Position numbers and translations under genes: made by a program
Shown: positions 1 to 64,000 of the stretch, piece after piece
Position numbering within the stretch: position 1 is the first letter of the stretch
How the letters are laid out: each line of letters starts with the position of its first letter
Notes under the pieces: model-generated
Databases searched by the model: none
Told to the model about the DNA's origin: nothing
Seen by the model: only the letters and a program-made list of their open reading frames with translations
DNA from: Thiobacillus sp.
Lineage (GTDB): Bacteria > Pseudomonadota > Gammaproteobacteria > Burkholderiales > Thiobacillaceae
Direction of reading: 5' to 3'
Assembly: GCA_030680405.1 (NCBI GenBank)
Contig: JAUXVT010000006.1
Coordinates: 1-64,000 of the forward strand
DNA: 64,000 bases

Positions 1-42
1 CGCGCCGACCTGAATTTCTATGGTTCAGTCCGCCGCCATTAA
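1..42 (+). CDS. C-terminal end of an upstream gene (partial)
   Basis: From base 1 an open frame reads RADLNFYGSVRRH and stops with TAA at 40-42. A hairpin terminator follows 20 bases later, which fits the end of a rightward gene. Thirteen codons are too few to name the product. Confidence 0.35.
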   Translation, partial: RADLNFYGSVRRH

Positions 43-62
43 GCCGCTGGGAATACCCCTTA

Positions 63-91
63 AAACAGCCCGGTTGCACGGGCTGTTTTTA
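63..91 (+). terminator. Rho-independent terminator
   Basis: An 11-bp perfect stem (AAAACAGCCCG, loop GTTGCA, CGGGCTGTTTT) is followed by more T. It sits between the upstream gene end and the next start codon at 132 and would end the upstream transcript. Confidence 0.8.
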
Positions 92-131
92 TTTGTACAC
101 TCCCAGATAAAGCGGTTTTACGGAGTGCGCC

Positions 132-1184
132 ATGCTGGAACTGTCTGCCCTCATCGACACCGTGCAGAAAAACTGCACCATCGCCGACGCCCGCCACGCG
201 CGCGATATGACGATGTGCACCTTCCTGCTGGAAATGCGCGAGTACTACCGCTGGGAAATGGAAATCCCCTACGGTGCGCGCCTGCCCAAGGACGAGCTCG
301 GCGACTGGCTGAACGCGCGCGAGAGCCTGTGGGATGCGGTCGAGGAAGAAGATTTCGCGCCGCTGCCACTGAACGCAACCGGCATCGATCCGTTCGAAGC
401 CGACGACATCAACCGCGCGCTGATCCCGCAGGGGCTGGTCTACAGCAGCGGGCTGGGGCGCTTTCGCAAACCGCATTTCGTGCTGGCCGAGCTGATACGC
501 GCCGAGGTGCGCGAAGGCGTTCAGGTGCTGGTGGCGGGGTGCGAATATGCGCGCGACCTGATCGCCCCGCCGGCGGCAATGCGCGACGGTGCCATCTTCC
601 TGCGCATGGATGCCGTGCGCCGCCTGCTGTGGAACAAGTACGAAGAATGGCAGTGGAAGGAAAAGGACACCGCGCTGGGACGCGCGTTTGCCCACTACGG
701 ATTCGAGCGGGACATCGAACGCGGCCTCGACCGCATGGCCGAAGCCGAAAGCGAGGCGATGATCCTGCACGAGATCGGCGAGGCGCGTGCCGAATCGTTG
801 CTGGGCGAGGCGTGGAACGCGATGCTCGGTCGGCTCACCTCCAGGCACGCCGAGTTGCTGGCGCGCGCGGTGCGCGATCATCTGGCCGACTGCCTGGTGA
901 CGCTGCCAACGCTGCTCGAACGCGAGGCGATCGGCTCGCTGCATTTTTATCTGGCCAATCTGTCCGGGCTGCGCCGCGCGCTGTTCCCGGCGCTGCCGCA
1001 GGCGTACGAAAGCTGGCTCGGCAACCGCGATGCCGCCCGACTCGCTGAACTTGTGTCCAGGGCCGAAACGCACTGGCTGGAGACGGCGCGGCAACTGACC
1101 GCGACCTATCACCGTGATCCGGCACAGGGCGACGCGCAGCTCAATGTGCTAGCAGGGGGCGATCTCGCCGGCCTCAAACTCTAG
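132..1184 (+). CDS. Conserved hypothetical protein, 350 aa
   Basis: This is a full-length frame starting MLELSALIDTVQ, with no signal peptide, membrane segment or obvious catalytic motif. It is rich in charged residues and aromatic pairs (REYYRWEME, WNKYEEWQWKEKD), so it is probably a soluble, largely helical protein. It looks like a widely conserved proteobacterial protein of unknown function; I do not assign one. It is flanked by terminators on both sides (63-91 and 1188-1217), so it is probably a single-gene transcript. Its high-GC codon use matches the neighbours. Confidence 0.75.
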   Translation: MLELSALIDTVQKNCTIADARHARDMTMCTFLLEMREYYRWEMEIPYGARLPKDELGDWLNARESLWDAVEEEDFAPLPLNATGIDPFEADDINRALIPQGLVYSSGLGRFRKPHFVLAELIRAEVREGVQVLVAGCEYARDLIAPPAAMRDGAIFLRMDAVRRLLWNKYEEWQWKEKDTALGRAFAHYGFERDIERGLDRMAEAESEAMILHEIGEARAESLLGEAWNAMLGRLTSRHAELLARAVRDHLADCLVTLPTLLEREAIGSLHFYLANLSGLRRALFPALPQAYESWLGNRDAARLAELVSRAETHWLETARQLTATYHRDPAQGDAQLNVLAGGDLAGLKL

Positions 1185-1187
1185 GCG

Positions 1188-1217
1188 AAAAAAACGGGCG
1201 TTGAACGCCCGTTTTTT
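1188..1217. terminator. Bidirectional terminator
   Basis: A stem CGGGCGTT/GAACGCCCG is flanked by an A-run on the left and a T-run on the right. It lies between two convergent genes (ends 1184 and 1239) and can terminate both. Confidence 0.85.
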
Positions 1218-1238
1218 TCTGCTGCCAACGGTACTGGC

Positions 1239-4200
1239 TCACGCCAGCATCACCGCTTTCTGCCTAAGTTGCACGGCAATGTTGTCGAGCAGCTGCTGTT
1301 CCTGATACGGCTTGCCCAGGTACACGTTGACGCCGATTTCCAGCGCGTGGTTGCGGTGCTTGTCCGCCGTGCGCGAGGTGATCATGATGATCGGCACCGA
1401 TTTCAGGCGCTCGTCGTTGCGCATCACGCGGGCCAGCTCGAAACCGTCCATGCGCGGCATCTCGACATCGAGCAGCACCACGTCGGGGATCAGGTCGTGC
1501 ATTCTTTCCAGCGCATCGACGCCGTCCTTCGCGCTATCCACGCGGAAACCTTCGCGCGTCAGCAGGCGCGTGGTGATCTTGCGAACGGTGAGCGAATCGT
1601 CCACCACCAGAACCAGCGGTGGCTGCAGGGCTGCACTGACCTTGACCGCTTCGGCGGGCGCAGTGCGCTCCACTGCGGTACGCGGCAGGGTGGCCCAGCG
1701 CAGCGCCAACGGCACCGGGTTGAGGATCAGGATCACGCGTCCGTCGCCGCGCACAGTGGCGCCGGCGACGCCGGTTATGCGTGCCACCTGTGGACCGATG
1801 TTCTTGACCACGATTTCGCGCGTGCCCTCGATCATGTCGACCAGCACGGCAGCCTGGCTGGATCCGCTGGCGAGCAGCACCACCGGGTTGTAACGCTGCA
1901 CTTCGTGTACTGCTTCGGTGTCGCCCAGCAGATGCGGCAGATAGGAGAACGGGTAGCGCGCGCCGCGCCACATCACTTCGCCCGTCGCCATCGCTTTTTC
2001 AAGTTCTTGCGGCTTGAGTTCCAGCACCTGCCGCACCAGCGGCGTCGGCAGGGCGTAATCGTGCTTGGCCGCCTGGAACATCACCGCCTGGGTCATCGCC
2101 AGCGTGAGCGGCAGATAGATATTGAAGCAGGTGCCGACGCCCGGGGTGGAGCTGATGTCGATGCGGCCGCCCAGCGCTGAGATTTCGCTCTTCACCACAT
2201 CCATGCCGACGCCGCGCCCGGCGACCTGACTGACGGTTTCGGCAGTGGAGAAGCCGGCGGTAAAAATAAGCTGCGCCAGCAGGGATTCGGTGGGCTTGAC
2301 GCCCGGCAGCAGCAGGCCGCCGGCTTCGGCCTTTTCGCGGATACGCGCGTAGTTGAGGCCGGCGCCGTCGTCCTGCACGGTCAGCATCATTTCGTTACCG
2401 GACTGGCGTGCGGACAGCACGATTTCACCGAACTCGGCCTTGCCTGCGGCGCGCCGCGCCTCGGGCAACTCAATGCCGTGCGCCAGGGCGTTGCGCAACA
2501 GGTGTTCAAGCGGCGCGGTGACTTTTTCCAGCACCGAGCGGTCGATTTCCAGCTCGCCGCCCTGAATGTCGAGCTGGGCGCGTTTGTCCACATCGCGCGC
2601 AGTCTGGCGCACGGTGCGATACAGCCGCTCGGCCACCGAATACAGCGGCACCATGCGTACCCGCAGCAGACTCTGTTGCAGTTCGCGGTTGAGGCGCATC
2701 TGCTGGATCAGCGCGGCATCCGCTTCGCCCAGGCGTGCCAGCAGAATGTGCTGCACGGTGGAAATGTCGTTCACGCTTTCGGCCAGGAAGCGGGTGACTT
2801 CCTGGAAACGGGTGAAACGGTCGAACTCCAGCGGATCGAACTGTTCCGCCGCGCCATGCGTATGGAAGGTCGCCTGCATCTGCGATTCGGCCTGGATCTC
2901 GACTTCGCGGATGTGGCCGCGCAGGCGCACCAGGGCTTCCGACAATTCGTTGACGTGACGCTTGAAGGCGAACACTTCGCTTTCAATCCGCGAACGCGCA
3001 ATCGCCACTTCGCCCGCCTGGTTGACCATGCGGTCGACCCAGTCGGCACGCACCCGCAGGGTCAGGGCATTGCTGTCGCGCGTGGCCGGCTGCGCAAGCG
3101 GATCGGCCATCGTGGCGGTCACCGCAGATGCAGCCTCGGCATGACCAAGCACCGGTTCGATCGGCGCTTCCAGCGGCGCGGACGCCCCTTCGACGACCGG
3201 CGCAAGGTCGCCCTGCTTCAGGCGCTCCACCACGTCGGCCAGACGGTCGAGCTGCGCTTCCAGCGTGTCGAACACGTCGCCGCTTGCGGCCAGATGGCCC
3301 TCGATCACGGCGATCACGCGCGATTCCATCACGTGCGTCAGTTCGCCCAGGCGCATCGCACCGACCATGCGCGCGCTGCCCTTGATGGTGTGCAGATTGC
3401 GGCGCAGTGCGTCGCGTGCGACCGCCTCGCCCGGAGAAGCTTTCCAGGCGCGTAGTTGCGCACTGGTATCCGGCACCAGGGTGTCGGTTTCTTCGAGGAA
3501 AATCGGCAGCAACTGCTGGTCGATTTCATCGGAAACTTCACGCCGCTCGAATACCGGCGTCGGCGCAGCAGGTTTGAAGTCTGGCACCAGCGCACTGACG
3601 TCCAGCGGGCCGTGAGCAATGGCGTGGCTGGTTTCGGCCGGTTCGCTACCACTGGCGGCGTCAACGGGTAGTTCTTCAACGAAAGGCTCATCTGTTGTTT
3701 CGTCAGCCTGCGCGACAATTTCATCCGCGGTTTCATCCGCCAGCGTGAAGACGGATTCGGCTGCCGGCATGGCCTGCTCGTCTTCCAGTTCGCCCAGGGC
3801 TGCGATCAGATCGTTTGCCGCCTCGGGCAGGTGTCCGCTTTCGATGGTCGCGATCATTTCATACAGACGCGCGACCGTATCCTGAACCAGCGGCAGATGC
3901 GCGGGCGGCAGCGGCACCCGCACAAAGCGGTTCCAGTACTGCTCGAGCGCTTGCGACAGCTCGCACAGGACAGCGACGCCCGCGGTGCCCGCGATGCCGC
4001 CCAGGGTATGCACGGCGCGGCGCGCGTGTTCGCTGACTGTGCTGTTGGCGACGTCGGCGTGACGTTCGGCTTCTTCCTGCAGCACGGCCAGGCGCTGATG
4101 CGCTTCGGCCATGAAAATCTCGTACAAGCCGGTGGAAAGGCAGACCGAACCGATGCAGATCTCGTCAGTCACATACGATTCTGCATGCGCTTCAGCGCAT

Positions 4201-7200
4201 AGCAGATCGGAGTCCTCTAGGACAACCGGTTCAGCGACGACGGCAGGCTCCACGCGCGCTGCTGCGTATTCGATGATGGCACTCACATCCAGCGCGGGCG
4301 CCTCGGCCGTCGTCGCTACCGCTTCAGGCTGAGTATCGCCTGCCTGAGCCAGCACCGTTTCGACGGCCTCAGCCGCGGCCATCTCGACTGTGGGTAGGGC
4401 GATGCCCGCTTCGTCATTCGCAAGCGCATTCTGTTCAGACATGGCAATTGCTTCGTCATGTTCGGCGACGAGTTCAGCCTCGGTAACGGGATAAGGCTGC
4501 CATTCGGTTTCCGCTTCGGCTGCAGCTCCGGTATCCCCAGCCGTTTCGGTCAACACCGTCTCGATTGCGACCGGAGACGGCGCGACATCCAGCGGTTGTC
4601 CCTGTGCCACGCGGTCAACCGCGGCCAGCAAAGCGGAAAACGGCAGCGCCACGGGCTGATTCGCCAGCAGTGCGTCCACCCAGTCCTGGAACACACCGCG
4701 GGCGCGTCCGATCAGGCGCAGCAGTTCGCTGCTGGCCGCTTTCTTCTCGGCCAACCAGCCGTTCATCAACTGTTCGAGACGCCACGCAGTTTCGCCCAGG
4801 TCGTTCAAGCCAACCATGCGGCCGCTGCCCTTCAGCGTGTGGAAGCCACGGCGGATGACCGTCATGGAAGCCTGGTCGTCTGGGTTGCTCTGGCAGGCAC
4901 TGCTGGCCTCGCCCATGGTCGCTAGCACTTCGTTGGCTTCTTCCAGGAAGATTTCCAGCAGTTCCGGCTCGACCCCTTCGGGGATCGCTGCCAGGAGGGT
5001 GTCCTCGGCAGGTGCATTGTCGCTGGCCGCAGGCGCAGCCGTTTCCGCTGCGAGCGTCGCTACCGATTCGGTGAACCCCGCTTCAGCCGCGGGCACCGGC
5101 TGCGCCATTTCGACGACCGCGCCGAATGCAGGCGCGTTGGCTTCTGCAAGAATGGCTTCAGTCGGTTCGGTGGTTCCCGCCTCCTCCACCATCAGGTCGA
5201 TGGAAGAGGAGACAGCCACTTCGCTGGCAGCCGGTTCGGCCACCTCCTGCGTCAGCGGGATTTCAACTGCAGCCCGTTCGGGCAACGCCAGGCCGGTCAA
5301 GACCGCGATGTCGGCATCGAGCGCCAGCGGCGCTTCGGCTGAATTGCGGCTGGCGTCGAGCGCGGCACGGGTCCGCTGTTTCAGTGTGGCGTCATCGATC
5401 AGCTCGGCGTCACGACTGAGTTCGGTCAGTACCTCAAGGAATTTTTTTTTTGCAGCGTCGTCGGGTTGATCGCGCCAGTCCAGATAGCCTGCCTGCACCT
5501 CGGCCTTGCGGGCGGGCAAGCCAGATTCAACCGTGTCGTCAAACACGCTTTCATCGACGCTGTCGGCCTCGATCACGCCAAACTCGATCAGGACAGGATG
5601 CAGAATTCTGGCGGCGTCGGCGCGCCCGGCGCAGTAGGATTCGATATACAGCCCGAGGCTGGAGAAGGCGTCGGCCAGACGTTGCTGGATCGCCTCGTCG
5701 GGATAACCTTCGCTGGCAAATGATTGCACCGTAGCCGTGGCTACAGCTAGCAAGCTGGCGGCCTCGGGCAGTTCCAGCATGGTCAGCGCGCCCTGGGCCT
5801 GCTGTGCCAGGACAGGCAGGTTGGCTAGCGCTTCGCGCTCGTTTGCATCGCGGAAGAAGGCATCCAGCGCTTCTTCCATCTGCCTCAGGTTCTGGCCAAC
5901 CTCCTGCGCCATATGCACCAGCATGTCGCGTTCAGCTTCGCGTTGGCTGGCGGACGCCATGACATTGGTCGGCATCTCGCGGCCTTCGATCAGGGCACGC
6001 AAGCGTGCCTGCTGCCCTTCGGCACGGACAGCAAAATCGGCGTGCAGAACATCTTCCTGGTCGACGCCGTTCTGCAGGAACAGCAGCGTGGCAGCGACTT
6101 CCAGGTTCATCTGTTCACGCGCGTCGCCTTCGCGTCCGGCAGCGGCGCCGGCGGCAGCCGCGAGTTCGTTCAGCAGCGGCAGCAGGCCACTGCCTTCAAG
6201 CATCTGCGCCTGGGGCCGCATGCGCGCCAGCTGGGTCTGAAACTGCTCCCGCTGCTCGGCATGGCCTTCCACGCAGGCGCACCAGTTATCGCGCGCGGCC
6301 TTCAAGCCGGCTTGCAAGGCGTCCAGCACCGGGCGCATGCGCGCCAGCGCTTCGGGATCGAGCATGCCACGGCCCGGCAGATAACGATCGAGGCCGAACC
6401 TCGAGCGGATTTCCGCGGCGCGGCCATCCAGGGCCTGGCTTTTTGCCACAAAGAACAGAGCATCACGCAGCAGGCGTTCTGCGACCTGCGGCGAGCCTTC
6501 CATCAAGCGGCGCATTTGCAGGTCAACGCGGGCGAGCAGTTGCTTGACGTGGAAGTCGGCTTCGACGCCGCGTGCAATCAGGCTATCGACAAAACCGACG
6601 CAGGCCCACCAGAAGGTTTGCGAGGCCTGCGACGGTGCGATGCGCTCGATAGCGGTCAGCGCATCGCGCATGCGAAGCAGCCCCTGGTCCGCCTCGATAT
6701 TGCGCAGAAAGGCCAGCAGGCCGCGCTGGAACAGGCCGCGTGCGGTTTTGACCTCGGCCGTCAACGCCTCCTGCGTCATCGCATCGTTGGCCGCCTTGCC
6801 ATGGATCCGCGTACGCAGATCTGGGAAAAACAATTCGCCTTCGAACACCCGTTCGGCGCCTTGCAGTTCGCGCAGGCGCTTGTAGAGGGGGAACAGTGCC
6901 AACTCGCCGCTACCGCGCCCATCGGCCAGATCTTTGACCCAGCGCTGCAGGCCTTCCATGGCATTGCGCAGGGCGCGCAACAACTCGTCACTCGCTTGCA
7001 AGCGGTTTTCGTTGATGTCGGCCAGACAGGATTCCAGCGCACCCGCCAGCGTAGCCGCGCCTTCCAGTCCCACCATACGCAACGCGCCAGTGACCTGGTG
7101 TGCGTCGGCGCGCGCCAGCCGCAAGGCATTGGTGAGATCGACATCGACACTGTAAGCCTGTATGCGCCCAAGGGCGGCTTGCAGGGCAGCATCGATGTCC

Positions 7201-7250
7201 CCGCGCACCCAGTTCAACGGGCCGGTATCGTAATCGAGTAAGGCGCTCAT
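1239..7250 (-). CDS. pilL: ChpA/PilL-type hybrid histidine kinase of the Pil-Chp system
   Basis: This is a CheA-family hub kinase of about 2003 aa controlling twitching motility and type IV pilus signalling. The start ATG at 7250 follows AGGAA; an upstream in-frame extension to 7343 has no support and would overlap pilJ. An N-terminal helical region is followed by three visible Hpt sites. His804 (GFHTLKGSGRMVG) and His1287 (NLHTIKGSARMVG) are canonical, while His1081 (VHTLGG) lacks the usual Lys. The CheA dimerisation and ATPase domains follow (N-box Asn1587; GRGVGMDVVKSEI), then a CheW-like domain and a C-terminal receiver with phospho-acceptor Asp1928. Long Ala/Glu/Val-rich linkers join the Hpt domains. 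It is last in the operon pilG-H-I-J-L. A ten-base A tract in the coding strand lies near codon 600. Confidence 0.92.
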   Translation of the reverse strand: MSALLDYDTGPLNWVRGDIDAALQAALGRIQAYSVDVDLTNALRLARADAHQVTGALRMVGLEGAATLAGALESCLADINENRLQASDELLRALRNAMEGLQRWVKDLADGRGSGELALFPLYKRLRELQGAERVFEGELFFPDLRTRIHGKAANDAMTQEALTAEVKTARGLFQRGLLAFLRNIEADQGLLRMRDALTAIERIAPSQASQTFWWACVGFVDSLIARGVEADFHVKQLLARVDLQMRRLMEGSPQVAERLLRDALFFVAKSQALDGRAAEIRSRFGLDRYLPGRGMLDPEALARMRPVLDALQAGLKAARDNWCACVEGHAEQREQFQTQLARMRPQAQMLEGSGLLPLLNELAAAAGAAAGREGDAREQMNLEVAATLLFLQNGVDQEDVLHADFAVRAEGQQARLRALIEGREMPTNVMASASQREAERDMLVHMAQEVGQNLRQMEEALDAFFRDANEREALANLPVLAQQAQGALTMLELPEAASLLAVATATVQSFASEGYPDEAIQQRLADAFSSLGLYIESYCAGRADAARILHPVLIEFGVIEADSVDESVFDDTVESGLPARKAEVQAGYLDWRDQPDDAAKKKFLEVLTELSRDAELIDDATLKQRTRAALDASRNSAEAPLALDADIAVLTGLALPERAAVEIPLTQEVAEPAASEVAVSSSIDLMVEEAGTTEPTEAILAEANAPAFGAVVEMAQPVPAAEAGFTESVATLAAETAAPAASDNAPAEDTLLAAIPEGVEPELLEIFLEEANEVLATMGEASSACQSNPDDQASMTVIRRGFHTLKGSGRMVGLNDLGETAWRLEQLMNGWLAEKKAASSELLRLIGRARGVFQDWVDALLANQPVALPFSALLAAVDRVAQGQPLDVAPSPVAIETVLTETAGDTGAAAEAETEWQPYPVTEAELVAEHDEAIAMSEQNALANDEAGIALPTVEMAAAEAVETVLAQAGDTQPEAVATTAEAPALDVSAIIEYAAARVEPAVVAEPVVLEDSDLLCAEAHAESYVTDEICIGSVCLSTGLYEIFMAEAHQRLAVLQEEAERHADVANSTVSEHARRAVHTLGGIAGTAGVAVLCELSQALEQYWNRFVRVPLPPAHLPLVQDTVARLYEMIATIESGHLPEAANDLIAALGELEDEQAMPAAESVFTLADETADEIVAQADETTDEPFVEELPVDAASGSEPAETSHAIAHGPLDVSALVPDFKPAAPTPVFERREVSDEIDQQLLPIFLEETDTLVPDTSAQLRAWKASPGEAVARDALRRNLHTIKGSARMVGAMRLGELTHVMESRVIAVIEGHLAASGDVFDTLEAQLDRLADVVERLKQGDLAPVVEGASAPLEAPIEPVLGHAEAASAVTATMADPLAQPATRDSNALTLRVRADWVDRMVNQAGEVAIARSRIESEVFAFKRHVNELSEALVRLRGHIREVEIQAESQMQATFHTHGAAEQFDPLEFDRFTRFQEVTRFLAESVNDISTVQHILLARLGEADAALIQQMRLNRELQQSLLRVRMVPLYSVAERLYRTVRQTARDVDKRAQLDIQGGELEIDRSVLEKVTAPLEHLLRNALAHGIELPEARRAAGKAEFGEIVLSARQSGNEMMLTVQDDGAGLNYARIREKAEAGGLLLPGVKPTESLLAQLIFTAGFSTAETVSQVAGRGVGMDVVKSEISALGGRIDISSTPGVGTCFNIYLPLTLAMTQAVMFQAAKHDYALPTPLVRQVLELKPQELEKAMATGEVMWRGARYPFSYLPHLLGDTEAVHEVQRYNPVVLLASGSSQAAVLVDMIEGTREIVVKNIGPQVARITGVAGATVRGDGRVILILNPVPLALRWATLPRTAVERTAPAEAVKVSAALQPPLVLVVDDSLTVRKITTRLLTREGFRVDSAKDGVDALERMHDLIPDVVLLDVEMPRMDGFELARVMRNDERLKSVPIIMITSRTADKHRNHALEIGVNVYLGKPYQEQQLLDNIAVQLRQKAVMLA
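5442..5451 (-). other. A10 homopolymer inside pilL
   Basis: Ten consecutive T on the + strand read as A10 in the coding strand, spanning an Ala codon and three Lys codons around residue 600 of the kinase. Tracts of this length are prone to polymerase slippage and are otherwise absent from this GC-rich gene. Confidence 0.6.
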
Positions 7251-7320
7251 GGTGTGTTGTTCCTGAGGTTGATTGCAGTGGCCGTGACCGGTTGCCCGCT
7301 TCGCGCTGTGGCCGGTCCGG

Positions 7321-9441
7321 TCAGGCGAGCTTGAAGCCCGCAACCGAATTCTTCAGATCTTGTGCCAGCTGCTTCATGCCGCCAATCGACTCGGCCGTCT
7401 GCTGCGTACCGCTGCTGGTCTGCGCCGAAATTGCCTTGATATCCTGCATGGTTTCGGCCACCTTGGAGGTCGATTCCGCTTGGCTCTGCGTGGCCGAAGA
7501 AATGTCGGCAATCAGTCCGGCCAGTGTTTTCGACACGTCGCCAATCTCGGCCAGCGTCTGACCTGCCGCGTCGGACAGCTTGGCGCCTTCGACCACGCCC
7601 TGGGTCGAGACTTCCATCGCCGCCACCGTATCGTGGGTATCCGACTGAATGGTCTTCACGATCGCCGCGATCTGCTTGGTTGCATCGGCCGAACGTTCCG
7701 CCAGCCGCTGCACCTCTTCCGCCACCACCGAGAAGCCGCGTCCGGCCTCACCCGCAGACGCCGCCTGAATGGCCGCGTTGAGCGCCAGTACGTTGGTCTG
7801 CTCGGTAATGTCGGAAATCAGTTCGACGATTTCGCCAATCTCCTGCGACGATTCACCCAGTCGCTTGATTCGTTTCGACGTTTCCTGAATCTGTTCGCGC
7901 AGGCCATTCATGCTGGCAATGGCGTTGGCCACTGCCTGCTGGCCCTTTTCGGCAGCGGCCAGGGATTGTTCGGCCACGCGGGCAGACTCAGCGGCGTTGC
8001 CCGACACCCGTTGCACCGACTGCGCCAGGCTCACCACCGCGGCCGAGGTTTCTTCGATTCCCTCGGTCTGACGGCGCGAGGCCTGTTGCAGCGACTCGGA
8101 GACATGACCGGCCTGATTGGCCGCCTGATCCATCTGCACCGTGGCGTTGTTGATCCCGCGCACCAGGCTACGCAGTTCTTCCACCGTGTAGTTGATCGAG
8201 TCGGCCACCGCGCCCGTGATGTCTTCGGTCACGCTGGCGTTGATGGTGAGGTTGCCATCAGCCAGTTCGCCCAGTTCGTCCATCAGACGCAGAATCGCTT
8301 CCTGGTTGCGGCTGTTTTCCTCCTCGCTCTTGCGTGCCCGCGACTTGGTCTCGTTGATGTTGACCAGCCCCAGCACCACCAGCGAGCCGATCGCCAGCAG
8401 GCCGAACAGGCCAGCCAGCAGATAACCGGCGCCACCGACGGACTGGTAATCCTGCGACAACTGATTCGTATTCTGCAGCAGACTGTCGCTGCCGACGAAC
8501 AGGTTGTTGGCCGCCATCTTGGATTGCAACAGCGGTTGCGTGTTGGCAAGCACCGCGCCCACCGCCTCGACCATGTCGCCCATGTTGGCACCCAGATCTT
8601 CCAGGGTCAGCATGCTGTCTTCATTGCGGCTGGCCGCACCGCCCATCAGCGCCTGCACCGTGTCGCGGAACGAGGTGGCGTCCTTTTCCAGCTGCAACAC
8701 CACTTCGGGGTCGATCAGGTCGGCTGACAGCAGCAGGTTGGCGTTTTTTGGCATGCGCTGGCTCAGCATGACCAGGTGATTGGCGCGCGATACTTCGCGC
8801 ACACTCGAACCTGCGTCGACCAACTGGCTGGCGAGCTGTTCGGCAACCTCCTGCAGATCGGTACTCAGGGCGTTAATACGTTTGACGCTTTCGCTCAGCG
8901 TCACCAGGTTTTTCTGTTGCGACAGAATCTGCACGACCTGCGGATTGAACGTCTTCCACTGCACGCCGACTTTCTCCAGCGTGTCGCGCGCCGCGCCGCC
9001 GCTGGCAGGCACCTCGTCGTCACCTGCGGTCAGCCCGGCCAGGGTCTTCTCGAACGCGGCCTTGCCTTCGGCCAGCTTCTTGAAGGCGGTGACGTTACCG
9101 AGCACGGACTGCTGGGCCGTCAGCGGCAGCCGCTGCGACAGCACCTTCAGTTCCCCCGCCCGGGCTTCGTAGCTGGTACGGTTGTCGAGCTGGATCGTGC
9201 TGTAGATGGTGAAACCGGCTGCCAGGAGCAGTGAGACGATCAAGATACCGCCGGCGTAGAGATATTGCTTGTCGACGGGAAAATGCCCGATCAGAGGGAC
9301 CTTGCCGGCCTCCTTGTCAGCCAGCTTGCGCACGCTCTGCATGATCAGGGCGGTGTGCTTCCCCCCGCTCTTGCCCGTGACTTTTTCCGTCATGCGGCCA
9401 GCCAGCCCTTTGAGGCCATTCATCGTTGTCGCCATATTCAT
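7321..9441 (-). CDS. pilJ: PilJ, methyl-accepting chemotaxis-type receptor of the Pil-Chp system
   Basis: This 706-aa membrane receptor feeds the PilL kinase. The cytoplasmic N-terminus contains a segment around [10 protein letters not shown] first membrane helix follows at about residues 63-82, a periplasmic sensor at about 85-330, and a second helix around residues 330-355 ([20 protein letters not shown]). A HAMP-like region comes next, then the MCP signalling domain with its hairpin tip ([34 protein letters not shown]). The sequence ends in [20 protein letters not shown] without an obvious CheR-binding pentapeptide. The length and N-terminal extension match PilJ of other proteobacteria. 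The gap to pilL is 70 bases. Confidence 0.93.
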
Positions 9442-9494
9442 TGCTTTAATCCCTCCACTTATCAGCGCCAGCGCGCCCAGTTTTCAATATCCAG

Positions 9495-10019
9495 TCAGTT
9501 GCTGAACTGCGCTTCAACCTTGAGAAACTCGGGATTGCCAAGCAATTGCCCGAAATCCATGTCGCACCAGTCGGTGCCCGCTTCGTCCACGTATTGGCGG
9601 GCGATCCACGGATGATCTGCCGCGCGATCGCTGTGCAGCTGGTAATGGTTGATATTTTTCAGCCCCAGGGTACTGCGCACCAGCAGCGCCGCGTTCACGC
9701 CAAAATCGTGATGCGGAATCAGCAGGCGGCAATCGGTGTGATCGGGCGTCACGCCCTGCCCCATGAAGTCGGCAAAATCGCTCACCGCGAACAAGTTGCC
9801 ACGGATGTTGGCCACGCCGCGAAACCACCCACGCGCCCCGGGCACCTTGACGACGGGTGGCACCGGGATCACTTCCTCGGTATCGGAGAGGCTCACCAGC
9901 CAGTTGACGTCGCCCACCCGAAAGCCCAGACGGGACCCGGTGTTGTCGCGACTGGCCGCCGCCTGCAACTTCTGCGAAAGCGTGGTCTGAAATTCGCGCA
10001 GATTGAATTTCTTGGCCAT
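9495..10019 (-). CDS. pilI: PilI, CheW-like adaptor
   Basis: This 174-aa soluble protein with a single CheW domain couples PilJ to the PilL kinase. Family features are visible in RLGFRVGDVNWLVSLSD near residue 30 and in GWFRGVANIRGNLFAVSDF near residue 85, the conserved receptor and kinase contact region. It starts at 10019, ten bases after the pilH stop codon, and is followed by pilJ in the same orientation, so it is clearly co-transcribed. Confidence 0.92.
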   Translation of the reverse strand: MAKKFNLREFQTTLSQKLQAAASRDNTGSRLGFRVGDVNWLVSLSDTEEVIPVPPVVKVPGARGWFRGVANIRGNLFAVSDFADFMGQGVTPDHTDCRLLIPHHDFGVNAALLVRSTLGLKNINHYQLHSDRAADHPWIARQYVDEAGTDWCDMDFGQLLGNPEFLKVEAQFSN

Positions 10020-10029
10020 GTTGGTCCGC

Positions 10030-10395
10030 TCAGCCCAGCGCCTTGATTTGCGACAGCAGATCTTCCGGCTTCAGCGGCTTCACCAGGTAGGCTTTCGCCC
10101 CTTGGCGCATCCCCCACACCTTGTCGGTTTCCTGGCCCTTGGTGGTGCACATGATGACCGGGATATGCTTGGTCGCGTCTTCCTTGGCGATCATTCGGGT
10201 CGCCTGAAAACCGTTCATCCCCGGCATCACGACATCCATCACGATCAGATCGGGCAGCGTCTGCTTGGCCTGCGCGACGGCTTCTTCGCCGCTTTCGGCC
10301 ATGCTGACCAGGTAGCCGTTCTTGACCAGCAACTCGGACAGGAAAAAACGTTCGGTGGGGGAATCATCCACAACCAGAATTCGGCTGATCGCCAT
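10030..10395 (-). CDS. pilH: PilH, single-domain response regulator
   Basis: This is a 121-aa stand-alone receiver. The acidic pair is Asp10-Asp11 (LVVDDSPTER), the phospho-acceptor is Asp54 (LIVMDVVMPGMNG), the conserved Thr lies in MCTTKGQE and the Lys in YLVKPL. In studied Pil-Chp systems PilH is a phosphate sink or retraction regulator. It sits second in the operon, about 20 bases after pilG. No DNA-binding domain is present. Confidence 0.93.
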   Translation of the reverse strand: MAISRILVVDDSPTERFFLSELLVKNGYLVSMAESGEEAVAQAKQTLPDLIVMDVVMPGMNGFQATRMIAKEDATKHIPVIMCTTKGQETDKVWGMRQGAKAYLVKPLKPEDLLSQIKALG

Positions 10396-10416
10396 ATCTA
10401 TGCTCCTTGAAAAATA

Positions 10417-10809
10417 TTATGCGCGCGCACTCGCGTGCTCGCGCACCGCTGTCAGCAGCGTGTCCTTGGTAAAAGGCTTGGTCAGATACTGATCCGACCC
10501 CACCATGCGACCGCGCGCACGGTCGAACAGGCCGTCCTTGGACGACAGCATGATGACCGGCGTGGCGCGGTACCTGGCGTTGCGCTTGATCAGCGAACAG
10601 GTCTGGTAGCCGTCGAGTCGCGGCATCATGATGTCGACGAACACCACGTCCGGTTCGTGATCGGTGATTTTTGACAGCGCATCGAAGCCATCCTGTGCCA
10701 GAATGACTTCGCAGCCCGCCTGATTCAGAAATATTTCTGCGCTGCGGCGTATGGTGTTGCTGTCATCGATGATCATCACCTTGACGCCTTTCAATGCTTC
10801 GTTGTCCAC
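10417..10809 (-). CDS. pilG: PilG, single-domain response regulator
   Basis: This 130-aa receiver has Asp15-Asp16 (IIDDSNTIRRSAE), phospho-acceptor Asp59 (VVFVDIMMPRLDG) and Lys in YLTKPF. I chose the GTG start at 10809 because GGAG lies seven bases upstream and the resulting N-terminus matches the family. The longer ATG start at 10851 would add 14 residues with no support. PilG is the first gene of the Pil-Chp operon and is the output that stimulates pilus extension in studied species. Confidence 0.92.
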   Translation of the reverse strand: MDNEALKGVKVMIIDDSNTIRRSAEIFLNQAGCEVILAQDGFDALSKITDHEPDVVFVDIMMPRLDGYQTCSLIKRNARYRATPVIMLSSKDGLFDRARGRMVGSDQYLTKPFTKDTLLTAVREHASARA

Positions 10810-10940
10810 ACGCTTTCTCCACCAGGATCTCGGGTCCGCAGCACCTGCCACACACCCTGTGTGCTAACCATTACGGCAACGGTTCAGGCTTCTTTAGTGT
10901 TTGCCACCGTCAGCGCGCACACACTTTTCGACCGGCAAAT

Positions 10941-10970
10941 AAAAAGGGCGCTGCAATGCAACGCCCCCTT
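10941..10970 (-). terminator. Terminator downstream of the secreted-protein gene
   Basis: An imperfect ten-base stem (GGGCGCTGCA / TGCAACGCCC, one mismatch) has an A-run on its left side, which becomes a U-run in leftward transcripts. It lies 24 bases past the stop codon at 10994. Confidence 0.7.
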
Positions 10971-10993
10971 TCCAGTCCGCGCAAGCCGCAGCC

Positions 10994-11896
10994 TTACTGC
11001 CAGGAGTCTCCGCTGGACTTCTTTTCAACGCCTGCAACGGCACCCATGGTCTCGATAATGGCGTTTGGCAGGGACGAAATGCGCATGAACTGTCCCATCC
11101 CCACATCCGGGAAGGCCAGGGCAATGCGGAAACGGCCATGCGGCGAACCCACCTCATTGTCGACCACGTAAATCTCGTAAGGCAGACCCGCGATGTTGTC
11201 CTGCATGTCGATTTTCCTGATCCATTCGCCATCGCTGCTACCGCTGTCGTTCATCGCCACCCCGAACACGGCCAGCTTGCGGTCAGGCATGACGACTTCG
11301 TAGACCTTGGTCGTCTTGCCGGCACCTTTGGCCAGATTCTCACGCACGGTCTTCAGCGCCTCGGCAAAGCTGTCGTACTCGGCCAGCTTGTTCTTCGGCG
11401 AATCCAGGCGCTCCATGCCGATCATGTAGCGGTAATGGGTCAGGTTGCCGGGCGCTTCGTCCCCGCCCTGCCCTTTGCCCGCACCCAGTGTGTCCTGCAA
11501 ACGCGCCTGCAGCGCCTTGACCGCCGACTCCTTCTTGTCAAAGGCCTTGCGAAAATAGGCGCGATACCAGTAATCCGGGTTGGTATAGGCGACACTGCCG
11601 TCCGCCTTCACCCCCACGCGGATCGCCGCCCCCAGTACGGCAGGGCCGCCCACCGACCCTACTTCGCCGAGCATGGCATCGTCGGTGGCTGTCACCACCC
11701 CATACCCCGCCAAGCTTTTGGGGAAATACTTGCCGACCACCTTGAAGCCGCCATTCTTGAGTTTGGTCTCGACTGCCGCCGCCACTGCCTGCACGTTGCC
11801 GCCTGCGACCGAATCCCCCTGGATATAAGGGGAAACCGCCCACACGCTGGCCGAAAAAGCAAGCAGGGCCCACGTTGAAATCCACCACAAAATCAT
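10994..11896 (-). CDS. Secreted protein of unknown function, 300 aa
   Basis: It starts with a short hydrophobic signal sequence (MILWWISTWALLAFSASVWA) ending in a plausible signal peptidase site, preceded by the strong ribosome site AAGGAG. The mature part is soluble with no cysteine and has a region VETKLKNGGFKVVGKYFP that resembles the start of DUF302-like folds, but the match is too weak to assign. It lies upstream of pilG in the same direction, separated by a terminator, so it is probably a separate transcript. Function unknown; a periplasmic location is inferred. Confidence 0.7.
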   Translation of the reverse strand: MILWWISTWALLAFSASVWAVSPYIQGDSVAGGNVQAVAAAVETKLKNGGFKVVGKYFPKSLAGYGVVTATDDAMLGEVGSVGGPAVLGAAIRVGVKADGSVAYTNPDYWYRAYFRKAFDKKESAVKALQARLQDTLGAGKGQGGDEAPGNLTHYRYMIGMERLDSPKNKLAEYDSFAEALKTVRENLAKGAGKTTKVYEVVMPDRKLAVFGVAMNDSGSSDGEWIRKIDMQDNIAGLPYEIYVVDNEVGSPHGRFRIALAFPDVGMGQFMRISSLPNAIIETMGAVAGVEKKSSGDSWQ

Positions 11897-12059
11897 AACC
11901 GTCTCCTTTATTGAATATTATTTAACCCCCGTCCGACCGTACCATTGACAGACCGCCTCGTGGGGTGGCCGCGATTCTATGGTCAAATACGCGCTCCACC
12001 AACGTCCTGTCGCGCGTTCCCGCACTTTCTTGAGCGCGCACAAGTAAAAACACCAGGCG

Positions 12060-12242
12060 TTAAAACGCCACCATCTCGAAATCGTCCTTGCGCGCCCCGC
12101 AATCCGGGCAGGTCCAGTTGATCGGCACGTCCTCCCAACGCGTGCCGGGCGGAATCCCGTCGTCGGGCGCACCGGTTTCCTCGTGATAAATGTAGCCGCA
12201 GATCAGGCACATCCAGCTTTTGTATTCGGCGGTATCAGACAT
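12060..12242 (-). CDS. Rubredoxin
   Basis: This is a 60-aa one-iron electron carrier. Two CxxC knuckles bind the iron: Cys12/Cys15 (MCLICGYIY) and Cys45/Cys48 (TCPDCGARK). The spacing, the WEDVP segment and the terminal DFEMV are classic for the family. It is transcribed divergently from thiD with about 53 bases between starts. Rubredoxins in this group of bacteria usually serve oxygen or peroxide detoxification or haem/alkane redox steps; nothing here picks the partner. Confidence 0.95.
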   Translation of the reverse strand: MSDTAEYKSWMCLICGYIYHEETGAPDDGIPPGTRWEDVPINWTCPDCGARKDDFEMVAF

Positions 12243-12295
12243 GGGAATTCGGGGAATCGGCTAAAATTGGAGCTTGATTTTAAAGCAGTGACGCC

Positions 12296-13138
12296 ATGCC
12301 CTCTATTTTCGTCCCCAAACCCACGCCGCCGCTGGTGCTCTGCTTTGCCGCGTCCGATCCGACCGGCGGCGCGGGCATCCAGGCCGACCTGCTGACGCTG
12401 GCCAGCATGGGCTGCCACCCACTGTCGGTCATCACCGCGATTACGGTGCAGGACACCGCCAGGGTCGACGAAGTGCTGGCAATCGACGCCGAATGGGTGA
12501 TGGATCAGGCGCGCATGCTGCTTGAAGACGTTCCGGTGGCTGCGTTCAAACTCGGCATGCTAGGCAGCCCCGAGTCGATGGCGGTCATCGCCGAAATCCT
12601 CGCCGACTATCCGGACATCCCGGTTATCCTCGACCCGGTGCTGGCGTCCGGACGCGGCGACGAACTCGCCACCGACGACATGATCTCTGCGATGCGCGAC
12701 CTGCTGATCCCGCAGACCAGCATTCTCACGCCCAACAGCCACGAAGCGCGCCGGCTGGCGCTGTTCGAGTCGGACGAGGACGACATGGACCTCGCCGCCT
12801 GCGCCGCACACCTGACCGGTCTCGGCTGCGAATACGTGCTCATCACCGGCACCCACGAAGCCACGCCGCGCGTGCTGAACAGCCTGTACGACGCCAACGG
12901 CCACGTGCAGACCGATGCCTGGGACCGCCTGCCCGGCAGTTATCACGGTTCCGGCTGCACGCTCGCCTCGGCCATCGCAGCTGCCCTGGCTTATGGCCAG
13001 GACGTGCCGACTGCGGTGCGCGATGCACAACATTTCACCTATGAAACGCTCAAGGCCGCCTTCCGCCCGGGCATGGGGCAATACATTCCCGAACGTTTCT
13101 TCTGGGCACAGGATGCGCAGACGGAAGGCAATGCCTGA
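12296..13138 (+). CDS. thiD: ThiD, hydroxymethylpyrimidine/phosphomethylpyrimidine kinase
   Basis: This 280-aa ribokinase-fold enzyme performs the two phosphorylations of HMP for thiamine synthesis. Visible motifs are DPTGGAGIQAD near the N-terminus (substrate binding), LTPNSHEARRL in the middle and the GSGCTLASAIAA anion-hole and catalytic motif near residue 220. It lies 8 bases upstream of thiE, and thiE touches hemL, so the run thiD-thiE-hemL is probably one operon. It has about 15 extra residues at the N-terminus before the Rossmann-like strand LVLCFAA. Confidence 0.93.
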   Translation: MPSIFVPKPTPPLVLCFAASDPTGGAGIQADLLTLASMGCHPLSVITAITVQDTARVDEVLAIDAEWVMDQARMLLEDVPVAAFKLGMLGSPESMAVIAEILADYPDIPVILDPVLASGRGDELATDDMISAMRDLLIPQTSILTPNSHEARRLALFESDEDDMDLAACAAHLTGLGCEYVLITGTHEATPRVLNSLYDANGHVQTDAWDRLPGSYHGSGCTLASAIAAALAYGQDVPTAVRDAQHFTYETLKAAFRPGMGQYIPERFFWAQDAQTEGNA

Positions 13139-13146
13139 TTTTCGCC

Positions 13147-13797
13147 ATGCCTAAATTCCCTGTAGCCAAATTCCCTGGCGGCGTGTACGCCATCACCCCC
13201 GAAACCGCAGACACCGAACATTTGCTGATGCAGGTCGAAGCGGCGCTGGCGGGTGGCGTGGCCGCCGTGCAATACCGCGACAAATCGGACGATGTGGCGC
13301 GCCGCCACGAACAGGCGAGCGAACTGGTCGCGCTATGCCGCCAATTCAACGTGCCGCTGATCGTCAACGACGACCTGCGGCTGGCCGATTTATGTGATGC
13401 CGACGGCGTGCATCTGGGGCGCGACGACAGCAACCTGCGCGAAGCGCGCATCATTCTCGGCCGTGACAAGCTCGTCGGCGCATCGTGCTACCAAAGCCTC
13501 GAACTGGCGTTGGCAGCACAGGCCGCCGGCGCCGACTATGTCGCCTTCGGCAGCTTCTTTCCGTCGCCCACCAAGCCGGCTGCCGGACGGGCGAGTCTCG
13601 ATTTATTGCGCAACGCCACACCGCTCATTCACGTGCCGCTGGTGGCCATTGGCGGCATCACGCTGGCCAACGCACCGCAACTGCTGGATGCCGGCGCCGA
13701 CAGCCTCGCCGTGCTCTCGGCCCTGTTCGACGCCCCCGACATCCGTGCCAGCGCGCACGACCTGAATCAACTGTTTGAAGCCGAACCTGAAGAGTGA
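13147..13797 (+). CDS. thiE: ThiE, thiamine-phosphate synthase
   Basis: This 216-aa TIM-barrel enzyme joins HMP-PP with thiazole phosphate. Family motifs are [29 protein letters not shown], the loop [11 protein letters not shown] and AIGGITLAN. Length is typical. Together with ThiD next to it, the window encodes the pyrimidine kinase and the coupling step; thiazole genes are not here. The stop codon lies just before the hemL start. Confidence 0.94.
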
Positions 13798-13808
13798 CCG
13801 CCCCAATC

Positions 13809-15098
13809 ATGAAACCAGCCATGACCCGCAACGAACAACTTTTCGAACAATCGCAAAAAGTCATCCCCGGTGGGGTGAATTCCCCGGTGCGCGCCTTCAG
13901 GAGCGTCGGCGGCACCCCGGTGTTCTTCAGCCGCGCGAAAGGCGCGCGCGTGTGGGACGCCGACGGCCGTGAATACATCGATTACGTCGGCTCGTGGGGG
14001 CCGGCCATCCTCGGCCACGCGCACCCCGGCACCGTGAAGGCGGTGCAGGACGCCGCTGCCAATGGCCTGTCGTTCGGCGCGCCTTCCGAGGCCGAACTGG
14101 TCATCGCCACCCGCATTACGCAACTGCTGCCCAGCATCGAAAAGGTGCGCCTGGTGTCGTCCGGCACCGAGGCGACGATGAGCGCGATCCGTCTCGCGCG
14201 CGGCTTCACCGGGCGCAGCAAGTTCATCAAGTTCGAAGGCTGCTACCACGGCCACGCCGACTTCCTGCTGGTGAAAGCGGGCTCTGGCGCACTCACCTTC
14301 GGCAACCCCACCTCGGCCGGGGTGCCGCCGGAAGTCGTGGCGCAGACCTTGGTGCTCGATTACAACGATGTCGCCGGACTGGAACGCACCTTTGCCGCAA
14401 TCGGCAACGAGATCGCCTGCATCATCGTCGAACCGTTTGCCGGCAACATGAACCTGGTCAAGCCGACCGCTGAATTCATGGCCGCGATGCGCCGACTGTG
14501 CGACGCACACGGCGCGCTGCTGATTTTCGACGAGGTGATGACCGGCTTCCGTGTCGATCTGGGCGGCGCACAAAAGCTGCTCGGCATCCGCCCCGATCTG
14601 ACCACGCTCGGCAAGGTCATCGGTGGCGGCATGCCGGTGGGTGCCTTCGGCGGACGCGCCGACGTGATGGACAAGCTCGCTCCCATGGGCCCGGTGTATC
14701 AGGCGGGTACGCTGTCAGGCAACCCCGTTGCGGTCGCTGCCGGACTCGCCACCCTCAAGGCCGTCAGCGAACCGGGATTTTATGCGCGGCTCGCCGCCTC
14801 CACCCAGCGGCTGGTCAAGGGGCTGACGGCAGCCGCCGCGGACGCCGGCGTCACCTTCTGCGCCGATTCGGTCGGCGGCATGTTCGGCCTGTATTTCGCT
14901 GCCAGGCCGCCGGCGAGCTTTGCCGAGGTCATGCAGTGCGACAAGGAAGCATTCAACCGCTTTTTCCACGCCATGCTGGATCGCGGTTTCTACCTTGCGC
15001 CGTCGGCGTTTGAAGCGGGCTTCGTCTCCGCCGCGCACACCGACGCCGACATCGACGCCACGGTGGAAGCCGCGCGCGCCATATTCAAGGCCCTATGA
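13809..15098 (+). CDS. hemL: HemL, glutamate-1-semialdehyde 2,1-aminomutase
   Basis: This PLP enzyme converts glutamate-1-semialdehyde to 5-aminolevulinate, the first committed haem precursor. The PLP lysine lies in [18 protein letters not shown]. Other family motifs are [28 protein letters not shown] and [10 protein letters not shown]. The ATG at 13809 is taken as start; ATG 13821 (MTRNEQLF) is equally possible and matches most homologues, and a GTG at 13794 would overlap the thiE stop. The stop overlaps the next gene start by four bases. The rest of the haem pathway (hemCDXY) is near 21.8-25.8 kb. Confidence 0.95.
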
Positions 15099-16162
15099 AC
15101 GACGAACTCTCTCCCGAAGACGAACTGCGGCTCAACGTCCTGTTCAACACCGAAATCAAGGCCATCCGCATCGACGAATCGAACATGACGCTGTGGGCGC
15201 TGACGCCGCAGGGTGAAGCCAGCGTGCCGCTGAAACCCAACGAGCGCGCCGACCGCTATCTGAAGCGCGTACGCGAGCAACTGTCCGGCCACGCCCTCGG
15301 TTCGCCCGGCGGTTATCCCGTCCATCTGACGCGCTGGACGCGGCAGTCGCAGGCCGGGTTGTCGATCCAGCATCTGGCGCAATTACTGTTGATCGCCGAG
15401 GAGGAAGCCGTGGTGGCGGTAGTGCATTCGCCCGCACTCACCGATGAACTGGCGCGCTACGCGTGGTGGTGCATGCCGACCCTCGAGAACGCGCGGCTGA
15501 TGCTGATGCGCGACGTGGTGTGCCGGGGCAGCATGGGGCGCACCCTTACTGAATTCCTGGTCGAACACCTGGCGTTCTTGCATGAGGACGACGTCGGCAT
15601 TCTCGATACGGTCGCGGTGATGCTGCACTCGGGCGTGCTCACCGATGCCGAGCGGCTGGCGATCTGGAAACGCGGCAGCAGCCGCAATTCGTATTACGTC
15701 GCCTTCCTCGAATTGCAGCCGGACACGCTGCCCAACCCGCGTCCCGTGCGCGCCGATCACGCCAGCATGCCGGTTTTCGCCGACAACCCTTACAGCGTTA
15801 TGCTGGAAAAAGCGCTGTCAGCACAGGGGCAGACCTTCCTCGCCACCACCGCACTGATCCTCGATCGCCCGGAAATCCAGGAAGTGGTCAACCACACCCT
15901 GGATGCGCTGGCACAGTGGTGCGCGCCCTTGCGCCAGGCCGACGAGGCCGCGCGCAGCGCAGCCCGCGAGGCCTTGCTCGACGCGGCGCCGCAGTTTGCA
16001 TCCGACTGCGCCGCGCTCGACGCGCTGGCTGCGGTGGACGCCGACAGCGTGCGACCGATCTTTCTCAAGACCTCCGCGATCGGCTCGCTGATGCGGCGCA
16101 AGATTCAGCCCATCGTCACCCCGCTGCTAGACAGCATCGCGGTACTGCGGCGTCAGCCGTAA
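15095..16162 (+). CDS. dsrS: DsrS-like protein (sulfur oxidation accessory), 355 aa
   Basis: This soluble cytoplasmic protein has no signal peptide or cofactor motif. Segments such as [38 protein letters not shown] and [16 protein letters not shown] match what I recall of DsrS, a protein of unknown biochemical role encoded with the reverse dissimilatory sulfite reductase genes of sulfur oxidisers. The start overlaps the hemL stop by four bases (ATGA), so translation is coupled. No other dsr gene is in the window. If the assignment is wrong it remains a conserved hypothetical in the hemL operon. Confidence 0.6.
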
Positions 16163-16165
16163 ACC

Positions 16166-16191
16166 CGCTGGGACGTGTCAACGTCCCAGCG
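16166..16191. terminator. Stem-loop between convergent genes
   Basis: A perfect 11-bp stem with loop GTCA lies just after the dsrS-like stop and overlaps the dsbD stop codon. It has no T-run on either side, so termination activity is uncertain. Confidence 0.5.
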
Positions 16192-18460
16192 CCGAATCGA
16201 TACTCGACAAGAACTTGTCGGTTTTCTCGAAGCCGATCACCTTGAAATCCGACTGCACGCCGGCACGGTTCCAGAAAATCAGGCCGGGCGGCCCGAACAG
16301 GCTGAAGCGCTTGAGCAGCGCCTTGTCGGCGTCGGTGTTGGCAGTGACGTCAGCCTTCAGCAGCACCACGCTTTGCAACCGCGCCTGCACCTTGGGATCG
16401 CTGAAAGTGAAGCGCTCCATTTCCTTGCACGACACGCACCAGTCTGCATAAAAGTCGAGCATCACCGCGCGGCCATCGGCCTTGGCCGCGGCCAGGTGCG
16501 CATCGAGCTCGGCGACATTCTTCACTTTTTCGAAGGCGAGGCCTGTCTGCTCGGCCGCCATTGCAGCACCGCCGGAGCCGCCCTTGAAAACGCTGCCCTT
16601 ATACACTTCTAGCGGCTGCAACAGGTCACGGCTGCCCGCCAGCATGCCGAGGAGGAGCGACAGGCCGCCGATCAGCAGTACCACGCCGAGCCCTTTCCAC
16701 AGACGCGCCCAGCCGGAAACTTTTTCCGGCAGCGGATCGAGCGCGTGCAGGTAGATCGCAGACGCGATCAGCAGCACCGCCCACAACAGCATGTTGACCC
16801 AGGCCGGGATGACCGGTGAGATCAGGTAGACGGCGATCGCCAGCATCAGCACGCCGAAGAAGTACTTCACCGCATTCATCCAGCCGCCGGCACGCGGCAG
16901 CAGGGCGCCCGCCGACAGGCCCACCAGCAACAGCGGCACGCCCATGCCGAGCGCCAGCACGAACAGTGCGACGCCGCCGAGCGTGGTGCTGCCGGTCTGT
17001 GCGATGAAAACGAGCGCGGCGGCCAGCGGCGGCGCCACACAGGGGCCGACGATGACGGCGGACAGCGCGCCCATGACGAAGACGCCGATGAAATTGCCGC
17101 CCTTCATCTTGTTGGACGCATCGGAAAATTTGCTCTGGATGAAGCTCGGCAGCTGGATTTCGAAGAAGCCGAACATCGACATCGCCAGCAGCACGAAGAC
17201 ACCCGCACCGATGCCGAGCGCCCACGGATTCTGCAGCGCGTTCGACAACAGCGTGCCGGACAGCGCCGCCGCCACGCCGGCCAGCGCGTAGGTGATCGCC
17301 ATGCCCAGCACATAGGCGAGCGAGAGCAGGAACCCGCTGGTCTTGGTCAGTTGCCTGCTCTGCCCGGCGATGATGCCCGACAGGATCGGGATCATCGGAA
17401 ACACGCAAGGGGTGAGCGCCAGCAGCAGGCCGAAGCCGAAGAAGGTGACGACCACCGCCCAGAAGCTGCCGCCCTTCAACACACGCTCGATACGCGAGGT
17501 ATCGGATTCACTGGCCGGCTCGGACGGGGCGCTGACCGCGGCAGCCGCCGTGGCAATGGCACCGCCATTTGAAATCAGGGAAAACTCGCGCGTGATCGGC
17601 GGGTAGCAGATGCCAACCGCCTCGTTACAACCCTGCCAGGTCGCTTCCAGCACCAGTTGTTCACCGGCGGCGAGCGCGCGCGACAAGGTTACGCTGGCGC
17701 CAAAATTCTGATGGTAGACCTCGGTGCGGCCAAAGCTCGGATCATCCTTGATGTCGCCCGACGGGGTGTTGAAGCTCGCCACCTTCACGTCGGCGGGTGA
17801 TTTGACGATAAAGGCGAGCTTGTCGCGGTACAGATAGGTGTCGGCGGTCAGCGTGTAATCGAGCTTGACTGTCTGTGCATCCGGCATCGCAGCCGTGACC
17901 AGGAAAGCCTCGTCCGGCGGCAGCAGTTTCGGCATGTCCATGCCACCGAGGCTGCGCAGGCTGTCCAGCGCAGAAGCGGATGCAGCGGGCGCGGCTACAG
18001 CGGCAGCGTCCAGCGCGGCCAGCTTGATCGATACACTCGCAGTTTGCGGGGTGTAACACAATCCGGCGTCGGCGCAGCCTTGCGAGGTGGCTGTCAGGGT
18101 GACCGAATTGGTACTTGGCGTGCGCTGGATCGGCAGCGTGATGCGCACGTCCTTGCGATAGGTTTCGACCTTGCCGAAGTTCTCGTCTTCCTTAACCTTG
18201 CCAGCCGGCAGTTGCGGTGTGCCAAGCGTTGCGCCGACAACCTCGAACTTGAACTTGTCGCGGTACATGTAATAGCCGTCGGCAATCTGCCAGCGCGCTT
18301 CCAGCGTGTTGGCATCGAGCGAGCGCGCCGAGAACTTGAACGCGACTTCGGGGTCCAGGAATTCTTCGGCATGGGCCGCTGAAAAGAGCGCCACTTGAGA
18401 AAGCGCCAGCGCACCCCAAAGTAGGGGCAGTGCGTTGAGCAAACGAATCCACTTAATCAT
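16178..18460 (-). CDS. dsbD: DsbD, thiol:disulfide interchange protein with a duplicated N-terminal domain
   Basis: This inner-membrane protein carries electrons from cytoplasmic thioredoxin to periplasmic thiol proteins. The 760-aa chain has a signal peptide (cleavage near AHA-EEF), then two tandem DsbD-alpha immunoglobulin-like domains: Cys129/Cys135 (GCADAGLCYTP) and Cys278/Cys285 (GCNEAVGICYPP). An eight-helix membrane domain follows with the redox cysteines in TPCVFPM and GPCVAPP. The C-terminal thioredoxin domain has Cys675/Cys678 (DWCVSCKEME). E. coli DsbD has one alpha domain and about 565 residues, so the second one explains most of the extra length. The start overlaps the cutA stop by eight bases, so the two form an operon. 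Confidence 0.94.
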   Translation of the reverse strand: MIKWIRLLNALPLLWGALALSQVALFSAAHAEEFLDPEVAFKFSARSLDANTLEARWQIADGYYMYRDKFKFEVVGATLGTPQLPAGKVKEDENFGKVETYRKDVRITLPIQRTPSTNSVTLTATSQGCADAGLCYTPQTASVSIKLAALDAAAVAAPAASASALDSLRSLGGMDMPKLLPPDEAFLVTAAMPDAQTVKLDYTLTADTYLYRDKLAFIVKSPADVKVASFNTPSGDIKDDPSFGRTEVYHQNFGASVTLSRALAAGEQLVLEATWQGCNEAVGICYPPITREFSLISNGGAIATAAAAVSAPSEPASESDTSRIERVLKGGSFWAVVVTFFGFGLLLALTPCVFPMIPILSGIIAGQSRQLTKTSGFLLSLAYVLGMAITYALAGVAAALSGTLLSNALQNPWALGIGAGVFVLLAMSMFGFFEIQLPSFIQSKFSDASNKMKGGNFIGVFVMGALSAVIVGPCVAPPLAAALVFIAQTGSTTLGGVALFVLALGMGVPLLLVGLSAGALLPRAGGWMNAVKYFFGVLMLAIAVYLISPVIPAWVNMLLWAVLLIASAIYLHALDPLPEKVSGWARLWKGLGVVLLIGGLSLLLGMLAGSRDLLQPLEVYKGSVFKGGSGGAAMAAEQTGLAFEKVKNVAELDAHLAAAKADGRAVMLDFYADWCVSCKEMERFTFSDPKVQARLQSVVLLKADVTANTDADKALLKRFSLFGPPGLIFWNRAGVQSDFKVIGFEKTDKFLSSIDSALGR

Positions 18461-18776
18461 GTTTTTCAGTCTCCGTGGCCAGCCAGTCGAGATAGGCAGG
18501 CAGTCCGTGTGTTATGGGTGTGGCAATCAGTTCAGGTACATCGTAAGGATGCTGCGCGCGGACGATTTCTTCAACCCGCGGGTAGTTTGCCGCGGTGGTC
18601 TTGATCAGCAGCGGGATTTCCACCGCCGTCTCCACGCCCCCCTGCCAACGGTAGATGGAGCGGCACGCCGCCAAAACGTTCACGCACGCCGCCGCGCGGC
18701 TTTCGATCAACGCGTGCGCCAGTTTCTCGGCGCTCGCGACATCGGGTAAATTCGTCAAGACTAACAAAGGTTCCAT
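18453..18776 (-). CDS. cutA: CutA-family divalent ion tolerance protein
   Basis: This 107-aa trimeric ferredoxin-like-fold protein has the family marks ESRAAACVNVLAACRSIYRWQGG, LIKTTAANYPRVEEIV and HPYDVPELIATPI. CutA proteins have been linked to copper tolerance and dsbD/dipZ, which matches the neighbour here. It is upstream of and overlaps dsbD. It is divergent from fxsA with only three bases between the start codons, so the two promoters must lie within each other's coding regions. Confidence 0.93.
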   Translation of the reverse strand: MEPLLVLTNLPDVASAEKLAHALIESRAAACVNVLAACRSIYRWQGGVETAVEIPLLIKTTAANYPRVEEIVRAQHPYDVPELIATPITHGLPAYLDWLATETEKHD

Positions 18777-18779
18777 GTC

Positions 18780-19187
18780 ATGCGCTTTGGTTGGATTGTG
18801 CTACTGCTGCTGTCGTTTCCGGTTCTGGAAGCCATCGGCATTTTCTGGGTGGCCAGCGCCATCGGCGGCTGGGTGCTATTGTGGTTGCTGCTGGCGGCCG
18901 TTGCCGGGGTCATGCTGATTCGCGTCGAGCGTGTCGCCTGGGGCGCGCGCCTGCTGTTTTCGGTGCAGTCGGGCGCGCATCCATTGGCCGCGCTGTTCGC
19001 CAGCGGGCGTATTCTCCTCGCGGGCGGCTTGCTTGTCTTCCCCGGTTTCATCAGCGATGCCATCGCGCTGGTGCTGTTGCTGATCCCCGGCACCTGGGGT
19101 CGTCGCACGCCGGACCCGCTGCGTCCGGCGAATGACGACGTGCTGGATGGCGAATTCAAACGCGAGCCGGACGATCTGCTGCGTTAA
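18780..19187 (+). CDS. fxsA: FxsA family membrane protein
   Basis: This small 135-aa protein has up to four hydrophobic segments: residues 2-22, 24-44, a third near 65-80 and a fourth (AIALVLLLIPGTWG). The order RFGWIVLLLLSFPVLEAIGIFWVA and the GRILLAGGLLVFPGFISDA motif are typical of FxsA, which suppresses F-plasmid exclusion of phage T7 in E. coli. Its normal role is unknown. Its TAA abuts the convergent stop of the next gene directly, leaving no intergenic base. Confidence 0.9.
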   Translation: MRFGWIVLLLLSFPVLEAIGIFWVASAIGGWVLLWLLLAAVAGVMLIRVERVAWGARLLFSVQSGAHPLAALFASGRILLAGGLLVFPGFISDAIALVLLLIPGTWGRRTPDPLRPANDDVLDGEFKREPDDLLR

Positions 19188-20075
19188 TTAAAACAGCTTC
19201 ATTTGTCCGCGCGCCTGTTTGATTTCGCGCAGCAGATCATCGGAAGTCGGGTAGCGGTATTTCAATCGCAATTCGCGCGTGGTGCGTGCGTTCGACAGCT
19301 GGCGCGACTCGCGCAGAAACGACAGCAAGGCCTCTGACAGCACCTTTTCCGCCTCGGCACGGTTCACCCGTGGCGGGCGCGGCAAATTGAACGCATCAGC
19401 GCAGCTGTCGAACCAGTCGCCCATTTTCAGCGGATGCGCATCCACCGCATGGTAGATGCGTTGCGAACGCCCGCGGAACAGTGCCGCCCACGCCAGTCGA
19501 GCCAGATCGTCGGCGTGGATGTGGTTGGTGTAGCTGTCGTCCTGCGCAATCAGCGCGGGGGTGCCGCGCTTGATGCGCTCCAGCGGCAGGCGATCGGCTG
19601 CATAAATGCCGGGCGCACGCAGGATGCTCACCTGCACCCGCAGCGCTTCGCCCCAGGCGCGCAGTTGGCGCTCGGCATCGACTCGCCGCACCGCGCGGAC
19701 ATTCGCGGGTGCCACCAGGCGCGTTTCGCTCACCCAGTTGCCACCGCAATCGCCGTACACGCCGCTGGTGCTGATATACACCAGCGCGCCCGGCTTGCCC
19801 CGCCGCGTCAGCGCATGCAGAAGATGCGCCGTGCGCGGATCGGTTTTGCCTTCGTTGGGCGGCGGCGCGAAGTGGAACACGCCATCGACGCGCGGCAGCC
19901 GTTTCAGCCTGGCCGGGTCGTCGAGGTCGCCGACGTACGGCGTCACGCCGAGCGCGCGCAACTCGGCGGCGCGTTCGGGCCGGCGGATCATGCCGATGAA
20001 TTCAGCCTGTCCGGCATAACGCTTCACCAACCGCTCGGCGACATCGCCAAACCCCACTATCAAGATCTTTTTCAT
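19188..20075 (-). CDS. SDR-family NAD(P)-dependent epimerase-like protein
   Basis: This 295-aa extended short-chain dehydrogenase begins with MKKILIVGFGDVAERL, a Rossmann nucleotide-binding turn of the atypical GxGxxA type. Further motifs are VYISTSGVYGDCGG, with the active-site Ser/Tyr region, and SILRAPGIYAADRLPLERI. It resembles E. coli YeeZ more than sugar epimerases because the catalytic YxxxK is not obvious. Substrate unknown. It stands alone, convergent with fxsA and divergent from the reductase at 20171. Confidence 0.8.
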   Translation of the reverse strand: MKKILIVGFGDVAERLVKRYAGQAEFIGMIRRPERAAELRALGVTPYVGDLDDPARLKRLPRVDGVFHFAPPPNEGKTDPRTAHLLHALTRRGKPGALVYISTSGVYGDCGGNWVSETRLVAPANVRAVRRVDAERQLRAWGEALRVQVSILRAPGIYAADRLPLERIKRGTPALIAQDDSYTNHIHADDLARLAWAALFRGRSQRIYHAVDAHPLKMGDWFDSCADAFNLPRPPRVNRAEAEKVLSEALLSFLRESRQLSNARTTRELRLKYRYPTSDDLLREIKQARGQMKLF

Positions 20076-20170
20076 CGCTGCCTGCCTGTAACCCTACGCC
20101 CGCAGGGGTGTAAACCCCAGACGCCCGGGCGATAATTCATTGGTTTGTCACCGCATTTTAAGCTCACATC

Positions 20171-21208
20171 ATGCCGTACCAGGTCACCATCCAGCCCAGC
20201 GGGCACCAGTTCACCGTCGAGGACCACGAAACCATCCTCGAAGCCGCGCTGCGCGAGGGCTTTTCGCTGCCCTACGGCTGCCGCAACGGCGCCTGCGGCT
20301 CTTGCAAGGGCAGGGTATTGTCCGGCCAGCTCGACTACGGCGTCTATCAACCCAACGCGCTGAAGGATGCGGAAAAGGCCCAGGGGCGTGCGCTGTTCTG
20401 CCGCGCCAGGCCCCTATCCGACCTGACCATCGAAGCCAAGGAAATCGGCGCCGCCAAGGACATCGTGGTGAAGACACTGCCGTGCCGGGTGGAAAAGCTG
20501 GAAAAGCGCGCCGACAATGTGATGGTGATGAAGATCAAGCTGCCCGCCAACGAACGCCTGCAATTTCTCGCCGGGCAATACATCGATTTCCAGCTGAAGG
20601 ACGGCAAATCGCGCAGCTATTCACTCGCCAACCCGCCGCACGACGGCGCGCTGCTGGAACTGCATATCCGTCACCTGCCCGGCGGCCTGTTCTCCGACCA
20701 GGTGTTTTCCACCCTGAAGGAACGCGACATCCTGCGTCTTAAAGGCCCGCTGGGCAGCTTCTTCATCCGCGAGGATTCCGACAAGCCAATGATCTTCATC
20801 GCCGGCGGCACCGGCTTTGCACCGGTCAAGGGCATGCTGGAACATGCGTTTGCCGCGCACATGGATCGCGAAATGGTGCTGTACTGGGGGGTGCGTTCGC
20901 TGAAGGATCTGTACATGGCCGAACTGCCGCAGCAGTGGGTGGCCGAGCATCCGAATTTCAGCTTCATCCCGGTGCTGTCCAACCCGGAGCAGGGCGACCC
21001 GTGGCAGGGGCGCACCGGCTTCGTGCACGAGGCGGTGATGGCCGACTTTGCCAATTTGTCGGGCTATCAGGTGTATGCCTGCGGCACGCCGATCATGGTG
21101 GACCGCGCACGCGATGCGTTCACGCAAACGCGCGGCCTGCCCGAGGATGCGTTTTTTGCTGATTCCTTCGTCTACGCGGCGGACGCCGAGATCGCGCCCG
21201 CCGCCTGA
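20171..21208 (+). CDS. [2Fe-2S] ferredoxin-NAD(P)H reductase (CDP-6-deoxy-delta-3,4-glucoseen reductase family)
   Basis: This 345-aa electron transfer protein has an N-terminal plant-type ferredoxin domain with cluster ligands Cys37, Cys42, Cys45 and Cys77. FAD binding (RSYSLANPPHDG) and NAD(P)H binding (IFIAGGTGFAPVKGML) domains follow. Homologues are often annotated as the glucoseen reductase of dideoxysugar synthesis. In this group of bacteria the gene stands outside sugar loci, as here, so a general reductase for an unknown oxygenase or radical enzyme is equally likely. Confidence 0.88.
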   Translation: MPYQVTIQPSGHQFTVEDHETILEAALREGFSLPYGCRNGACGSCKGRVLSGQLDYGVYQPNALKDAEKAQGRALFCRARPLSDLTIEAKEIGAAKDIVVKTLPCRVEKLEKRADNVMVMKIKLPANERLQFLAGQYIDFQLKDGKSRSYSLANPPHDGALLELHIRHLPGGLFSDQVFSTLKERDILRLKGPLGSFFIREDSDKPMIFIAGGTGFAPVKGMLEHAFAAHMDREMVLYWGVRSLKDLYMAELPQQWVAEHPNFSFIPVLSNPEQGDPWQGRTGFVHEAVMADFANLSGYQVYACGTPIMVDRARDAFTQTRGLPEDAFFADSFVYAADAEIAPAA

Positions 21209-21218
21209 CATCAATGGA

Positions 21219-21236
21219 GCGAGCTTTACAGCTCGC
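21219..21236. terminator. Short stem-loop between convergent genes
   Basis: GCGAGCT, loop TTAC, AGCTCGC is a perfect seven-bp stem placed between the reductase stop and the DUF302 gene, including that gene's stop codon. It is a plausible weak bidirectional terminator; the T tract is short. Confidence 0.45.
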
Positions 21237-21744
21237 CTTTGGCGCCCGCCTGCATGATTTCGAGCAGCGAATTACGCACCGCGTTGATGCGGTCTTTCAG
21301 CGCCTGCGGCACGCTCTTTTCCTTCGCTATCGCATCGACATTCACGTCCATCATCACCAGCCAGCCCTGACCGCTGGCGTCCTCGATCAAAGCGATGCGG
21401 CACGGCATGTACACGGCAAAATCCAGATTCAGTTCGATCAGTTCCTTGGCGGTGACGGCGTCGCAAAACTGGAAGATGGTGATGGTGCGCTGCGGCTTCC
21501 CGGTGACCGCTTCCACCTGTTTGGACAGTGGGAGCTCCGCCACCAGCTGCAGATTCAGCGCATTGGCACGCAAGCGCATCGATTCGGCCGCCTCACTCAT
21601 GCTGACGCTGCGATCGATGGCCACCTTGTAAACGTCGGTCTGCGCCGTCTGTTTGGCCTTGGGCGCTGCGGCCCAGCTGGCGGGTGCAGACAGCAGCAAC
21701 GTGCTCAGCACGACACCGAGTACGGAAAAAAAAGTCGGGCGCAT
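21226..21744 (-). CDS. DUF302 domain protein with signal peptide
   Basis: This 172-aa secreted protein starts MRPTFFSVLGVVLSTLLLSA and has a cleavage site near SWA-AAP. I prefer the ATG at 21744 because AGAGGAA lies about eight bases upstream; the ATG at 21765 has no ribosome site. The mature part has the DUF302 look (AEELPL-type core, TIFQFCDAVTAKELIELN, YMPCRIALIEDASGQGWLVMMDVN). The family is thought to be a periplasmic small-molecule or metal-linked fold; the true function is unknown. Monocistronic. Confidence 0.8.
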   Translation of the reverse strand: MRPTFFSVLGVVLSTLLLSAPASWAAAPKAKQTAQTDVYKVAIDRSVSMSEAAESMRLRANALNLQLVAELPLSKQVEAVTGKPQRTITIFQFCDAVTAKELIELNLDFAVYMPCRIALIEDASGQGWLVMMDVNVDAIAKEKSVPQALKDRINAVRNSLLEIMQAGAKGEL

Positions 21745-21847
21745 GGAAGTATTCCTCTTGAGCATTAGAAAACTCTAATAATACATGCTGCGCAGTGGCA
21801 CGACCCACTCAAGCGTACCCGTCTGCAGCGGGGGATGCCCTAAAACC

Positions 21848-23020
21848 TTACTGCGCGCGGTACAGCGCCAGCGCCTTTTGATAATGCCGGCAGGCTTCGC
21901 CGGGCTGGCCGCTCTGGGTCTTGAGCTCGGCCATGCGGATGTGGCCTTCTGCGCTGGGCGCGATGGCGAGACTGGCTTCCAGATAGCTCTGCGCCTTGCC
22001 CCAAAGTTGCTGCACGCTGCACAGCTGCGCCAGCGTCAGCAGCAACTGCGCGTCGCGTGGCTGCGCGTGCAGCCATTTTTCGGCTTGTTCGATCTGCCGC
22101 GTCGGGCTGCTGCCACGCACCTCGCCGTACAGTGCCACCAGGTCTTCGTGCCATTCGCGCTTGAGCGCGGCTTCCATCACGTCGAGCGCAGTGTCGTGGC
22201 CGCCGCGCTGCATGAAGGCATGGGCGGCCGCGCGTGCGACGAATGCATCGGCCTTGAAATCGGCCGGGATTTTCTTCCAGTATTCCAGCAGCGCGCGGTC
22301 ATCCTCGGCACGTCGCTTCAAATTCTCCGCGTAGGCCTTACGGCGCACCTGCGTGGCAACGCCGGATTCCAGCGCATTGCTACGCGTCAGCACGTCGAGC
22401 AACTTGTCGACCTCGTCCCACTGACCGGTCAGCTGACGCACTTTCAACTCAAGGCGCAGCAAGGCGGTGTGTTGCGGTGCGATGGCTTTGGCGGACTGGA
22501 TTGCGATCAGCGCGCCGGTGGCATCCTTCATGTCCAGACGGGCTTCTGCATCGAAAAGCAGCGCCGCGAGTTCGGCGCCGTGCTCGGCGGCTTCCTGAAG
22601 GTGGCGCTCGCGTTGCGGAACCGCGCGCATTTCCTGTGCGGCGCGCGCCGCCAGCACGCGCGCCAGCCCGAGCCGGGGATCGTCGCCCTGCCATTGTCCG
22701 AGCGACTGCTCGGCATCCTGATAGCGATATTCGGTATACGCTTTGAGGCCGCCGACAAAGTTTTCGTCACGCTTTTTGGCGGCACGGCGTTCGCGCTGTT
22801 CGCGCACGATGCTGGGCAGATTGAGCGTGAGCATGGCCAGCCGCAGCAGCACGACGCCGCCCACCACCAGGCCGACCAGCATCAGCACGAAGCTGATGAA
22901 GGAGATTTCCATCCGCCACGGCGGATATACCAGCACCACATACCCCGGGTCGTAGCGCCCGGCCATCGCCAGCGCGACGGCCAGCACCGCGACGACGAGA
23001 AACGAGATCAACCAGCGCAT
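21848..23020 (-). CDS. hemY: HemY-type TPR membrane protein
   Basis: This 390-aa inner-membrane protein of the haem operon has two N-terminal helices, residues 1-20 (WLISFLVVAVLAVALAMAG) and about 38-60 (FISFVLMLVGLVVGGVVLLR). A long helical part with TPR-type repeats follows. Proteobacterial HemY is not the Gram-positive oxidase of the same name; its role in haem synthesis is still undefined. The ATG overlaps the hemX stop by one base (TAATG), so it is translationally coupled. Confidence 0.92.
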   Translation of the reverse strand: MRWLISFLVVAVLAVALAMAGRYDPGYVVLVYPPWRMEISFISFVLMLVGLVVGGVVLLRLAMLTLNLPSIVREQRERRAAKKRDENFVGGLKAYTEYRYQDAEQSLGQWQGDDPRLGLARVLAARAAQEMRAVPQRERHLQEAAEHGAELAALLFDAEARLDMKDATGALIAIQSAKAIAPQHTALLRLELKVRQLTGQWDEVDKLLDVLTRSNALESGVATQVRRKAYAENLKRRAEDDRALLEYWKKIPADFKADAFVARAAAHAFMQRGGHDTALDVMEAALKREWHEDLVALYGEVRGSSPTRQIEQAEKWLHAQPRDAQLLLTLAQLCSVQQLWGKAQSYLEASLAIAPSAEGHIRMAELKTQSGQPGEACRHYQKALALYRAQ

Positions 23021-24066
23021 TACGGATTCCCCTTGTAGGCGTCGAGCGCGGCGAGGCTGGCGTCGATACCGGGCAATTTTTGGGCGACCTGCAGGCTGGC
23101 CAGGCGCTTGATCTCCTTGAGCGCGGCGGCGACGCCGGCGTCGCGCGTATTGAAGTAGCGATTCAACATCTCCGACACCCCCTGCAGGTCGGCCTGGAAC
23201 GCCGCCTGGTCCTGCGCCAGCAGCGCCAGCCGCGCCGACAGCAGGCGCAGGCGCAGATTCTCGCGCAGGAAGTAGGCCTGATCAGGCGGCAGCAGCACCG
23301 CCTCGTTGCCATCGACGCGGCGGAGCTGCACCAGGCGCTTCAACTCGGCCCACAGTTCCTGGCCGATGTCGGTGGCACGGCCGCGGGCACGCGGCGCCGG
23401 CGCCGCTTCGGAAACCTGCGCGCTGGCCAGCGGCCAGCTGGCATGGCGCGCCACCAGCGCCTCGATGCGCGCGCTGGCGCCCACTTCGTCGAGCGAGGGC
23501 ACCTCACGCAGCCTGGCCAGGTCGGTCGCAATCGCGCGGCGCAGCGCAGTGAACTGCGGCTTATCGAGGCGCTGCAGACGGGTGTCCGCGCCTTCCAGCG
23601 CAATGATCGCGGCCTTGACGTTGCCTGCCAGCTGCAACTGCTGCGCGGCAGTCAGCAGCACCTGCTCGATTTCGGCCAGCGCCCACTGGTCGCGCCCCTG
23701 CGACAGATCCTTGTAAAGCGCTTCGAGCGAAAGCTGCTGTTGCTGCGACGTCGCCATCTGGCTTTCGATGTGGGCGACCTTTTCGCTGACCTGCCGCATC
23801 GCATCGTCGGCATTGCGTGCCAGCAGGCGGGTTTCACTGACCTCCTTGCCGGTTTCGGCAAGCCGGCGTCCGAGCTCGGTCTTCAGGTCGCGGATGCGTT
23901 CGCGGCTGTCGGACCACGACCACACAGCCGCAGCCAGCGCCAGCACGGCCACCAACATGGCGACCAGCGCCACCGGCGAGGTGGGGGGGTGCGCGCCTGC
24001 TCGAACAGGCGCGGCGGCAGGCTGAGCCGTGGACTGGGGAACGGACGTTTCGGGCGTGTCATTCAT
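23020..24066 (-). CDS. hemX: HemX, uroporphyrin-III C-methyltransferase-like membrane protein
   Basis: This 348-aa protein has a Pro/Ala-rich cytoplasmic N-terminus, one membrane helix near residues 31-50 (LVAMLVAVLALAAAVWSW) and a large coiled-coil periplasmic domain. The domain includes WALAEIEQVLLTAAQQLQLAG, which is typical of HemX. Despite the family label it has no methyltransferase site. It lies between hemD and hemY and overlaps hemD by four bases. Confidence 0.92.
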   Translation of the reverse strand: MNDTPETSVPQSTAQPAAAPVRAGAHPPTSPVALVAMLVAVLALAAAVWSWSDSRERIRDLKTELGRRLAETGKEVSETRLLARNADDAMRQVSEKVAHIESQMATSQQQQLSLEALYKDLSQGRDQWALAEIEQVLLTAAQQLQLAGNVKAAIIALEGADTRLQRLDKPQFTALRRAIATDLARLREVPSLDEVGASARIEALVARHASWPLASAQVSEAAPAPRARGRATDIGQELWAELKRLVQLRRVDGNEAVLLPPDQAYFLRENLRLRLLSARLALLAQDQAAFQADLQGVSEMLNRYFNTRDAGVAAALKEIKRLASLQVAQKLPGIDASLAALDAYKGNP

Positions 24067-24836
24067 GGGTTGTTCCTGAACCAGTTAATCAGGCCGTCTA
24101 CCAGGCCCGCATCGCCACCCGGCGTGGCGATGACGTGTGCAATACCGAAGCGGCGGGCCGCTTCGGCGATTTTCGCATGCGGGGCGAAAAGTGGGGTACG
24201 CGACAGCAGCAGCATGCCCGCCTCGCCGAGCATCGTCGCCAGATTGTGCAGCGTTTCCGCGCTGGTGACGGTCACCGCGTCGATCCCGCCCGTTCGCCAG
24301 CGCGCCAGCAGCGGCGCGGCATCCACCTGCGGCCGCACGCGCCGGTAGCATTCCATGAAATCCACCCGGGCGCCGCGCGCGGCAAGCGCATCGGCCAGCA
24401 GCGCACGGCCGCCGACGCCGCGCACGATCACCACCCGCTTGCCGGAGACATCCGCCAGTTGCGGCAGCGCCAGCAGCGCTTCGCTGTCCTGGCCGTCCGG
24501 CGTGATGATGCCGCTGACGCCCTGCGCCTGCGCCTGCAGCGCGCGCGCGGTGCCGGGCCCGACGGCAAAAACCCAGATGGCGTCGGGCAGCGCACCGCCG
24601 GCACGGATCGCAGCCATGCCGAACTGCGCCGCATTGGGGCTGATGAAAATCGCAATGTCGGCCTCGGCCAGTTGTGCGAGCGGCACGCTCAAAGCGTCCG
24701 GCGGCACCGCCTCGATGTCGAGCGCGGGAAACTCGAACGCCGTGCCGCCCGCCGCACGGATCGCCTGCGCCAGCGCCGCCGCCTGGTGGGCGGGTCGCGT
24801 CACCAGCACGGTGCGTCCCGCCAGCGGTCCGCTCAT
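24063..24836 (-). CDS. hemD: HemD, uroporphyrinogen-III synthase
   Basis: This 257-aa enzyme closes hydroxymethylbilane to uroporphyrinogen III with ring D inversion. Family features are [56 protein letters not shown] and [12 protein letters not shown]. The two-lobed length is typical. It overlaps hemC upstream and hemX downstream by ATGA junctions, so the four genes form one tightly coupled operon. Confidence 0.94.
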
Positions 24837-25753
24837 GCAGGAAGCGCGTCGAGAATGGCGCGCGCGCCCTGCGCCAGCAGCTTGTCGGCAAGCGCCTGGC
24901 CGACCGCTTCGGGGTCGCGCACGTCGCCTTCGGCGCGATCATGAATAAAGCCGCTGCCGTCCGGATTCGCCACGAAACCGTTCAGCACCAGCCGTCCGTC
25001 CTGCAGCACCGCGTGCGCGCCCAGCGGCACCTGGCAGCTGCCGCCCAGCACGCGGCTGACCTGGCGTTCGGCGCGCACGCAGGCGGCGGTTTCGGCATGG
25101 TTGAGCGCGCCCAGCATGGCGGCCACTTCGGGATTGCCGCTGCGAATCTCGATGCCGAGCGCGCCTTGGCCGGCGGCGGGGATGCTGTCCTCCACGCTGA
25201 GCAGGCTCTTGATGCGCCCGCCCAGGCCGAGCCGCTTCAGGCCGGCGGCGGCAAGCAGGATCGCGTCGAACTGGCCTTCGTCGAGTTTTTTCAGTCGCGT
25301 GCCGACGTTGCCGCGCAGCGGCTTCACAGTGAGGTGCGGGTAGCGTGCGCGCAGCTGCGCTTCGCGGCGCAGGCTGGAGGTGCCGACCACGCTGCCGGGC
25401 GGCAGGTCGGACAAGCGTTCGTAGCGGTTCGACACGAAAGCGTCGCGCGGGTCTTCGCGCTCGCCGATCACCGCCAGCTCGAACCCCGGCGGCAGTTCCA
25501 TCGGCACGTCCTTCATCGAATGCACCGCCAGATCGGCCTGTCCCGCTTCCAGCGCGACTTCGAGTTCCTTGACAAACAGGCCCTTGCCGCCGACTTTGGA
25601 CAGCGTGACATCGAGGATCTGGTCGCCGCGCGTGGTCATGCCCAGAATGTTCACCGTGCAGCCGGGATGCAGCGCGCGCAGGCGGTCGCGGATATGCTCC
25701 GCCTGCCACATGGCAAGGGCACTTTCACGGGAGGCAATGGTCAGGGTATGCAT
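24833..25753 (-). CDS. hemC: HemC, porphobilinogen deaminase (hydroxymethylbilane synthase)
   Basis: This 306-aa enzyme polymerises four porphobilinogens on a dipyrromethane cofactor. The cofactor-binding cysteine is Cys240 ([10 protein letters not shown]). Other motifs are [41 protein letters not shown] and [12 protein letters not shown]. The start is the ATG at 25753 ([11 protein letters not shown]); the frame stays open 23 codons further upstream but that part is not conserved-looking. First gene of the haem operon; divergent from the thioredoxin-fold gene with a shared 90-base control region. Confidence 0.95.
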
Positions 25754-25843
25754 GGCGGTAAAAATGGACTGTTTGATTTGGCAAAGAATGACGCGACACT
25801 CACGGCCATGACGTATCCGCATCCACCTGAAGGGACGACATCA

Positions 25844-26326
25844 ATGAGGCGACTGATCGCAGCCTGGCCCTTGATTTTAGCATGGGGCCTGACGCTGCCC
25901 GGCGCAGCCAGCGCGGCAGGCGGCCTGGTTCACGCGAAGAATTTCCAGGCCGACGCGCGCACTGCCGCCCAGCGCCGGGTGCCCATCATGGTGCTGTTCA
26001 CCAGCCCCAGCTGCCCGTATTGCGAACAGGTCAAGCGCGAATACCTGGTGCCCATGCACAAGGATCGGGCCAACCGCAGCCGCGTCATCATCCGCGAAGT
26101 CACCGTCGATGCCACGACACCGCTGACCGGGTTCGATGGCAAGCCCACCACCGAAGGCGCGTTCGCCGCTACCCACAAGGTGTTCTTGGTGCCCACCGTC
26201 ATGGTGCTCGACACCCACGGTGTTGAGGCCAGCGAGGCCATCGTCGGCCTGCTGATTCCGGACTACTACTTCGGTTATCTGGAAGCTGCCATCGACGAAG
26301 GCCTGCGCAAAGTGCGCGGCAAATAG
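25844..26326 (+). CDS. Secreted thioredoxin-fold protein (SoxW-like)
   Basis: This 160-aa protein has an N-terminal signal peptide (cleavage near SAA-GGL) and a CxxC active site in TSPSCPYCEQVKREYL. The cis-Pro loop is VFLVPTVMVLD. The start ATG at 25844 follows GAAGGGA; the much longer open frame upstream is antisense to hemC and is not coding. It looks like a periplasmic thiol reductase of the SoxW/DsbE-like type. DsbD (16.2-18.5 kb) could supply electrons. Substrate unknown. Confidence 0.8.
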   Translation: MRRLIAAWPLILAWGLTLPGAASAAGGLVHAKNFQADARTAAQRRVPIMVLFTSPSCPYCEQVKREYLVPMHKDRANRSRVIIREVTVDATTPLTGFDGKPTTEGAFAATHKVFLVPTVMVLDTHGVEASEAIVGLLIPDYYFGYLEAAIDEGLRKVRGK

Positions 26327-26417
26327 ACAAATAGAATATCGCTGCACCCAGCCCCCAATCAGCCACACACGAAACCGCACGGGACGCTAAAATTCCCGCC
26401 ATGCAGGGAGCGCCCAC

Positions 26418-27059
26418 ATGAAAACCCTCTTGGCCGACGATCACCCGCTTATGCGCGAGGGGGTGCGGCAGGTGTTATCGCAGCTGGAGCCCACAGTCGA
26501 GATCATCGACGCCCACGATTACCTCAGCCTGTTTGCGCAAACCGCCGCGCACGCCGATCTCGATCTGGCACTGGTCGATCTGAACATGCCGGGTTTTGTC
26601 GGCATGCAGGGCATCGCGCAGTACCGCAGCCGCTTTCCCGATATTCCGCTGGTGGTGCTGTCGGCGTCGGAATCGCCACACGACATTCGCAGCGCGCTGG
26701 AAACCGGCGCGCTCGGCTACATTCCAAAAGCCACCTCCACCGCAGGGATGCTGGCCGCGTTGAGGCAGGTGCTGGCGGGTGACCTCTATGTGCCGGCCTG
26801 CCTGGACAACAGCCTTGCCGGCCTGCACACGGTGGGCCCCGCCGACTTCGAGGCGCTGCAGCACAGCGGTCTGACGGCACGCCAGCTTGAAGTGGCGCTT
26901 CTGCTGGCGCAGGGCTGCGCCAACAAGGCCATCGCCGGCATGCTGGCGATGTCGGAGGGTACGGTGAAGGTGCACATTGCCGCAATTTTCCGCGCCTTTG
27001 GCGTCGCCAATCGAACCGAAGCCGTGCTTGCCATTCAGCGGCTGACCCACGCCTCGTGA
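26418..27059 (+). CDS. LuxR/NarL-family response regulator
   Basis: This 213-aa transcription factor has a receiver with Asp7-Asp8 and phospho-acceptor Asp54 (LALVDLNMPG). The C-terminal helix-turn-helix covers about residues 150-210 (LTARQLEVALLLAQG; SEGTVKVHIAAIFRAFGV). It overlaps the hybrid kinase gene by four bases (GTGA), so the two make a cognate pair. Target genes are not visible; the neighbours mpl and the polysaccharide locus are candidates only by position. Confidence 0.9.
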   Translation: MKTLLADDHPLMREGVRQVLSQLEPTVEIIDAHDYLSLFAQTAAHADLDLALVDLNMPGFVGMQGIAQYRSRFPDIPLVVLSASESPHDIRSALETGALGYIPKATSTAGMLAALRQVLAGDLYVPACLDNSLAGLHTVGPADFEALQHSGLTARQLEVALLLAQGCANKAIAGMLAMSEGTVKVHIAAIFRAFGVANRTEAVLAIQRLTHAS

Positions 27060-28987
27060 ATTTCCTGCGTGCCCTGTTCAACCGTATGTCGCTTTCCAGC
27101 ATCCGCAGCCGGATGCTGGTGATTGCGCTGCTGCCCGCCCTGCTGACCGAATTCGGGATGGTGGCCTACTTCTCCACCCAGGCCCTCGCCACCGCCGAAG
27201 ATGCACTGCATGCGCGCGCCACCAACGCGGCCCGCCACTTGGCAGATGCCTTGCCCTATGCGCTGGCCAGCGGCGACACGGCACGGATGGATGCGCTGCT
27301 CAAAACCGAGGCTGAAAACAGCCAGCTGGCCTTTGCCCGCGTGTCCGACGCACGCGGGCAGATCGTCGCCAGCACGAGCGACAGCTTGCGCGCAGCCCTC
27401 CTGGATGATCATTACGGGCAACGCACCGAGATTCGTTTGCCCGTCGCCGATTTCAGCGACGACCCCCTGTACGCCGCCAGCGCCGCCCCACTCAACGAGC
27501 TGCTGGGGCGTGCGGAAGTCGGGGTATCGCTCGATCAAATCGGCGCGTTCAAGCGCGACACCCTGATCCACGCCGCGCTGCTGATGCTGGTGGCCCTGGC
27601 GCTCACCGGCGCGCTTGCGTGGTGGCTGTCCAACCGGCTGGCCGGGCAGCTGCGCCATGTCGGACAGGTGGTGGGGCGGCTGGCGTGCGACGACCTCACG
27701 GTGCGCACGCAACTGCCGCCGCAAGGCGAAGTCGGCGTGCTGGCCACCGGGGTGAACAACATGGCCGAAGCGTTGCAAACGCATCGTGGCGAACTGGAAA
27801 AACGCATCCGCGAGGCCACCGCCGGTCTCGCCGCGAAAAAGGACATGGCCGAGCGCGCCAACCAGGCCAAGTCGCGCTTCTTTGCCGCAGCCAGCCACGA
27901 CCTGCGACAGCCGCTGCACGCGCTGTCGCTGTTTGTCGCCGCGCTGAAGGCGCGCAATCACCAAACCGAAGCGCAAACCCTGATCGACAACATCGAAGCC
28001 TCCACCGCGGCGATGGAACTGCTGTTCAATGCGCTGCTGGATATTTCGCGGCTGGATGCAGGTACCATCGAGGTGCATCCGGTGCATTTCTCGCTGCAGC
28101 AAATGCTGCTCGACCTCGACCACCAGTTCAGTGCGCTGGCGGCGGAAAAGCAGCTGCGGCTGCGTTTTCGCCCGTGCGACGTTACGCTGTACAGCGACCC
28201 GCTGCTGATCGAGCGCATCCTGGTCAACCTGATCGCCAACGCCATTCGCTACACCGACGACGGCGGCGTGCTGGTGGCCTGCCGCCGTCGCGGCCGCATG
28301 ATGTGCATCAGCGTGATCGACACCGGGCGCGGCATCCCGCCCGATCAGCAGGAAAGCGTGTTCCACGAATTCGTCCAGCTGCACAACCCGGCGCGCGACC
28401 GCAGCAAGGGACTGGGGCTGGGGCTTGCCATCGTGTCGCGCCTGGGGCGGCTGCTGGGACACCGGGTGGACTTGCGCTCGCGCCCGGACCACGGCTCGAC
28501 GCTCAGCATCGACGTGCCGTGCGGCGACACCCAGCGGATCCAGCCGTCCACCGTCGCCAGCCCATCCGGCCCAATCCCGGACGACGCACTGGTGCTGCTG
28601 GTGGACGACGAAAGCGCGATCCTGCGCGGCATGGCCGAGCTGTTCGACAACTGGAATATCGACCTGGTTACCGCGCACAGCGCTGAAGAGGCCGTGCAAT
28701 GGCTCGACAGCCTCGCCCGCGTGCCCGATGTCATCGTGTCGGACTACCGCCTGCCCGACGACACCGACGGCATCGAAGTCATCACCCGGCTGCGGCAAAA
28801 ATATGGCCGCGACATTCCCGCCATCCTGGTCACCGGCGACACCGCGCCCGACACCATCCTGCGCATCAGCCGGGCCGGCTTTCCGCTGCTGCACAAGCCG
28901 CTGCGCCCCGCCAAACTGCGCGCCCTGCTCACCCACCTGATCCAGCAGGCGCGCACCCCGCTGTGGGATAATCCGCGCCAAACCTGA
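27056..28987 (+). CDS. Hybrid sensor histidine kinase
   Basis: This 643-aa membrane kinase has a first helix near residues 22-42, a periplasmic sensor of about 130 residues, a second helix near 167-190 (LIHAALLMLVALALTGALAW) and a HAMP region. HisKA follows with phospho-His281 (AASHDLRQPLHALS), then the HATPase (NLIANAIRYTDDGG; DTGRGIPPDQQ; GLGLGLAIVSRLG) and a C-terminal receiver with Asp563 (VIVSDYRLPDD). The GTG start overlaps the regulator stop. The C-terminal receiver and the lack of an Hpt domain resemble the RpfC/Ahk group without its last module. Confidence 0.9.
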   Translation: MNFLRALFNRMSLSSIRSRMLVIALLPALLTEFGMVAYFSTQALATAEDALHARATNAARHLADALPYALASGDTARMDALLKTEAENSQLAFARVSDARGQIVASTSDSLRAALLDDHYGQRTEIRLPVADFSDDPLYAASAAPLNELLGRAEVGVSLDQIGAFKRDTLIHAALLMLVALALTGALAWWLSNRLAGQLRHVGQVVGRLACDDLTVRTQLPPQGEVGVLATGVNNMAEALQTHRGELEKRIREATAGLAAKKDMAERANQAKSRFFAAASHDLRQPLHALSLFVAALKARNHQTEAQTLIDNIEASTAAMELLFNALLDISRLDAGTIEVHPVHFSLQQMLLDLDHQFSALAAEKQLRLRFRPCDVTLYSDPLLIERILVNLIANAIRYTDDGGVLVACRRRGRMMCISVIDTGRGIPPDQQESVFHEFVQLHNPARDRSKGLGLGLAIVSRLGRLLGHRVDLRSRPDHGSTLSIDVPCGDTQRIQPSTVASPSGPIPDDALVLLVDDESAILRGMAELFDNWNIDLVTAHSAEEAVQWLDSLARVPDVIVSDYRLPDDTDGIEVITRLRQKYGRDIPAILVTGDTAPDTILRISRAGFPLLHKPLRPAKLRALLTHLIQQARTPLWDNPRQT

Positions 28988-29006
28988 CCCCTGACCCCTC
29001 AAGATC

Positions 29007-30431
29007 ATGCATCTGCACATTCTCGGTATCTGCGGCACCTTCATGGGCGGCATCGCCGCCATCGCCCGCGCCGCCGGCCACACCGTCACCGGCTGCGACG
29101 CCAACGTCTACCCGCCGATGTCCGACCAGTTGCGCGCCCTCGGCATCGACCTCATCGAAGGCTATGACGCGAAGCAAGCGGACATCGGCGCCGACATCTT
29201 CGTCGTCGGCAACGTCGTCACCCGCGGCAACCCGCTGATGGAAGCCCTCCTCGAGCGCGGTCTGCCCTACACTTCCGGCCCGCAGTGGCTGGCCGACAAC
29301 GTGCTCAAGGACAAATGGGTGCTGGCCGTCGCAGGCACCCACGGCAAGACCACCACCTCCGCCATGCTGGCGTGGATCCTCGAGGACGCGCGCATGCATC
29401 CCGGCTTCCTGATCGGCGGCATCCCGCAGAATTTCGGCATGTCCGCCCGCCTCACCGACAGCCCTTTCTTTGTCATCGAAGCCGACGAATACGACACTGC
29501 CTTCTTCGACAAGCGCTCCAAGTTCGTCCACTACCGCCCGCGCACCGTCATCCTCAACAATCTGGAATACGACCACGCCGACATCTTCCCCGACCTCGCC
29601 GCCATCGAAACCCAGTTCCACCACCTGGTGCGCACCGTGCCCGGCAACGGTCTGATCGTCGCCAACGGCATGGACGCCAACCTCGACCGCGTGTTCGAGC
29701 GCGGCCTATGGACCCCGGTGGAACGTTTCGGCGCTGGTCAGAACAGCCGCTTCGGCGGCGCGAGTGGCTGGAGCGCCGGCGAGTCCGATGCCCAAGGCAG
29801 CTTCGACGTCTTCTTCAACAGCACGCTGCAGGGCCGGGTGAAGTGGGACCTGATCGGCGCGCACAACCGCATGAACGCGCTCGCCGCCATCGCCGCAGCG
29901 CGCCACGCCGGCGTGCCGGCTGCTGCTGCGGTTGATGCCTTCTCCCGCTTCGAGAACGTCAAACGTCGCCTGGAAATCCGCGGCGCCGTGCATGGCATCA
30001 CCGTCTACGACGACTTCGCCCACCACCCCACTGCGATTGCCACCACGCTAGAAGGATTACGCCGCAAGGTCGGCCGCGCGCGCATCCTCGCCGTGCTGGA
30101 ACCGCGCTCCAACACCATGAAACTCGGCGTCATGAAAGCCGCCCTGCCCAGCAGCCTCGCCGACGCCGACCAGGTCTACTGCTACGGCGCCACCCTCGGC
30201 TGGGACGCCGCCGAAGCGCTGGCCCCTTTGGGCGACAAGGCACGCGTGTTCGATAACCTCGACCGCCTCGTCAGCCAGTTGGTGGAAGACGCCCGCCCCG
30301 GCGACCACGTGCTGATGATGAGCAACGGCGGCTTCGGCGGCATCCACGCCAAACTGCTGGATGCGCTGCATCATCACTATCACGAGGATATTGTGCTGTC
30401 GCCGATGCATCGGTATGGAGGGTATGCGTAA
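29007..30431 (+). CDS. mpl: Mpl, UDP-N-acetylmuramate:L-Ala-D-Glu-meso-DAP ligase
   Basis: This 474-aa Mur-ligase recycles the tripeptide of old peptidoglycan by joining it to UDP-MurNAc. The N-terminal glycine-rich region is HILGICGTFMGGIAAIARAAGH, the ATP loop is VAGTHGKTTTSAML, and further motifs are EADEYDTAFFD, NNLEYDHADIFPD and DDFAHHPTAI. The N-terminus starting directly with MHLHILGICGTFMGG separates Mpl from MurC. It follows the kinase with a 19-base gap and may share its transcript. Confidence 0.95.
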   Translation: MHLHILGICGTFMGGIAAIARAAGHTVTGCDANVYPPMSDQLRALGIDLIEGYDAKQADIGADIFVVGNVVTRGNPLMEALLERGLPYTSGPQWLADNVLKDKWVLAVAGTHGKTTTSAMLAWILEDARMHPGFLIGGIPQNFGMSARLTDSPFFVIEADEYDTAFFDKRSKFVHYRPRTVILNNLEYDHADIFPDLAAIETQFHHLVRTVPGNGLIVANGMDANLDRVFERGLWTPVERFGAGQNSRFGGASGWSAGESDAQGSFDVFFNSTLQGRVKWDLIGAHNRMNALAAIAAARHAGVPAAAAVDAFSRFENVKRRLEIRGAVHGITVYDDFAHHPTAIATTLEGLRRKVGRARILAVLEPRSNTMKLGVMKAALPSSLADADQVYCYGATLGWDAAEALAPLGDKARVFDNLDRLVSQLVEDARPGDHVLMMSNGGFGGIHAKLLDALHHHYHEDIVLSPMHRYGGYA

Positions 30432-30487
30432 GCACTGAAGCCGGGGTGTATGTCGCTATACAGATACGTCATATCTTATTGAACACT

Positions 30488-31315
30488 TCAGAGAACATCG
30501 GAAAATCCCTTTCTCGTTGCCTGGAACCAGAAAAAGCCAAACCAGGCGAAAACGCTCGCCCCGATGAGGTAAAACATTAATCCTTTCCAGTCAGGCAAAT
30601 GACCCCAGATCAACACTTCGCGGGTTTGCTCGATAAAGAATGTCAACGGATTCAAATGTAACCACACCTGCATTGGCTCTGGTAGCGCGCTGACCGGGAA
30701 AAAGACCGGGGAAAGGAACATCAGGGCGCTAGTGAATACACCGATGAACTGACCAATGTCGCGAACGAACACCCCTAGAGATGACAATATCCAGCCAAAC
30801 CCAAGGCTCAGAATCATGAGCGGTAGCAGCACCAATGGAACAAAAATCGTTGTCCAGTGGATAAACCCGTTTAGCATGGAAAATGCCACAAGCAACACAA
30901 GCAAGCTAACCAGCGCATGAAACAATGCGGCACCCACGCTGACAACAGCAAGAATTTCCAGCGGAAAAACCACCTTCTTGACGTAATTGACGTTGCTCAG
31001 AATGATAGTCGGAGCCCGATTGAGCACTTCGGCAAACAAAGTGTGAACGATCATCCCCGCAAACAACACCACCGCAAACTGTGTATGAGATTCGTCACCG
31101 CCTGCCCAGCGTGCCTTGAAGACAACAGAAAACACAAAGGAATACACCATCAGCATGAATACGGGGTTCAGAAAAGACCACAACAGCCCCATGACCGAAC
31201 CCTTGTAGCGCCCAACGACCTCTCGCCGGGTCATTTGGGCAATCAGTTCGCGATTGCCCCATAGGCTATTCAACATCGCGACCAGTGATGTGGGTTGTGC
31301 TGCGTGAGGGTTCAT
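30488..31315 (-). CDS. wzm: ABC-2 type polysaccharide exporter permease (Wzm-like)
   Basis: This 275-aa inner-membrane protein has six predicted helices and the family start LIAQMTRREVVGRYKGSVMGLLWSFLNPV. It forms the channel that moves an undecaprenyl-linked glycan across the inner membrane. Its ATPase partner is most likely the Wzt-like protein 24 kb away (54450-55844). It is last in the leftward part of the locus, 223 bases after the HAD-fusion gene, with a strong inverted repeat in that gap. Confidence 0.92.
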   Translation of the reverse strand: MNPHAAQPTSLVAMLNSLWGNRELIAQMTRREVVGRYKGSVMGLLWSFLNPVFMLMVYSFVFSVVFKARWAGGDESHTQFAVVLFAGMIVHTLFAEVLNRAPTIILSNVNYVKKVVFPLEILAVVSVGAALFHALVSLLVLLVAFSMLNGFIHWTTIFVPLVLLPLMILSLGFGWILSSLGVFVRDIGQFIGVFTSALMFLSPVFFPVSALPEPMQVWLHLNPLTFFIEQTREVLIWGHLPDWKGLMFYLIGASVFAWFGFFWFQATRKGFSDVL

Positions 31316-31347
31316 TCAATCACCTTGCGTATTGCACTGAAACTGGA

Positions 31348-31377
31348 CAGCCAGTCCACGGCAAAGTGGACTGGCTG
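31348..31377. repeat. Perfect 12-bp inverted repeat upstream of wzm
   Basis: CAGCCAGTCCAC, six-base loop, GTGGACTGGCTG. It lies in the leader between the HAD-fusion stop (31539) and the wzm start (31315). There is no T-run, so it is more likely an RNA stability or attenuation element than a terminator. The remaining gap to 31538 shows no gene that I can support. Confidence 0.65.
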
Positions 31378-31538
31378 AGCGTAGCGACGCGGGGGGTAGT
31401 TTTACTCTGAATCCCGTTTTTGGGTCAAACTGTTTTTGCGTTTTCGCATGCCAATACCGGCTTTTCGTTGCCTTAAAACGCGTAAAGGCACTGGCGCGGC
31501 TACCGGGCAGTTTCCGGAACGGCCGCAGGTTCAGATAT

Positions 31539-33650
31539 TCAAGCCGTGACTTTAGCGACAAGCCTCCGCTTGTACTTGTGCCCAAGCAAAAGCAGCCGAA
31601 ACACCGCGCGTAAATGCCAAGGCACATCCGGGCATCTCACCAAACCCGGCGTCCAGCCGGAACCGGATAGGAAGCCCTTCACCTTTACCCGCCTTTTTTT
31701 CGAAACGAAGGCTAGCAATACATCCCCAATTCCTATCATCCGGCGCTTATCCAGGAAGCCACCGACACCAAAAACCTCGTTGTGGTTCAACTGAAAGAAT
31801 GCCCCGGTCAGTAAAGGAGACGGGTGATAAACAATCCGATTCCAGATTTCCATGGCCATGGGCCGTAGCTCAGCACTGGAATAAGCATGGGTACGCAGGA
31901 AATCGGCCCAGTAAGGCACCGAATCCAGAACCCCGGCCTGGAAATGCCGAACATATTCCTCATGGACCCGATTTTCCTCCTCATCGACGTGGCGTATCGC
32001 TTTCATGCCGTGTGCGGTCGATTCATACCCATTGACACTACCATTGGGCGAATTGCACAGCATCTCGATAGGGGCCACGTAGTCCAGTAGCGCACCCAAG
32101 GCTTCCGACTCGTTCAGATTCGGGCCGTAGGCATCTTTCCGGACGTTTTCCGGCTGGGCATTCAGGAAACGGTTCAACCCCAGATAACAACCCAGCACCT
32201 TCAGGTTAGGCAGGGCATAGGCCAGATTATCCTGGATCGTGCCACGCCAACCGATATCCACAATACCGATTCGCCCGCTTCCTTCATCGATGCCGGCAGA
32301 AGCAAGATAAGCCCGCAAGTCCTCCCGTTTCGCTACGAGGTGGCGCTCGATTCGAGCTCGTACATCGTGGTCGTCGAAGAAAGCATTGACTCGCGGGTCT
32401 TGCCAGGGGTAGTGGATGGGGCTGACCAGATCAAGACCATGCCTCTCAGCACTCGCAGCCAACTCGACCGGGTCCATCGCCAATGACTTGAACAAGGCCT
32501 GCAGGGACTGCACGCTGTACTGGTTCCATAGGCGCATCAACTCGGTCGCCGAGAGCTCCCTCAAGGAGCCCGCGAAGGTCGCTAACCGGCTCACCATCAG
32601 TAGCTCCGCCCGAGGCGGCGCGAAACCGAGCACGTCCCCATCAGCCAGTCGGCGGTAGATTTCCAGGAAAAACTCGCCCTCGCGGGTAAAGAAATAGAGC
32701 GCCTCGGCTTTATCGGATACCGCACGCTCCATGGCCATGAGCACAAACCCGAGCAGTAACGGGGTGCATTCGCGACCTAATTGATAGTAATCGTGTCGTT
32801 CAACGTTGGCTGGAAGCGCCTGGCGAGACAGAGCTTCTACCGCATTCCTCAAAGCTTCCTGGCGGTCGTGGAAATCGGCCTCCCGCGCCAAACGCCGGCG
32901 GTGTTCTTCATCGGGCTGAAAATGCATGGCATTGATGCCGGCCTTCTGCGCAGCCTTGATATCCGACCATGGGTTGTCGCCGATGTGCAAATGCTCATCG
33001 GCTGATACGCCAAAGTATTCCCTCAAGTGGTTATAGAGCCGCCCGGAACGCTTGTTGTATCCGACATCGCACGACACCAGGCCCTCGCTGACGATCTCAT
33101 CGATGCCGTGGTGGCTCAACAACTCCTTGATGGCGGTCGCAGGCAAGTAAAAATCGGACAGGAACAGAGTACGTTTGACGGACAGCTGACGCAATGTCTC
33201 GCCAATGTTCGGATCGACATAGGAAACATGCTTTTCCTGGCCGATTTCCGCTCGATCCAGTTCGAGCAAAAGGTTCTCCAACACGACCGGCACTTGCCCA
33301 CCAAACTCAAAACCGGCCAGGTCAAGCCAGCGGCGATAGACATCCAGATGTCCGTATTCGTCATCGAATCCCTGCGCCCGCTTCTCGTCGCCAATCTCCT
33401 TTTCCGCCTGCTGACGCAGGCGCAGCAGTATCCATGGATCACGGCACACCGGGTCCAACCGGTCGCCCCATTGCATCAACAGGTAACGGCAGACGTGCAG
33501 TTTCACCCCGTCCGGATGACATCGCCGCCGCAGCAGCGTATCCCAGACATCGACTGTAAGCAGTTCATGTTTTACCTGGCGTCCGGCTGCTTCATGGCCG
33601 GGAACAAGGGACCCCGCATCACAATACGGAGAAGAGTAAGTCCCGGTCAT
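31539..33650 (-). CDS. HAD-superfamily protein fused to a large unknown domain, 703 aa
   Basis: The N-terminal 250 residues form a HAD hydrolase fold: motif I LLTVDVWDTLLRR near residue 32, motif II FLSDFYLPA, a Lys in YNKRSGRLY and motif IV HIGDNPWSDIKAA. The second acidic position of motif I is replaced by Trp, as in the HAD group common in polysaccharide loci. The remaining 450 residues (YYQLGRECTPLLLGF; GRIGIVDIGWRGTIQDNL) belong to no domain I can name. A phosphatase or sugar-phosphate role in glycan assembly is inferred from context. The start overlaps the preceding stop (ATGA). Confidence 0.75.
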   Translation of the reverse strand: MTGTYSSPYCDAGSLVPGHEAAGRQVKHELLTVDVWDTLLRRRCHPDGVKLHVCRYLLMQWGDRLDPVCRDPWILLRLRQQAEKEIGDEKRAQGFDDEYGHLDVYRRWLDLAGFEFGGQVPVVLENLLLELDRAEIGQEKHVSYVDPNIGETLRQLSVKRTLFLSDFYLPATAIKELLSHHGIDEIVSEGLVSCDVGYNKRSGRLYNHLREYFGVSADEHLHIGDNPWSDIKAAQKAGINAMHFQPDEEHRRRLAREADFHDRQEALRNAVEALSRQALPANVERHDYYQLGRECTPLLLGFVLMAMERAVSDKAEALYFFTREGEFFLEIYRRLADGDVLGFAPPRAELLMVSRLATFAGSLRELSATELMRLWNQYSVQSLQALFKSLAMDPVELAASAERHGLDLVSPIHYPWQDPRVNAFFDDHDVRARIERHLVAKREDLRAYLASAGIDEGSGRIGIVDIGWRGTIQDNLAYALPNLKVLGCYLGLNRFLNAQPENVRKDAYGPNLNESEALGALLDYVAPIEMLCNSPNGSVNGYESTAHGMKAIRHVDEEENRVHEEYVRHFQAGVLDSVPYWADFLRTHAYSSAELRPMAMEIWNRIVYHPSPLLTGAFFQLNHNEVFGVGGFLDKRRMIGIGDVLLAFVSKKRRVKVKGFLSGSGWTPGLVRCPDVPWHLRAVFRLLLLGHKYKRRLVAKVTA

Positions 33651-34852
33651 GATAGAAGCCGTCTCAGGCCGTAATACAAAAATCGGATAATTCGGCGCGG
33701 AACCGGGGGCAGGAAGGAAAGACGACCGTAATCTGGTAACGACATTCTGGTCGCTAACCCGCTACTCGCCCATTTGGGGTTCGCCTCGGCGACCAGACAA
33801 GGCTTCCTGTACATTGGCTCGACTATTCGTTTAGCGGGCTTGCCGCCTGCCAACAACACCTCAACCTCGGAATAAAACTGCTTGAGACCATACTCAATGG
33901 GACGCTCCTGCATAAAACGAGCCCCTGCCTGACCAGCCACCCCGGAATCCCTTTGGTTGGACAACCGTTCCATCAATCCATTCGCCAAGGACTCCGGCGT
34001 CGACTCGCACAGCAAAATGGCCTCTTCGGGAAAATCGTAGAGGGTGTTCTCGCGATAAACCTCCACCACCGGCAACCCCGCGGCCATCATCTCAAAAGGA
34101 ATTCTGGATGGATTGGTGGCACTGATGCATAGCCCAACCGTGCATCGGTTATATAGCTGATTACACTCCTCCAAACTCAACAACCCGAGATTTTCATGCG
34201 CGAACCAAACCCGGCCGGCCGAACGGGAGCCGTAGAGATAGATCTTCACATCCGGCATGAAATGTTTCACGATGCCCAGAGCCTCTATACCCAATTCCGG
34301 ACAGCGTCTAAATTTTTCCGGTTGATGGATGAAACAAATGGCCTTCTCGCGCTGTACATCGGGTAACCGGCGATACACCCTCAAGTCCGCGCAAAAATCG
34401 AAATAGACAGATTCGACTTTGAATTGATTCCCAAGCATGGCCGTCAGCCAGCGGCCAATTGTGATGGGATACAAACCATAACGGTATGAGTTTTCCGCCA
34501 TCAGATAAGCATCACCCATAGGGTGAAACTGGGCTTCGAAATCCTGTACGAAATAGCACCGGATGTTCTCGAACGGCAGATCGCGCACGAAACGCGCCGA
34601 ATACCAGATCGTGGCGAATACCAGATCAGCCGGTTTAACGTCCGACCAGCCGAGGCGCACGTCCTCGAAGTCGAAACCGAACATCTGCCGAATCATTTTT
34701 CTCAAGGACGATCCGGACATTACGCCATTGTCCTCGATATAAAGCGCGCACCGATAGCCACGCTGCTGCAGATAATCTGCATGCTGGAGTATGGTCCGGT
34801 GTCCTCCGGAACCTTCGAGAAGGCCGGGAATCAGCCAGGCAATGCTTGTCAT
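33647..34852 (-). CDS. GT4-family glycosyltransferase, WsaF-like
   Basis: This 401-aa GT-B fold enzyme starts MTSIAWLIPGLLEGSGGHRT, the glycine-rich acceptor-side loop. The donor-side part has ICFIHQPEKFRRCPELGIEAL, KIYLYGSRSAG and ISATNPSRIPFEMMAAGLPVVEVY. The layout resembles WsaF-type rhamnosyl or deoxyhexosyl transferases. The donor sugar cannot be read from sequence. It is translationally coupled to the HAD-fusion gene. Confidence 0.85.
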   Translation of the reverse strand: MTSIAWLIPGLLEGSGGHRTILQHADYLQQRGYRCALYIEDNGVMSGSSLRKMIRQMFGFDFEDVRLGWSDVKPADLVFATIWYSARFVRDLPFENIRCYFVQDFEAQFHPMGDAYLMAENSYRYGLYPITIGRWLTAMLGNQFKVESVYFDFCADLRVYRRLPDVQREKAICFIHQPEKFRRCPELGIEALGIVKHFMPDVKIYLYGSRSAGRVWFAHENLGLLSLEECNQLYNRCTVGLCISATNPSRIPFEMMAAGLPVVEVYRENTLYDFPEEAILLCESTPESLANGLMERLSNQRDSGVAGQAGARFMQERPIEYGLKQFYSEVEVLLAGGKPAKRIVEPMYRKPCLVAEANPKWASSGLATRMSLPDYGRLSFLPPVPRRIIRFLYYGLRRLLS

Positions 34853-34879
34853 AATGCAAATAACTCTTGAGTTGTTTTC

Positions 34880-36199
34880 TCAGGCGCCTGCTGCGGACTG
34901 GCGCATTTCCTTCAGCAAGCTCCGGGCCTCTCCCAACTCGCGAGCGAACTTGTAGGCCACCAGAATCATGACGACCAGCAACAACAACATGAAGAAGGGC
35001 GCCATGATAAGCGGGATGCCATGCCAGCGCACGTTGCCGTAATCGTCGACCCCGATCACCTCATGGCCGCCGGGCGTCAGAATGCTCAAGCCGGAGGTCC
35101 CGCCCCTCAGATGCAGCTTGCCTTCCTCAGCATAAATTTCGCCGCCCGTGTAGTTGTTGAACGCGACGCCGGAATGGCTACCAGCGCCTTTGATCTTGAG
35201 TGCGGAATCGGAAAAGATCGTCCTGGAAAAATCGACACCCGTTCTAATTTCAGGGGTTGTCGTAATCAAGAAGGTCGACTCGCTATTTAGGGCGTTATGA
35301 TCGATGAGGCCATAGTGCCAGGTACCCCTGCGCTCATCCGATTTTTTGGCGTGATCGTCAGAGTCCTCGGAGCGCAGCTCAAGCGCAGTGGTATTCCGTT
35401 TCCCAAAGCCGACAATCTGAACGCCCACTTTAGAAAGCGGAATGCCGACGGTCTTCGATACTGTGCCATGCGGCAGTCCGCCATTCAATACATCGACCTC
35501 TAGCCCAACCAAGGCGGCGTCGAAATCTTTGTCTTTGAAGTCCGGGGTGCCGGCGGGAACGTATTCATTCCAGTGGACCGGCCAGGATCGTGCGCTCAGA
35601 AAGCCACCCCACGATCTGGCACCAGGATAGAAGGCCCCGCTGTCTCCCCACAGGGCCACGGCATTAATCGTGGGTGAAAAAGACCATACTTCGCTGAGCA
35701 GGTTCTGGTAATGGTTATGCGTATTGGCGAACTCCTCGGATGTCTGTGCCCGTTTCTTGTTTTCTGGATTAATTTCTTTGGCCTCGCCCTTCCAACTCTC
35801 GACGCTTGCGTCGTGCGGGATCACATCCGAAACCACAATGTTTTTTCGCAGCCCGGTACTCAGTCCTGTGTATTGCGGCCAAATGCCCTTCAATCGTGGA
35901 TGATTGCCACGGACCATGCTGATACCCGTTCCATATCGCAAGTCGATGATACGAGTATTTTGATTGGGAGGAACCGGCATCGCTCCCTTCTTGACGTCGG
36001 GGGTAAGAATGATGCTCCCGCCGTGTTTGTTGTAATGCTCGATGGTAGCCGCCAAGCTTGCTTCGTTATGTTTTTCGATGATCGTCGACGGGCCGAGAAG
36101 CGACATGGTGCGGCTTGAGGGGATCTGCCCGTCGGATCGAGACGGACTCGCATTGAAAAGCACGATGAAGCAAACAAGAAAAAGAATTCGATATTTCAT
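34880..36199 (-). CDS. Unrecognised secreted, C-terminally membrane-anchored protein, 439 aa
   Basis: It begins with a clear signal peptide (MKYRILFLVCFIVLFNASPSRS). A large exported part has Trp/Gly-rich segments (AFYPGARSWGGFLSARSWPVHWNEY) and then a region of short beta-strand repeats (SDSALKIKGAGSHSGVAFNN; GGEIYAEEGKLHLRGGTSGL) suggestive of a beta-solenoid. One hydrophobic helix near the end (IPLIMAPFFMLLLLVVMILVAY) is followed by a short charged tail. I used the ATG at 36199 because it starts the signal peptide; the frame is open 22 codons further. No family recognised. Codon use is more AT-rich than the flanks. It sits among glycan genes, so a surface enzyme or anchoring role is possible. 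Confidence 0.7.
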   Translation of the reverse strand: MKYRILFLVCFIVLFNASPSRSDGQIPSSRTMSLLGPSTIIEKHNEASLAATIEHYNKHGGSIILTPDVKKGAMPVPPNQNTRIIDLRYGTGISMVRGNHPRLKGIWPQYTGLSTGLRKNIVVSDVIPHDASVESWKGEAKEINPENKKRAQTSEEFANTHNHYQNLLSEVWSFSPTINAVALWGDSGAFYPGARSWGGFLSARSWPVHWNEYVPAGTPDFKDKDFDAALVGLEVDVLNGGLPHGTVSKTVGIPLSKVGVQIVGFGKRNTTALELRSEDSDDHAKKSDERRGTWHYGLIDHNALNSESTFLITTTPEIRTGVDFSRTIFSDSALKIKGAGSHSGVAFNNYTGGEIYAEEGKLHLRGGTSGLSILTPGGHEVIGVDDYGNVRWHGIPLIMAPFFMLLLLVVMILVAYKFARELGEARSLLKEMRQSAAGA

Positions 36200-36233
36200 T
36201 CCAATGCATCTTTCCATGTGGTAGCGGGCCGCA

Positions 36234-37196
36234 TCAGTCTGATACAACATCACGTAGCCTGGCATTCAACTCCGCGATTTCCGCGTCTCTCTGGTGAAGC
36301 ATCCGGTCCATTTGCTGGATCGCAAGGTAGCGGTCGTTCGCCATCTGTCTTGCGTGCTTAAGTTCCGCCATGAATGCAGCCGTCTCGGGATTGGGGAAAA
36401 CCCGCTGCCGCATGCGGCCATACCAAGTGTCTGAATGAAGACTTTCAGCACGCCCTCGCGCGCGAGAACGCTCATTATAGTTAACGTTGGCTTGGCGCTC
36501 GGTGGCGGATGACGGCTTCCAGAAGATCAGATTCAGGACTGCTCTGGGGAAGCCGATGGGCTGGGCCACCCCCCGGCGGATAAAGTATTGCCTAAGCGCC
36601 ACTTCGTCCGCCTCGATAGGGAACATGTTAGTCATCTCTAGCTCAAGACCATCCGCAACAACAATCTCATTCAGATTTTCCGAGAACGCCAATTTGAACT
36701 CATGGAAGGACGCGCCCAAACCCCAGCGGTATCTTGATTCTCGGAAAGACGCCTCATCCAATCCTTTCATGGTTTCGGCGAAATATGGTCTGGGCGATCT
36801 CTCGGCATAAGCACGGACATATTCATCGGGCAACATATGGAAAAAATCCATGTACGCCGTATGTTTGTCCTCCCAAGTCAAGCGATTAGGTGTTTCAATC
36901 ACCACTATCGCTCCCCCCTCGGGCAAGGCTTGCCACATCGCTTGCAAATGTGCGCCAGAGGGATAGAGGCGGCACCCGTTCCACAACCGACCTCGACCAC
37001 CGCAGCATCACGCAATGGCAGGAATTGGTTTAGCCATTTGACCGCATAGGTCTCGGCCCTTTTCTGGCGTTGATACAACACCTCATCGACCGCTTCGGCG
37101 CCTTATAGGTGAGTTAACGAAATCCTGGTCCCATGTCGAGAAAAGCTTCTCGAATGCAACCTTTTCCAGATGATTATTCATCGCTTGCTCTGTCAT
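36234..37196 (-). pseudogene. Broken SAM-dependent methyltransferase with coiled-coil tail
   Basis: Three pieces in different frames add up to one gene. ATG at 37196 opens MTEQAMNNHLEKVAFEKLFS and stops near 37090. A shifted frame then gives VLYQRQKRAETYAVKWLNQF and the SAM motif VVEVGCGTGAASIPLA. A third frame continues from HLQAMWQALPEGGAIVVIE to the stop at 36234. The stretch normally lying between motif I and motif II (about 60 residues) is missing at the second junction. The C-terminal tail (DRYLAIQQMDRMLHQRDAEI) has the same 28-residue coiled-coil pattern as the neighbouring glycosyltransferase. It is probably non-functional, unless the breaks are sequencing errors. Confidence 0.75.
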
Positions 37197-37224
37197 AATT
37201 CCCTCCGGATGGCGGCGCGGATGC

Positions 37225-38556
37225 TTAAAGACCCCTGTCTGAGCGTAGCCAGCGCATGGCTTTCCTTACACACAAAGCAAGTTTCACCAGTCTGTCGGAG
37301 CGCAAGTCCATGATCTCTTCCTGGCGCTCGACAATGACACGGCTCATCTCCTGCATCGTATGCCAGCGTTCCTGGATCATGGCATCCTGCGCGGCTATGC
37401 ACCGATCTCGCTCCTCAATCATGCCGTTCATTTGCTCGATTGCATTCCAACGATCTACGAGCAGTTGTCCCTGAGCTTCGATGGCTTCATCCCTTTCGAT
37501 GATGACGCCATTCATGTCGTGAATAGCGCTCCAGCGTTCTTGCAGCAACGCCGCCTGGCTTGCGATGGTTTGTTCACGCTCGGCCAGTTGACGAACCGAA
37601 TGGAAAATCCCCTCCGGGCACGCCGACGTCTCGGCGAGTTTCCGCATTAACCAGGTTCCTCCCTGTCCCGATGTCAGTTCCTCCATCCGGCTGTTCGGCA
37701 CGCCGGCAAGTCTGTGGAGCAGGTAAAAAAGCAGCGGAAGCGGGTGAAAACTCTCGTTCTTCAGCAGTGCCAAGCAGGTTTGGAAGGCCGCGAATTCAGC
37801 ACCTGATTCGATTGGCAGCGTTGACAGCGCCCTGGCCTGCACATGGGAATTCTCGTGGATGTGCCGCCAGACATCGTCCTCGGACAAGGTGTTGGCTGCA
37901 TGGACCCTATAACCCAACAACCCTTCCCTGATCCAGATCGGCGAGGTACGTTTTTGTGCTCGCAACGCCCAGTCCCAATCATGGGTATAACGCAAGGGAG
38001 CGAAATCGCCCACCTCATTCGCCAGCGCCCTGGAAAAGAAAAAGTTGGAGGTGGTGATGGCCGGATTGCCGGCCAGGAACCACGCGTCCCGCGTGAGCGC
38101 ATCACATGCCGCCCGCAAGTCTCGATAGGCAATTGCACGTGAGTGCTCGTTGGCCGGTTCACCCGCCGGCCCAATGAAATCGACATCGGTGAAGGCGAAT
38201 ACATCCCTTTCACCCGAGGCAACTGCTTCCGCCAACAGCCGGTCAATCCTATTTGCGGCAAAAACATCGTCTGAATTGATGATGGCGATGAACTCACCCC
38301 GCGCCAAACCCATGGCCTCGTTCAGCGTGGCATGCGCGCCCTGGTTGGTGTCATGCCGTGACAGGTGCAAGCGCTCGTCCTCGAACGACTGCAACACCCC
38401 CCACGTAGCGTCGGACGAGGCATCGTCGATGGCGATGAGTTCAAGATTGCCGTACGTCTGTCCCAGCACGCTCTCCACCGCCGCCCGCACATAGGGCGCG
38501 TGGTTGTAGGCGGGCATCAGCACACTGACGAGAGGGGATGTGTTGGTATTGGGCAT
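37225..38556 (-). CDS. GT2 glycosyltransferase with 28-residue coiled-coil repeats
   Basis: This 443-aa protein has a GT-A domain in residues 1-250: VSVLMPAYNHAPYVRAAVES, LIAIDDASSDAT, the metal-binding DxD-type IINSDDVFAANR and the acceptor motif YTHDWDWALRAQ. A helical middle follows. The C-terminus holds three 28-residue repeats anchored by Trp342, Trp370 and Trp398 (ERWSAIHDMNGVIIERD; DRWNAIEQMNGMIEERD; ERWHTMQEMSRVIVERQ). The four-heptad period predicts a parallel coiled coil. Such tails in glycan enzymes can act as scaffolds or length rulers. It ends in a short basic segment (VRKAMRWLRSDRG) that may touch the membrane. Confidence 0.87.
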   Translation of the reverse strand: MPNTNTSPLVSVLMPAYNHAPYVRAAVESVLGQTYGNLELIAIDDASSDATWGVLQSFEDERLHLSRHDTNQGAHATLNEAMGLARGEFIAIINSDDVFAANRIDRLLAEAVASGERDVFAFTDVDFIGPAGEPANEHSRAIAYRDLRAACDALTRDAWFLAGNPAITTSNFFFSRALANEVGDFAPLRYTHDWDWALRAQKRTSPIWIREGLLGYRVHAANTLSEDDVWRHIHENSHVQARALSTLPIESGAEFAAFQTCLALLKNESFHPLPLLFYLLHRLAGVPNSRMEELTSGQGGTWLMRKLAETSACPEGIFHSVRQLAEREQTIASQAALLQERWSAIHDMNGVIIERDEAIEAQGQLLVDRWNAIEQMNGMIEERDRCIAAQDAMIQERWHTMQEMSRVIVERQEEIMDLRSDRLVKLALCVRKAMRWLRSDRGL

Positions 38557-38569
38557 GGGGACAGGTATT

Positions 38570-39320
38570 CTACCGATTGTGGCATGTCGGGCTAACCCTA
38601 CCTGGGGAAACGCCGATTTCTTCCGTCACCGCGAGGAGCGAAGGTAGAAATCCAGCATGCACGCCTTTGTCTATGAAGGGTTGCCAATACCTTGCTGTGA
38701 TGAAAGGCGAATCCATGGCAATGGCTTCAAGTATCGTGGTACATCCAGTCTCGATCCAAAAAAGCTGCTTCCAGTACAAGAAATAGTCCGGTTCTTCGAG
38801 AAAATCCCGAGCGTCCATGGCATCCAGGGGCAACAACTCAACCGAGCCAGATCGAGCCTCATTTTGCAAAGGGTCCACCAGAGGGGTGCCGTTATTGATT
38901 CACGCCGCCGAGATGGTCAAGCGCCACGACGTCGGGTGCAACATGGCCCGTGCGGCAAGACTTATGATCTTGGCTAATTCGTGAAGTCCTTGCAGGCCCA
39001 TCTCTCCGGCATCTACGCCTCCGCCGATCATCCATCACCACCTCGCGGTTGGTAGCCCGCAATGTATCCATTGCACTCCCGAGCAGCATTCCGCTTGTCT
39101 ACCCGATGAAACCCGTGAACAGCCCGATGCAAGGATGACGTCCCCACCATAGCCACTGAATCATCGACACTAAATTAACGCATCGAATGTCTCAAAAACA
39201 TTGACACGTTCCGCGCCTCTTGCCAGCATTGCTTCCGTTTCGGGTGTCCGTTGTTTTTCCTGGCCACTGACATCTTGCCAATTTATGGTTGCAACGGCCC
39301 GAAATTGATTCCCTGGCTAG
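38570..39320 (-). pseudogene. Decayed polysaccharide-type gene with several frameshifts
   Basis: This otherwise empty 800-base gap holds coding-like pieces in successive frames on the minus strand. From upstream to downstream they are VATINWQDVSGQEKQRTPET to FETFDALI, DSVAMVGTSSLHRAV, MLLGSAMDTLRATNREVVM, IGGGVDAGEMGLQGLHELAK, VVALDHLGGVN, and a last frame of 102 codons. The last frame runs from VDPLQNEARSGSVELLPLDA through GCTTILEAIAMDSPFITARY and ends at 38570. Joined, they read as one protein. The GCTT-ILEA part resembles the donor-side loop of GT-B-like surface carbohydrate proteins. At least three frame changes make it a pseudogene. Confidence 0.65.
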
Positions 39321-39371
39321 CCATGACCAAAAGTCGAACTAACAGTCCCTTCATCTAACAACTACGTGGCC

Positions 39372-40685
39372 ATGCCTACAGTCAGTCGTAATGCCTCGTG
39401 TCCATGCCATAGTGGACTGCGTTACAAACACTGTTGCGGCACGCAGCATAATTTAAGCCTCCACCCGCCCTCGCTCAGTGAGGATCTGCGTCTCACCGGC
39501 CTGGAATTACACAAGCACGGCCACTTCGTTGAAGCCATCAATCTGTACGATGCTGTGCTTAAGGAGCATCCCGGCGACTGGGATGTTGCGCATATGAGAG
39601 CCGTGGCTTTGTTTCAACTTGGACTGATGCCGGAATCCCGTGCTGCCTTCGCTGCGCTGTTGTCTACCCCTGCGACAGCGCTTCCGGCTTTTTGGACCAA
39701 TCTTGGTTTATTGATCGCCGCCATTTGTCCTGATCCGCTATCCGCAAAATTTCAAAGCAGGTTGACCGGACATACCCGTTTTCACAGCCCAGCTGAGACT
39801 CAGGTGCTTAATACCCGCTCTCTCCCGACTATTTCGGTTGTTATGCCCACCTACAACCATGCTGAGTATGTTGGGCAGGCCATTGATTCAGTGTTCGCAC
39901 AGTCACGCCTCCCACTGGAACTGATCGTGATCGATGATGGCTCCATAGACAATACTGCAGAGGTGTGCCGTCGCGCGCTCGCCTCCGCACCCATCCCGGT
40001 CACGTTCATCTCGCGGGAAAATCGAGGCGCGCCGGCGACACTCAATCAAGCCATTAAACTGGCTAATGGAGAATTCATTCAGCCCATCAATTCAGACGAC
40101 CTTCTTCCGGCAAATCGAATCGAGGCGATGCTGGCGGAACTGCTGGAGCGAGGCGGCGACTGGGGCTTCGCGCGGGTTGCATACGTTAATGCGCTAGGAG
40201 ATCGTCTTGACCCCGGACAACACCCCCGAGCCCTATCCCTGACCGGGGCTCAGGATTCCGTCGTGATGTCGAGAACCTTGAGTCTGGGCTTGCTGCGCGC
40301 CAATGCCGCCATTTCCTCCGGGAATCTGACATTCCGCAAGACACTATGGCAGACCCTCGGAGGATTCCGCGACTATCGCTACAATCACGATTGGGATTTT
40401 TGCCTGCGCGCCTCGCTAGAAAGTGAGCCCATCTTGGTGCCCAAACAGCTCTATGAATATCGCATTCACGCTACAAACACCATTACCGAGAACAATTCAG
40501 CGCCAAGGCTTGAGCACAAAAGGATGATGGCCGACTTCGTTACCTACTCACAGGGCCAAACTTTTTGGCCTAATCCTGTTGCGCCCACGCTCGCCAACTG
40601 GGGTAATGACTACCTTGCATTACTCGGCGCCACCGATTCCCTGCGGCACCTCCCCATTGCACTCGTTGAGCGGCTACTCGACTAG
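39372..40685 (+). CDS. SEC-C zinc motif-TPR-GT2 glycosyltransferase fusion
   Basis: This 437-aa protein begins with a SEC-C-type zinc knuckle (Cys10, Cys12, Cys21, Cys22 in SCPCHSGLRYKHCC). TPR-like helices follow (LHKHGHFVEAINLYDAVLKE; MRAVALFQLGLMPESRAAFA), then from about residue 155 a GT-A domain: ISVVMPTYNHAEYVGQAIDS, LIVIDDGSIDNTAE, QPINSDDLLPANR and YNHDWDFCLRASLE. The glycosyltransferase part is close in sequence to the GT2 at 37225-38556. The ATG at 39372 is used; a GTG six bases upstream is possible, and no ribosome site is obvious. It is transcribed opposite to the genes on both flanks. Codon use is AT-richer than the housekeeping genes. Confidence 0.85.
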   Translation: MPTVSRNASCPCHSGLRYKHCCGTQHNLSLHPPSLSEDLRLTGLELHKHGHFVEAINLYDAVLKEHPGDWDVAHMRAVALFQLGLMPESRAAFAALLSTPATALPAFWTNLGLLIAAICPDPLSAKFQSRLTGHTRFHSPAETQVLNTRSLPTISVVMPTYNHAEYVGQAIDSVFAQSRLPLELIVIDDGSIDNTAEVCRRALASAPIPVTFISRENRGAPATLNQAIKLANGEFIQPINSDDLLPANRIEAMLAELLERGGDWGFARVAYVNALGDRLDPGQHPRALSLTGAQDSVVMSRTLSLGLLRANAAISSGNLTFRKTLWQTLGGFRDYRYNHDWDFCLRASLESEPILVPKQLYEYRIHATNTITENNSAPRLEHKRMMADFVTYSQGQTFWPNPVAPTLANWGNDYLALLGATDSLRHLPIALVERLLD

Positions 40686-40713
40686 GCAGCGGCTCTGACG
40701 TATCGAGAAACAG

Positions 40714-41613
40714 ATGAAAGCATCCCTCATCATTACTACCGAGACTGATGTTTTTCACCACAAGCAGCGAGACTTCTTTGCCTCATTCGCTGGACAAACC
40801 TACCCTCACAACGAATTCGAATTAATCATCGTTGATGGAAATGGCAGGACGGGTACTGCTGAGGCATATGCGGCATTTTGCGCCCAACACCCATCCATCT
40901 CTGTAACCTATCTGCAAAGTCCAAGCCGTGCACGCGCATTCGGGAACAACCTGGGAGCAGCCAAAGCCACCGGAGAATTGCTGGTCTTTCTTGCAGACGA
41001 TTTTGACCCCACGCCTGAGTTTCTCGCAGCACACGTCGAGTATCACAAACTCAACAGCGACCTCAATGCCGCAGGGATTGGTCCTGGATTCTTCCCGGAT
41101 GATCTACGCAATGATCTTTTCGCTCGTTGGCAGGAAGACTCCGGGCTTATTTTTGGCGTCGCCATGCGAAGCGCCATAAGCGTGTGGCCAAGACAGTTTT
41201 TCTTTGCGGGCAATGCTTCAATCAAGAAGGCAAAATTCGACTCACTTGGCGGCTTCAATGAAGCTTTCCTGCACGATGCCTGGGATGATTTCGAGTTCGG
41301 ACTACGTTGGGCAGCCAGCGGGGGCTACTCCCAGTTCTTGCCAGCAGCCATGACGATTCATCGACACGCCGTGTCCCTTGATGAACGGTGTCTCAATATG
41401 AAGCGTGCGGGCGAGGCCGCACAAATATTGGAAGCGCTACACCCTCATATTCGTCATGGATGGAAAGCGAAACTTCATCGACATAGGGAGCCTCTCCTAT
41501 CACTGCCGGGTCCAGATGCTCCCACTCAAACCTGGATCGCCTACTATTCCCAGCGCCTTGACCAAGCCTTTGCGCGTGGATATTGGTCCCGCACCGACAA
41601 TGACCATGCATAG
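40714..41613 (+). CDS. GT2 glycosyltransferase
   Basis: This 299-aa single-domain GT-A enzyme has ASLIITTETDVFHHKQRDFF at the N-terminus, the strand FELIIVDGNGRTGT, a metal site LLVFLADDFDPTPEFL and the acceptor-side GGFNEAFLHDAWDDFEFGLR with the catalytic ED-type pair replaced by DD. No signal or membrane segment. It is downstream of the SEC-C fusion gene with a 28-base gap, so it is co-transcribed. Sugar unknown. Confidence 0.87.
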   Translation: MKASLIITTETDVFHHKQRDFFASFAGQTYPHNEFELIIVDGNGRTGTAEAYAAFCAQHPSISVTYLQSPSRARAFGNNLGAAKATGELLVFLADDFDPTPEFLAAHVEYHKLNSDLNAAGIGPGFFPDDLRNDLFARWQEDSGLIFGVAMRSAISVWPRQFFFAGNASIKKAKFDSLGGFNEAFLHDAWDDFEFGLRWAASGGYSQFLPAAMTIHRHAVSLDERCLNMKRAGEAAQILEALHPHIRHGWKAKLHRHREPLLSLPGPDAPTQTWIAYYSQRLDQAFARGYWSRTDNDHA

Positions 41614-41754
41614 GCTTGCTGCCACAAGCTGGCTCCTGAATAGCCGTTGTACAGGTTACAAAACGTCCGCGGACGGGATCACAGACGCTTCACCGCCATG
41701 CTTCAGGGTTTCGAACAGGACGGAATGAAAGCGAGGACATTGGCGGCGTTCAGC

Positions 41755-44085
41755 TCATCCAGCGGATTCATGACTTCCCTTGTTCATGCGAGGAACATTG
41801 ACCGCGAAATCGGCGAGCGCCCCGCGCAGCGCCGCGACGACCGCCGCCCAATCACCCGGGTGAGGTTGGCGGAACAGGCGCGCAGTAGGGTACCAGGGGC
41901 TGTCGGCGCGATTGAGCAGCCACCGAAAATCCGCGATGTACTGCAACATGATCCAGACCGGGCACCCCAATGCGCCAGCGGCATGGGCGATGGACGTGTC
42001 AACGGTGATGATCAGGTCGAGTTCGGCCATCAGCGCGGCGGTCTCGGCATAGTCGGTCTGTTCATCCCCCCAATCGAGAATGGGCGTTTGTACGGCTCGC
42101 AGTTCCTCGCGTCCGGCACCGAGTTGCAGGTTGATCCAGGCCACGTCGGGCAGATCGAACAAACCGGCGAGTGCTTGCAGGGAACAGGAACGATTGCGGT
42201 CATCCACGTTGGTGGGGCTACCGGCCCAGGCCAGGCCGACGCGCAGCCGCGCCGGTATCGCGTCCAGGCGTTGTCGCCAATAGGCACGCCGGTCACTTGG
42301 TGCCGATAGGTAAGGCACGTCGGCGGGAACGTCGGCCAGTGAATGGGTGCCGCACAGACGCGGCAGGCTCAACAAGTGGCAGATGTAATCGTAAGCGGGA
42401 ATGACCGCTTCGCCGGTGTACACCGCCGACAGGCCATGTACGTTGCGCAGCAGCCCGGCCACGTGCGCCTGGCGCACATGCAGGCCGATCCTGGCCCCCT
42501 GGTCGGCGAGCGGCTTGACATAGCGAATGAACTGCAAGGTGTCACCGATCCCCTGTTCGGCAATCAGCAGCAGGCTTTTCCCCGCCAACGCCTCGCCCTG
42601 CCAGAGGCGGGGCGAGCCGGCCATCGCCGGCAGCCGGTAGCCCGCGGCGTATTCCGGGCATCGCATGCGCGATTCATACTCCGCCCAACCGTGCGCATAA
42701 TCACCCCGCGTCAGCAGCACCAGCGCCCGGCTGAAGCGCGCTTGCGTCAGATTGGCATCCAGTGCCAGGGCGCGATTGAAGGCATCCCGCGCCTCGTCGA
42801 GATGACCGAGCTTGTGCAGATCCAGACCGAGGTTGCTCCAGGCCGGGGCATAGGCCGGGTGCCGGTCCAGTGCCTTGCGATACTCGGCCACGGCCTCCTC
42901 CAGACGTCCCTGCGCGCGTAAGCACAGGCCGAGGTTGTTGAAGAAGTCCGGCACGTCATCCCGTTTCGCCAGGGCGGCGCGTATACGTCCTTCCCCTTCG
43001 CGCGGCCGCCCTTCCTGCATGTCGAGCACGCCCAGATAATGTTCCGCGACCGCGTCGTCGCCCAGCGCCAGCACAGCGTCGTAGCCTTTCCGCGCGGCAG
43101 CCAGGCGGCCGGCCTGATGGTGTGTCATGGCCTGCCGTAACAAAGCCTCCGATGCGTTCTCTGTCGGCGCCGCAGTCGCGCCTTGAGCGGCGCCGTCCTG
43201 ACCGCAGCAATGCTTGTAGCGTTTCCCGCTGCCGCACGGGCAGGGGGCGTTGCGACTCGCCGGCGCGGCGTCGCGCTTGCCAGCCGAGCCGTTCAGCGCA
43301 TCCAGCATGCCGGCGCATTTGGCGTCGGCGGGAAAGGCGCGCAGGCGTTGTTCCAGCAATATCCGCGCCGAATCGAGTCGCTTCAGATCGATGAAGTTTT
43401 TCGCCAGTGACAGAAACTGGATCGAGCCGAGTACCGGCCTCGGCATCGCCGCCACGAAACCGGACATTTCTTCATCGGCGAGGAATTGCCACATATTGAA
43501 CAGACCATGGAACCCCAAGGTCCTGGTCTGCGGGTAGGTGGTTTCGAACGAGAAACGGTCCGCCACCTCGGGTGGCGCGAAACGCATGCCATAGCGGGAT
43601 TCCAGCATCGGCCGGTAATGCCGGCAGATCATTTCGTCCTCGGGCTCGAAACGGTCTATCGCGGGATCCTGAAGCGCTTCCAGCAGGCGCCGCGATCGCA
43701 GCGAAAAGCCACCGTTGCCAACGCTATGCGCATCATGGTGGAACCCCCAGCGCGCGCCGATGTAGTCATGGTCGAGAAAGTCATCACGCCAGGCTGCGGG
43801 GTTGACCACATAGCCATCCCACTGGATCAGCAGCACATGTTCGGTTTCGATATGCCGGAGCAAGTCCTTCATGACGAAGCGCGAATACGCCGCGCGTCCT
43901 GCCAGGGGATCGATGGCGACATGGCGGGAACCGCCCGTGTCTTCCGCCGAGTCCGAGATGAACAAGGCATCGGCGAAATCCATCGCCGCCAGCGATAAAC
44001 GCATCGCCCTCGCTGCAAGCGCGTGGGTCTGGGTGTCGACTACACAAAGTGTGGTATGGGCGGCCCTGATCCTTGTATTCGGCAT
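41755..44085 (-). CDS. DUF5672-SEC-C-TPR-GT9-like fusion protein, 776 aa
   Basis: Domains in order: a DUF5672 glycosyltransferase-like domain (about residues 1-200; VLLIQWDGYVVNPAAWRDDF, FLDHDYIGARWGFHHD, GNGGFSLRSRRLLEAL); a SEC-C zinc motif with Cys282, Cys284, Cys293 and Cys294 (APCPCGSGKRYKHCCG); at least four TPR repeats (about 310-480, e.g. FNNLGLCLRAQGRLEEAVAE); and a heptosyltransferase-like GT-B domain (about 500-770; LLIAEQGIGDTLQFIRYVKP, RVGLAWAGSP, DLIITVDTSIAHAAGALGCP). The ATG at 44085 follows GTGGAAA and lies 11 bases after the upstream stop; the frame is open further upstream but would overlap that gene. Two possible catalytic domains are joined by a scaffold. Confidence 0.85.
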   Translation of the reverse strand: MPNTRIRAAHTTLCVVDTQTHALAARAMRLSLAAMDFADALFISDSAEDTGGSRHVAIDPLAGRAAYSRFVMKDLLRHIETEHVLLIQWDGYVVNPAAWRDDFLDHDYIGARWGFHHDAHSVGNGGFSLRSRRLLEALQDPAIDRFEPEDEMICRHYRPMLESRYGMRFAPPEVADRFSFETTYPQTRTLGFHGLFNMWQFLADEEMSGFVAAMPRPVLGSIQFLSLAKNFIDLKRLDSARILLEQRLRAFPADAKCAGMLDALNGSAGKRDAAPASRNAPCPCGSGKRYKHCCGQDGAAQGATAAPTENASEALLRQAMTHHQAGRLAAARKGYDAVLALGDDAVAEHYLGVLDMQEGRPREGEGRIRAALAKRDDVPDFFNNLGLCLRAQGRLEEAVAEYRKALDRHPAYAPAWSNLGLDLHKLGHLDEARDAFNRALALDANLTQARFSRALVLLTRGDYAHGWAEYESRMRCPEYAAGYRLPAMAGSPRLWQGEALAGKSLLLIAEQGIGDTLQFIRYVKPLADQGARIGLHVRQAHVAGLLRNVHGLSAVYTGEAVIPAYDYICHLLSLPRLCGTHSLADVPADVPYLSAPSDRRAYWRQRLDAIPARLRVGLAWAGSPTNVDDRNRSCSLQALAGLFDLPDVAWINLQLGAGREELRAVQTPILDWGDEQTDYAETAALMAELDLIITVDTSIAHAAGALGCPVWIMLQYIADFRWLLNRADSPWYPTARLFRQPHPGDWAAVVAALRGALADFAVNVPRMNKGSHESAG

Positions 44086-44095
44086 AATTTCCACG

Positions 44096-47000
44096 TCAAT
44101 GCTGGAATTCCCGGGCGGCATCCGAATCCGTTTTATCACCATGCAAATAGAAATCCAGCATGGCGCCCGTCTGTGCCTCCATTACCTTGAGAAGAGTGGC
44201 CCGCGCTGCTTCACCTGTCGCGCGCCTCAGATCTGGGTCGTCGGCCAGTTGTCCAATACACGCCAGGGCTTCTTCCTCGGTTTCGACGATAAAACCGTTC
44301 CTGCCATGTTCGATCAGCTCTGCCACACCCACCCGCTCCCCGAACAGCACAACGGGCAAGCCCATAGCCATGGCTTCCATGATGGCCGTCCCGCCGGATT
44401 CATACAAGTGCGGGTGTATGCGATAGATGAAGCAATCCAGCCCATCGAGAAATTCGACTATACCGCTCTGCGTTTCCGGTTGAAGCGTAATGCGGTCTTC
44501 CAGACCATTACGCTTCAGCGGCTCAGCCAGACAGGTTCCGCCTGTAATCAGAATCTGGTGTCCAAGACCCGCCAAACGTCGAAAGAATGCCGGATCGTTC
44601 GGATGAAACTTCAGCCGGTCATCGCGGCTATGGCGACCGATGACAATAGGCCCCGATCGATATGATCTGGTGCGAACCGGACGGAAACGACAAGCATCGA
44701 CAAAAGCGTATTCCACCCGTCCCGCCACCCCGACGGCATCGCGAAAGCATCGGGACGGAAAGCTGAAATCGAGTGAGAAAGCGGTTGGAACCTCCTCAAG
44801 TTCAACCAATCTCTCAATCAAACTTGCGGGATTGTCTATGTTGTAGCAAAGGGTAATTCGTTGCGCCTGGCATTGCTTCAACCAGCTTCCGTACTCAAAA
44901 TAAGTGCCCACAAAGACAAGATGGCCAGAACCGGGATAACGACCAAGTGCCGCATTGATCGTCTCAACAGGAAAACGATCGGCAAATCCCGGCAAAGGCG
45001 GGACGGTGGACCAAATGCGCGCCCGAACATGCCCCGAGAGTTGCTCAAACAGGCCCAGCGCTCGATGTTCCGAACCGCCAAGCTGTCTTAAATCCGCAAC
45101 AATGTGAATTTCAGGAATTTGAGTTGTACTTGGGTTGTGCGCCCGGCTATAGAAACGCTCGGTCAGCTTGACCACCATACGCCGCGTCGGGGCATCCCGC
45201 TCGGGTTTGTACCAGTGCTGACTAGCCCGCGTCACGGCTTCCGCAGCCTTGGTCGTTTCGCCTAGCGCTGCTGCCTTCCGGAAGAATCCGTAGGCCTCTT
45301 CATACCGCGCCATTTCCGAACATAGGTCACCGCAGGCCAAAGCTGTTTCGGCGCGAGTCAAATCCGAAGGCGACAGGCGCGTCAAAATCTCGATTGCGGT
45401 AAAGGCCTCACCAGAACGAAATGCCGCCAATGCACGTTGCGCTTCCGTTTCAAGGGGATTCACAGGTGGAGGTGGAGCCGCAGCCGCCAACTGGCCACAA
45501 CAATGTTTGAAGCGTTTACCGCTGCCGCAAGGACAATCCGCCATACGGGAAGGCTGCGCCTTTTCGGGCAAGGCGGGTCGTGTCTTCGGTTTAAGCTGAG
45601 GTGGCGGACCGCCCAGCCGGGACAACAATTGCAGCGCCGCCTCACGCACACTCGGATCGGAAGTTGCCATCCATGCTTCCTTCCGCGCGCCTGAATAGTT
45701 CCCAGCTCGTTCCAGCGTAGTCGCGAGATGGAGTCTGGATTCACCTGCCGCCGGATTGATTTCTACAGCACGTCGCAGTATCCGCTCGGCCTCATCCAAC
45801 TCGCCATTCATAAGGGCTACATACCCGAGTCCATTGATAGCATTTGGATCGTCAGGATACTCCCGCAGCACGGCGTCAAAAGTTGCTCGTGCTTCCGTAA
45901 CATCACCACGAATGTACGCAGAGACTCCTTTCTTGCAGGCATTCGAGACACGGGCAGTGTGGTAAGAACCGGTACCAAACCATTTGTAGCGAAGCAACTG
46001 TTCGAAACGCGTTACCCTGGTAATGTCTCGATTATTTCCCGGCCCTGTCCCTGACGTTCCCAACTCCATACCATAATTAAAACTTACATGGCGAACATGC
46101 TCAAAATCGGAATATTCGGCAATCTGTGAACAGAAATCGCGATCTTCACTGATCTCAAATCTCTCGTCGAATCGGCAGCCTAAATCCAGCACATCTCGCC
46201 GAATCAACGCAGTCTGAAAGTAGAGCAGCGGACCATAAAACATAATCGCCCGGTTGAACGGAAAACCGTACAAGAATTTGGTTTCGCCATCGGAGTCGAC
46301 AAACCTGGTCAGCCCATAAACCACGAGCTTGTCCGTTGACGATGCTGCTTTCATCAACGTGGAAACATGATCCGCATCGAAGCTATCATCGTCATCCAGA
46401 AAACCGAACCACTCCCCCCTCACCGCATCGAGTCCGGCATTGGCGGCGTGCGGTCTGGACAAGCGCTGGTCGCCACCCACCATGCGGATTTCGTGACCCA
46501 ACCGCCAGGCAATGTCAGGAAGCGGCGGATGGGTACCGCCCGTTGCGTCCACTACGATGACATCCAATGCCGGGTAGTCTTGAGCCGCCAGCGACTCCAA
46601 AGCCAGGCTCAGCTCGGGGCGCCCCATACTGCGCACGATGATAGATACCAGTGGAAACGCCTGGGTTTCCACTATTTGTTCGTGTATAGATTTTTCTGTG
46701 GCGGGAAGCGCCTCCAGATATGCTCGAACCGGCAATGTTTCCGCAAGGCTTTCGAGCTTCACCCAATAGGCTTCGTTCACCCAGCGCCGTCTGGAAAAAT
46801 TGTAGATGTTGAAAAAATGCTGCTCGCTAAATGTATTGTTGCCGTGGTGAATATATACATAAAGGCTCGGTGCTTCGAGGCTTAGAACGCGTTCGCGTTG
46901 TATCAGCGACTTCATCATTTCCGTGTCCTCGCCGCGGCGCAATGCCGGGTAAGGTGGCAAGACCCGCCTCAAGGCCAGGATGGAGCCTTCCCAAAGTCGC

Positions 47001-47485
47001 ACGCCTGAAATTGCCAGTCTATTGGTCTCGGGCCACCACAGCGTCCAGCGGCGCAATACGCAAGCTGATGCTTGCGTTGACAACAGCGCAGCCAACTGCG
47101 TCTGAATCCGTTCAGGCGCATAAAGATCATCATCGTCCCACTGGCATACATATTCGCCTTGCGCGCTGGAAACGGAAATGTTTCTGAGATCCCCGAGCGT
47201 CCTTACTCCCGCCGGCACCTCCACCAGGCGAATCCTGTCGTCTTTCAGGCTGGTGACGTAGGGAATCAATTCGCAAGTTGAATCATCGACAACGATGATC
47301 AACTCGCGGTTCTCATAAGTCTGGTACCGGAAGCACGCGATGGCGAACCTGGCTGGAAATAATTTGCCCCGAGTAACCATCAGGCAAGACACCAGTGGAC
47401 GGTCTTCCATTGGCCATGCCACATCAAGGGAGATCACTTCTCCCTCTCGTCCGTTTTCAATGATTGAGGCTGGAATAGTTTGCAT
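44096..47485 (-). CDS. Multi-catalytic GT2-GT2-TPR-SEC-C-TPR-GT4 glycosyltransferase, 1129 aa
   Basis: The first GT-A module covers about residues 30-240 (LVSCLMVTRGKLFPARFA, CQWDDDDLYAPERI). The second covers about 275-500 (PLVSIIVRSMGRPELSLALE, FGFLDDDDSFDADHV, FEISEDRDFCSQIAEY). TPRs at about 505-630 are followed by a SEC-C motif (Cys651, Cys653, Cys662, Cys663; DCPCGSGKRFKHCCG) and more helices. A GT4 module runs from about 790 to the end (IPEIHIVADLRQLGGSEHRA, YESGGTAIMEAMAMGLPVVL). ATG 47485 is taken as start; a TTG at 47545 would add 20 residues, and neither has a clear ribosome site. It is upstream of the DUF5672 fusion gene in one operon. Confidence 0.85.
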   Translation of the reverse strand: MQTIPASIIENGREGEVISLDVAWPMEDRPLVSCLMVTRGKLFPARFAIACFRYQTYENRELIIVVDDSTCELIPYVTSLKDDRIRLVEVPAGVRTLGDLRNISVSSAQGEYVCQWDDDDLYAPERIQTQLAALLSTQASACVLRRWTLWWPETNRLAISGVRLWEGSILALRRVLPPYPALRRGEDTEMMKSLIQRERVLSLEAPSLYVYIHHGNNTFSEQHFFNIYNFSRRRWVNEAYWVKLESLAETLPVRAYLEALPATEKSIHEQIVETQAFPLVSIIVRSMGRPELSLALESLAAQDYPALDVIVVDATGGTHPPLPDIAWRLGHEIRMVGGDQRLSRPHAANAGLDAVRGEWFGFLDDDDSFDADHVSTLMKAASSTDKLVVYGLTRFVDSDGETKFLYGFPFNRAIMFYGPLLYFQTALIRRDVLDLGCRFDERFEISEDRDFCSQIAEYSDFEHVRHVSFNYGMELGTSGTGPGNNRDITRVTRFEQLLRYKWFGTGSYHTARVSNACKKGVSAYIRGDVTEARATFDAVLREYPDDPNAINGLGYVALMNGELDEAERILRRAVEINPAAGESRLHLATTLERAGNYSGARKEAWMATSDPSVREAALQLLSRLGGPPPQLKPKTRPALPEKAQPSRMADCPCGSGKRFKHCCGQLAAAAPPPPVNPLETEAQRALAAFRSGEAFTAIEILTRLSPSDLTRAETALACGDLCSEMARYEEAYGFFRKAAALGETTKAAEAVTRASQHWYKPERDAPTRRMVVKLTERFYSRAHNPSTTQIPEIHIVADLRQLGGSEHRALGLFEQLSGHVRARIWSTVPPLPGFADRFPVETINAALGRYPGSGHLVFVGTYFEYGSWLKQCQAQRITLCYNIDNPASLIERLVELEEVPTAFSLDFSFPSRCFRDAVGVAGRVEYAFVDACRFRPVRTRSYRSGPIVIGRHSRDDRLKFHPNDPAFFRRLAGLGHQILITGGTCLAEPLKRNGLEDRITLQPETQSGIVEFLDGLDCFIYRIHPHLYESGGTAIMEAMAMGLPVVLFGERVGVAELIEHGRNGFIVETEEEALACIGQLADDPDLRRATGEAARATLLKVMEAQTGAMLDFYLHGDKTDSDAAREFQH

Positions 47486-47624
47486 TCTGGATTGGACGGT
47501 CGAACTGCTTTTAAAGAAAACCAAATTCCGTTTCAACCATCGCAATGATGATTTGTATAAAACGCTTTTAACTCAGTCTGCTTCCTAAGGCACTAATTTA
47601 TTGGTGGAAGTGGCATGTAATTTG

Positions 47625-50600
47625 TCACCCCGGCTTTCGTTTAAAGACTCGCCGCCGGATATCCAGCTCGAACGCCAGCGGGTCCGCCACCTGCCAATTT
47701 GGGCTATGCGGTGAAAGATTGGGGTTGAAATAGGGGTCGCCTGTCTCGAACAACGCTTGCCACTTGGCGATGAAACGCTCGGTGTCTTCGGGATGCGGGT
47801 CCTCCTGGCTGCGTCCGCGGGTAAACGACTCGTGGTGCAGCAAGATGGCGTGCGCGCAGAACAGGGTAAAGTAGCCCTGCTTGCCGGCCCGCAGGCAAAG
47901 GTCCACATCCCCGTAACCTACGGCGATGGCTTCGTCGAAGCCGCCGATGCCCTCGAACACTGTCCTGCGAATCAACATGCATGCAGCCGTCACCGCCGAC
48001 ACCTCGCGGTTGCAGATGAGCGATCCGATATAGCCCAGATCCACGGGCGCATCGCTTGTCTGCCGGAAGCGGCCAAGGTTCTCCGCCACGCCGCAGCAGG
48101 CCACCACCACACCCGCATGCTGAATCGTCTTGCGATCCGGGTAATACAGCTTCGCGCCGACGATGCCGACATCCGGCTTCTGTCCCAGTTCCAGCATGCG
48201 TTCCAGCCAACCCGGCTCGATGGCCTCGATATCGTTGTTGCAAAAAAGGTAGTGGGTATGGCTGCCGTCCAGTTGCGCCACCGCCCAGTTGTTGATCGCC
48301 GCAAAATTGAATGGTCCGCTGTAGCGCAGTAAAGTCACCCGCGAGCGAAGGCTATCGAAGCAGGCAAGCGAGACCGGGTCATCGGACGCATGGTCGATCA
48401 GGACGATGTCGTGATCGACGCCGAGCGCCGTTCTTTCGATGCTTTCGATGCAGGCCCGCACCAGATCGCCATGGTTTTTCGTCGGGATGACGATTGCCAC
48501 CTTCAGGCCTGGCGCCAGCGGATAGCGTACGTCGAAATAGTTGAAGCTCGGCCCGTCATGCACCTCGCCTGCTTCGCCGCAGCGTTGCAAATGTCGCTGC
48601 AAGATCGCGCGCGAAGTCTCCATGACCCGTCCGATCATCTGGTGCCCGGCCGAATTGCCGTGGATGCGCCAGCGATAGAGCATTTCCGGGATGTGCGTGA
48701 TTTTATTCGCCTGTTCGCTGGCACGCAGGATCAAGTCGTAGTCCTGGGAAATGCGCAGATTCTCGTCGAAACCCCCTATCCGTCTCAGCAAGCCGGATTT
48801 GAAACCGACCAGATGGACGATGTAGGGATGCGAGCGCAGGTACTCGGGCGAGAAGGCGGGCCTGAAGATGAAATGCTGAACCGTCTCGCCATCCTCGGCG
48901 ACCAGCACCTCATCCGAATACAGCATGTCCGGATCGTCCTCCAGCACCGCCTCGGCCACCCGGAACAGCGCCTGTTCTTCCAGCATGTCGTCGTGATCCA
49001 GCAGCACGACGAAGTCGCCTGAAGCCAGCGCCAGCGCGCGATTGCTGGCATGCGACACCCCGTGATTGCCCACCCCGAAAGACAGCCTGACGCGCGCTTC
49101 GCGCGCCGCGTACGCCTCCAGGAGGGTGCGTACATGAGGCGAATCCGATCCGTCGTCGGCGATGCACAGCTCCCAATGCGGATACCACTGCCGCAGGATC
49201 GAGTCGAGCATCTCCCGCAGCATGGGCTCGGAGGCGTTGTAAGTCGGCACCAGAACGGAAATCAGGGGCGGCGCGGACATCGCGTCAATGCGCGCACGGA
49301 TCGCATCTTGCACGCCCAGGGAAAATGACTCGCGGTAATGCCGGAAGGCCGCCTGACGCCAATCAGTCGGCACCGGCACCTCGGCCAGGGCCGGCGAATC
49401 CGGTGGGGGAACAGCGGCCGCGCCTGAAGCCGATATGGAGGCCGGCGCTTGCGACAACGCCTGCATCAGCGCCTGCTTCATCCCTCCAACCACGCCCTGT
49501 TTCCAGGCGCGATACACGCCCGCTGCGACCGCCGGCAAGGCAGCCGGCCGTCGCAGCAGGGGCATCAACAGCCTGGCTCTGCGCAGGCCGTTTCCCGCCC
49601 AGCGCACGGGGCTGGCAACCGCCCAACTCGTTGACGCATAAACCGCTGCGAGTTGCGCGTCTCGCGCCGCGATGGCGCCGGCGTGGGCGCGCGCCTCCTG
49701 CTCCAGCCGCTGGATGGTCTGCTCGCGTTCCAGCAGCGCGTCCTGCAGGCCGGCGATTCGGCGATTCAGTTCGCGCAAGCGTTCCGCCTTCATGTCCAGG
49801 CTCAGGCGCAGGCTGTTGATCTCCTTCCACTGGCGGGAAAGCGCCAGGGTTTGCGTCATCGCCCGTTCCATGCCCGGGTCTCGCGTGCCTTGCAGTCGCG
49901 CCTGCGTGCACTCGCCCGCACCTTTGACACCGGGCAACAGGCGGTGATATTCGGCCACCATGTCTGCCGCCGTTCGCGCCGGCAAGGCCGGCAATCCGGC
50001 CCGGATGGCCCGCAGCGTGTCCCGGTCCGCGTGGATTTCGCGCAGACACGCCAGCATCGCCTCTGCGTCCGGCTCGAACAGATAACCGGTCTCGCCGACG
50101 AGAATTCGCTCGGCGAATCCACCGAGACGCGTTGCCGCCGGCGGGATGCCCAACAGGAACAGCTCGCTCAGGGTATAGCTGAACGTCTCCGGAACAATGC
50201 TCAGCAACAGGCCGACGTCGGGCTGGATGGACGCCACGATGGCCGGGAGTTCCTCACGGGCATAGTGGTCAACGACATGAACGCCCGGCGTATCCCGGAA
50301 CAGCTCGCCGGCTTCCTTCGCCCCCACCAGGTGGATCTCGGCGAATTCCAGCAACCGCGGCAACCCCGCGGACAACAGCCGCATGCCCTTGCTGACCGAC
50401 AACATGCCGAGGACCACGATTCTCAGTTTTCCGTCCGGCGCGGGGCCGTGATAGGCCATCGGCGACAACCCCGCAGGATAGCCGTGCGGAATTGTCACGA
50501 AGGCCGCCTTGCTCAGGCGCGGCGCCAGTCGTTCGAGGTGCTCACGCGTCGAACGGCTGGGCACGACCAGGGCGATGGCGTTGTTTTCCACCAGCTCGAG

Positions 50601-52019
50601 GTAGCGTTCGCGCACGCGGATGCGCTCAGCGACGGGAAAGACCCGGTGCGGCGGATTGAAGTCCGGGTTGTTCACTGCGCACTCGGCCAATCGGTCGGTG
50701 TCGCAATGCTGGCAGACGCCGCCGAAATAGATCTGGATCGCCGGACAGAACGGATAGTAGTCATGGTTGACGATCACCGTTGGCAGTCCGGTATCGAGGC
50801 TATCCAGGGCATGGCCGATCAGCGAGGAGACCAGCACCGCGCCGACCCCGTAGTCCCGCACGATTTCCTCGATCACGTGCCGATACTCTGGATGCGTCTC
50901 CGCCGTCGCCTGGATCGGCGTCGAGAACCGCCAGAAAGCCAGCGGCTTCATGGTCTTGCCGGCGTGCAACACCAGGCCCTCGCCCATGGCATGGCTGCTG
51001 GAATACGGCATCAGGATCAGATTGACGCCCGCCTCGTCGGCCTGGCAGTAATCCCATACCCAGCGCGCGAGCCCGCCGCCAAGATCGTGGACCACATGGA
51101 GCCGCGCGGCAGGGGCGCTTGCGCGGCCCGCATCGTCGGGTAGCGGGCCGAGGCCCATGCGCATCCTGGCCCGCGCGATATCGACCGCCTGGCGATGCTT
51201 CGCCGGCGCATCCGCGGCGATGAAACGCCTCACCAGCGCGTCGTAGTCCGGATGCAAACCACGCAACACCTCGGCGGCGTTCGCCATCAGGTGCTCGCGT
51301 TCGGCCTGGAAACTGACGCCGCCGGCGTGAAACACAAAGGTATCGGCGCACAGCACATTGCGCCAACCGGCCTTGGCCGCGCGCCGGCTGAAATCGTTCT
51401 CTTCGCCGTAACCGCGACCGAAATGCGCGGCATCGAACAACCCGACCTGATTCAGGCAGGCCCGCCTGATATACACGCAGAAACCAATCGCGGTCGGTAT
51501 CTCCACGTGCTCGCCCGCATTGACCCGCGCGAACAGACTGTCCAGTTCGGCCAGGCCGATACCCGCCGGCATCGCGTTGTCCGCACAAAAAACCGGATAG
51601 CTGCAAATCGTCGCGTTATTCGAAAACGGCGTCGCCGTGCCAATGTCCGCCTGGCTGTATGCACAGCGACGCAGACGATCCAGCCAGTCATTGGCCACCA
51701 CGGTGTCGCTGTTCAGCAGCACCACGTCGCGATCGGGGTGCAAGGACATGCCTCGGTTCACCGAGCCGACAAAGCCGAGATTCCGCGCATTGGCCAACAC
51801 GGTCACACCCATCTGATTCCCCAGCGAGGCACAGTACGATGCCAGCTCGGGTTCCGGGCTGGCATCGTCGATCAACACCAGTTCGAAGGGGGTCGTGCAA
51901 TGCGCCTTCAGGACCGATTCGATGCAACGTCGGGTTTCCTCGAATCCCCTGTAAACGGGGACGATCACATCCACCACCCCAGCCGGGTCCGGAAAGGCGC
52001 GGTCATCGCGGCCGGACAT
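47625..52019 (-). CDS. Four-module glycosyltransferase GT2-GT4-coiled coil-GT2-GT2, 1464 aa
   Basis: Modules in order: GT2 (about 17-250; VDVIVPVYRGFEETRRCIES, VVLLNSDTVVANDW); GT4-like GT-B (about 310-700; HVVHDLGGGLARWVWDY, VPETFSYTLSELFLLGIPPA); a coiled coil near 735-800 (MKAERLRELNRRIAGLQDAL); GT2 (about 920-1130; ISVLVPTYNASEPMLREMLD, VVLLDHDDMLEE); GT2 (about 1170-1430; VAIVIPTKNHGDLVRACIES, FCNNDIEAIEPGWLERML). It begins at ATG 52019 after the strong ribosome site GGGAGGAAC. No membrane helix. Such long proteins usually build a repeat unit or several linkages without releasing the chain. It overlaps the acyltransferase gene by 17 bases. Confidence 0.9.
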   Translation of the reverse strand: MSGRDDRAFPDPAGVVDVIVPVYRGFEETRRCIESVLKAHCTTPFELVLIDDASPEPELASYCASLGNQMGVTVLANARNLGFVGSVNRGMSLHPDRDVVLLNSDTVVANDWLDRLRRCAYSQADIGTATPFSNNATICSYPVFCADNAMPAGIGLAELDSLFARVNAGEHVEIPTAIGFCVYIRRACLNQVGLFDAAHFGRGYGEENDFSRRAAKAGWRNVLCADTFVFHAGGVSFQAEREHLMANAAEVLRGLHPDYDALVRRFIAADAPAKHRQAVDIARARMRMGLGPLPDDAGRASAPAARLHVVHDLGGGLARWVWDYCQADEAGVNLILMPYSSSHAMGEGLVLHAGKTMKPLAFWRFSTPIQATAETHPEYRHVIEEIVRDYGVGAVLVSSLIGHALDSLDTGLPTVIVNHDYYPFCPAIQIYFGGVCQHCDTDRLAECAVNNPDFNPPHRVFPVAERIRVRERYLELVENNAIALVVPSRSTREHLERLAPRLSKAAFVTIPHGYPAGLSPMAYHGPAPDGKLRIVVLGMLSVSKGMRLLSAGLPRLLEFAEIHLVGAKEAGELFRDTPGVHVVDHYAREELPAIVASIQPDVGLLLSIVPETFSYTLSELFLLGIPPAATRLGGFAERILVGETGYLFEPDAEAMLACLREIHADRDTLRAIRAGLPALPARTAADMVAEYHRLLPGVKGAGECTQARLQGTRDPGMERAMTQTLALSRQWKEINSLRLSLDMKAERLRELNRRIAGLQDALLEREQTIQRLEQEARAHAGAIAARDAQLAAVYASTSWAVASPVRWAGNGLRRARLLMPLLRRPAALPAVAAGVYRAWKQGVVGGMKQALMQALSQAPASISASGAAAVPPPDSPALAEVPVPTDWRQAAFRHYRESFSLGVQDAIRARIDAMSAPPLISVLVPTYNASEPMLREMLDSILRQWYPHWELCIADDGSDSPHVRTLLEAYAAREARVRLSFGVGNHGVSHASNRALALASGDFVVLLDHDDMLEEQALFRVAEAVLEDDPDMLYSDEVLVAEDGETVQHFIFRPAFSPEYLRSHPYIVHLVGFKSGLLRRIGGFDENLRISQDYDLILRASEQANKITHIPEMLYRWRIHGNSAGHQMIGRVMETSRAILQRHLQRCGEAGEVHDGPSFNYFDVRYPLAPGLKVAIVIPTKNHGDLVRACIESIERTALGVDHDIVLIDHASDDPVSLACFDSLRSRVTLLRYSGPFNFAAINNWAVAQLDGSHTHYLFCNNDIEAIEPGWLERMLELGQKPDVGIVGAKLYYPDRKTIQHAGVVVACCGVAENLGRFRQTSDAPVDLGYIGSLICNREVSAVTAACMLIRRTVFEGIGGFDEAIAVGYGDVDLCLRAGKQGYFTLFCAHAILLHHESFTRGRSQEDPHPEDTERFIAKWQALFETGDPYFNPNLSPHSPNWQVADPLAFELDIRRRVFKRKPG

Positions 52020-53202
52020 TGTTCCTCCCTCGACGGAAACGCATTCCCGGCACCTCGACCAGAACATAGGAAAGCGTTGAAATCACGAATATCAATGGCG
52101 CGCTGACCAGCAGCAAAGACAGAAAACGCATGCTATCGACAGTCCGGAACCATTCCGTCGCGACAATCCAGTTGAGCACCGGAAAATGCCAGATGTAATA
52201 GCTGTAGCTGACCAGGCCGGCATAAACCATGAAACGGTTGGTGAACAGTCGATTAATCATGCGCCCGCCCCCCACGCCGGCGAGAATAATCGCGGCGACG
52301 CCCAATACCAGCGCCGGCGTCCAGAGATAGAAAATTGGATTGTCCGCCCAGTATTCATGGCGTTTTCCAGGCAACCAGAAGGTCGCGGCGAGCACCAGGG
52401 CCAGACCGGGCAGACCGAGCCGGCCCAGATTCATGCGCGGCAGCAGCCAGCCAGGCAGGCGCAGCCGGTTCACATACAGATACGCTGCCAGCATGCCAAG
52501 ACCAAAGGCGTCCATGGAACCCGGCAACTGATAGGTGGCCACGACGCGCTGCGGGATCGAGGCATCGGGCATGCGCGCGACCACGCTATGGCGCCAGAGA
52601 TACATGGTCACCAGGCTGCCCGCCAGCAGCATCCACCAGCGGCTCGGACGCAGCAACAGCGCCAGCAGCGGCAGAACCAGGTAGAAAGAGAATTCAATCG
52701 GCAACGTCCACCAGACGCCATTGACTGGCAAGGTGCCCAGCGGCGGCGGCGTGAACAGCATGAGCAAATGCCGGAACAGGCTACCCCAGTCATCGATACC
52801 GGCCTGTCCCGGCACCCAGGCCGCAATCAGGAGCAGGATCACCAACTGGGCATAGTAAGCCGGGAATACCCGCATCACCCGGCGCAGAAAATAACGGTCA
52901 AGCGTGGGACGCTGACGCAGACCGGACTGCCATTCCGCGAACGGTATCGCCAGCAAAAACCCGGAGAGCACGAAAAAGATCGTCACCCCTGCAAAGCCTA
53001 TGCTGACCAATGGCGTGAAATCCAGGGGCACGCCAGCCAGGACGATAGTGAAATCGGGGTGTCCCGACAGGCTCCAGACATGGTACAGAAACACCCACAA
53101 TGCCGCCCATCCGCGAATGCCGGTCAACACATCCAGATGGCTTTTGTCCGGCTGGAATGGCTCGACGAACTTGAAATGAAGCCAGTGCGCGAGGGGTTTC
53201 AT
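52003..53202 (-). CDS. Acyltransferase-3 family membrane O-acyltransferase (OafA-like)
   Basis: This 399-aa polytopic inner-membrane protein has about ten helices. Family motifs are LTGIRGWAALWVFLYHVWSL with the catalytic-type His, and FFVLSGFLLAIPFAEW. The periplasmic side probably adds acetyl or another acyl group to sugars. The ATG at 53202 follows GAGGGAAC; an upstream ATG at 53238 has less support. It lies between the KpsC/GT99-like gene and the four-module transferase. Confidence 0.9.
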   Translation of the reverse strand: MKPLAHWLHFKFVEPFQPDKSHLDVLTGIRGWAALWVFLYHVWSLSGHPDFTIVLAGVPLDFTPLVSIGFAGVTIFFVLSGFLLAIPFAEWQSGLRQRPTLDRYFLRRVMRVFPAYYAQLVILLLIAAWVPGQAGIDDWGSLFRHLLMLFTPPPLGTLPVNGVWWTLPIEFSFYLVLPLLALLLRPSRWWMLLAGSLVTMYLWRHSVVARMPDASIPQRVVATYQLPGSMDAFGLGMLAAYLYVNRLRLPGWLLPRMNLGRLGLPGLALVLAATFWLPGKRHEYWADNPIFYLWTPALVLGVAAIILAGVGGGRMINRLFTNRFMVYAGLVSYSYYIWHFPVLNWIVATEWFRTVDSMRFLSLLLVSAPLIFVISTLSYVLVEVPGMRFRRGRNNVRPR

Positions 53203-53238
53203 CGTTCCCTCGCCCACCAGGAACCCGAAGCGCGGCAA

Positions 53239-54453
53239 TCAGATGGGCGCATCGGACAACCCTGCCAGTTCGAGCAAACGCGAGACGGAGCCCGTGGAAG
53301 CCTGGCGCAAGGGTCCGACGTCGACGCCATAGGCCGCCAGATGCCGGATGGCGATTTCGTACTCCGAAGGCTGCCCCAGACGGAAACGCAGATAACTTGA
53401 ATCGTAGATCAGGTGCATCGGAACGAGATAGGCAAACAGGTAGAACGCCAGGCGCGCCACGCGCGCCTGTTCGTCGCCAGCCTGCGCGATGAACCGGTGT
53501 GCGCAGTCACCCAGCACCTCGACGGGCGTTTGCATCAGCATCGCCTCCAGCCCGACGCTGGAATTGATGGTCAGAATATTTTCGCAGCGGCGGATGAATG
53601 CCACGCTGTCCGGCGAGTCGTCCACCTCGTACCAGTCCGGCTTGAGCGCGAACAGGCTGCCTGGATGGCCACGCATGAGCACACCGCCGTCGGGACGGCG
53701 CAAATGGGCGTAAACCAGCAGAGACTGATTGTCGAAGCCATGACCAAAGGCCAATAAATTGGAATCGTCCTCAACCTGGAGCGCCACGCCGAGCTTGAAT
53801 CGCGCCTCCGGCATCTCGCCGTCCGCGGCCAGATAAAAAAAGCGGCGGAGCGCCTCGATGTCAAACCCGGCCCCGGGCCGGAAACCGCTGTCCAGATAGC
53901 GCCGCTCGGCCTCGGTATTGCCGTTTACGCCGCTGAAATCGAGATAGGCCGTGGCTCGGTATTGCGGCCAGCGCAGGGGGCCTATCTCCAGATGCACCAC
54001 CGGGATGCCTTTTTCCTCTGCCGCCGCGCTCAGCGATGGGCAGTTACACCAAGTCAGAATGGCCTCGATATCTTGCACAGTCGTCTGTGAAAAGATTTCC
54101 GCGAAGGCTGCATCGAGACAGGGCACCCGCTCGCTCAATAGGCGTCTGAAAGCAGCCATGGGATTCCCGCCGCTTTCTGCCAGCAGCGTCCCGAAAACCG
54201 TCTCGGACAAAAACCTGTATTCATGACCCGCCATGCTCTCGCGAGCAGGCACCTGATATTGGAGCCGCTGCGCGTTGCCCGGCTGCATCTCCCAACGGTT
54301 TTGCGCCCGCCAGTGCTCCGGGTCCCGGGTGTAATCCTCGCTCGCGATGAACTGCATGCGCTCGCCAAACGACGACAGCAGGCGGTAATACACCCATAGA
54401 TAGGGCGCCCGGTAGCCACGCAGGGGGAAAGGCAGTAAAAACGCGGCAATCAT
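53239..54453 (-). CDS. KpsC/GT99-like capping glycosyltransferase candidate, 404 aa
   Basis: This soluble protein has no signal. ILTWCNCPSLSAAAEEKGIP, VVHLEIGPLRWPQYRATAY and LDFSGVNGNTEAERRYLDSG look like the N-terminal half of the capsule or GT99 beta-Kdo transferases. The C-terminal half (GVLMRGHPGSLFALKPDWYE, ILTINSSVGLEAMLMQTPVE) has the surface-carbohydrate GT-B donor loop with the Ser-Ser-x-Gly-x-Glu pattern. In related loci such enzymes add the Kdo cap that is recognised by the Wzt exporter. It overlaps the wzt stop by four bases. The family call is from memory of sequence style and is moderate. Confidence 0.6.
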   Translation of the reverse strand: MIAAFLLPFPLRGYRAPYLWVYYRLLSSFGERMQFIASEDYTRDPEHWRAQNRWEMQPGNAQRLQYQVPARESMAGHEYRFLSETVFGTLLAESGGNPMAAFRRLLSERVPCLDAAFAEIFSQTTVQDIEAILTWCNCPSLSAAAEEKGIPVVHLEIGPLRWPQYRATAYLDFSGVNGNTEAERRYLDSGFRPGAGFDIEALRRFFYLAADGEMPEARFKLGVALQVEDDSNLLAFGHGFDNQSLLVYAHLRRPDGGVLMRGHPGSLFALKPDWYEVDDSPDSVAFIRRCENILTINSSVGLEAMLMQTPVEVLGDCAHRFIAQAGDEQARVARLAFYLFAYLVPMHLIYDSSYLRFRLGQPSEYEIAIRHLAAYGVDVGPLRQASTGSVSRLLELAGLSDAPI

Positions 54454-55844
54454 CGGTCCGCGGCGCCCGGCTGGGATACCTGTATCGGCGCATGCACCAC
54501 CCCTACCTGCTCGCGGGGCGACCAGAAGCGCAAGTGGCCTACCGGGCGACGCTGATCCAGCTCTTCCCGAACCTCGCCGTTAAAACAGGCCAGACCACAA
54601 TGCACCAGATATTCCCCGGAGCTGAGGGGCAGGCGCACCCTGTATTCCACCTCATGCCTTCCCGGCTCCAGATCCAAAAGCTGGCCAGCGTTGAGATTGT
54701 TATCCCCCCAGATATCGCCGCCCCGCACGCCAGAAATCGAGATGCCCAGGGCGACATTCTGGATGGTTTCCGCCGCCAGAAGACTGAACCGGAACACGAC
54801 TTCCTCGTTCGGCCTGAGCAACGGATTTTTCTCCAGCGAGGCCCCATCGCCCTTGTACAAGTCAAGACGTTCAATGATCGCGCGGGCGCTGCCGAAACGT
54901 TTTTCCCCCAAATCCCGATTCCATTCACGTTCCTGGATCGCCTTGAGTTCGCTCACAGTCATCTGGCGCGCATCGCGGCCCGAGTCCGACACCGGTTCCA
55001 TCCACTGGGTCTGAGCCTGGTTCATCATGCCCTTCTCGTAGGCCAGCACGGCGGCCAGCACATCGGGGGTGTCATGAATCACCCGGCCACCGTCCAGCAC
55101 AATGCAGCGGTCGGCATATTCCAGAATGCTGCCAGTGGAATGCGTCACCATCAGGATGGTGACGCCCTTCTCCCGCAAGGCCTCCATGCGCTTGAAGCAC
55201 TTGTACTGAAAGCCGATGTCGCCCACCGCGAGCGCCTCGTCGACGATGAGGATTTCCGGATCGACGCAGGCCTGCACAGCGAATGCCAGGCGCACGTACA
55301 TGCCGCTGGAGTAGGTCTTGACCGGCCGGTCGATGAACTCGCCGATATCCGCAAAGGCCGCGATTTCATCGAAACGTCGCGCCACCGCTTCGCGGGACAG
55401 GCCCAGAATCGAACCATTCATGAACACGTTTTCGCGGCCGGTGAATTCCGGGTTGAAACCCGCGCCCAGCTCCAGCAGCGCCGCGATGCGTCCACGCGTT
55501 TCCACTTCGCCGCTGCTGGGGGAAAGTGTGCCGCTGATGATCTGCAGCAGCGTGGATTTGCCGGCGCCGTTGCGGCCGATTATCCCGACCGTTTCACCAC
55601 GCCGGATGTCGAAACTCACCTCGTTCAGCGCCCAGAATTCCCGGTGATAGCGCCGGGGAGCCCGCCCAAACAGACGATGCAGCCTGGCCATCACCATCTG
55701 CTTGAGACGATCGCGCGGCGCGTCGTAAATGGGGAAGTATTTGGATACCCCCTTTATCCGGATTGCATACTCGGAAGCGCGCCCAGCCTCAATCTCGCTG
55801 GTTGAGGCATTGGTGCCCCGGGTTGAATTCATTGCGTCATACAT
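54450..55844 (-). CDS. wzt: ABC transporter ATPase with C-terminal glycan-binding domain (Wzt-like)
   Basis: This 464-aa protein has Walker A GRNGAGKS at residues 90-97, the signature YSSGMYVRLAFA, Walker B ILIVDEALAVGD, and a conserved switch His in MVTHSTGSI. After the nucleotide-binding domain (about 280 residues) a separate domain of about 170 residues (VVFRFSLLAAETIQNVALGI; EYRVRLPLSSGEYLVHCGL) matches the Wzt C-terminal carbohydrate-binding domain, which reads the chain end before export. The start at ATG 55844 overlaps the acyltransferase stop; ATG 55832 is also possible. Partner permease: 30488-31315. Confidence 0.92.
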   Translation of the reverse strand: MYDAMNSTRGTNASTSEIEAGRASEYAIRIKGVSKYFPIYDAPRDRLKQMVMARLHRLFGRAPRRYHREFWALNEVSFDIRRGETVGIIGRNGAGKSTLLQIISGTLSPSSGEVETRGRIAALLELGAGFNPEFTGRENVFMNGSILGLSREAVARRFDEIAAFADIGEFIDRPVKTYSSGMYVRLAFAVQACVDPEILIVDEALAVGDIGFQYKCFKRMEALREKGVTILMVTHSTGSILEYADRCIVLDGGRVIHDTPDVLAAVLAYEKGMMNQAQTQWMEPVSDSGRDARQMTVSELKAIQEREWNRDLGEKRFGSARAIIERLDLYKGDGASLEKNPLLRPNEEVVFRFSLLAAETIQNVALGISISGVRGGDIWGDNNLNAGQLLDLEPGRHEVEYRVRLPLSSGEYLVHCGLACFNGEVREELDQRRPVGHLRFWSPREQVGVVHAPIQVSQPGAADR

Positions 55845-56961
55845 GGCCGGTCCGCACAGTAGCACGAACGCCCGACACCGTAGCGGGAAAATACCGGTCG
55901 CGCAGGGCATTGAAGCGCTTCTCATAGCCTTCATACACCCCGTGTGAAATCGCCAGGGTCAGCACCATGAAAGCCAGCCACATCCCCAATGCCCCCAACC
56001 GGGAACCATCACAGCAACCGAATAGATGAATCAATATCAGCATCACGGGGATATTGACCAGATACACGGAATACGAGATCCGGGCCAAAAATCCGCTCGC
56101 CGTTGCCAGCCAGCCTGGCAAGCGGCGCTCGATTCCGATCAGCAACAGACCCGCGCAACCGATGGGCGCAAGGCTCAGATAAAGCGTTTTGGCGAAGAAC
56201 GATTCGTTCAGTTCCGCTTCCGTGGCCAGGCCGTAATAAATTACGCAGGCCACGAAAATCATCGTCATCCCGGTCGCCAGTCCGGTTTTTTTCAGCCAAC
56301 GAGGATGCCGGTCAACCATCCAGGCCAGCAGCACGCCGAACATCAAGGTATCGAAACGCAGAAAAACGACTTTCCTGAGCCCCGCATCCCACGTCTCGAT
56401 CGAGTTCGCGACCAGCAGACGCGCCAGCAGGGACACCACGATCACTGTCACGGCCACAACCAGGATCGAGCGGGCAGGCGACAGGCCCAGCAACCGGCTC
56501 ACCAGCAGAAACAGGGCCGGAAACAGCAGATAGAACACTTCTTCCAGCGCCAGGCTCCAGGCCTCGGAGAAGAAAAGCGGATGGGGACCGAACAGGTTCT
56601 GAATAAAAACCAAATATTTCCAGACTGCTTTCAGTTCAGCGGAATAAATCCCAAGCAAGACCAGCAGTACATTGACCAGCAAAAACAGATAGTAGTTGGG
56701 CAGCGTACGGAACCAGCGACGTGCATAAAACCCCCTCAACCAGTGCGGGCCGCCCCCCCTGGAAAGACGGATGAGGATGCCCCCGATCAGAAACCCACTC
56801 AGTGCAAAGAACAGCTCCACCCCCATGAAGCCGCCAAAACGCAGATATTCCGCCCAGGGCATGGCAGACCGCAGGAAAAAACGGCCATGGCTCAGCAGCA
56901 CGAGCAGGATCGCCAGCGCCCGGCACAGATCGAGCCAGTCGTTTCTGCGCGCGACCCTCAT
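55837..56961 (-). CDS. Acyltransferase-3 family membrane O-acyltransferase
   Basis: This 374-aa protein has about ten membrane helices. The motifs DWLDLCRALAILLVLLSHGRFF and GVELFFALSGFLIGG match the family start, and the conserved RRWFRTLPNYYLFLL follows. It is first in the leftward operon that includes wzt, the capping candidate and the second acyltransferase. It shares only the family, not close sequence, with the acyltransferase at 52003-53202, so the two may modify different positions. Confidence 0.9.
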   Translation of the reverse strand: MRVARRNDWLDLCRALAILLVLLSHGRFFLRSAMPWAEYLRFGGFMGVELFFALSGFLIGGILIRLSRGGGPHWLRGFYARRWFRTLPNYYLFLLVNVLLVLLGIYSAELKAVWKYLVFIQNLFGPHPLFFSEAWSLALEEVFYLLFPALFLLVSRLLGLSPARSILVVAVTVIVVSLLARLLVANSIETWDAGLRKVVFLRFDTLMFGVLLAWMVDRHPRWLKKTGLATGMTMIFVACVIYYGLATEAELNESFFAKTLYLSLAPIGCAGLLLIGIERRLPGWLATASGFLARISYSVYLVNIPVMLILIHLFGCCDGSRLGALGMWLAFMVLTLAISHGVYEGYEKRFNALRDRYFPATVSGVRATVRTGHV

Positions 56962-57425
56962 TTACGCCCCAGCGTCACGGCGTCGCCCCTGTCCGCGGCT
57001 CGATGCACGCGGCAATGTGTTCTCTACATTCATCACGGTGAGACGAATTTCGACCTGCCCATGCGAGTGAACAGGGGATTGAACCCCTGACGGTAATGGT
57101 CCATGTTTGTTAAACGCGATGTGTTTGTCGGAAAGATCCAGTCTCGCATAGACTGGGCCTACCCGTAATACCGCCAGCCGCCCTTCTCGGCAGGCCCCGG
57201 TTGCCTGCAACAAGCAGCCGGCGGTGGTGGTGGTGTATCCGCTTCCTATAGTACGGGGCGCTCAACCTGACCTGACGCCCCGGCCGTGCCTTGCCGAATA
57301 AACACTGATTTAATCCGAAACCGGGAAGCCCGCAGGATCGACCGGTCCATCACTCATTGCTCCGCCAGCATACTGGATTGACTGGCTCACAATGACAAAG
57401 GAAAAATGAACTATTCAGTGCGTCC
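56962..57425. other. Intergenic region, no gene seen
   Basis: This 464-base stretch lies between the ppi gene end and the start of the polysaccharide operon. The promoter of the leftward operon should lie next to 56961. Short open frames here have no coding character. A tRNA T-arm-like string near 57071-57090 is discussed under rejected items. Confidence 0.6.
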
Positions 57426-58316
57426 CTAGGGTTTTCTCAGCGCTTCCAGCGTGGCATCGTCAAGTACGATCGGCTTGTCGCCCTGGAAAGTCTTGGTCCA
57501 TTCCGCACGTTTCGTGCCCAGAAACTCGTTGCGTAACGCTGTCATAAGCTGCCTTTTTACTTCTTCGAAGGATTGCTGCCTGGCTTCGCGTTTCTCCAGC
57601 AATTTAATGATGTGGTAGCCAAAACGGGTGCGCACCAGACCGCTCATCTCGCCCGGTTTCAAGGCATAGGCAGCCTCCTCGAATGGCGGCATCAATTTGC
57701 CTTTTTCAGACCATCCCGGCAATTCACCTTTGCTTCTTGAGCTACCAGGATCCTCGGAATGTTTCTGCGCCAACTCGCCAAAATCCCCCCCATCCCGAAG
57801 CTCGGTCAATAGCTTCTCTGCCTTGGCACGCACCACCCCATCGGTAGATTCCGGTTCCTCTGCTTTGACCTGAAGCAGGATATGCGCGACACGAATCGCT
57901 TCCGGGATGACATAAGAAGCTTTGTTCACTTCATAGCGCTCTTTTGCCAGACCTTCCAGATCCGGGATAGTCTGGGTCAATTTTTTTGTTTCGCCATCGA
58001 CGAAAGCGCGCACCACGAGATCCCGGGTGGCCCTGGCAATGCTCGCGCGCACCTCGGGCAAGTTGGCCGTGCCCGCGGCCATTGCGGCCTTTTCCATGCG
58101 CCGGTCGATCAGCACATTGGAAATAAACCGGGCCATCTGATCGCGGCTCATGTTGGCGCGTATACCCGGAGGCACACTTTCCAGTTCTTTATGGATTTCC
58201 GCAAGGGGAAGCCCACTCAGGCCATCGGATATCTCGCTGGCATGCGAACCCGCAGCAAGACTCAATAGCACTATCGCACTCAGTGTATTCAGCCAAACGG
58301 ATTGTGATTGCTTCAT
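57426..58316 (-). CDS. Periplasmic parvulin-type peptidyl-prolyl isomerase
   Basis: This 296-aa protein has a signal peptide after ATG 58316 (MKQSQSVWLNTLSAIVLLSL, cleavage near SHA-SEI). A SurA-N-like helical part is followed by a PpiC rotamase domain at about residues 150-245 (IRVAHILLQVKA; DFGELAQKHSEDPGSSRSKG; FEEAAYALKPGEMSGLVRTR; GYHIIKL). It has one rotamase domain and resembles PrsA/PpiD-type folding factors. The ribosome site GGAG lies upstream of the chosen start; the open frame continues 29 codons upstream through the terminator and is not used. Confidence 0.9.
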   Translation of the reverse strand: MKQSQSVWLNTLSAIVLLSLAAGSHASEISDGLSGLPLAEIHKELESVPPGIRANMSRDQMARFISNVLIDRRMEKAAMAAGTANLPEVRASIARATRDLVVRAFVDGETKKLTQTIPDLEGLAKERYEVNKASYVIPEAIRVAHILLQVKAEEPESTDGVVRAKAEKLLTELRDGGDFGELAQKHSEDPGSSRSKGELPGWSEKGKLMPPFEEAAYALKPGEMSGLVRTRFGYHIIKLLEKREARQQSFEEVKRQLMTALRNEFLGTKRAEWTKTFQGDKPIVLDDATLEALRKP

Positions 58317-58374
58317 GTCCACTCCACACAACAAAATAAAAAAGTAACCGCTTGCGCCATGCGACAGCAGTTCC

Positions 58375-58405
58375 AAAAAAAAGTGCCCGGCATAACCGGG
58401 CACTT
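58375..58405 (-). terminator. Rho-independent terminator of the repeat protein gene
   Basis: AAGTGCCCGG, loop CATAA, CCGGGCACTT is a perfect ten-bp stem with an A-run on the left, giving a U-run for leftward transcription. It ends the transcript of the 58426-60168 gene before the ppi gene. Confidence 0.85.
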
Positions 58406-58425
58406 ATAACCCCTAAGGGTGCGGA

Positions 58426-60168
58426 TCAGTAAAAGTCCGCTGAACCTTCATTGACCAGATAACGGAAGTTAGTTCCGACTGCATCTGTGCTACTGAACAG
58501 ATAATACTGTTTGTTCGCCACGATCGGACAATAGCCAGGCCCGGTAATGACGTAGGGCTGTTGCGTCGAGGTGGTCCTACACAAGGCCGCAGTCGTCTCA
58601 TAGGTCGCCGTCGGGCTGTCGCTTAGCCATACCTTCAAAGCTTGCCCGACGTTACCGCCATCCCCGCTGGCCAAGGTGAAGTATTTCGCCGTAGCACCTG
58701 CGCCCGATTTCGACGTATAGCGCAGGCCCAGAGTACTTCCCGAACCATAGGCAAATGTGGTTTGCGTGCTCGTGCCGTTTACCGTGCCGGTAAACGATGT
58801 TTTCACGCCGCAGCCTGAGCTAGATGACGAAGTTATATTTTCCCCATTGAGGCAGCCCGGAACATAGCTGGTCGTATACTGAGAAGTCGAGCCGCTCTGG
58901 TCTGCAATCACGCGTCCGGTTGTGTTCGGCGGTATCCACAGGCCCGTACCCGGGTCGGTGGTGGACACCGTCTGCACCGCAAAGCTCGCCGACACGGTAC
59001 AGGCCGATGTGATTGCACCCGTGGTGTAGGTGTTACCAGACAGCGAACCGCCACAGCCGCTTACCGTGGCAGCATAGCCGTTGGCTGGGGTTACGGTGAA
59101 GGTGGTGGTGGTGCCGCCGGCCACATCCTTGCTGGCGCTGATAGTGCCATTGCTGCCGGCTGTGGTGGTGACCGTGTAGCCTCTGGGCGCCTGACAGCTT
59201 GTTGCATTGGAACCACCATTAGCACCATTACAGCTCCAAGTGTAATTTGTCGAGTTCGTAGTAACGACGGACGCGCTGCCGGTGGAGCACAGGTTGGCGC
59301 TGGGTGCGGAGGTGACCGGCGTCGAATTGCTTGCAGTGCCACAGGCGCCATTGATCGGCGCATTGGTAAAGCTCGCAGTCACTGTGCAGTTTGCCGTGAC
59401 CGGCCCGGTGGTGAAATTGTTGCCGGACTGGGATCCGCCGCAGCCGCTAATCGCTGCGCTATAGCCACTGTTGGGCGTTGCAGTGATTGTTGCCGTGGCG
59501 CCTGAGTTTACCCCCTGGCTGAGGGGGCTAACCGAACCGTTTGCTCCGGCTGTGGCAGTCACCGTATAGCCCCGCAGCGCATAACAGCTGGCCTCGGCGC
59601 CGCCCGTCAGGCTGATGCAGGACCAGGTAAAGGAATCCGGCCCGCTAATGGCCAGGGCCGCCTTACTCCCGCTGGCGCACTGCGCACCGTTTGCGGGCAT
59701 GGATGTGGTGGCACCGCCTTGTGCGGTGCCGCATTGCGCGTCAACCGGGGTCGTGGGGTTGATAACTCCCTGGGCCTGGGCAATTGCAGCACTCGAAGAT
59801 TTGACCACGACCTTGGCCGTGCTGGTGGTACTGCCAAAGGTATCTGTACCACTCACCGGCGTGCCCGTCACAGAGAACGTAAACTCGCTCGAACCGGTGG
59901 CAGCAAGACCGACTGGGGTCGTATAGTAAACAGGGATACCCGCAATATGCCCGGACAGGGCAACGTCACCCGTGACGGATACAGTGCCCATTTTCCAGTT
60001 GATGGCGGAAAGCGCGCCATCGCAGGTGGCGCTCAATTGCAGCGTTTGCCCCTCGGTAATGATTGAGTTTGTAGGCGCGACCGTGCAATTGATTATTGCC
60101 GCAAGCGCAGGCCCGCTCAAAATGCTGGCAGCGATCACCGCCCAGCGCATATTTTTCACCAGTTTCAT
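58426..60168 (-). CDS. Large secreted protein with tandem Cys-containing beta repeats, 580 aa
   Basis: It has a signal peptide (MKLVKNMRWAVIAASILSGP, cleavage near ALA-AII) after the ribosome site AAGGAAG. An Ig-like N-terminal domain (residues 20-120) is followed by two tandem units. Each unit has a Cys-Gly-Thr-Ala module with a Trp-Ser-Cys core and an InlB-like B-repeat (RGYTVTATAGANGSVSPLSQ; RGYTVTTTAGSNGTISASKD) ending in a Gly-Cys-Gly-Gly motif and a second Cys. The C-terminal 160 residues are a Ser/Thr-rich beta domain with several Cys. It is probably exported through the type II system whose secretin lies at the window end. Function unknown; adhesin-like or matrix-like. Confidence 0.82.
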   Translation of the reverse strand: MKLVKNMRWAVIAASILSGPALAAIINCTVAPTNSIITEGQTLQLSATCDGALSAINWKMGTVSVTGDVALSGHIAGIPVYYTTPVGLAATGSSEFTFSVTGTPVSGTDTFGSTTSTAKVVVKSSSAAIAQAQGVINPTTPVDAQCGTAQGGATTSMPANGAQCASGSKAALAISGPDSFTWSCISLTGGAEASCYALRGYTVTATAGANGSVSPLSQGVNSGATATITATPNSGYSAAISGCGGSQSGNNFTTGPVTANCTVTASFTNAPINGACGTASNSTPVTSAPSANLCSTGSASVVTTNSTNYTWSCNGANGGSNATSCQAPRGYTVTTTAGSNGTISASKDVAGGTTTTFTVTPANGYAATVSGCGGSLSGNTYTTGAITSACTVSASFAVQTVSTTDPGTGLWIPPNTTGRVIADQSGSTSQYTTSYVPGCLNGENITSSSSSGCGVKTSFTGTVNGTSTQTTFAYGSGSTLGLRYTSKSGAGATAKYFTLASGDGGNVGQALKVWLSDSPTATYETTAALCRTTSTQQPYVITGPGYCPIVANKQYYLFSSTDAVGTNFRYLVNEGSADFY

Positions 60169-60755
60169 TGCTCTTCCTTTCAAGACAAACGTCTCATTTT
60201 ACCGGGGGCACAACCTACCGCTGCAGACGCACCGATGCCCGCATGTTTCGAACAAGCCGTACCGTAGAACAACCGCAAGACTTTAAGTTCAAATTATATT
60301 GTAATTGGCTAGTATGCATGATCGTAACCTGTTTGCTGTCACCGGATCATTCGACGGATGGGTTGGGAGTCGAACCAATGATCCCTTACAGTTCGTAACG
60401 GTAGGTTTGTTCATTACTTAAGAGATTTTGAGATAAATTTTTTATTTGTCCAACAGGACGGCCATCGGCTCCGGCAGGGTTAGCGTGACTAGAGGCGTAC
60501 TGGCTCGGCTTCATGCTGAACAACCTATTGAGAAACGACAGCTAGCGACGCAGGCCTATGCTGGCCCTTGTACATTCGGTACATTCGCGCCGCCACACAC
60601 ACACTGCATAGCGATCCGCCCGACATCCATCACCTAAAGGCCCCTACCGGCCTGGCAAGCGCACATAAAAAAACCCCGCCCATAACAAAGGCGGGGTTTA
60701 TCTACAGCCCGAGAGCCTGCTCGCGCAGGCTCTTAAGTGCAGGTTTAGCTATTAA
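60169..60755. other. Intergenic region, no gene seen
   Basis: This 587-base AT-richer stretch contains the promoter side of the repeat-protein gene and, at its right end, the terminator of the surface protein gene (60667-60699). I see no coding signal. A T-arm-like string near 60360-60385 was considered and rejected as a tRNA. Confidence 0.6.
60667..60699 (-). terminator. Rho-independent terminator of the surface protein gene
   Basis: AAACCCCGCC, nine-base loop, GGCGGGGTTT is a perfect stem with an A-run on its left side (U-run in leftward RNA). It lies about 57 bases past the stop at 60756. Confidence 0.88.
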
Positions 60756-62207
60756 TTAAGGAGCAACAACACGCTTATAGGTATGTTCCGTGCTGGAACC
60801 GTAGTTCACCGTTGCACCACCCGCATCACGTACAGTGGCCGCAAAGCCGATCACGGGCAGACCACCCAGCGTGTTCTCGTCAAAGGTCAACTCCGCCCAG
60901 CCAGCCGTACCCACAGCAGCCGTGCTCACGCCCAAGCGATTGGTTCCGGCACCGAACACGCTGGAACCGTTGAAGTCGACCACGTTGGTTTCGTAGCACA
61001 ACTCGACAAACTCGGAAGTCGGCGCCGGCGAGAAGTTGGTGTTGCCCAGATTCTGAACGGTGCCTTCTTCACGGTTGTAAATGTTGAGACCGATGTTGTC
61101 GCACGACTTGCCGTCTCCCGTGGTGGGCGGTGTATTGTAGAACCACTCGGAGAACCCGCCGCTAGGAATTCCATCATCAAGGGTGGGACCCGTCACCGCA
61201 GTATAGCTATCGGTGTAGTGGTGCTTGGTCGGGAAGGTCATCACCCAGCTCGTGGCTGCACCGGCACCCGTGGCGAACTCGTTGATCACCGAAGACGCGC
61301 GCAGCAGTTGCGAGACGCCATTTTCCGAACCAACATACCCAGGAGAGACGGTCGCACCATCCACCAGGCTGGTGGCATTGCCTATCAAATCGCCATTGGA
61401 GAGCTGGGGACGCAAGTCGCCCGGCTCAAAAATAGAACCAGCAACGGAGTTGAAATTCTCGAGCGCGGTCGGCTCGGCGTCGATTGCCTGGCCGTTGGTC
61501 ACGTTGATGTAGGTGACATGGCCTTTCAGGATGTTTTCAGGCGCAAGCATGTAGCCATTGAGCGTAGCCACGCCGGCCGGCAGGAACAGATCGTCCACCT
61601 TGGCGCAGTCGCGCGGCACGCCGCTCACGTGCTTGGCATTGTATTCGAGGGTGTTGGTAGAGACGCTGGGATCACGTGTGCTCACGCCCATCAGGATGAC
61701 TTCGAAGTAGCCTTCCTGGACGCGTGTCATCTCCTGGCTGGCACCGTCGGTGAAGTTGCCGGAGAACAGCGTGTTGGTGAAGGCAACCTCGCCCTTGGCG
61801 CCCGGCAGCGCGCGGTCAGCATTGGGGACCATGCCCGGCAGACGCGGCGAGGTGCAGGTCTTGTCGAAGGTGCGGATCAGGGCGCCGTCGGTGGTGGCGG
61901 TCACCACTGCACCCCAGTGGTCTTTCGGCGAAAGGATAACGTTGAAGTCGCGAACTTCGCGGCTGTTCAGCGCTTCGCGGAAACGAATTTTGTAAACCGC
62001 GGTTCTGTCAGAAGTGTTGGTCACGGTAAGGAGGGTATCAAAACCATTCTTGACCGTGTAGTAAGGGAACAGCAGAACCTCACCGAGGTTGTCCTGGGAA
62101 ACGTTCATGGCCTGAGCCGGAGCCGCCATCATCATCATGGCACCACCGCTGACGGCGGAAGCAACAGCCAGGGTTACGAGTTTTTTGCGGATATTTAACG
62201 ATTTCAT
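60756..62207 (-). CDS. Secreted surface protein of unknown function, 483 aa
   Basis: It has a long signal peptide (MKSLNIRKKLVTLAVASAVS, then a Met-rich core) with cleavage near AQA-MNV. The ATG at 62207 follows AAGGAG by nine bases. The mature protein is beta-rich with the conserved-looking start EVLLFPYYTVKNGFDTLLTV, two or three Cys pairs (DKTCTSPRLPG, PRDCAKVDD, KSCDNIG, ELCYETN) and no membrane anchor. Proteins of this type are abundant cell-surface or extracellular proteins in sulfur- and ammonia-oxidising betaproteobacteria; the role is not known. A strong ribosome site and terminator suggest high expression. Confidence 0.8.
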   Translation of the reverse strand: MKSLNIRKKLVTLAVASAVSGGAMMMMAAPAQAMNVSQDNLGEVLLFPYYTVKNGFDTLLTVTNTSDRTAVYKIRFREALNSREVRDFNVILSPKDHWGAVVTATTDGALIRTFDKTCTSPRLPGMVPNADRALPGAKGEVAFTNTLFSGNFTDGASQEMTRVQEGYFEVILMGVSTRDPSVSTNTLEYNAKHVSGVPRDCAKVDDLFLPAGVATLNGYMLAPENILKGHVTYINVTNGQAIDAEPTALENFNSVAGSIFEPGDLRPQLSNGDLIGNATSLVDGATVSPGYVGSENGVSQLLRASSVINEFATGAGAATSWVMTFPTKHHYTDSYTAVTGPTLDDGIPSGGFSEWFYNTPPTTGDGKSCDNIGLNIYNREEGTVQNLGNTNFSPAPTSEFVELCYETNVVDFNGSSVFGAGTNRLGVSTAAVGTAGWAELTFDENTLGGLPVIGFAATVRDAGGATVNYGSSTEHTYKRVVAP

Positions 62208-62228
62208 CACTTATTACTCCTTGCAAGG

Positions 62229-62266
62229 AAAAAAAAACAAACCAAAGTTAAGCCAAGCGCTTGGCT
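62229..62266 (-). promoter_or_regulatory. Palindrome plus T-run in the leader of the surface protein gene
   Basis: The 16-base perfect palindrome AGCCAAGCGCTTGGCT (62251-62266) lies 44-59 bases upstream of the ATG at 62207. In the leftward RNA it is followed by a tract ending in nine U. It could be an operator, an attenuator or the terminator of the lipoprotein gene upstream. Confidence 0.5.
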
Positions 62267-62323
62267 CCAGCTACAACACTTGTCACCAACCTCCCGGGCG
62301 CGGAACCTAGCATGCCCGCGTTG

Positions 62324-62773
62324 TTAGTTGGAGGTGTACCACCACTCCCGATTCTTGTAAATCCATTTCTCGGAGATGGCCTTTTGCGTTTCGATCAACT
62401 CCCCACCTGCACCAGGGAGATCGATCCGGTAAGTCACTTCCACCGAAACAGTCGCAACGGTAGGCACATCATAGCTGATGTCAACAACACGCGCGCCACG
62501 CCAGTCAACAACACGCCCGTACTTACTTTTGTATTGTTGCAGATTTACAACAGCTCGATATTCAGGCGTTGTGTAAATATAGGCTTTTTCAATATCCCCC
62601 TTGATCAGAGCATCCCATCGAGCCTCGGCGCGCGCCTTCAATACCGGGCGTTGAGACTCCCGCCATTTTTCGCTCTCTTCCGGCTGAAGGGTGGCGCAGC
62701 CGGGCAACGCAGACAGGATCGCATACGCCAACCCGGCCATCACAAGAGATCTGCGACTACTTACACTAAACAC
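62324..62773 (-). CDS. Small outer-membrane-type lipoprotein, 149 aa
   Basis: GTG start at 62773 after GGAGGTGA. A signal peptide with lipobox LPGC places the lipid on Cys26. The mature part is a small NTF2-like-looking domain (ALIKGDIEKAYIYTTPEYRA; ISEKWIYKNREWWYTSN). There is no Asp directly after Cys, so outer-membrane sorting is expected. Function unknown. It lies upstream of the surface protein gene in the same direction. Confidence 0.78.
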   Translation of the reverse strand: MFSVSSRRSLVMAGLAYAILSALPGCATLQPEESEKWRESQRPVLKARAEARWDALIKGDIEKAYIYTTPEYRAVVNLQQYKSKYGRVVDWRGARVVDISYDVPTVATVSVEVTYRIDLPGAGGELIETQKAISEKWIYKNREWWYTSN

Positions 62774-63019
62774 CTGGCTTCACCTCCATTTTTGAAAACA
62801 ACCTCACCTTCATTGTTACCACTCCAGGTTTCAAACCATCAACAAACCTTGTTCGGACTTGCCCGGGTCGGGGCGAAAGACCGGGAAGTTATCCCGAGCC
62901 GTCGTTTCCGGGCGAGCAACGTATCAAGGCGGCCGTTGCCAGGACCCGCACGCTTGGTTTGAGCATTAACGTAGGTTCGCAACCAAACTTTAGCCGAATC
63001 ACGTTCAGAGCAGTTCCGT

Positions 63020-63607
63020 TCAGAGCTGTACGCTGTATTGGCTGTAAAGACGCATGACCTTCGGCACATAAGCCTGCGTTTCACGATAGGGCGGAATCTT
63101 TCTGCCATACCTAATCACGGCATTTTCACCGGCATTGTAGGCCGCCAGCGCAAGCTCGGTGTTGTTGTCGAACATGTTCAGCAAGTCACGCAGGTAACGG
63201 GTGCCGCCGCGAATATTCTGTTTGGGGTCGAAGGCGTCTTTAACCGCATAGCGCCTGGCTGTTCCGGGCATGAGCTGCATCAGACCCTGGGCTCCGGTCC
63301 GCGATAGGGCTGCGGGGTTGTAGCCCGATTCGGCGGTGATGACGGCATGAACCAGGGCAACATCGATGCCAGCCTCGCCCGCGGCTTGTTCAATGTGCGG
63401 GGCGAAGGCGGCGACGTTGCCCCTGACTGCCGGCGCGTTCGCGCGATTGTTTTTCCCGGATTCCACCAGCAGGCTGGATATGCGCTGGTAAAGGCTGTTT
63501 CCCGGGGCGTTGGTGTAATGCTCTACGCCATCGGCGTCGGCATAGGCATACACGTCGGCTTGCGCCGGGGCAGCCAGAGCGACCAGGATGATGAAGAAAA
63601 TTCGCGG
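63020..63607 (-). CDS. Lytic transglycosylase (SLT domain) with N-terminal DUF4124-like part
   Basis: It has a signal peptide (PRIFFIILVALAAPAQA-DV). A short domain resembling DUF4124 follows (VYAYADADGVEHYTNAPGN), then the SLT domain with catalytic Glu in AVITAESGYNP and the motifs GAQGLMQLMPGTARRY, NIRGGTRYLRDLL and ALAAYNAGENAVIRYG. It cleaves peptidoglycan glycan strands. The start is uncertain: GTG 63607 gives the cleanest signal peptide, while TTG 63625 would add six residues. Often found with secretion systems, as here. Confidence 0.9.
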   Translation of the reverse strand, partial: PRIFFIILVALAAPAQADVYAYADADGVEHYTNAPGNSLYQRISSLLVESGKNNRANAPAVRGNVAAFAPHIEQAAGEAGIDVALVHAVITAESGYNPAALSRTGAQGLMQLMPGTARRYAVKDAFDPKQNIRGGTRYLRDLLNMFDNNTELALAAYNAGENAVIRYGRKIPPYRETQAYVPKVMRLYSQYSVQL

Positions 63608-63667
63608 CACGGATTCACAAGACAAGAAGTAAACGAGCGCATTTTACCCGACCTGCAAGTTCTACGC

Positions 63668-64000
63668 TTATTGGGTACTCCCGGCAGCGGGTTGGGGCGG
63701 CAGTTCTACCGATTTGAGCATGCGCTCGAGGCCCGTGATGCGCTTGCGGTATTCCTGGGTGATGGCGGCTGCGTCAGGGGTGTCGGCGAGCACGCGCGGG
63801 GTGATGAGGATAATCAGCTCGGTGCGGTTGTCGCCCCAGCTCTGGGTGCCGAACAGGCCGCCGATGAGGGGGATCTTCGCAAGCAGCGGCAAGCCTTCGG
63901 TAGACTTGGTTTTTTCTTCCTTGATCAGGCCGGCGAGGATGATGGTTTCGCCGGATTTGACGGTTACGGTACTTTCAGCGGTACGTTTCTGGATGGTCGG
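63668..64000 (-). CDS. gspD: Type II secretion secretin GspD, C-terminal end (partial)
   Basis: The frame is open to the window edge and ends at 63668, giving 110 residues. It contains the secretin-domain end: TIQKRTAESTVTVKSGETII, LAGLIKEEKTKSTEGLPLLA, KIPLIGGLFGTQSWGDNRTE and LIILITPRVLAD. These match GspD. The C-terminal S-domain part (about 40 residues) ends in PAAGSTQ. It is upstream of the lytic transglycosylase in the same direction. Confidence 0.85.
   Translation of the reverse strand, partial: PTIQKRTAESTVTVKSGETIILAGLIKEEKTKSTEGLPLLAKIPLIGGLFGTQSWGDNRTELIILITPRVLADTPDAAAITQEYRKRITGLERMLKSVELPPQPAAGSTQ

Follow-up and report, generated by a model that had tools for sequence, protein, structure and literature searches.

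A SecA-like SEC-C knuckle joined to TPR repeats on three glycosyltransferases of a Thiobacillus surface-polysaccharide cluster: a possible docking tag

The 64-kb stretch of Thiobacillus sp. DNA analysed here (the window) carries a Wzm/Wzt ABC-transporter-dependent surface-polysaccharide cluster. A domain scan of 27 ORFs of the window matched PF01061, PF00005 together with PF14524, GT99, WsaF domains and several GT2s. Three proteins of this cluster, p1, p3 and p4, combine a SEC-C knuckle with TPR repeats and glycosyltransferase domains. The features are the following:

30488-31315, minus strand: ABC-2 permease (Wzm-like)
38570-38878, minus strand: 102-aa ORF resembling a decayed GT4 domain from a p4-like SEC-C protein
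39366-40685, plus strand: p1, SEC-C - TPR - GT2, 439 aa from a GTG (ATG at 39372)
39387-39440, plus strand: SEC-C of p1, RNASCPCHSGLRYKHCCG, by profile match
39501-39662, plus strand: TPR of p1, residues 46-99 (TPR_19 over the cut-off, TPR_16 just under)
39834-40151, plus strand: core of the GT2 domain of p1, residues 157-262 (Pfam)
41755-44142, minus strand: p3, DUF5672 - SEC-C - TPR - GT9-like, 795 aa (likely start 44085)
41803-42681, minus strand: GT9-like region of p3, residues 488-780 (Pfam and fold search)
42751-43026, minus strand: TPR array of p3, residues 373-464 by Pfam (model helices 330-480)
43198-43254, minus strand: SEC-C of p3, between low-confidence linkers (residues 286-295 and 316-327)
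43507-43908, minus strand: DUF5672 of p3, residues 79-212 (Pfam)
44096-47545, minus strand: p4, GT2 - GT2 - TPR - SEC-C - helical - GT4, 1149 aa from a TTG (ATG at 47485)
44198-44557, minus strand: GT4 domain of p4, residues 997-1116 (Pfam)
45491-45535, minus strand: SEC-C of p4, DCPCGSGKRFKHCCG, by profile match and homologue alignment
45752-45910, minus strand: TPR of p4 N-terminal to SEC-C, residues 546-598 (Pfam)
46268-46618, minus strand: second GT2 of p4, residues 310-426 (Pfam)
47087-47410, minus strand: first GT2 of p4, about residues 46-153
53239-54453, minus strand: GT99 (Glyco_transf_99) glycosyltransferase
54450-55934, minus strand: Wzt-like ATPase with a Wzt_C domain

p3 likely starts at 44085 and not at 44142, since its orthologues become similar to it only after about residue 20. 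As p1 lies on the plus strand and p3 and p4 on the minus strand, p1 is not co-transcribed with the other two.

A sequence-only reading of this DNA had pointed to a C-x-C-x8-C-C motif of SEC-C type at residues 10-22, 282-294 and 651-663, counted from the later start codons (12-24, 301-313 and 671-683 from the longer ORF starts), beside TPR-like helices and fused to different transferase folds, and each of these observations was confirmed. The Pfam SEC-C profile (PF02810, curated cut-off 20.4 bits) matched p1, p3 and p4 with 28.6, 34.5 and 24.5 bits (33.3, 40.0 and 30.2 bits in the whole-genome search), in all three together with the pattern CxCx8C[CH]; the consensus is broken at three positions in p1 (P, G, K) and at two in p4 (N, P). 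Each protein has one or more TPR families over the cut-off, p1 only TPR_19. The transferase parts are a GT2 in p1, DUF5672 plus a GT9-like region in p3 (PF01075, 18.9 bits, under the cut-off of 22, which the orthologue in locus L036 exceeds with 23.3) and two GT2 plus one GT4 in p4. The genome (87% complete) holds five SEC-C matches over the cut-off, which are those of p1, p3 and p4, of SecA (contig C66) and of a YchJ-like protein (contig C54). When all six frames of the window were scanned for CxCx8C[CH], frames of at least 40 aa yielded p1, p3, p4 and one spurious 75-aa frame.

The Pfam scan of p1, p3 and p4 detected neither SecA families nor PF13844 (GT41). No NCBIfam equivalog exceeded its cut-off in p1, in p3 or among the best 25 of 36 matches for p4, and no TibC-named model occurred among the NCBIfam matches listed for the three proteins; the TibC/BAHT heptosyltransferases have a cysteine iron-finger of their own and form a dodecamer. 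The literature search found no report on SEC-C glycosyltransferases, in agreement with the sequence-only reading, which knew of no described function for the combination.

Six orthologues of p3 (70-85% identical), collected by whole-protein similarity, all retain SEC-C. Across p3 and these six the 19-residue stretch is 95.5% pairwise identical, compared with 41.9% and 39.7% in the flanking linkers; it ranks 7th of 740 windows along the protein in conservation and shows 107 synonymous vs 18 amino-acid differences. In p4 and three homologues SEC-C forms an invariant block, while the linkers on either side do not align, and the four ligand cysteines are intact in 7/7 p3 and 4/4 p4 proteins aligned. 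SEC-C is under strong purifying selection in the p3 and p4 homologues, and the invariant motif beside drifting linkers rules out a random addition with non-conserved cysteines. The same pattern makes it very improbable that SEC-C has no role and reflects neutral domain shuffling in a fast-evolving glycan cluster, a reading consistent with the patchy spread of the module (carriers in at least 4/70 class genomes; full p3 in 5/116 family genomes, the window's own excluded) and with the degraded p4-like fragment in the window, the 102-aa ORF, which matches L036 at 66% and L130 at 63% over about 60 residues. No p3 relative was found in viral contigs.

L144 encodes a p4 homologue in the full GT2-GT2-TPR-SEC-C-GT4 order adjoining a p3 orthologue, and L133 (genome G379) a GT2-TPR homologue of p4 (37%) with no SEC-C in the 16 kb examined. 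L130 (genome G421) has its SEC-C on a GT4 frame of its own, where Pfam detects no TPR.

SEC-C stands directly N-terminal to a TPR or helical segment in p1, p3 and p4 and in 19 aligned modules, consistent with a metal knuckle that needs no external partner and is either structural, capping or ordering the TPR array, or regulatory, sensing metal or redox state. The residues kept besides the ligands are those of the general SEC-C consensus and may serve the fold. On the other hand, the linkers of the p3 SEC-C are variable and of low confidence on both sides (below 50 pLDDT in an AF2 model that is itself mediocre, mean 59.6; that of p4 is poor, mean 45), and related TPR-GT9-like proteins manage without SEC-C (0/9 carry it in the loci examined). 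A purely internal role of this kind is proposed tentatively, as about equally probable with the docking tag discussed below.

SEC-C-TPR front ends are also found, sparsely, on GT41, sulfotransferase and methyltransferase enzymes. In 321 genomes, with up to 13 candidates scored in each, 17 outside rows reached the SEC-C columns. Two were dropped, L098 (SEC-C present, but the sequence inspected showed no TPR) and L099 (no SEC-C motif); the 15 retained comprise 7 GT41, 7 sulfotransferase and 1 methyltransferase proteins, proportions biased by a profile built in part from proteins of these very types. SEC-C occurs on 1/22 GT41 proteins. In a phylum survey that scored 10 candidates in each of 397 genomes with a 19-row SEC-C-TPR profile, plain TPR proteins swamped the matches listed; L218, the one outside match listed whose alignment begins within the SEC-C columns, lacks the motif and looks like a TPR-GT9-like protein. 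Hydrogenophaga plasmid pBPS33-1 encodes a SEC-C-TPR-methyltransferase; the Azospirillum GT41 match inspected in the same search is without SEC-C. SEC-C-TPR is, altogether, a reused module of sparse occurrence.

The idea that the module is a shared connector gathering the three transferases into one complex fared unevenly: its reuse stood, whereas on the complex the loci speak both ways. In favour of SEC-C and TPR parts of p1, p3 and p4 that bind each other or one scaffold, the clusters of Thiobacillus relatives contain three (L036, L128) or two (L131) SEC-C frames; p3 and p4 are neighbours in 4/7 p3 loci (the window, L036, L144 and L131, where the contig ends within the p4 piece), and in two other genomes (L084 and L090) two SEC-C-TPR-GT41 genes lie next to each other. 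However, p3 stands without an adjoining p4 homologue in the stretches examined of L128, L129 and L132, the classified SEC-C matches of G004, G007, G011 and G012 include just one carrier of this kind each, a SEC-C-TPR-GT41 protein, and no scaffold was found. A mutual connector is regarded as rather unlikely.

The closest known counterpart of the knuckle is the metal-binding domain of SecA (1OZB, 1SX0, 1TM6), with which it shares CxCx8C(C/H) and the flanking R-N-x-P and K/R-x-K; the SecA peptide in 1OZB closely resembles the SEC-C of p3. In the available text of one report, the C-terminal domain of SecA is stated to bind SecB and ribosomes (PMC6620043). p1, p3 and p4 differ from SecA in having no SecA ATPase, in carrying SEC-C internally or at the N-terminus where SecA has it at the C-terminus, in a last ligand that is Cys and not His, and in the fusion of SEC-C to TPR repeats and glycosyltransferase domains. 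Of 31 SEC-Cs of the SEC-C-TPR group, 30 have the R, 28 have the N and all 31 are basic at both K/R positions; these positions were not demanded by the search pattern, but 20/31 were gathered with SEC-C profiles, which favour consensus members, and the invariant cysteines, S and G of the aligned modules are set by the selection pattern and so are not evidence. The same residues mark 23 C-terminal SEC-C tags on other proteins (R 22, N 22, K/R 23 and 23). They are largely missing only from the N-terminal-type YchJ knuckle (of five frames, one has the R and none has the N or either basic residue), while one knuckle of the solved YchJ (9L6B) retains them. Since R-N…K/R-x-K is found on most other SEC-C tags, it singles out no partner, and it was rejected as a specific pointer to SecB or the ribosome. 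SecB co-occurrence does not discriminate either, as SecB is near-universal (57/58 genomes examined, with or without SEC-C-TPR proteins; genome G000 has the gene). In a MAG titled Hydrogenophilus the start of the p3 orthologue lies 49 nt downstream of secA in the same orientation, an adjacency seen in 1/7 p3 loci.

Conservation of the knuckle in close relatives suggests a docking tag. We tentatively favour as a possible explanation that p1, p3 and p4 are glycosyltransferases of the cluster whose knuckle docks, most likely on the surface to which the SecA domain binds. Metal binding, docking, partner identity and acceptor are all points that we infer for these proteins, and by analogy with SecA the SEC-C transferases are perhaps close to the ribosome or SecB. 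According to this model, p1, p3 and p4 would be cytosolic enzymes of the Wzm/Wzt-type cluster sharing an accessory module, in which SEC-C, flexibly tethered by short variable linkers, starts or lies between TPR/helical arrays; the knuckle would recruit the enzyme to a partner outside it, with SecB and/or the ribosome near uL23 as the likeliest candidate, while presentation of the acceptor or of a second protein would fall to the TPR array and catalysis to the GT domains. Several observations count against the docking tag: the cluster looks like one for polysaccharide synthesis, with lipid-linked glycans and not nascent proteins as acceptors; the last ligand is Cys, vs His in SecA; R-N…K/R-x-K is not peculiar to this group; secA adjoins p3 in a single locus; p1 and p4 deviate from the SEC-C consensus; the L133 homologue does without SEC-C, and L130 has it on a GT4 frame of its own. 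In an extension of this model, SEC-C-TPR would be a portable targeting module that delivers cytosolic glycosyl, sulfo and methyl transferases to export clients at SecB or the ribosome, and surface proteins would receive their modification before or during hand-over to SecA. This extension appears decidedly unlikely; if true, it would couple protein modification to Sec export in a way not recognised so far. Docking on SecB or the ribosome would in itself connect protein export with cytosolic transfer of glycan or sulfate in a concrete, testable way, and would offer a reason for the SecA-like knuckles scattered over function-unassigned proteins, of which the available text of a further report counts at least a dozen in Pfam (PMC8076867). 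Should docking occur elsewhere, SEC-C-TPR still defines a conserved module shared by transferases of different chemistries, and no described partner was found for it.

SecA-like knuckles outside SecA are likewise present in YecA/AscA and YchJ of E. coli, and we know of no transferase in these; the N-terminal-type YchJ knuckle differs from those of p1, p3 and p4 in lacking R-N and K/R-x-K, which the other solved one (9L6B) has. The nearest described case is that of the mycobacterial proteins Rv0613c and MSMEG_1285, compared here by description only: both have SEC-C, MSMEG_1285 also a TPR domain, the SEC-C+TPR protein is needed for surface exposure of HBHA, and the available text mentions no glycosyltransferase domain (PMC6032435). 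The capsule polymerase Cps3D (PDB 8QOY) is, similarly, a multi-domain polysaccharide enzyme matching TPR; it is described as TagF-like, and its profile match is limited to the TPR columns, not SEC-C. OGT, SPINDLY and bacterial GT41 enzymes share a TPR array leading into a GT-B-like transferase, whereas p1, p3 and p4 do not have their PF13844. The top Foldseek matches of p3 are of this type, at TM-scores of about 0.2 from a mediocre model, and SEC-C-TPR-GT41 proteins do occur in the same genus as the host of p1, p3 and p4.

Profile searches confirmed that the SEC-C motifs (PF02810) of the three transferase-bearing window proteins are genuine and lie where the sequence-only reading had placed them. 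Domain profile matches give the following architectures:

39366-40685 (+), p1, SEC-C-TPR-GT2
41755-44142 (-), p3, DUF5672-SEC-C-TPR-GT9-like
44096-47545 (-), p4, GT2-GT2-TPR-SEC-C-helical-GT4

p1 is encoded on the strand opposite to p3 and p4; together with p2, also on the plus strand, it converges on p3. Five SEC-C matches exceeded the cut-off in the window genome (a 2.67-Mb draft, 87% complete), corresponding to SecA, p1, p3, p4 and one YchJ-like protein; thus, all the SEC-Cs found besides those of SecA and YchJ sit in one cluster. The SEC-C/TPR/transferase combination is real, conserved and assembled from known parts and, as far as the searches show, undescribed: no description of SEC-C-glycosyltransferase/TPR fusions was found in the open-licence literature, judged from search listings, and the mention of DUF5672 found there was judged by its title to concern another subject.

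Full-length p3 was detected in 5 of 116 other family genomes (70-86% identity), and a sixth orthologue occurs in L144, from a MAG titled Pseudomonadales bacterium; SEC-C is kept in 7/7 of these proteins, window included. In nine further p3 matches the alignment starts at residue 337 or beyond, and SEC-C was found in 0/9 of them within the loci examined. When all pairs of the seven p3 proteins were compared, amino-acid identity was 95.5% in SEC-C, 41.9% and 39.7% in the linkers before and after it, 80.6% in the TPR and 77.2% in the GT9-like domain. The SEC-C codons showed 107 synonymous vs 18 amino-acid differences, and the motif ranked 7th in conservation among 740 windows of 19 residues. The contrary case foreseen by the sequence-only reading, a random addition with non-conserved cysteines, does not describe a motif 95.5% identical across seven proteins, and a SEC-C devoid of any role is regarded as highly improbable.

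Among p4 homologues, the elements C-P-C-G-S-G, R, K and C-C-G are common to p4, L144, L036 and L130, and the linkers around this block do not align. L144 retains the entire p4 domain order, and a single gene separates this homologue from the p3 orthologue. Two loci count against p4 conservation: in L133 (G379), which encodes a GT2-TPR homologue, SEC-C was not found within the 16 kb examined, and in L130 (G421) the GT2-TPR and SEC-C-GT4 parts are separate frames, the latter with no TPR found by Pfam. Four other genomes match only the second GT2 of p4 (about residues 283-522), and the L131 homologue reaches the contig end ahead of SEC-C.

A survey of SEC-C/transferase fusions bore out their recurrence, including GT41, sulfotransferase and methyltransferase partners, but showed them to be sparse, as SEC-C-TPR-transferases are known in at least 4 of 70 class genomes (G000, the window's own, G072, G093 and G114). 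This figure is a lower bound from a less biased PF02810 search with 17 stretches fetched, in which any frame of SecA length was assigned to SecA without a check and a minority of the short frames was covered. The 15 SEC-C frames examined there comprised one SEC-C-TPR-transferase, 11 with a C-terminal motif and three with the motif near the N-terminus, these 14 without a match to reference domains. A search of 321 class genomes, with proportions biased by the query profile, recovered 15 SEC-C-TPR proteins outside the window (7 GT41, 7 sulfotransferase, 1 methyltransferase). SEC-C is present in one of 22 distinct class GT41 proteins with a complete N-terminus (30 loci, leaving out 6 cut and 2 duplicates). 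Within the genus, counting fetched loci only, at least 7 of 25 genomes (window included) carry a SEC-C-TPR-transferase, the fusions elsewhere being with GT41 (L039, L044, L050, L209, L210, L216) or sulfotransferase (L038). The SEC-C module is thus an optional add-on, one kept by selection in p3 and p4 homologues where testable.

SEC-C-TPR-methyltransferase fusions were observed in L147 (7992-10064), L217 (57-1424) and L086 (3521-4792); one lies on the Hydrogenophaga plasmid pBPS33-1, between metal-resistance genes. A further type of SEC-C protein, its motif lying roughly 100 residues into the chain, occurs in L037 (6648-8561), where TPR matched only below the cut-off and no transferase domain was found, and in L256 (3134-5212) and L262 (2876-4885), which gave no match to reference domains.

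The sequence-only reading had proposed SEC-C/TPR as a shared connector gathering the three transferases into one complex. Mutual docking of p1, p3 and p4 through SEC-C is considered unlikely. Related clusters hold one SEC-C frame each (L129, L130) or two to three:

L036: p3, p4-like, 92-aa frame
L128: p3, p1-like, and a fourth kind of frame with SEC-C-TPR
L131: p3 and the same fourth kind (293 aa, without a recognised catalytic domain)

In the p1 homologue of L128 (7421-9370, -), SEC-C-TPR-GT2 is preceded by a beta-propeller match (Lactonase, 23.3 bits against a cut-off of 21.7), and the frame terminates within the GT2 domain.

The p3 structure model (7 sequences, mean pLDDT 59.6) predicts a confident TPR array at 330-480 and extra helices at 241-283 ahead of SEC-C, which is flanked on each side by a low-confidence linker. 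The p4 model is weak (mean 45) and shows the same predicted order, with helices 529-643, a SEC-C-bearing loop, helices 697-800 and then the GT4 part. The best structural neighbours of p3 are SPINDLY and OGT, with TM-scores of about 0.2; the capsule polymerase Cps3D is also among them.

Among the 31 SEC-Cs of the SEC-C-TPR-transferase group, aligned by cysteines and including those of L130 (no Pfam TPR) and L131 (no catalytic domain recognised), R is conserved in 30, N in 28 and P in 26; all 31 have Y/F/H and, at both of two positions, a basic residue. These residues are all kept, except one proline, in 28 SecA-type SEC-Cs (one Pfam-checked, the others assigned from motif and frame), and the SecA peptide in 1OZB closely resembles the p3 motif. 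N-terminal-type YchJ knuckles (n=5) have R once, N never and neither basic residue, and C-terminal SEC-C tags on other proteins (n=23) have R and N in 22 each and a basic residue at both positions throughout. Since R, N and the basic residues occur on nearly all of these tags and also on one YchJ knuckle in 9L6B, they are a general SEC-C consensus. The shared residues may mean that all SEC-C proteins bind the same partner, or they may be required for the fold. SEC-C could tentatively be viewed as a tethered docking tag for an external partner, SecB or the ribosome foremost; a structural or regulatory knuckle is rated equally likely, both readings falling short of probable. PMC6620043 describes SecA's domain as binding SecB, as persisting in species without SecB, and as having conserved, positively charged, exposed residues that suggested ribosome binding, later demonstrated. 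SecB is near-universal (57/58 genomes tested), so its distribution separates none of the readings.

In the Hydrogenophilus-titled MAG (L132, 9794-14879, -, and L145), the p3 orthologue shares its strand with secA, begins 49 nt beyond the stop codon of that gene and is followed by a DUF4254 gene. The adjacency with secA, present in 1/7 p3 loci, is a hint of a Sec link and may be chance. DUF4254 genes directly follow p3 in L144 (9162-9779), L132 (9150-9797) and L036 (7416-7868); the scan of 27 window ORFs showed none.

The neighbourhood of p1, p3 and p4 looks like an ABC-transporter-dependent surface polysaccharide locus, judging by its domain profile matches:

30488, Wzm-like permease
33647, WsaF-like enzyme
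53239, GT99 enzyme
54450, Wzt with Wzt_C domain

The ORF domain scan also placed there a pair of acyltransferases and, within a single protein of 1480 aa, three GT2 stretches plus one GT4. The window genome's own GT41 frame (824 aa, contig C39:108811-109872, +), about 45 kb past the window, gave no SEC-C match in the genome-wide search. A 102-aa ORF at 38570-38878 (-) resembles a GT4-domain remnant of a p4-like SEC-C protein (66% to L036 and 63% to L130 over ~60 residues); because of this remnant, a second p4-like SEC-C gene may once have been present beside p1. A PpiC isomerase gene (57426) and two proteins that by eye look exported (58426-60183 and 60756-62210, both -), one with an InlB B-repeat-like domain, adjoin the glycan cluster, and the latter two are possible surface substrates.
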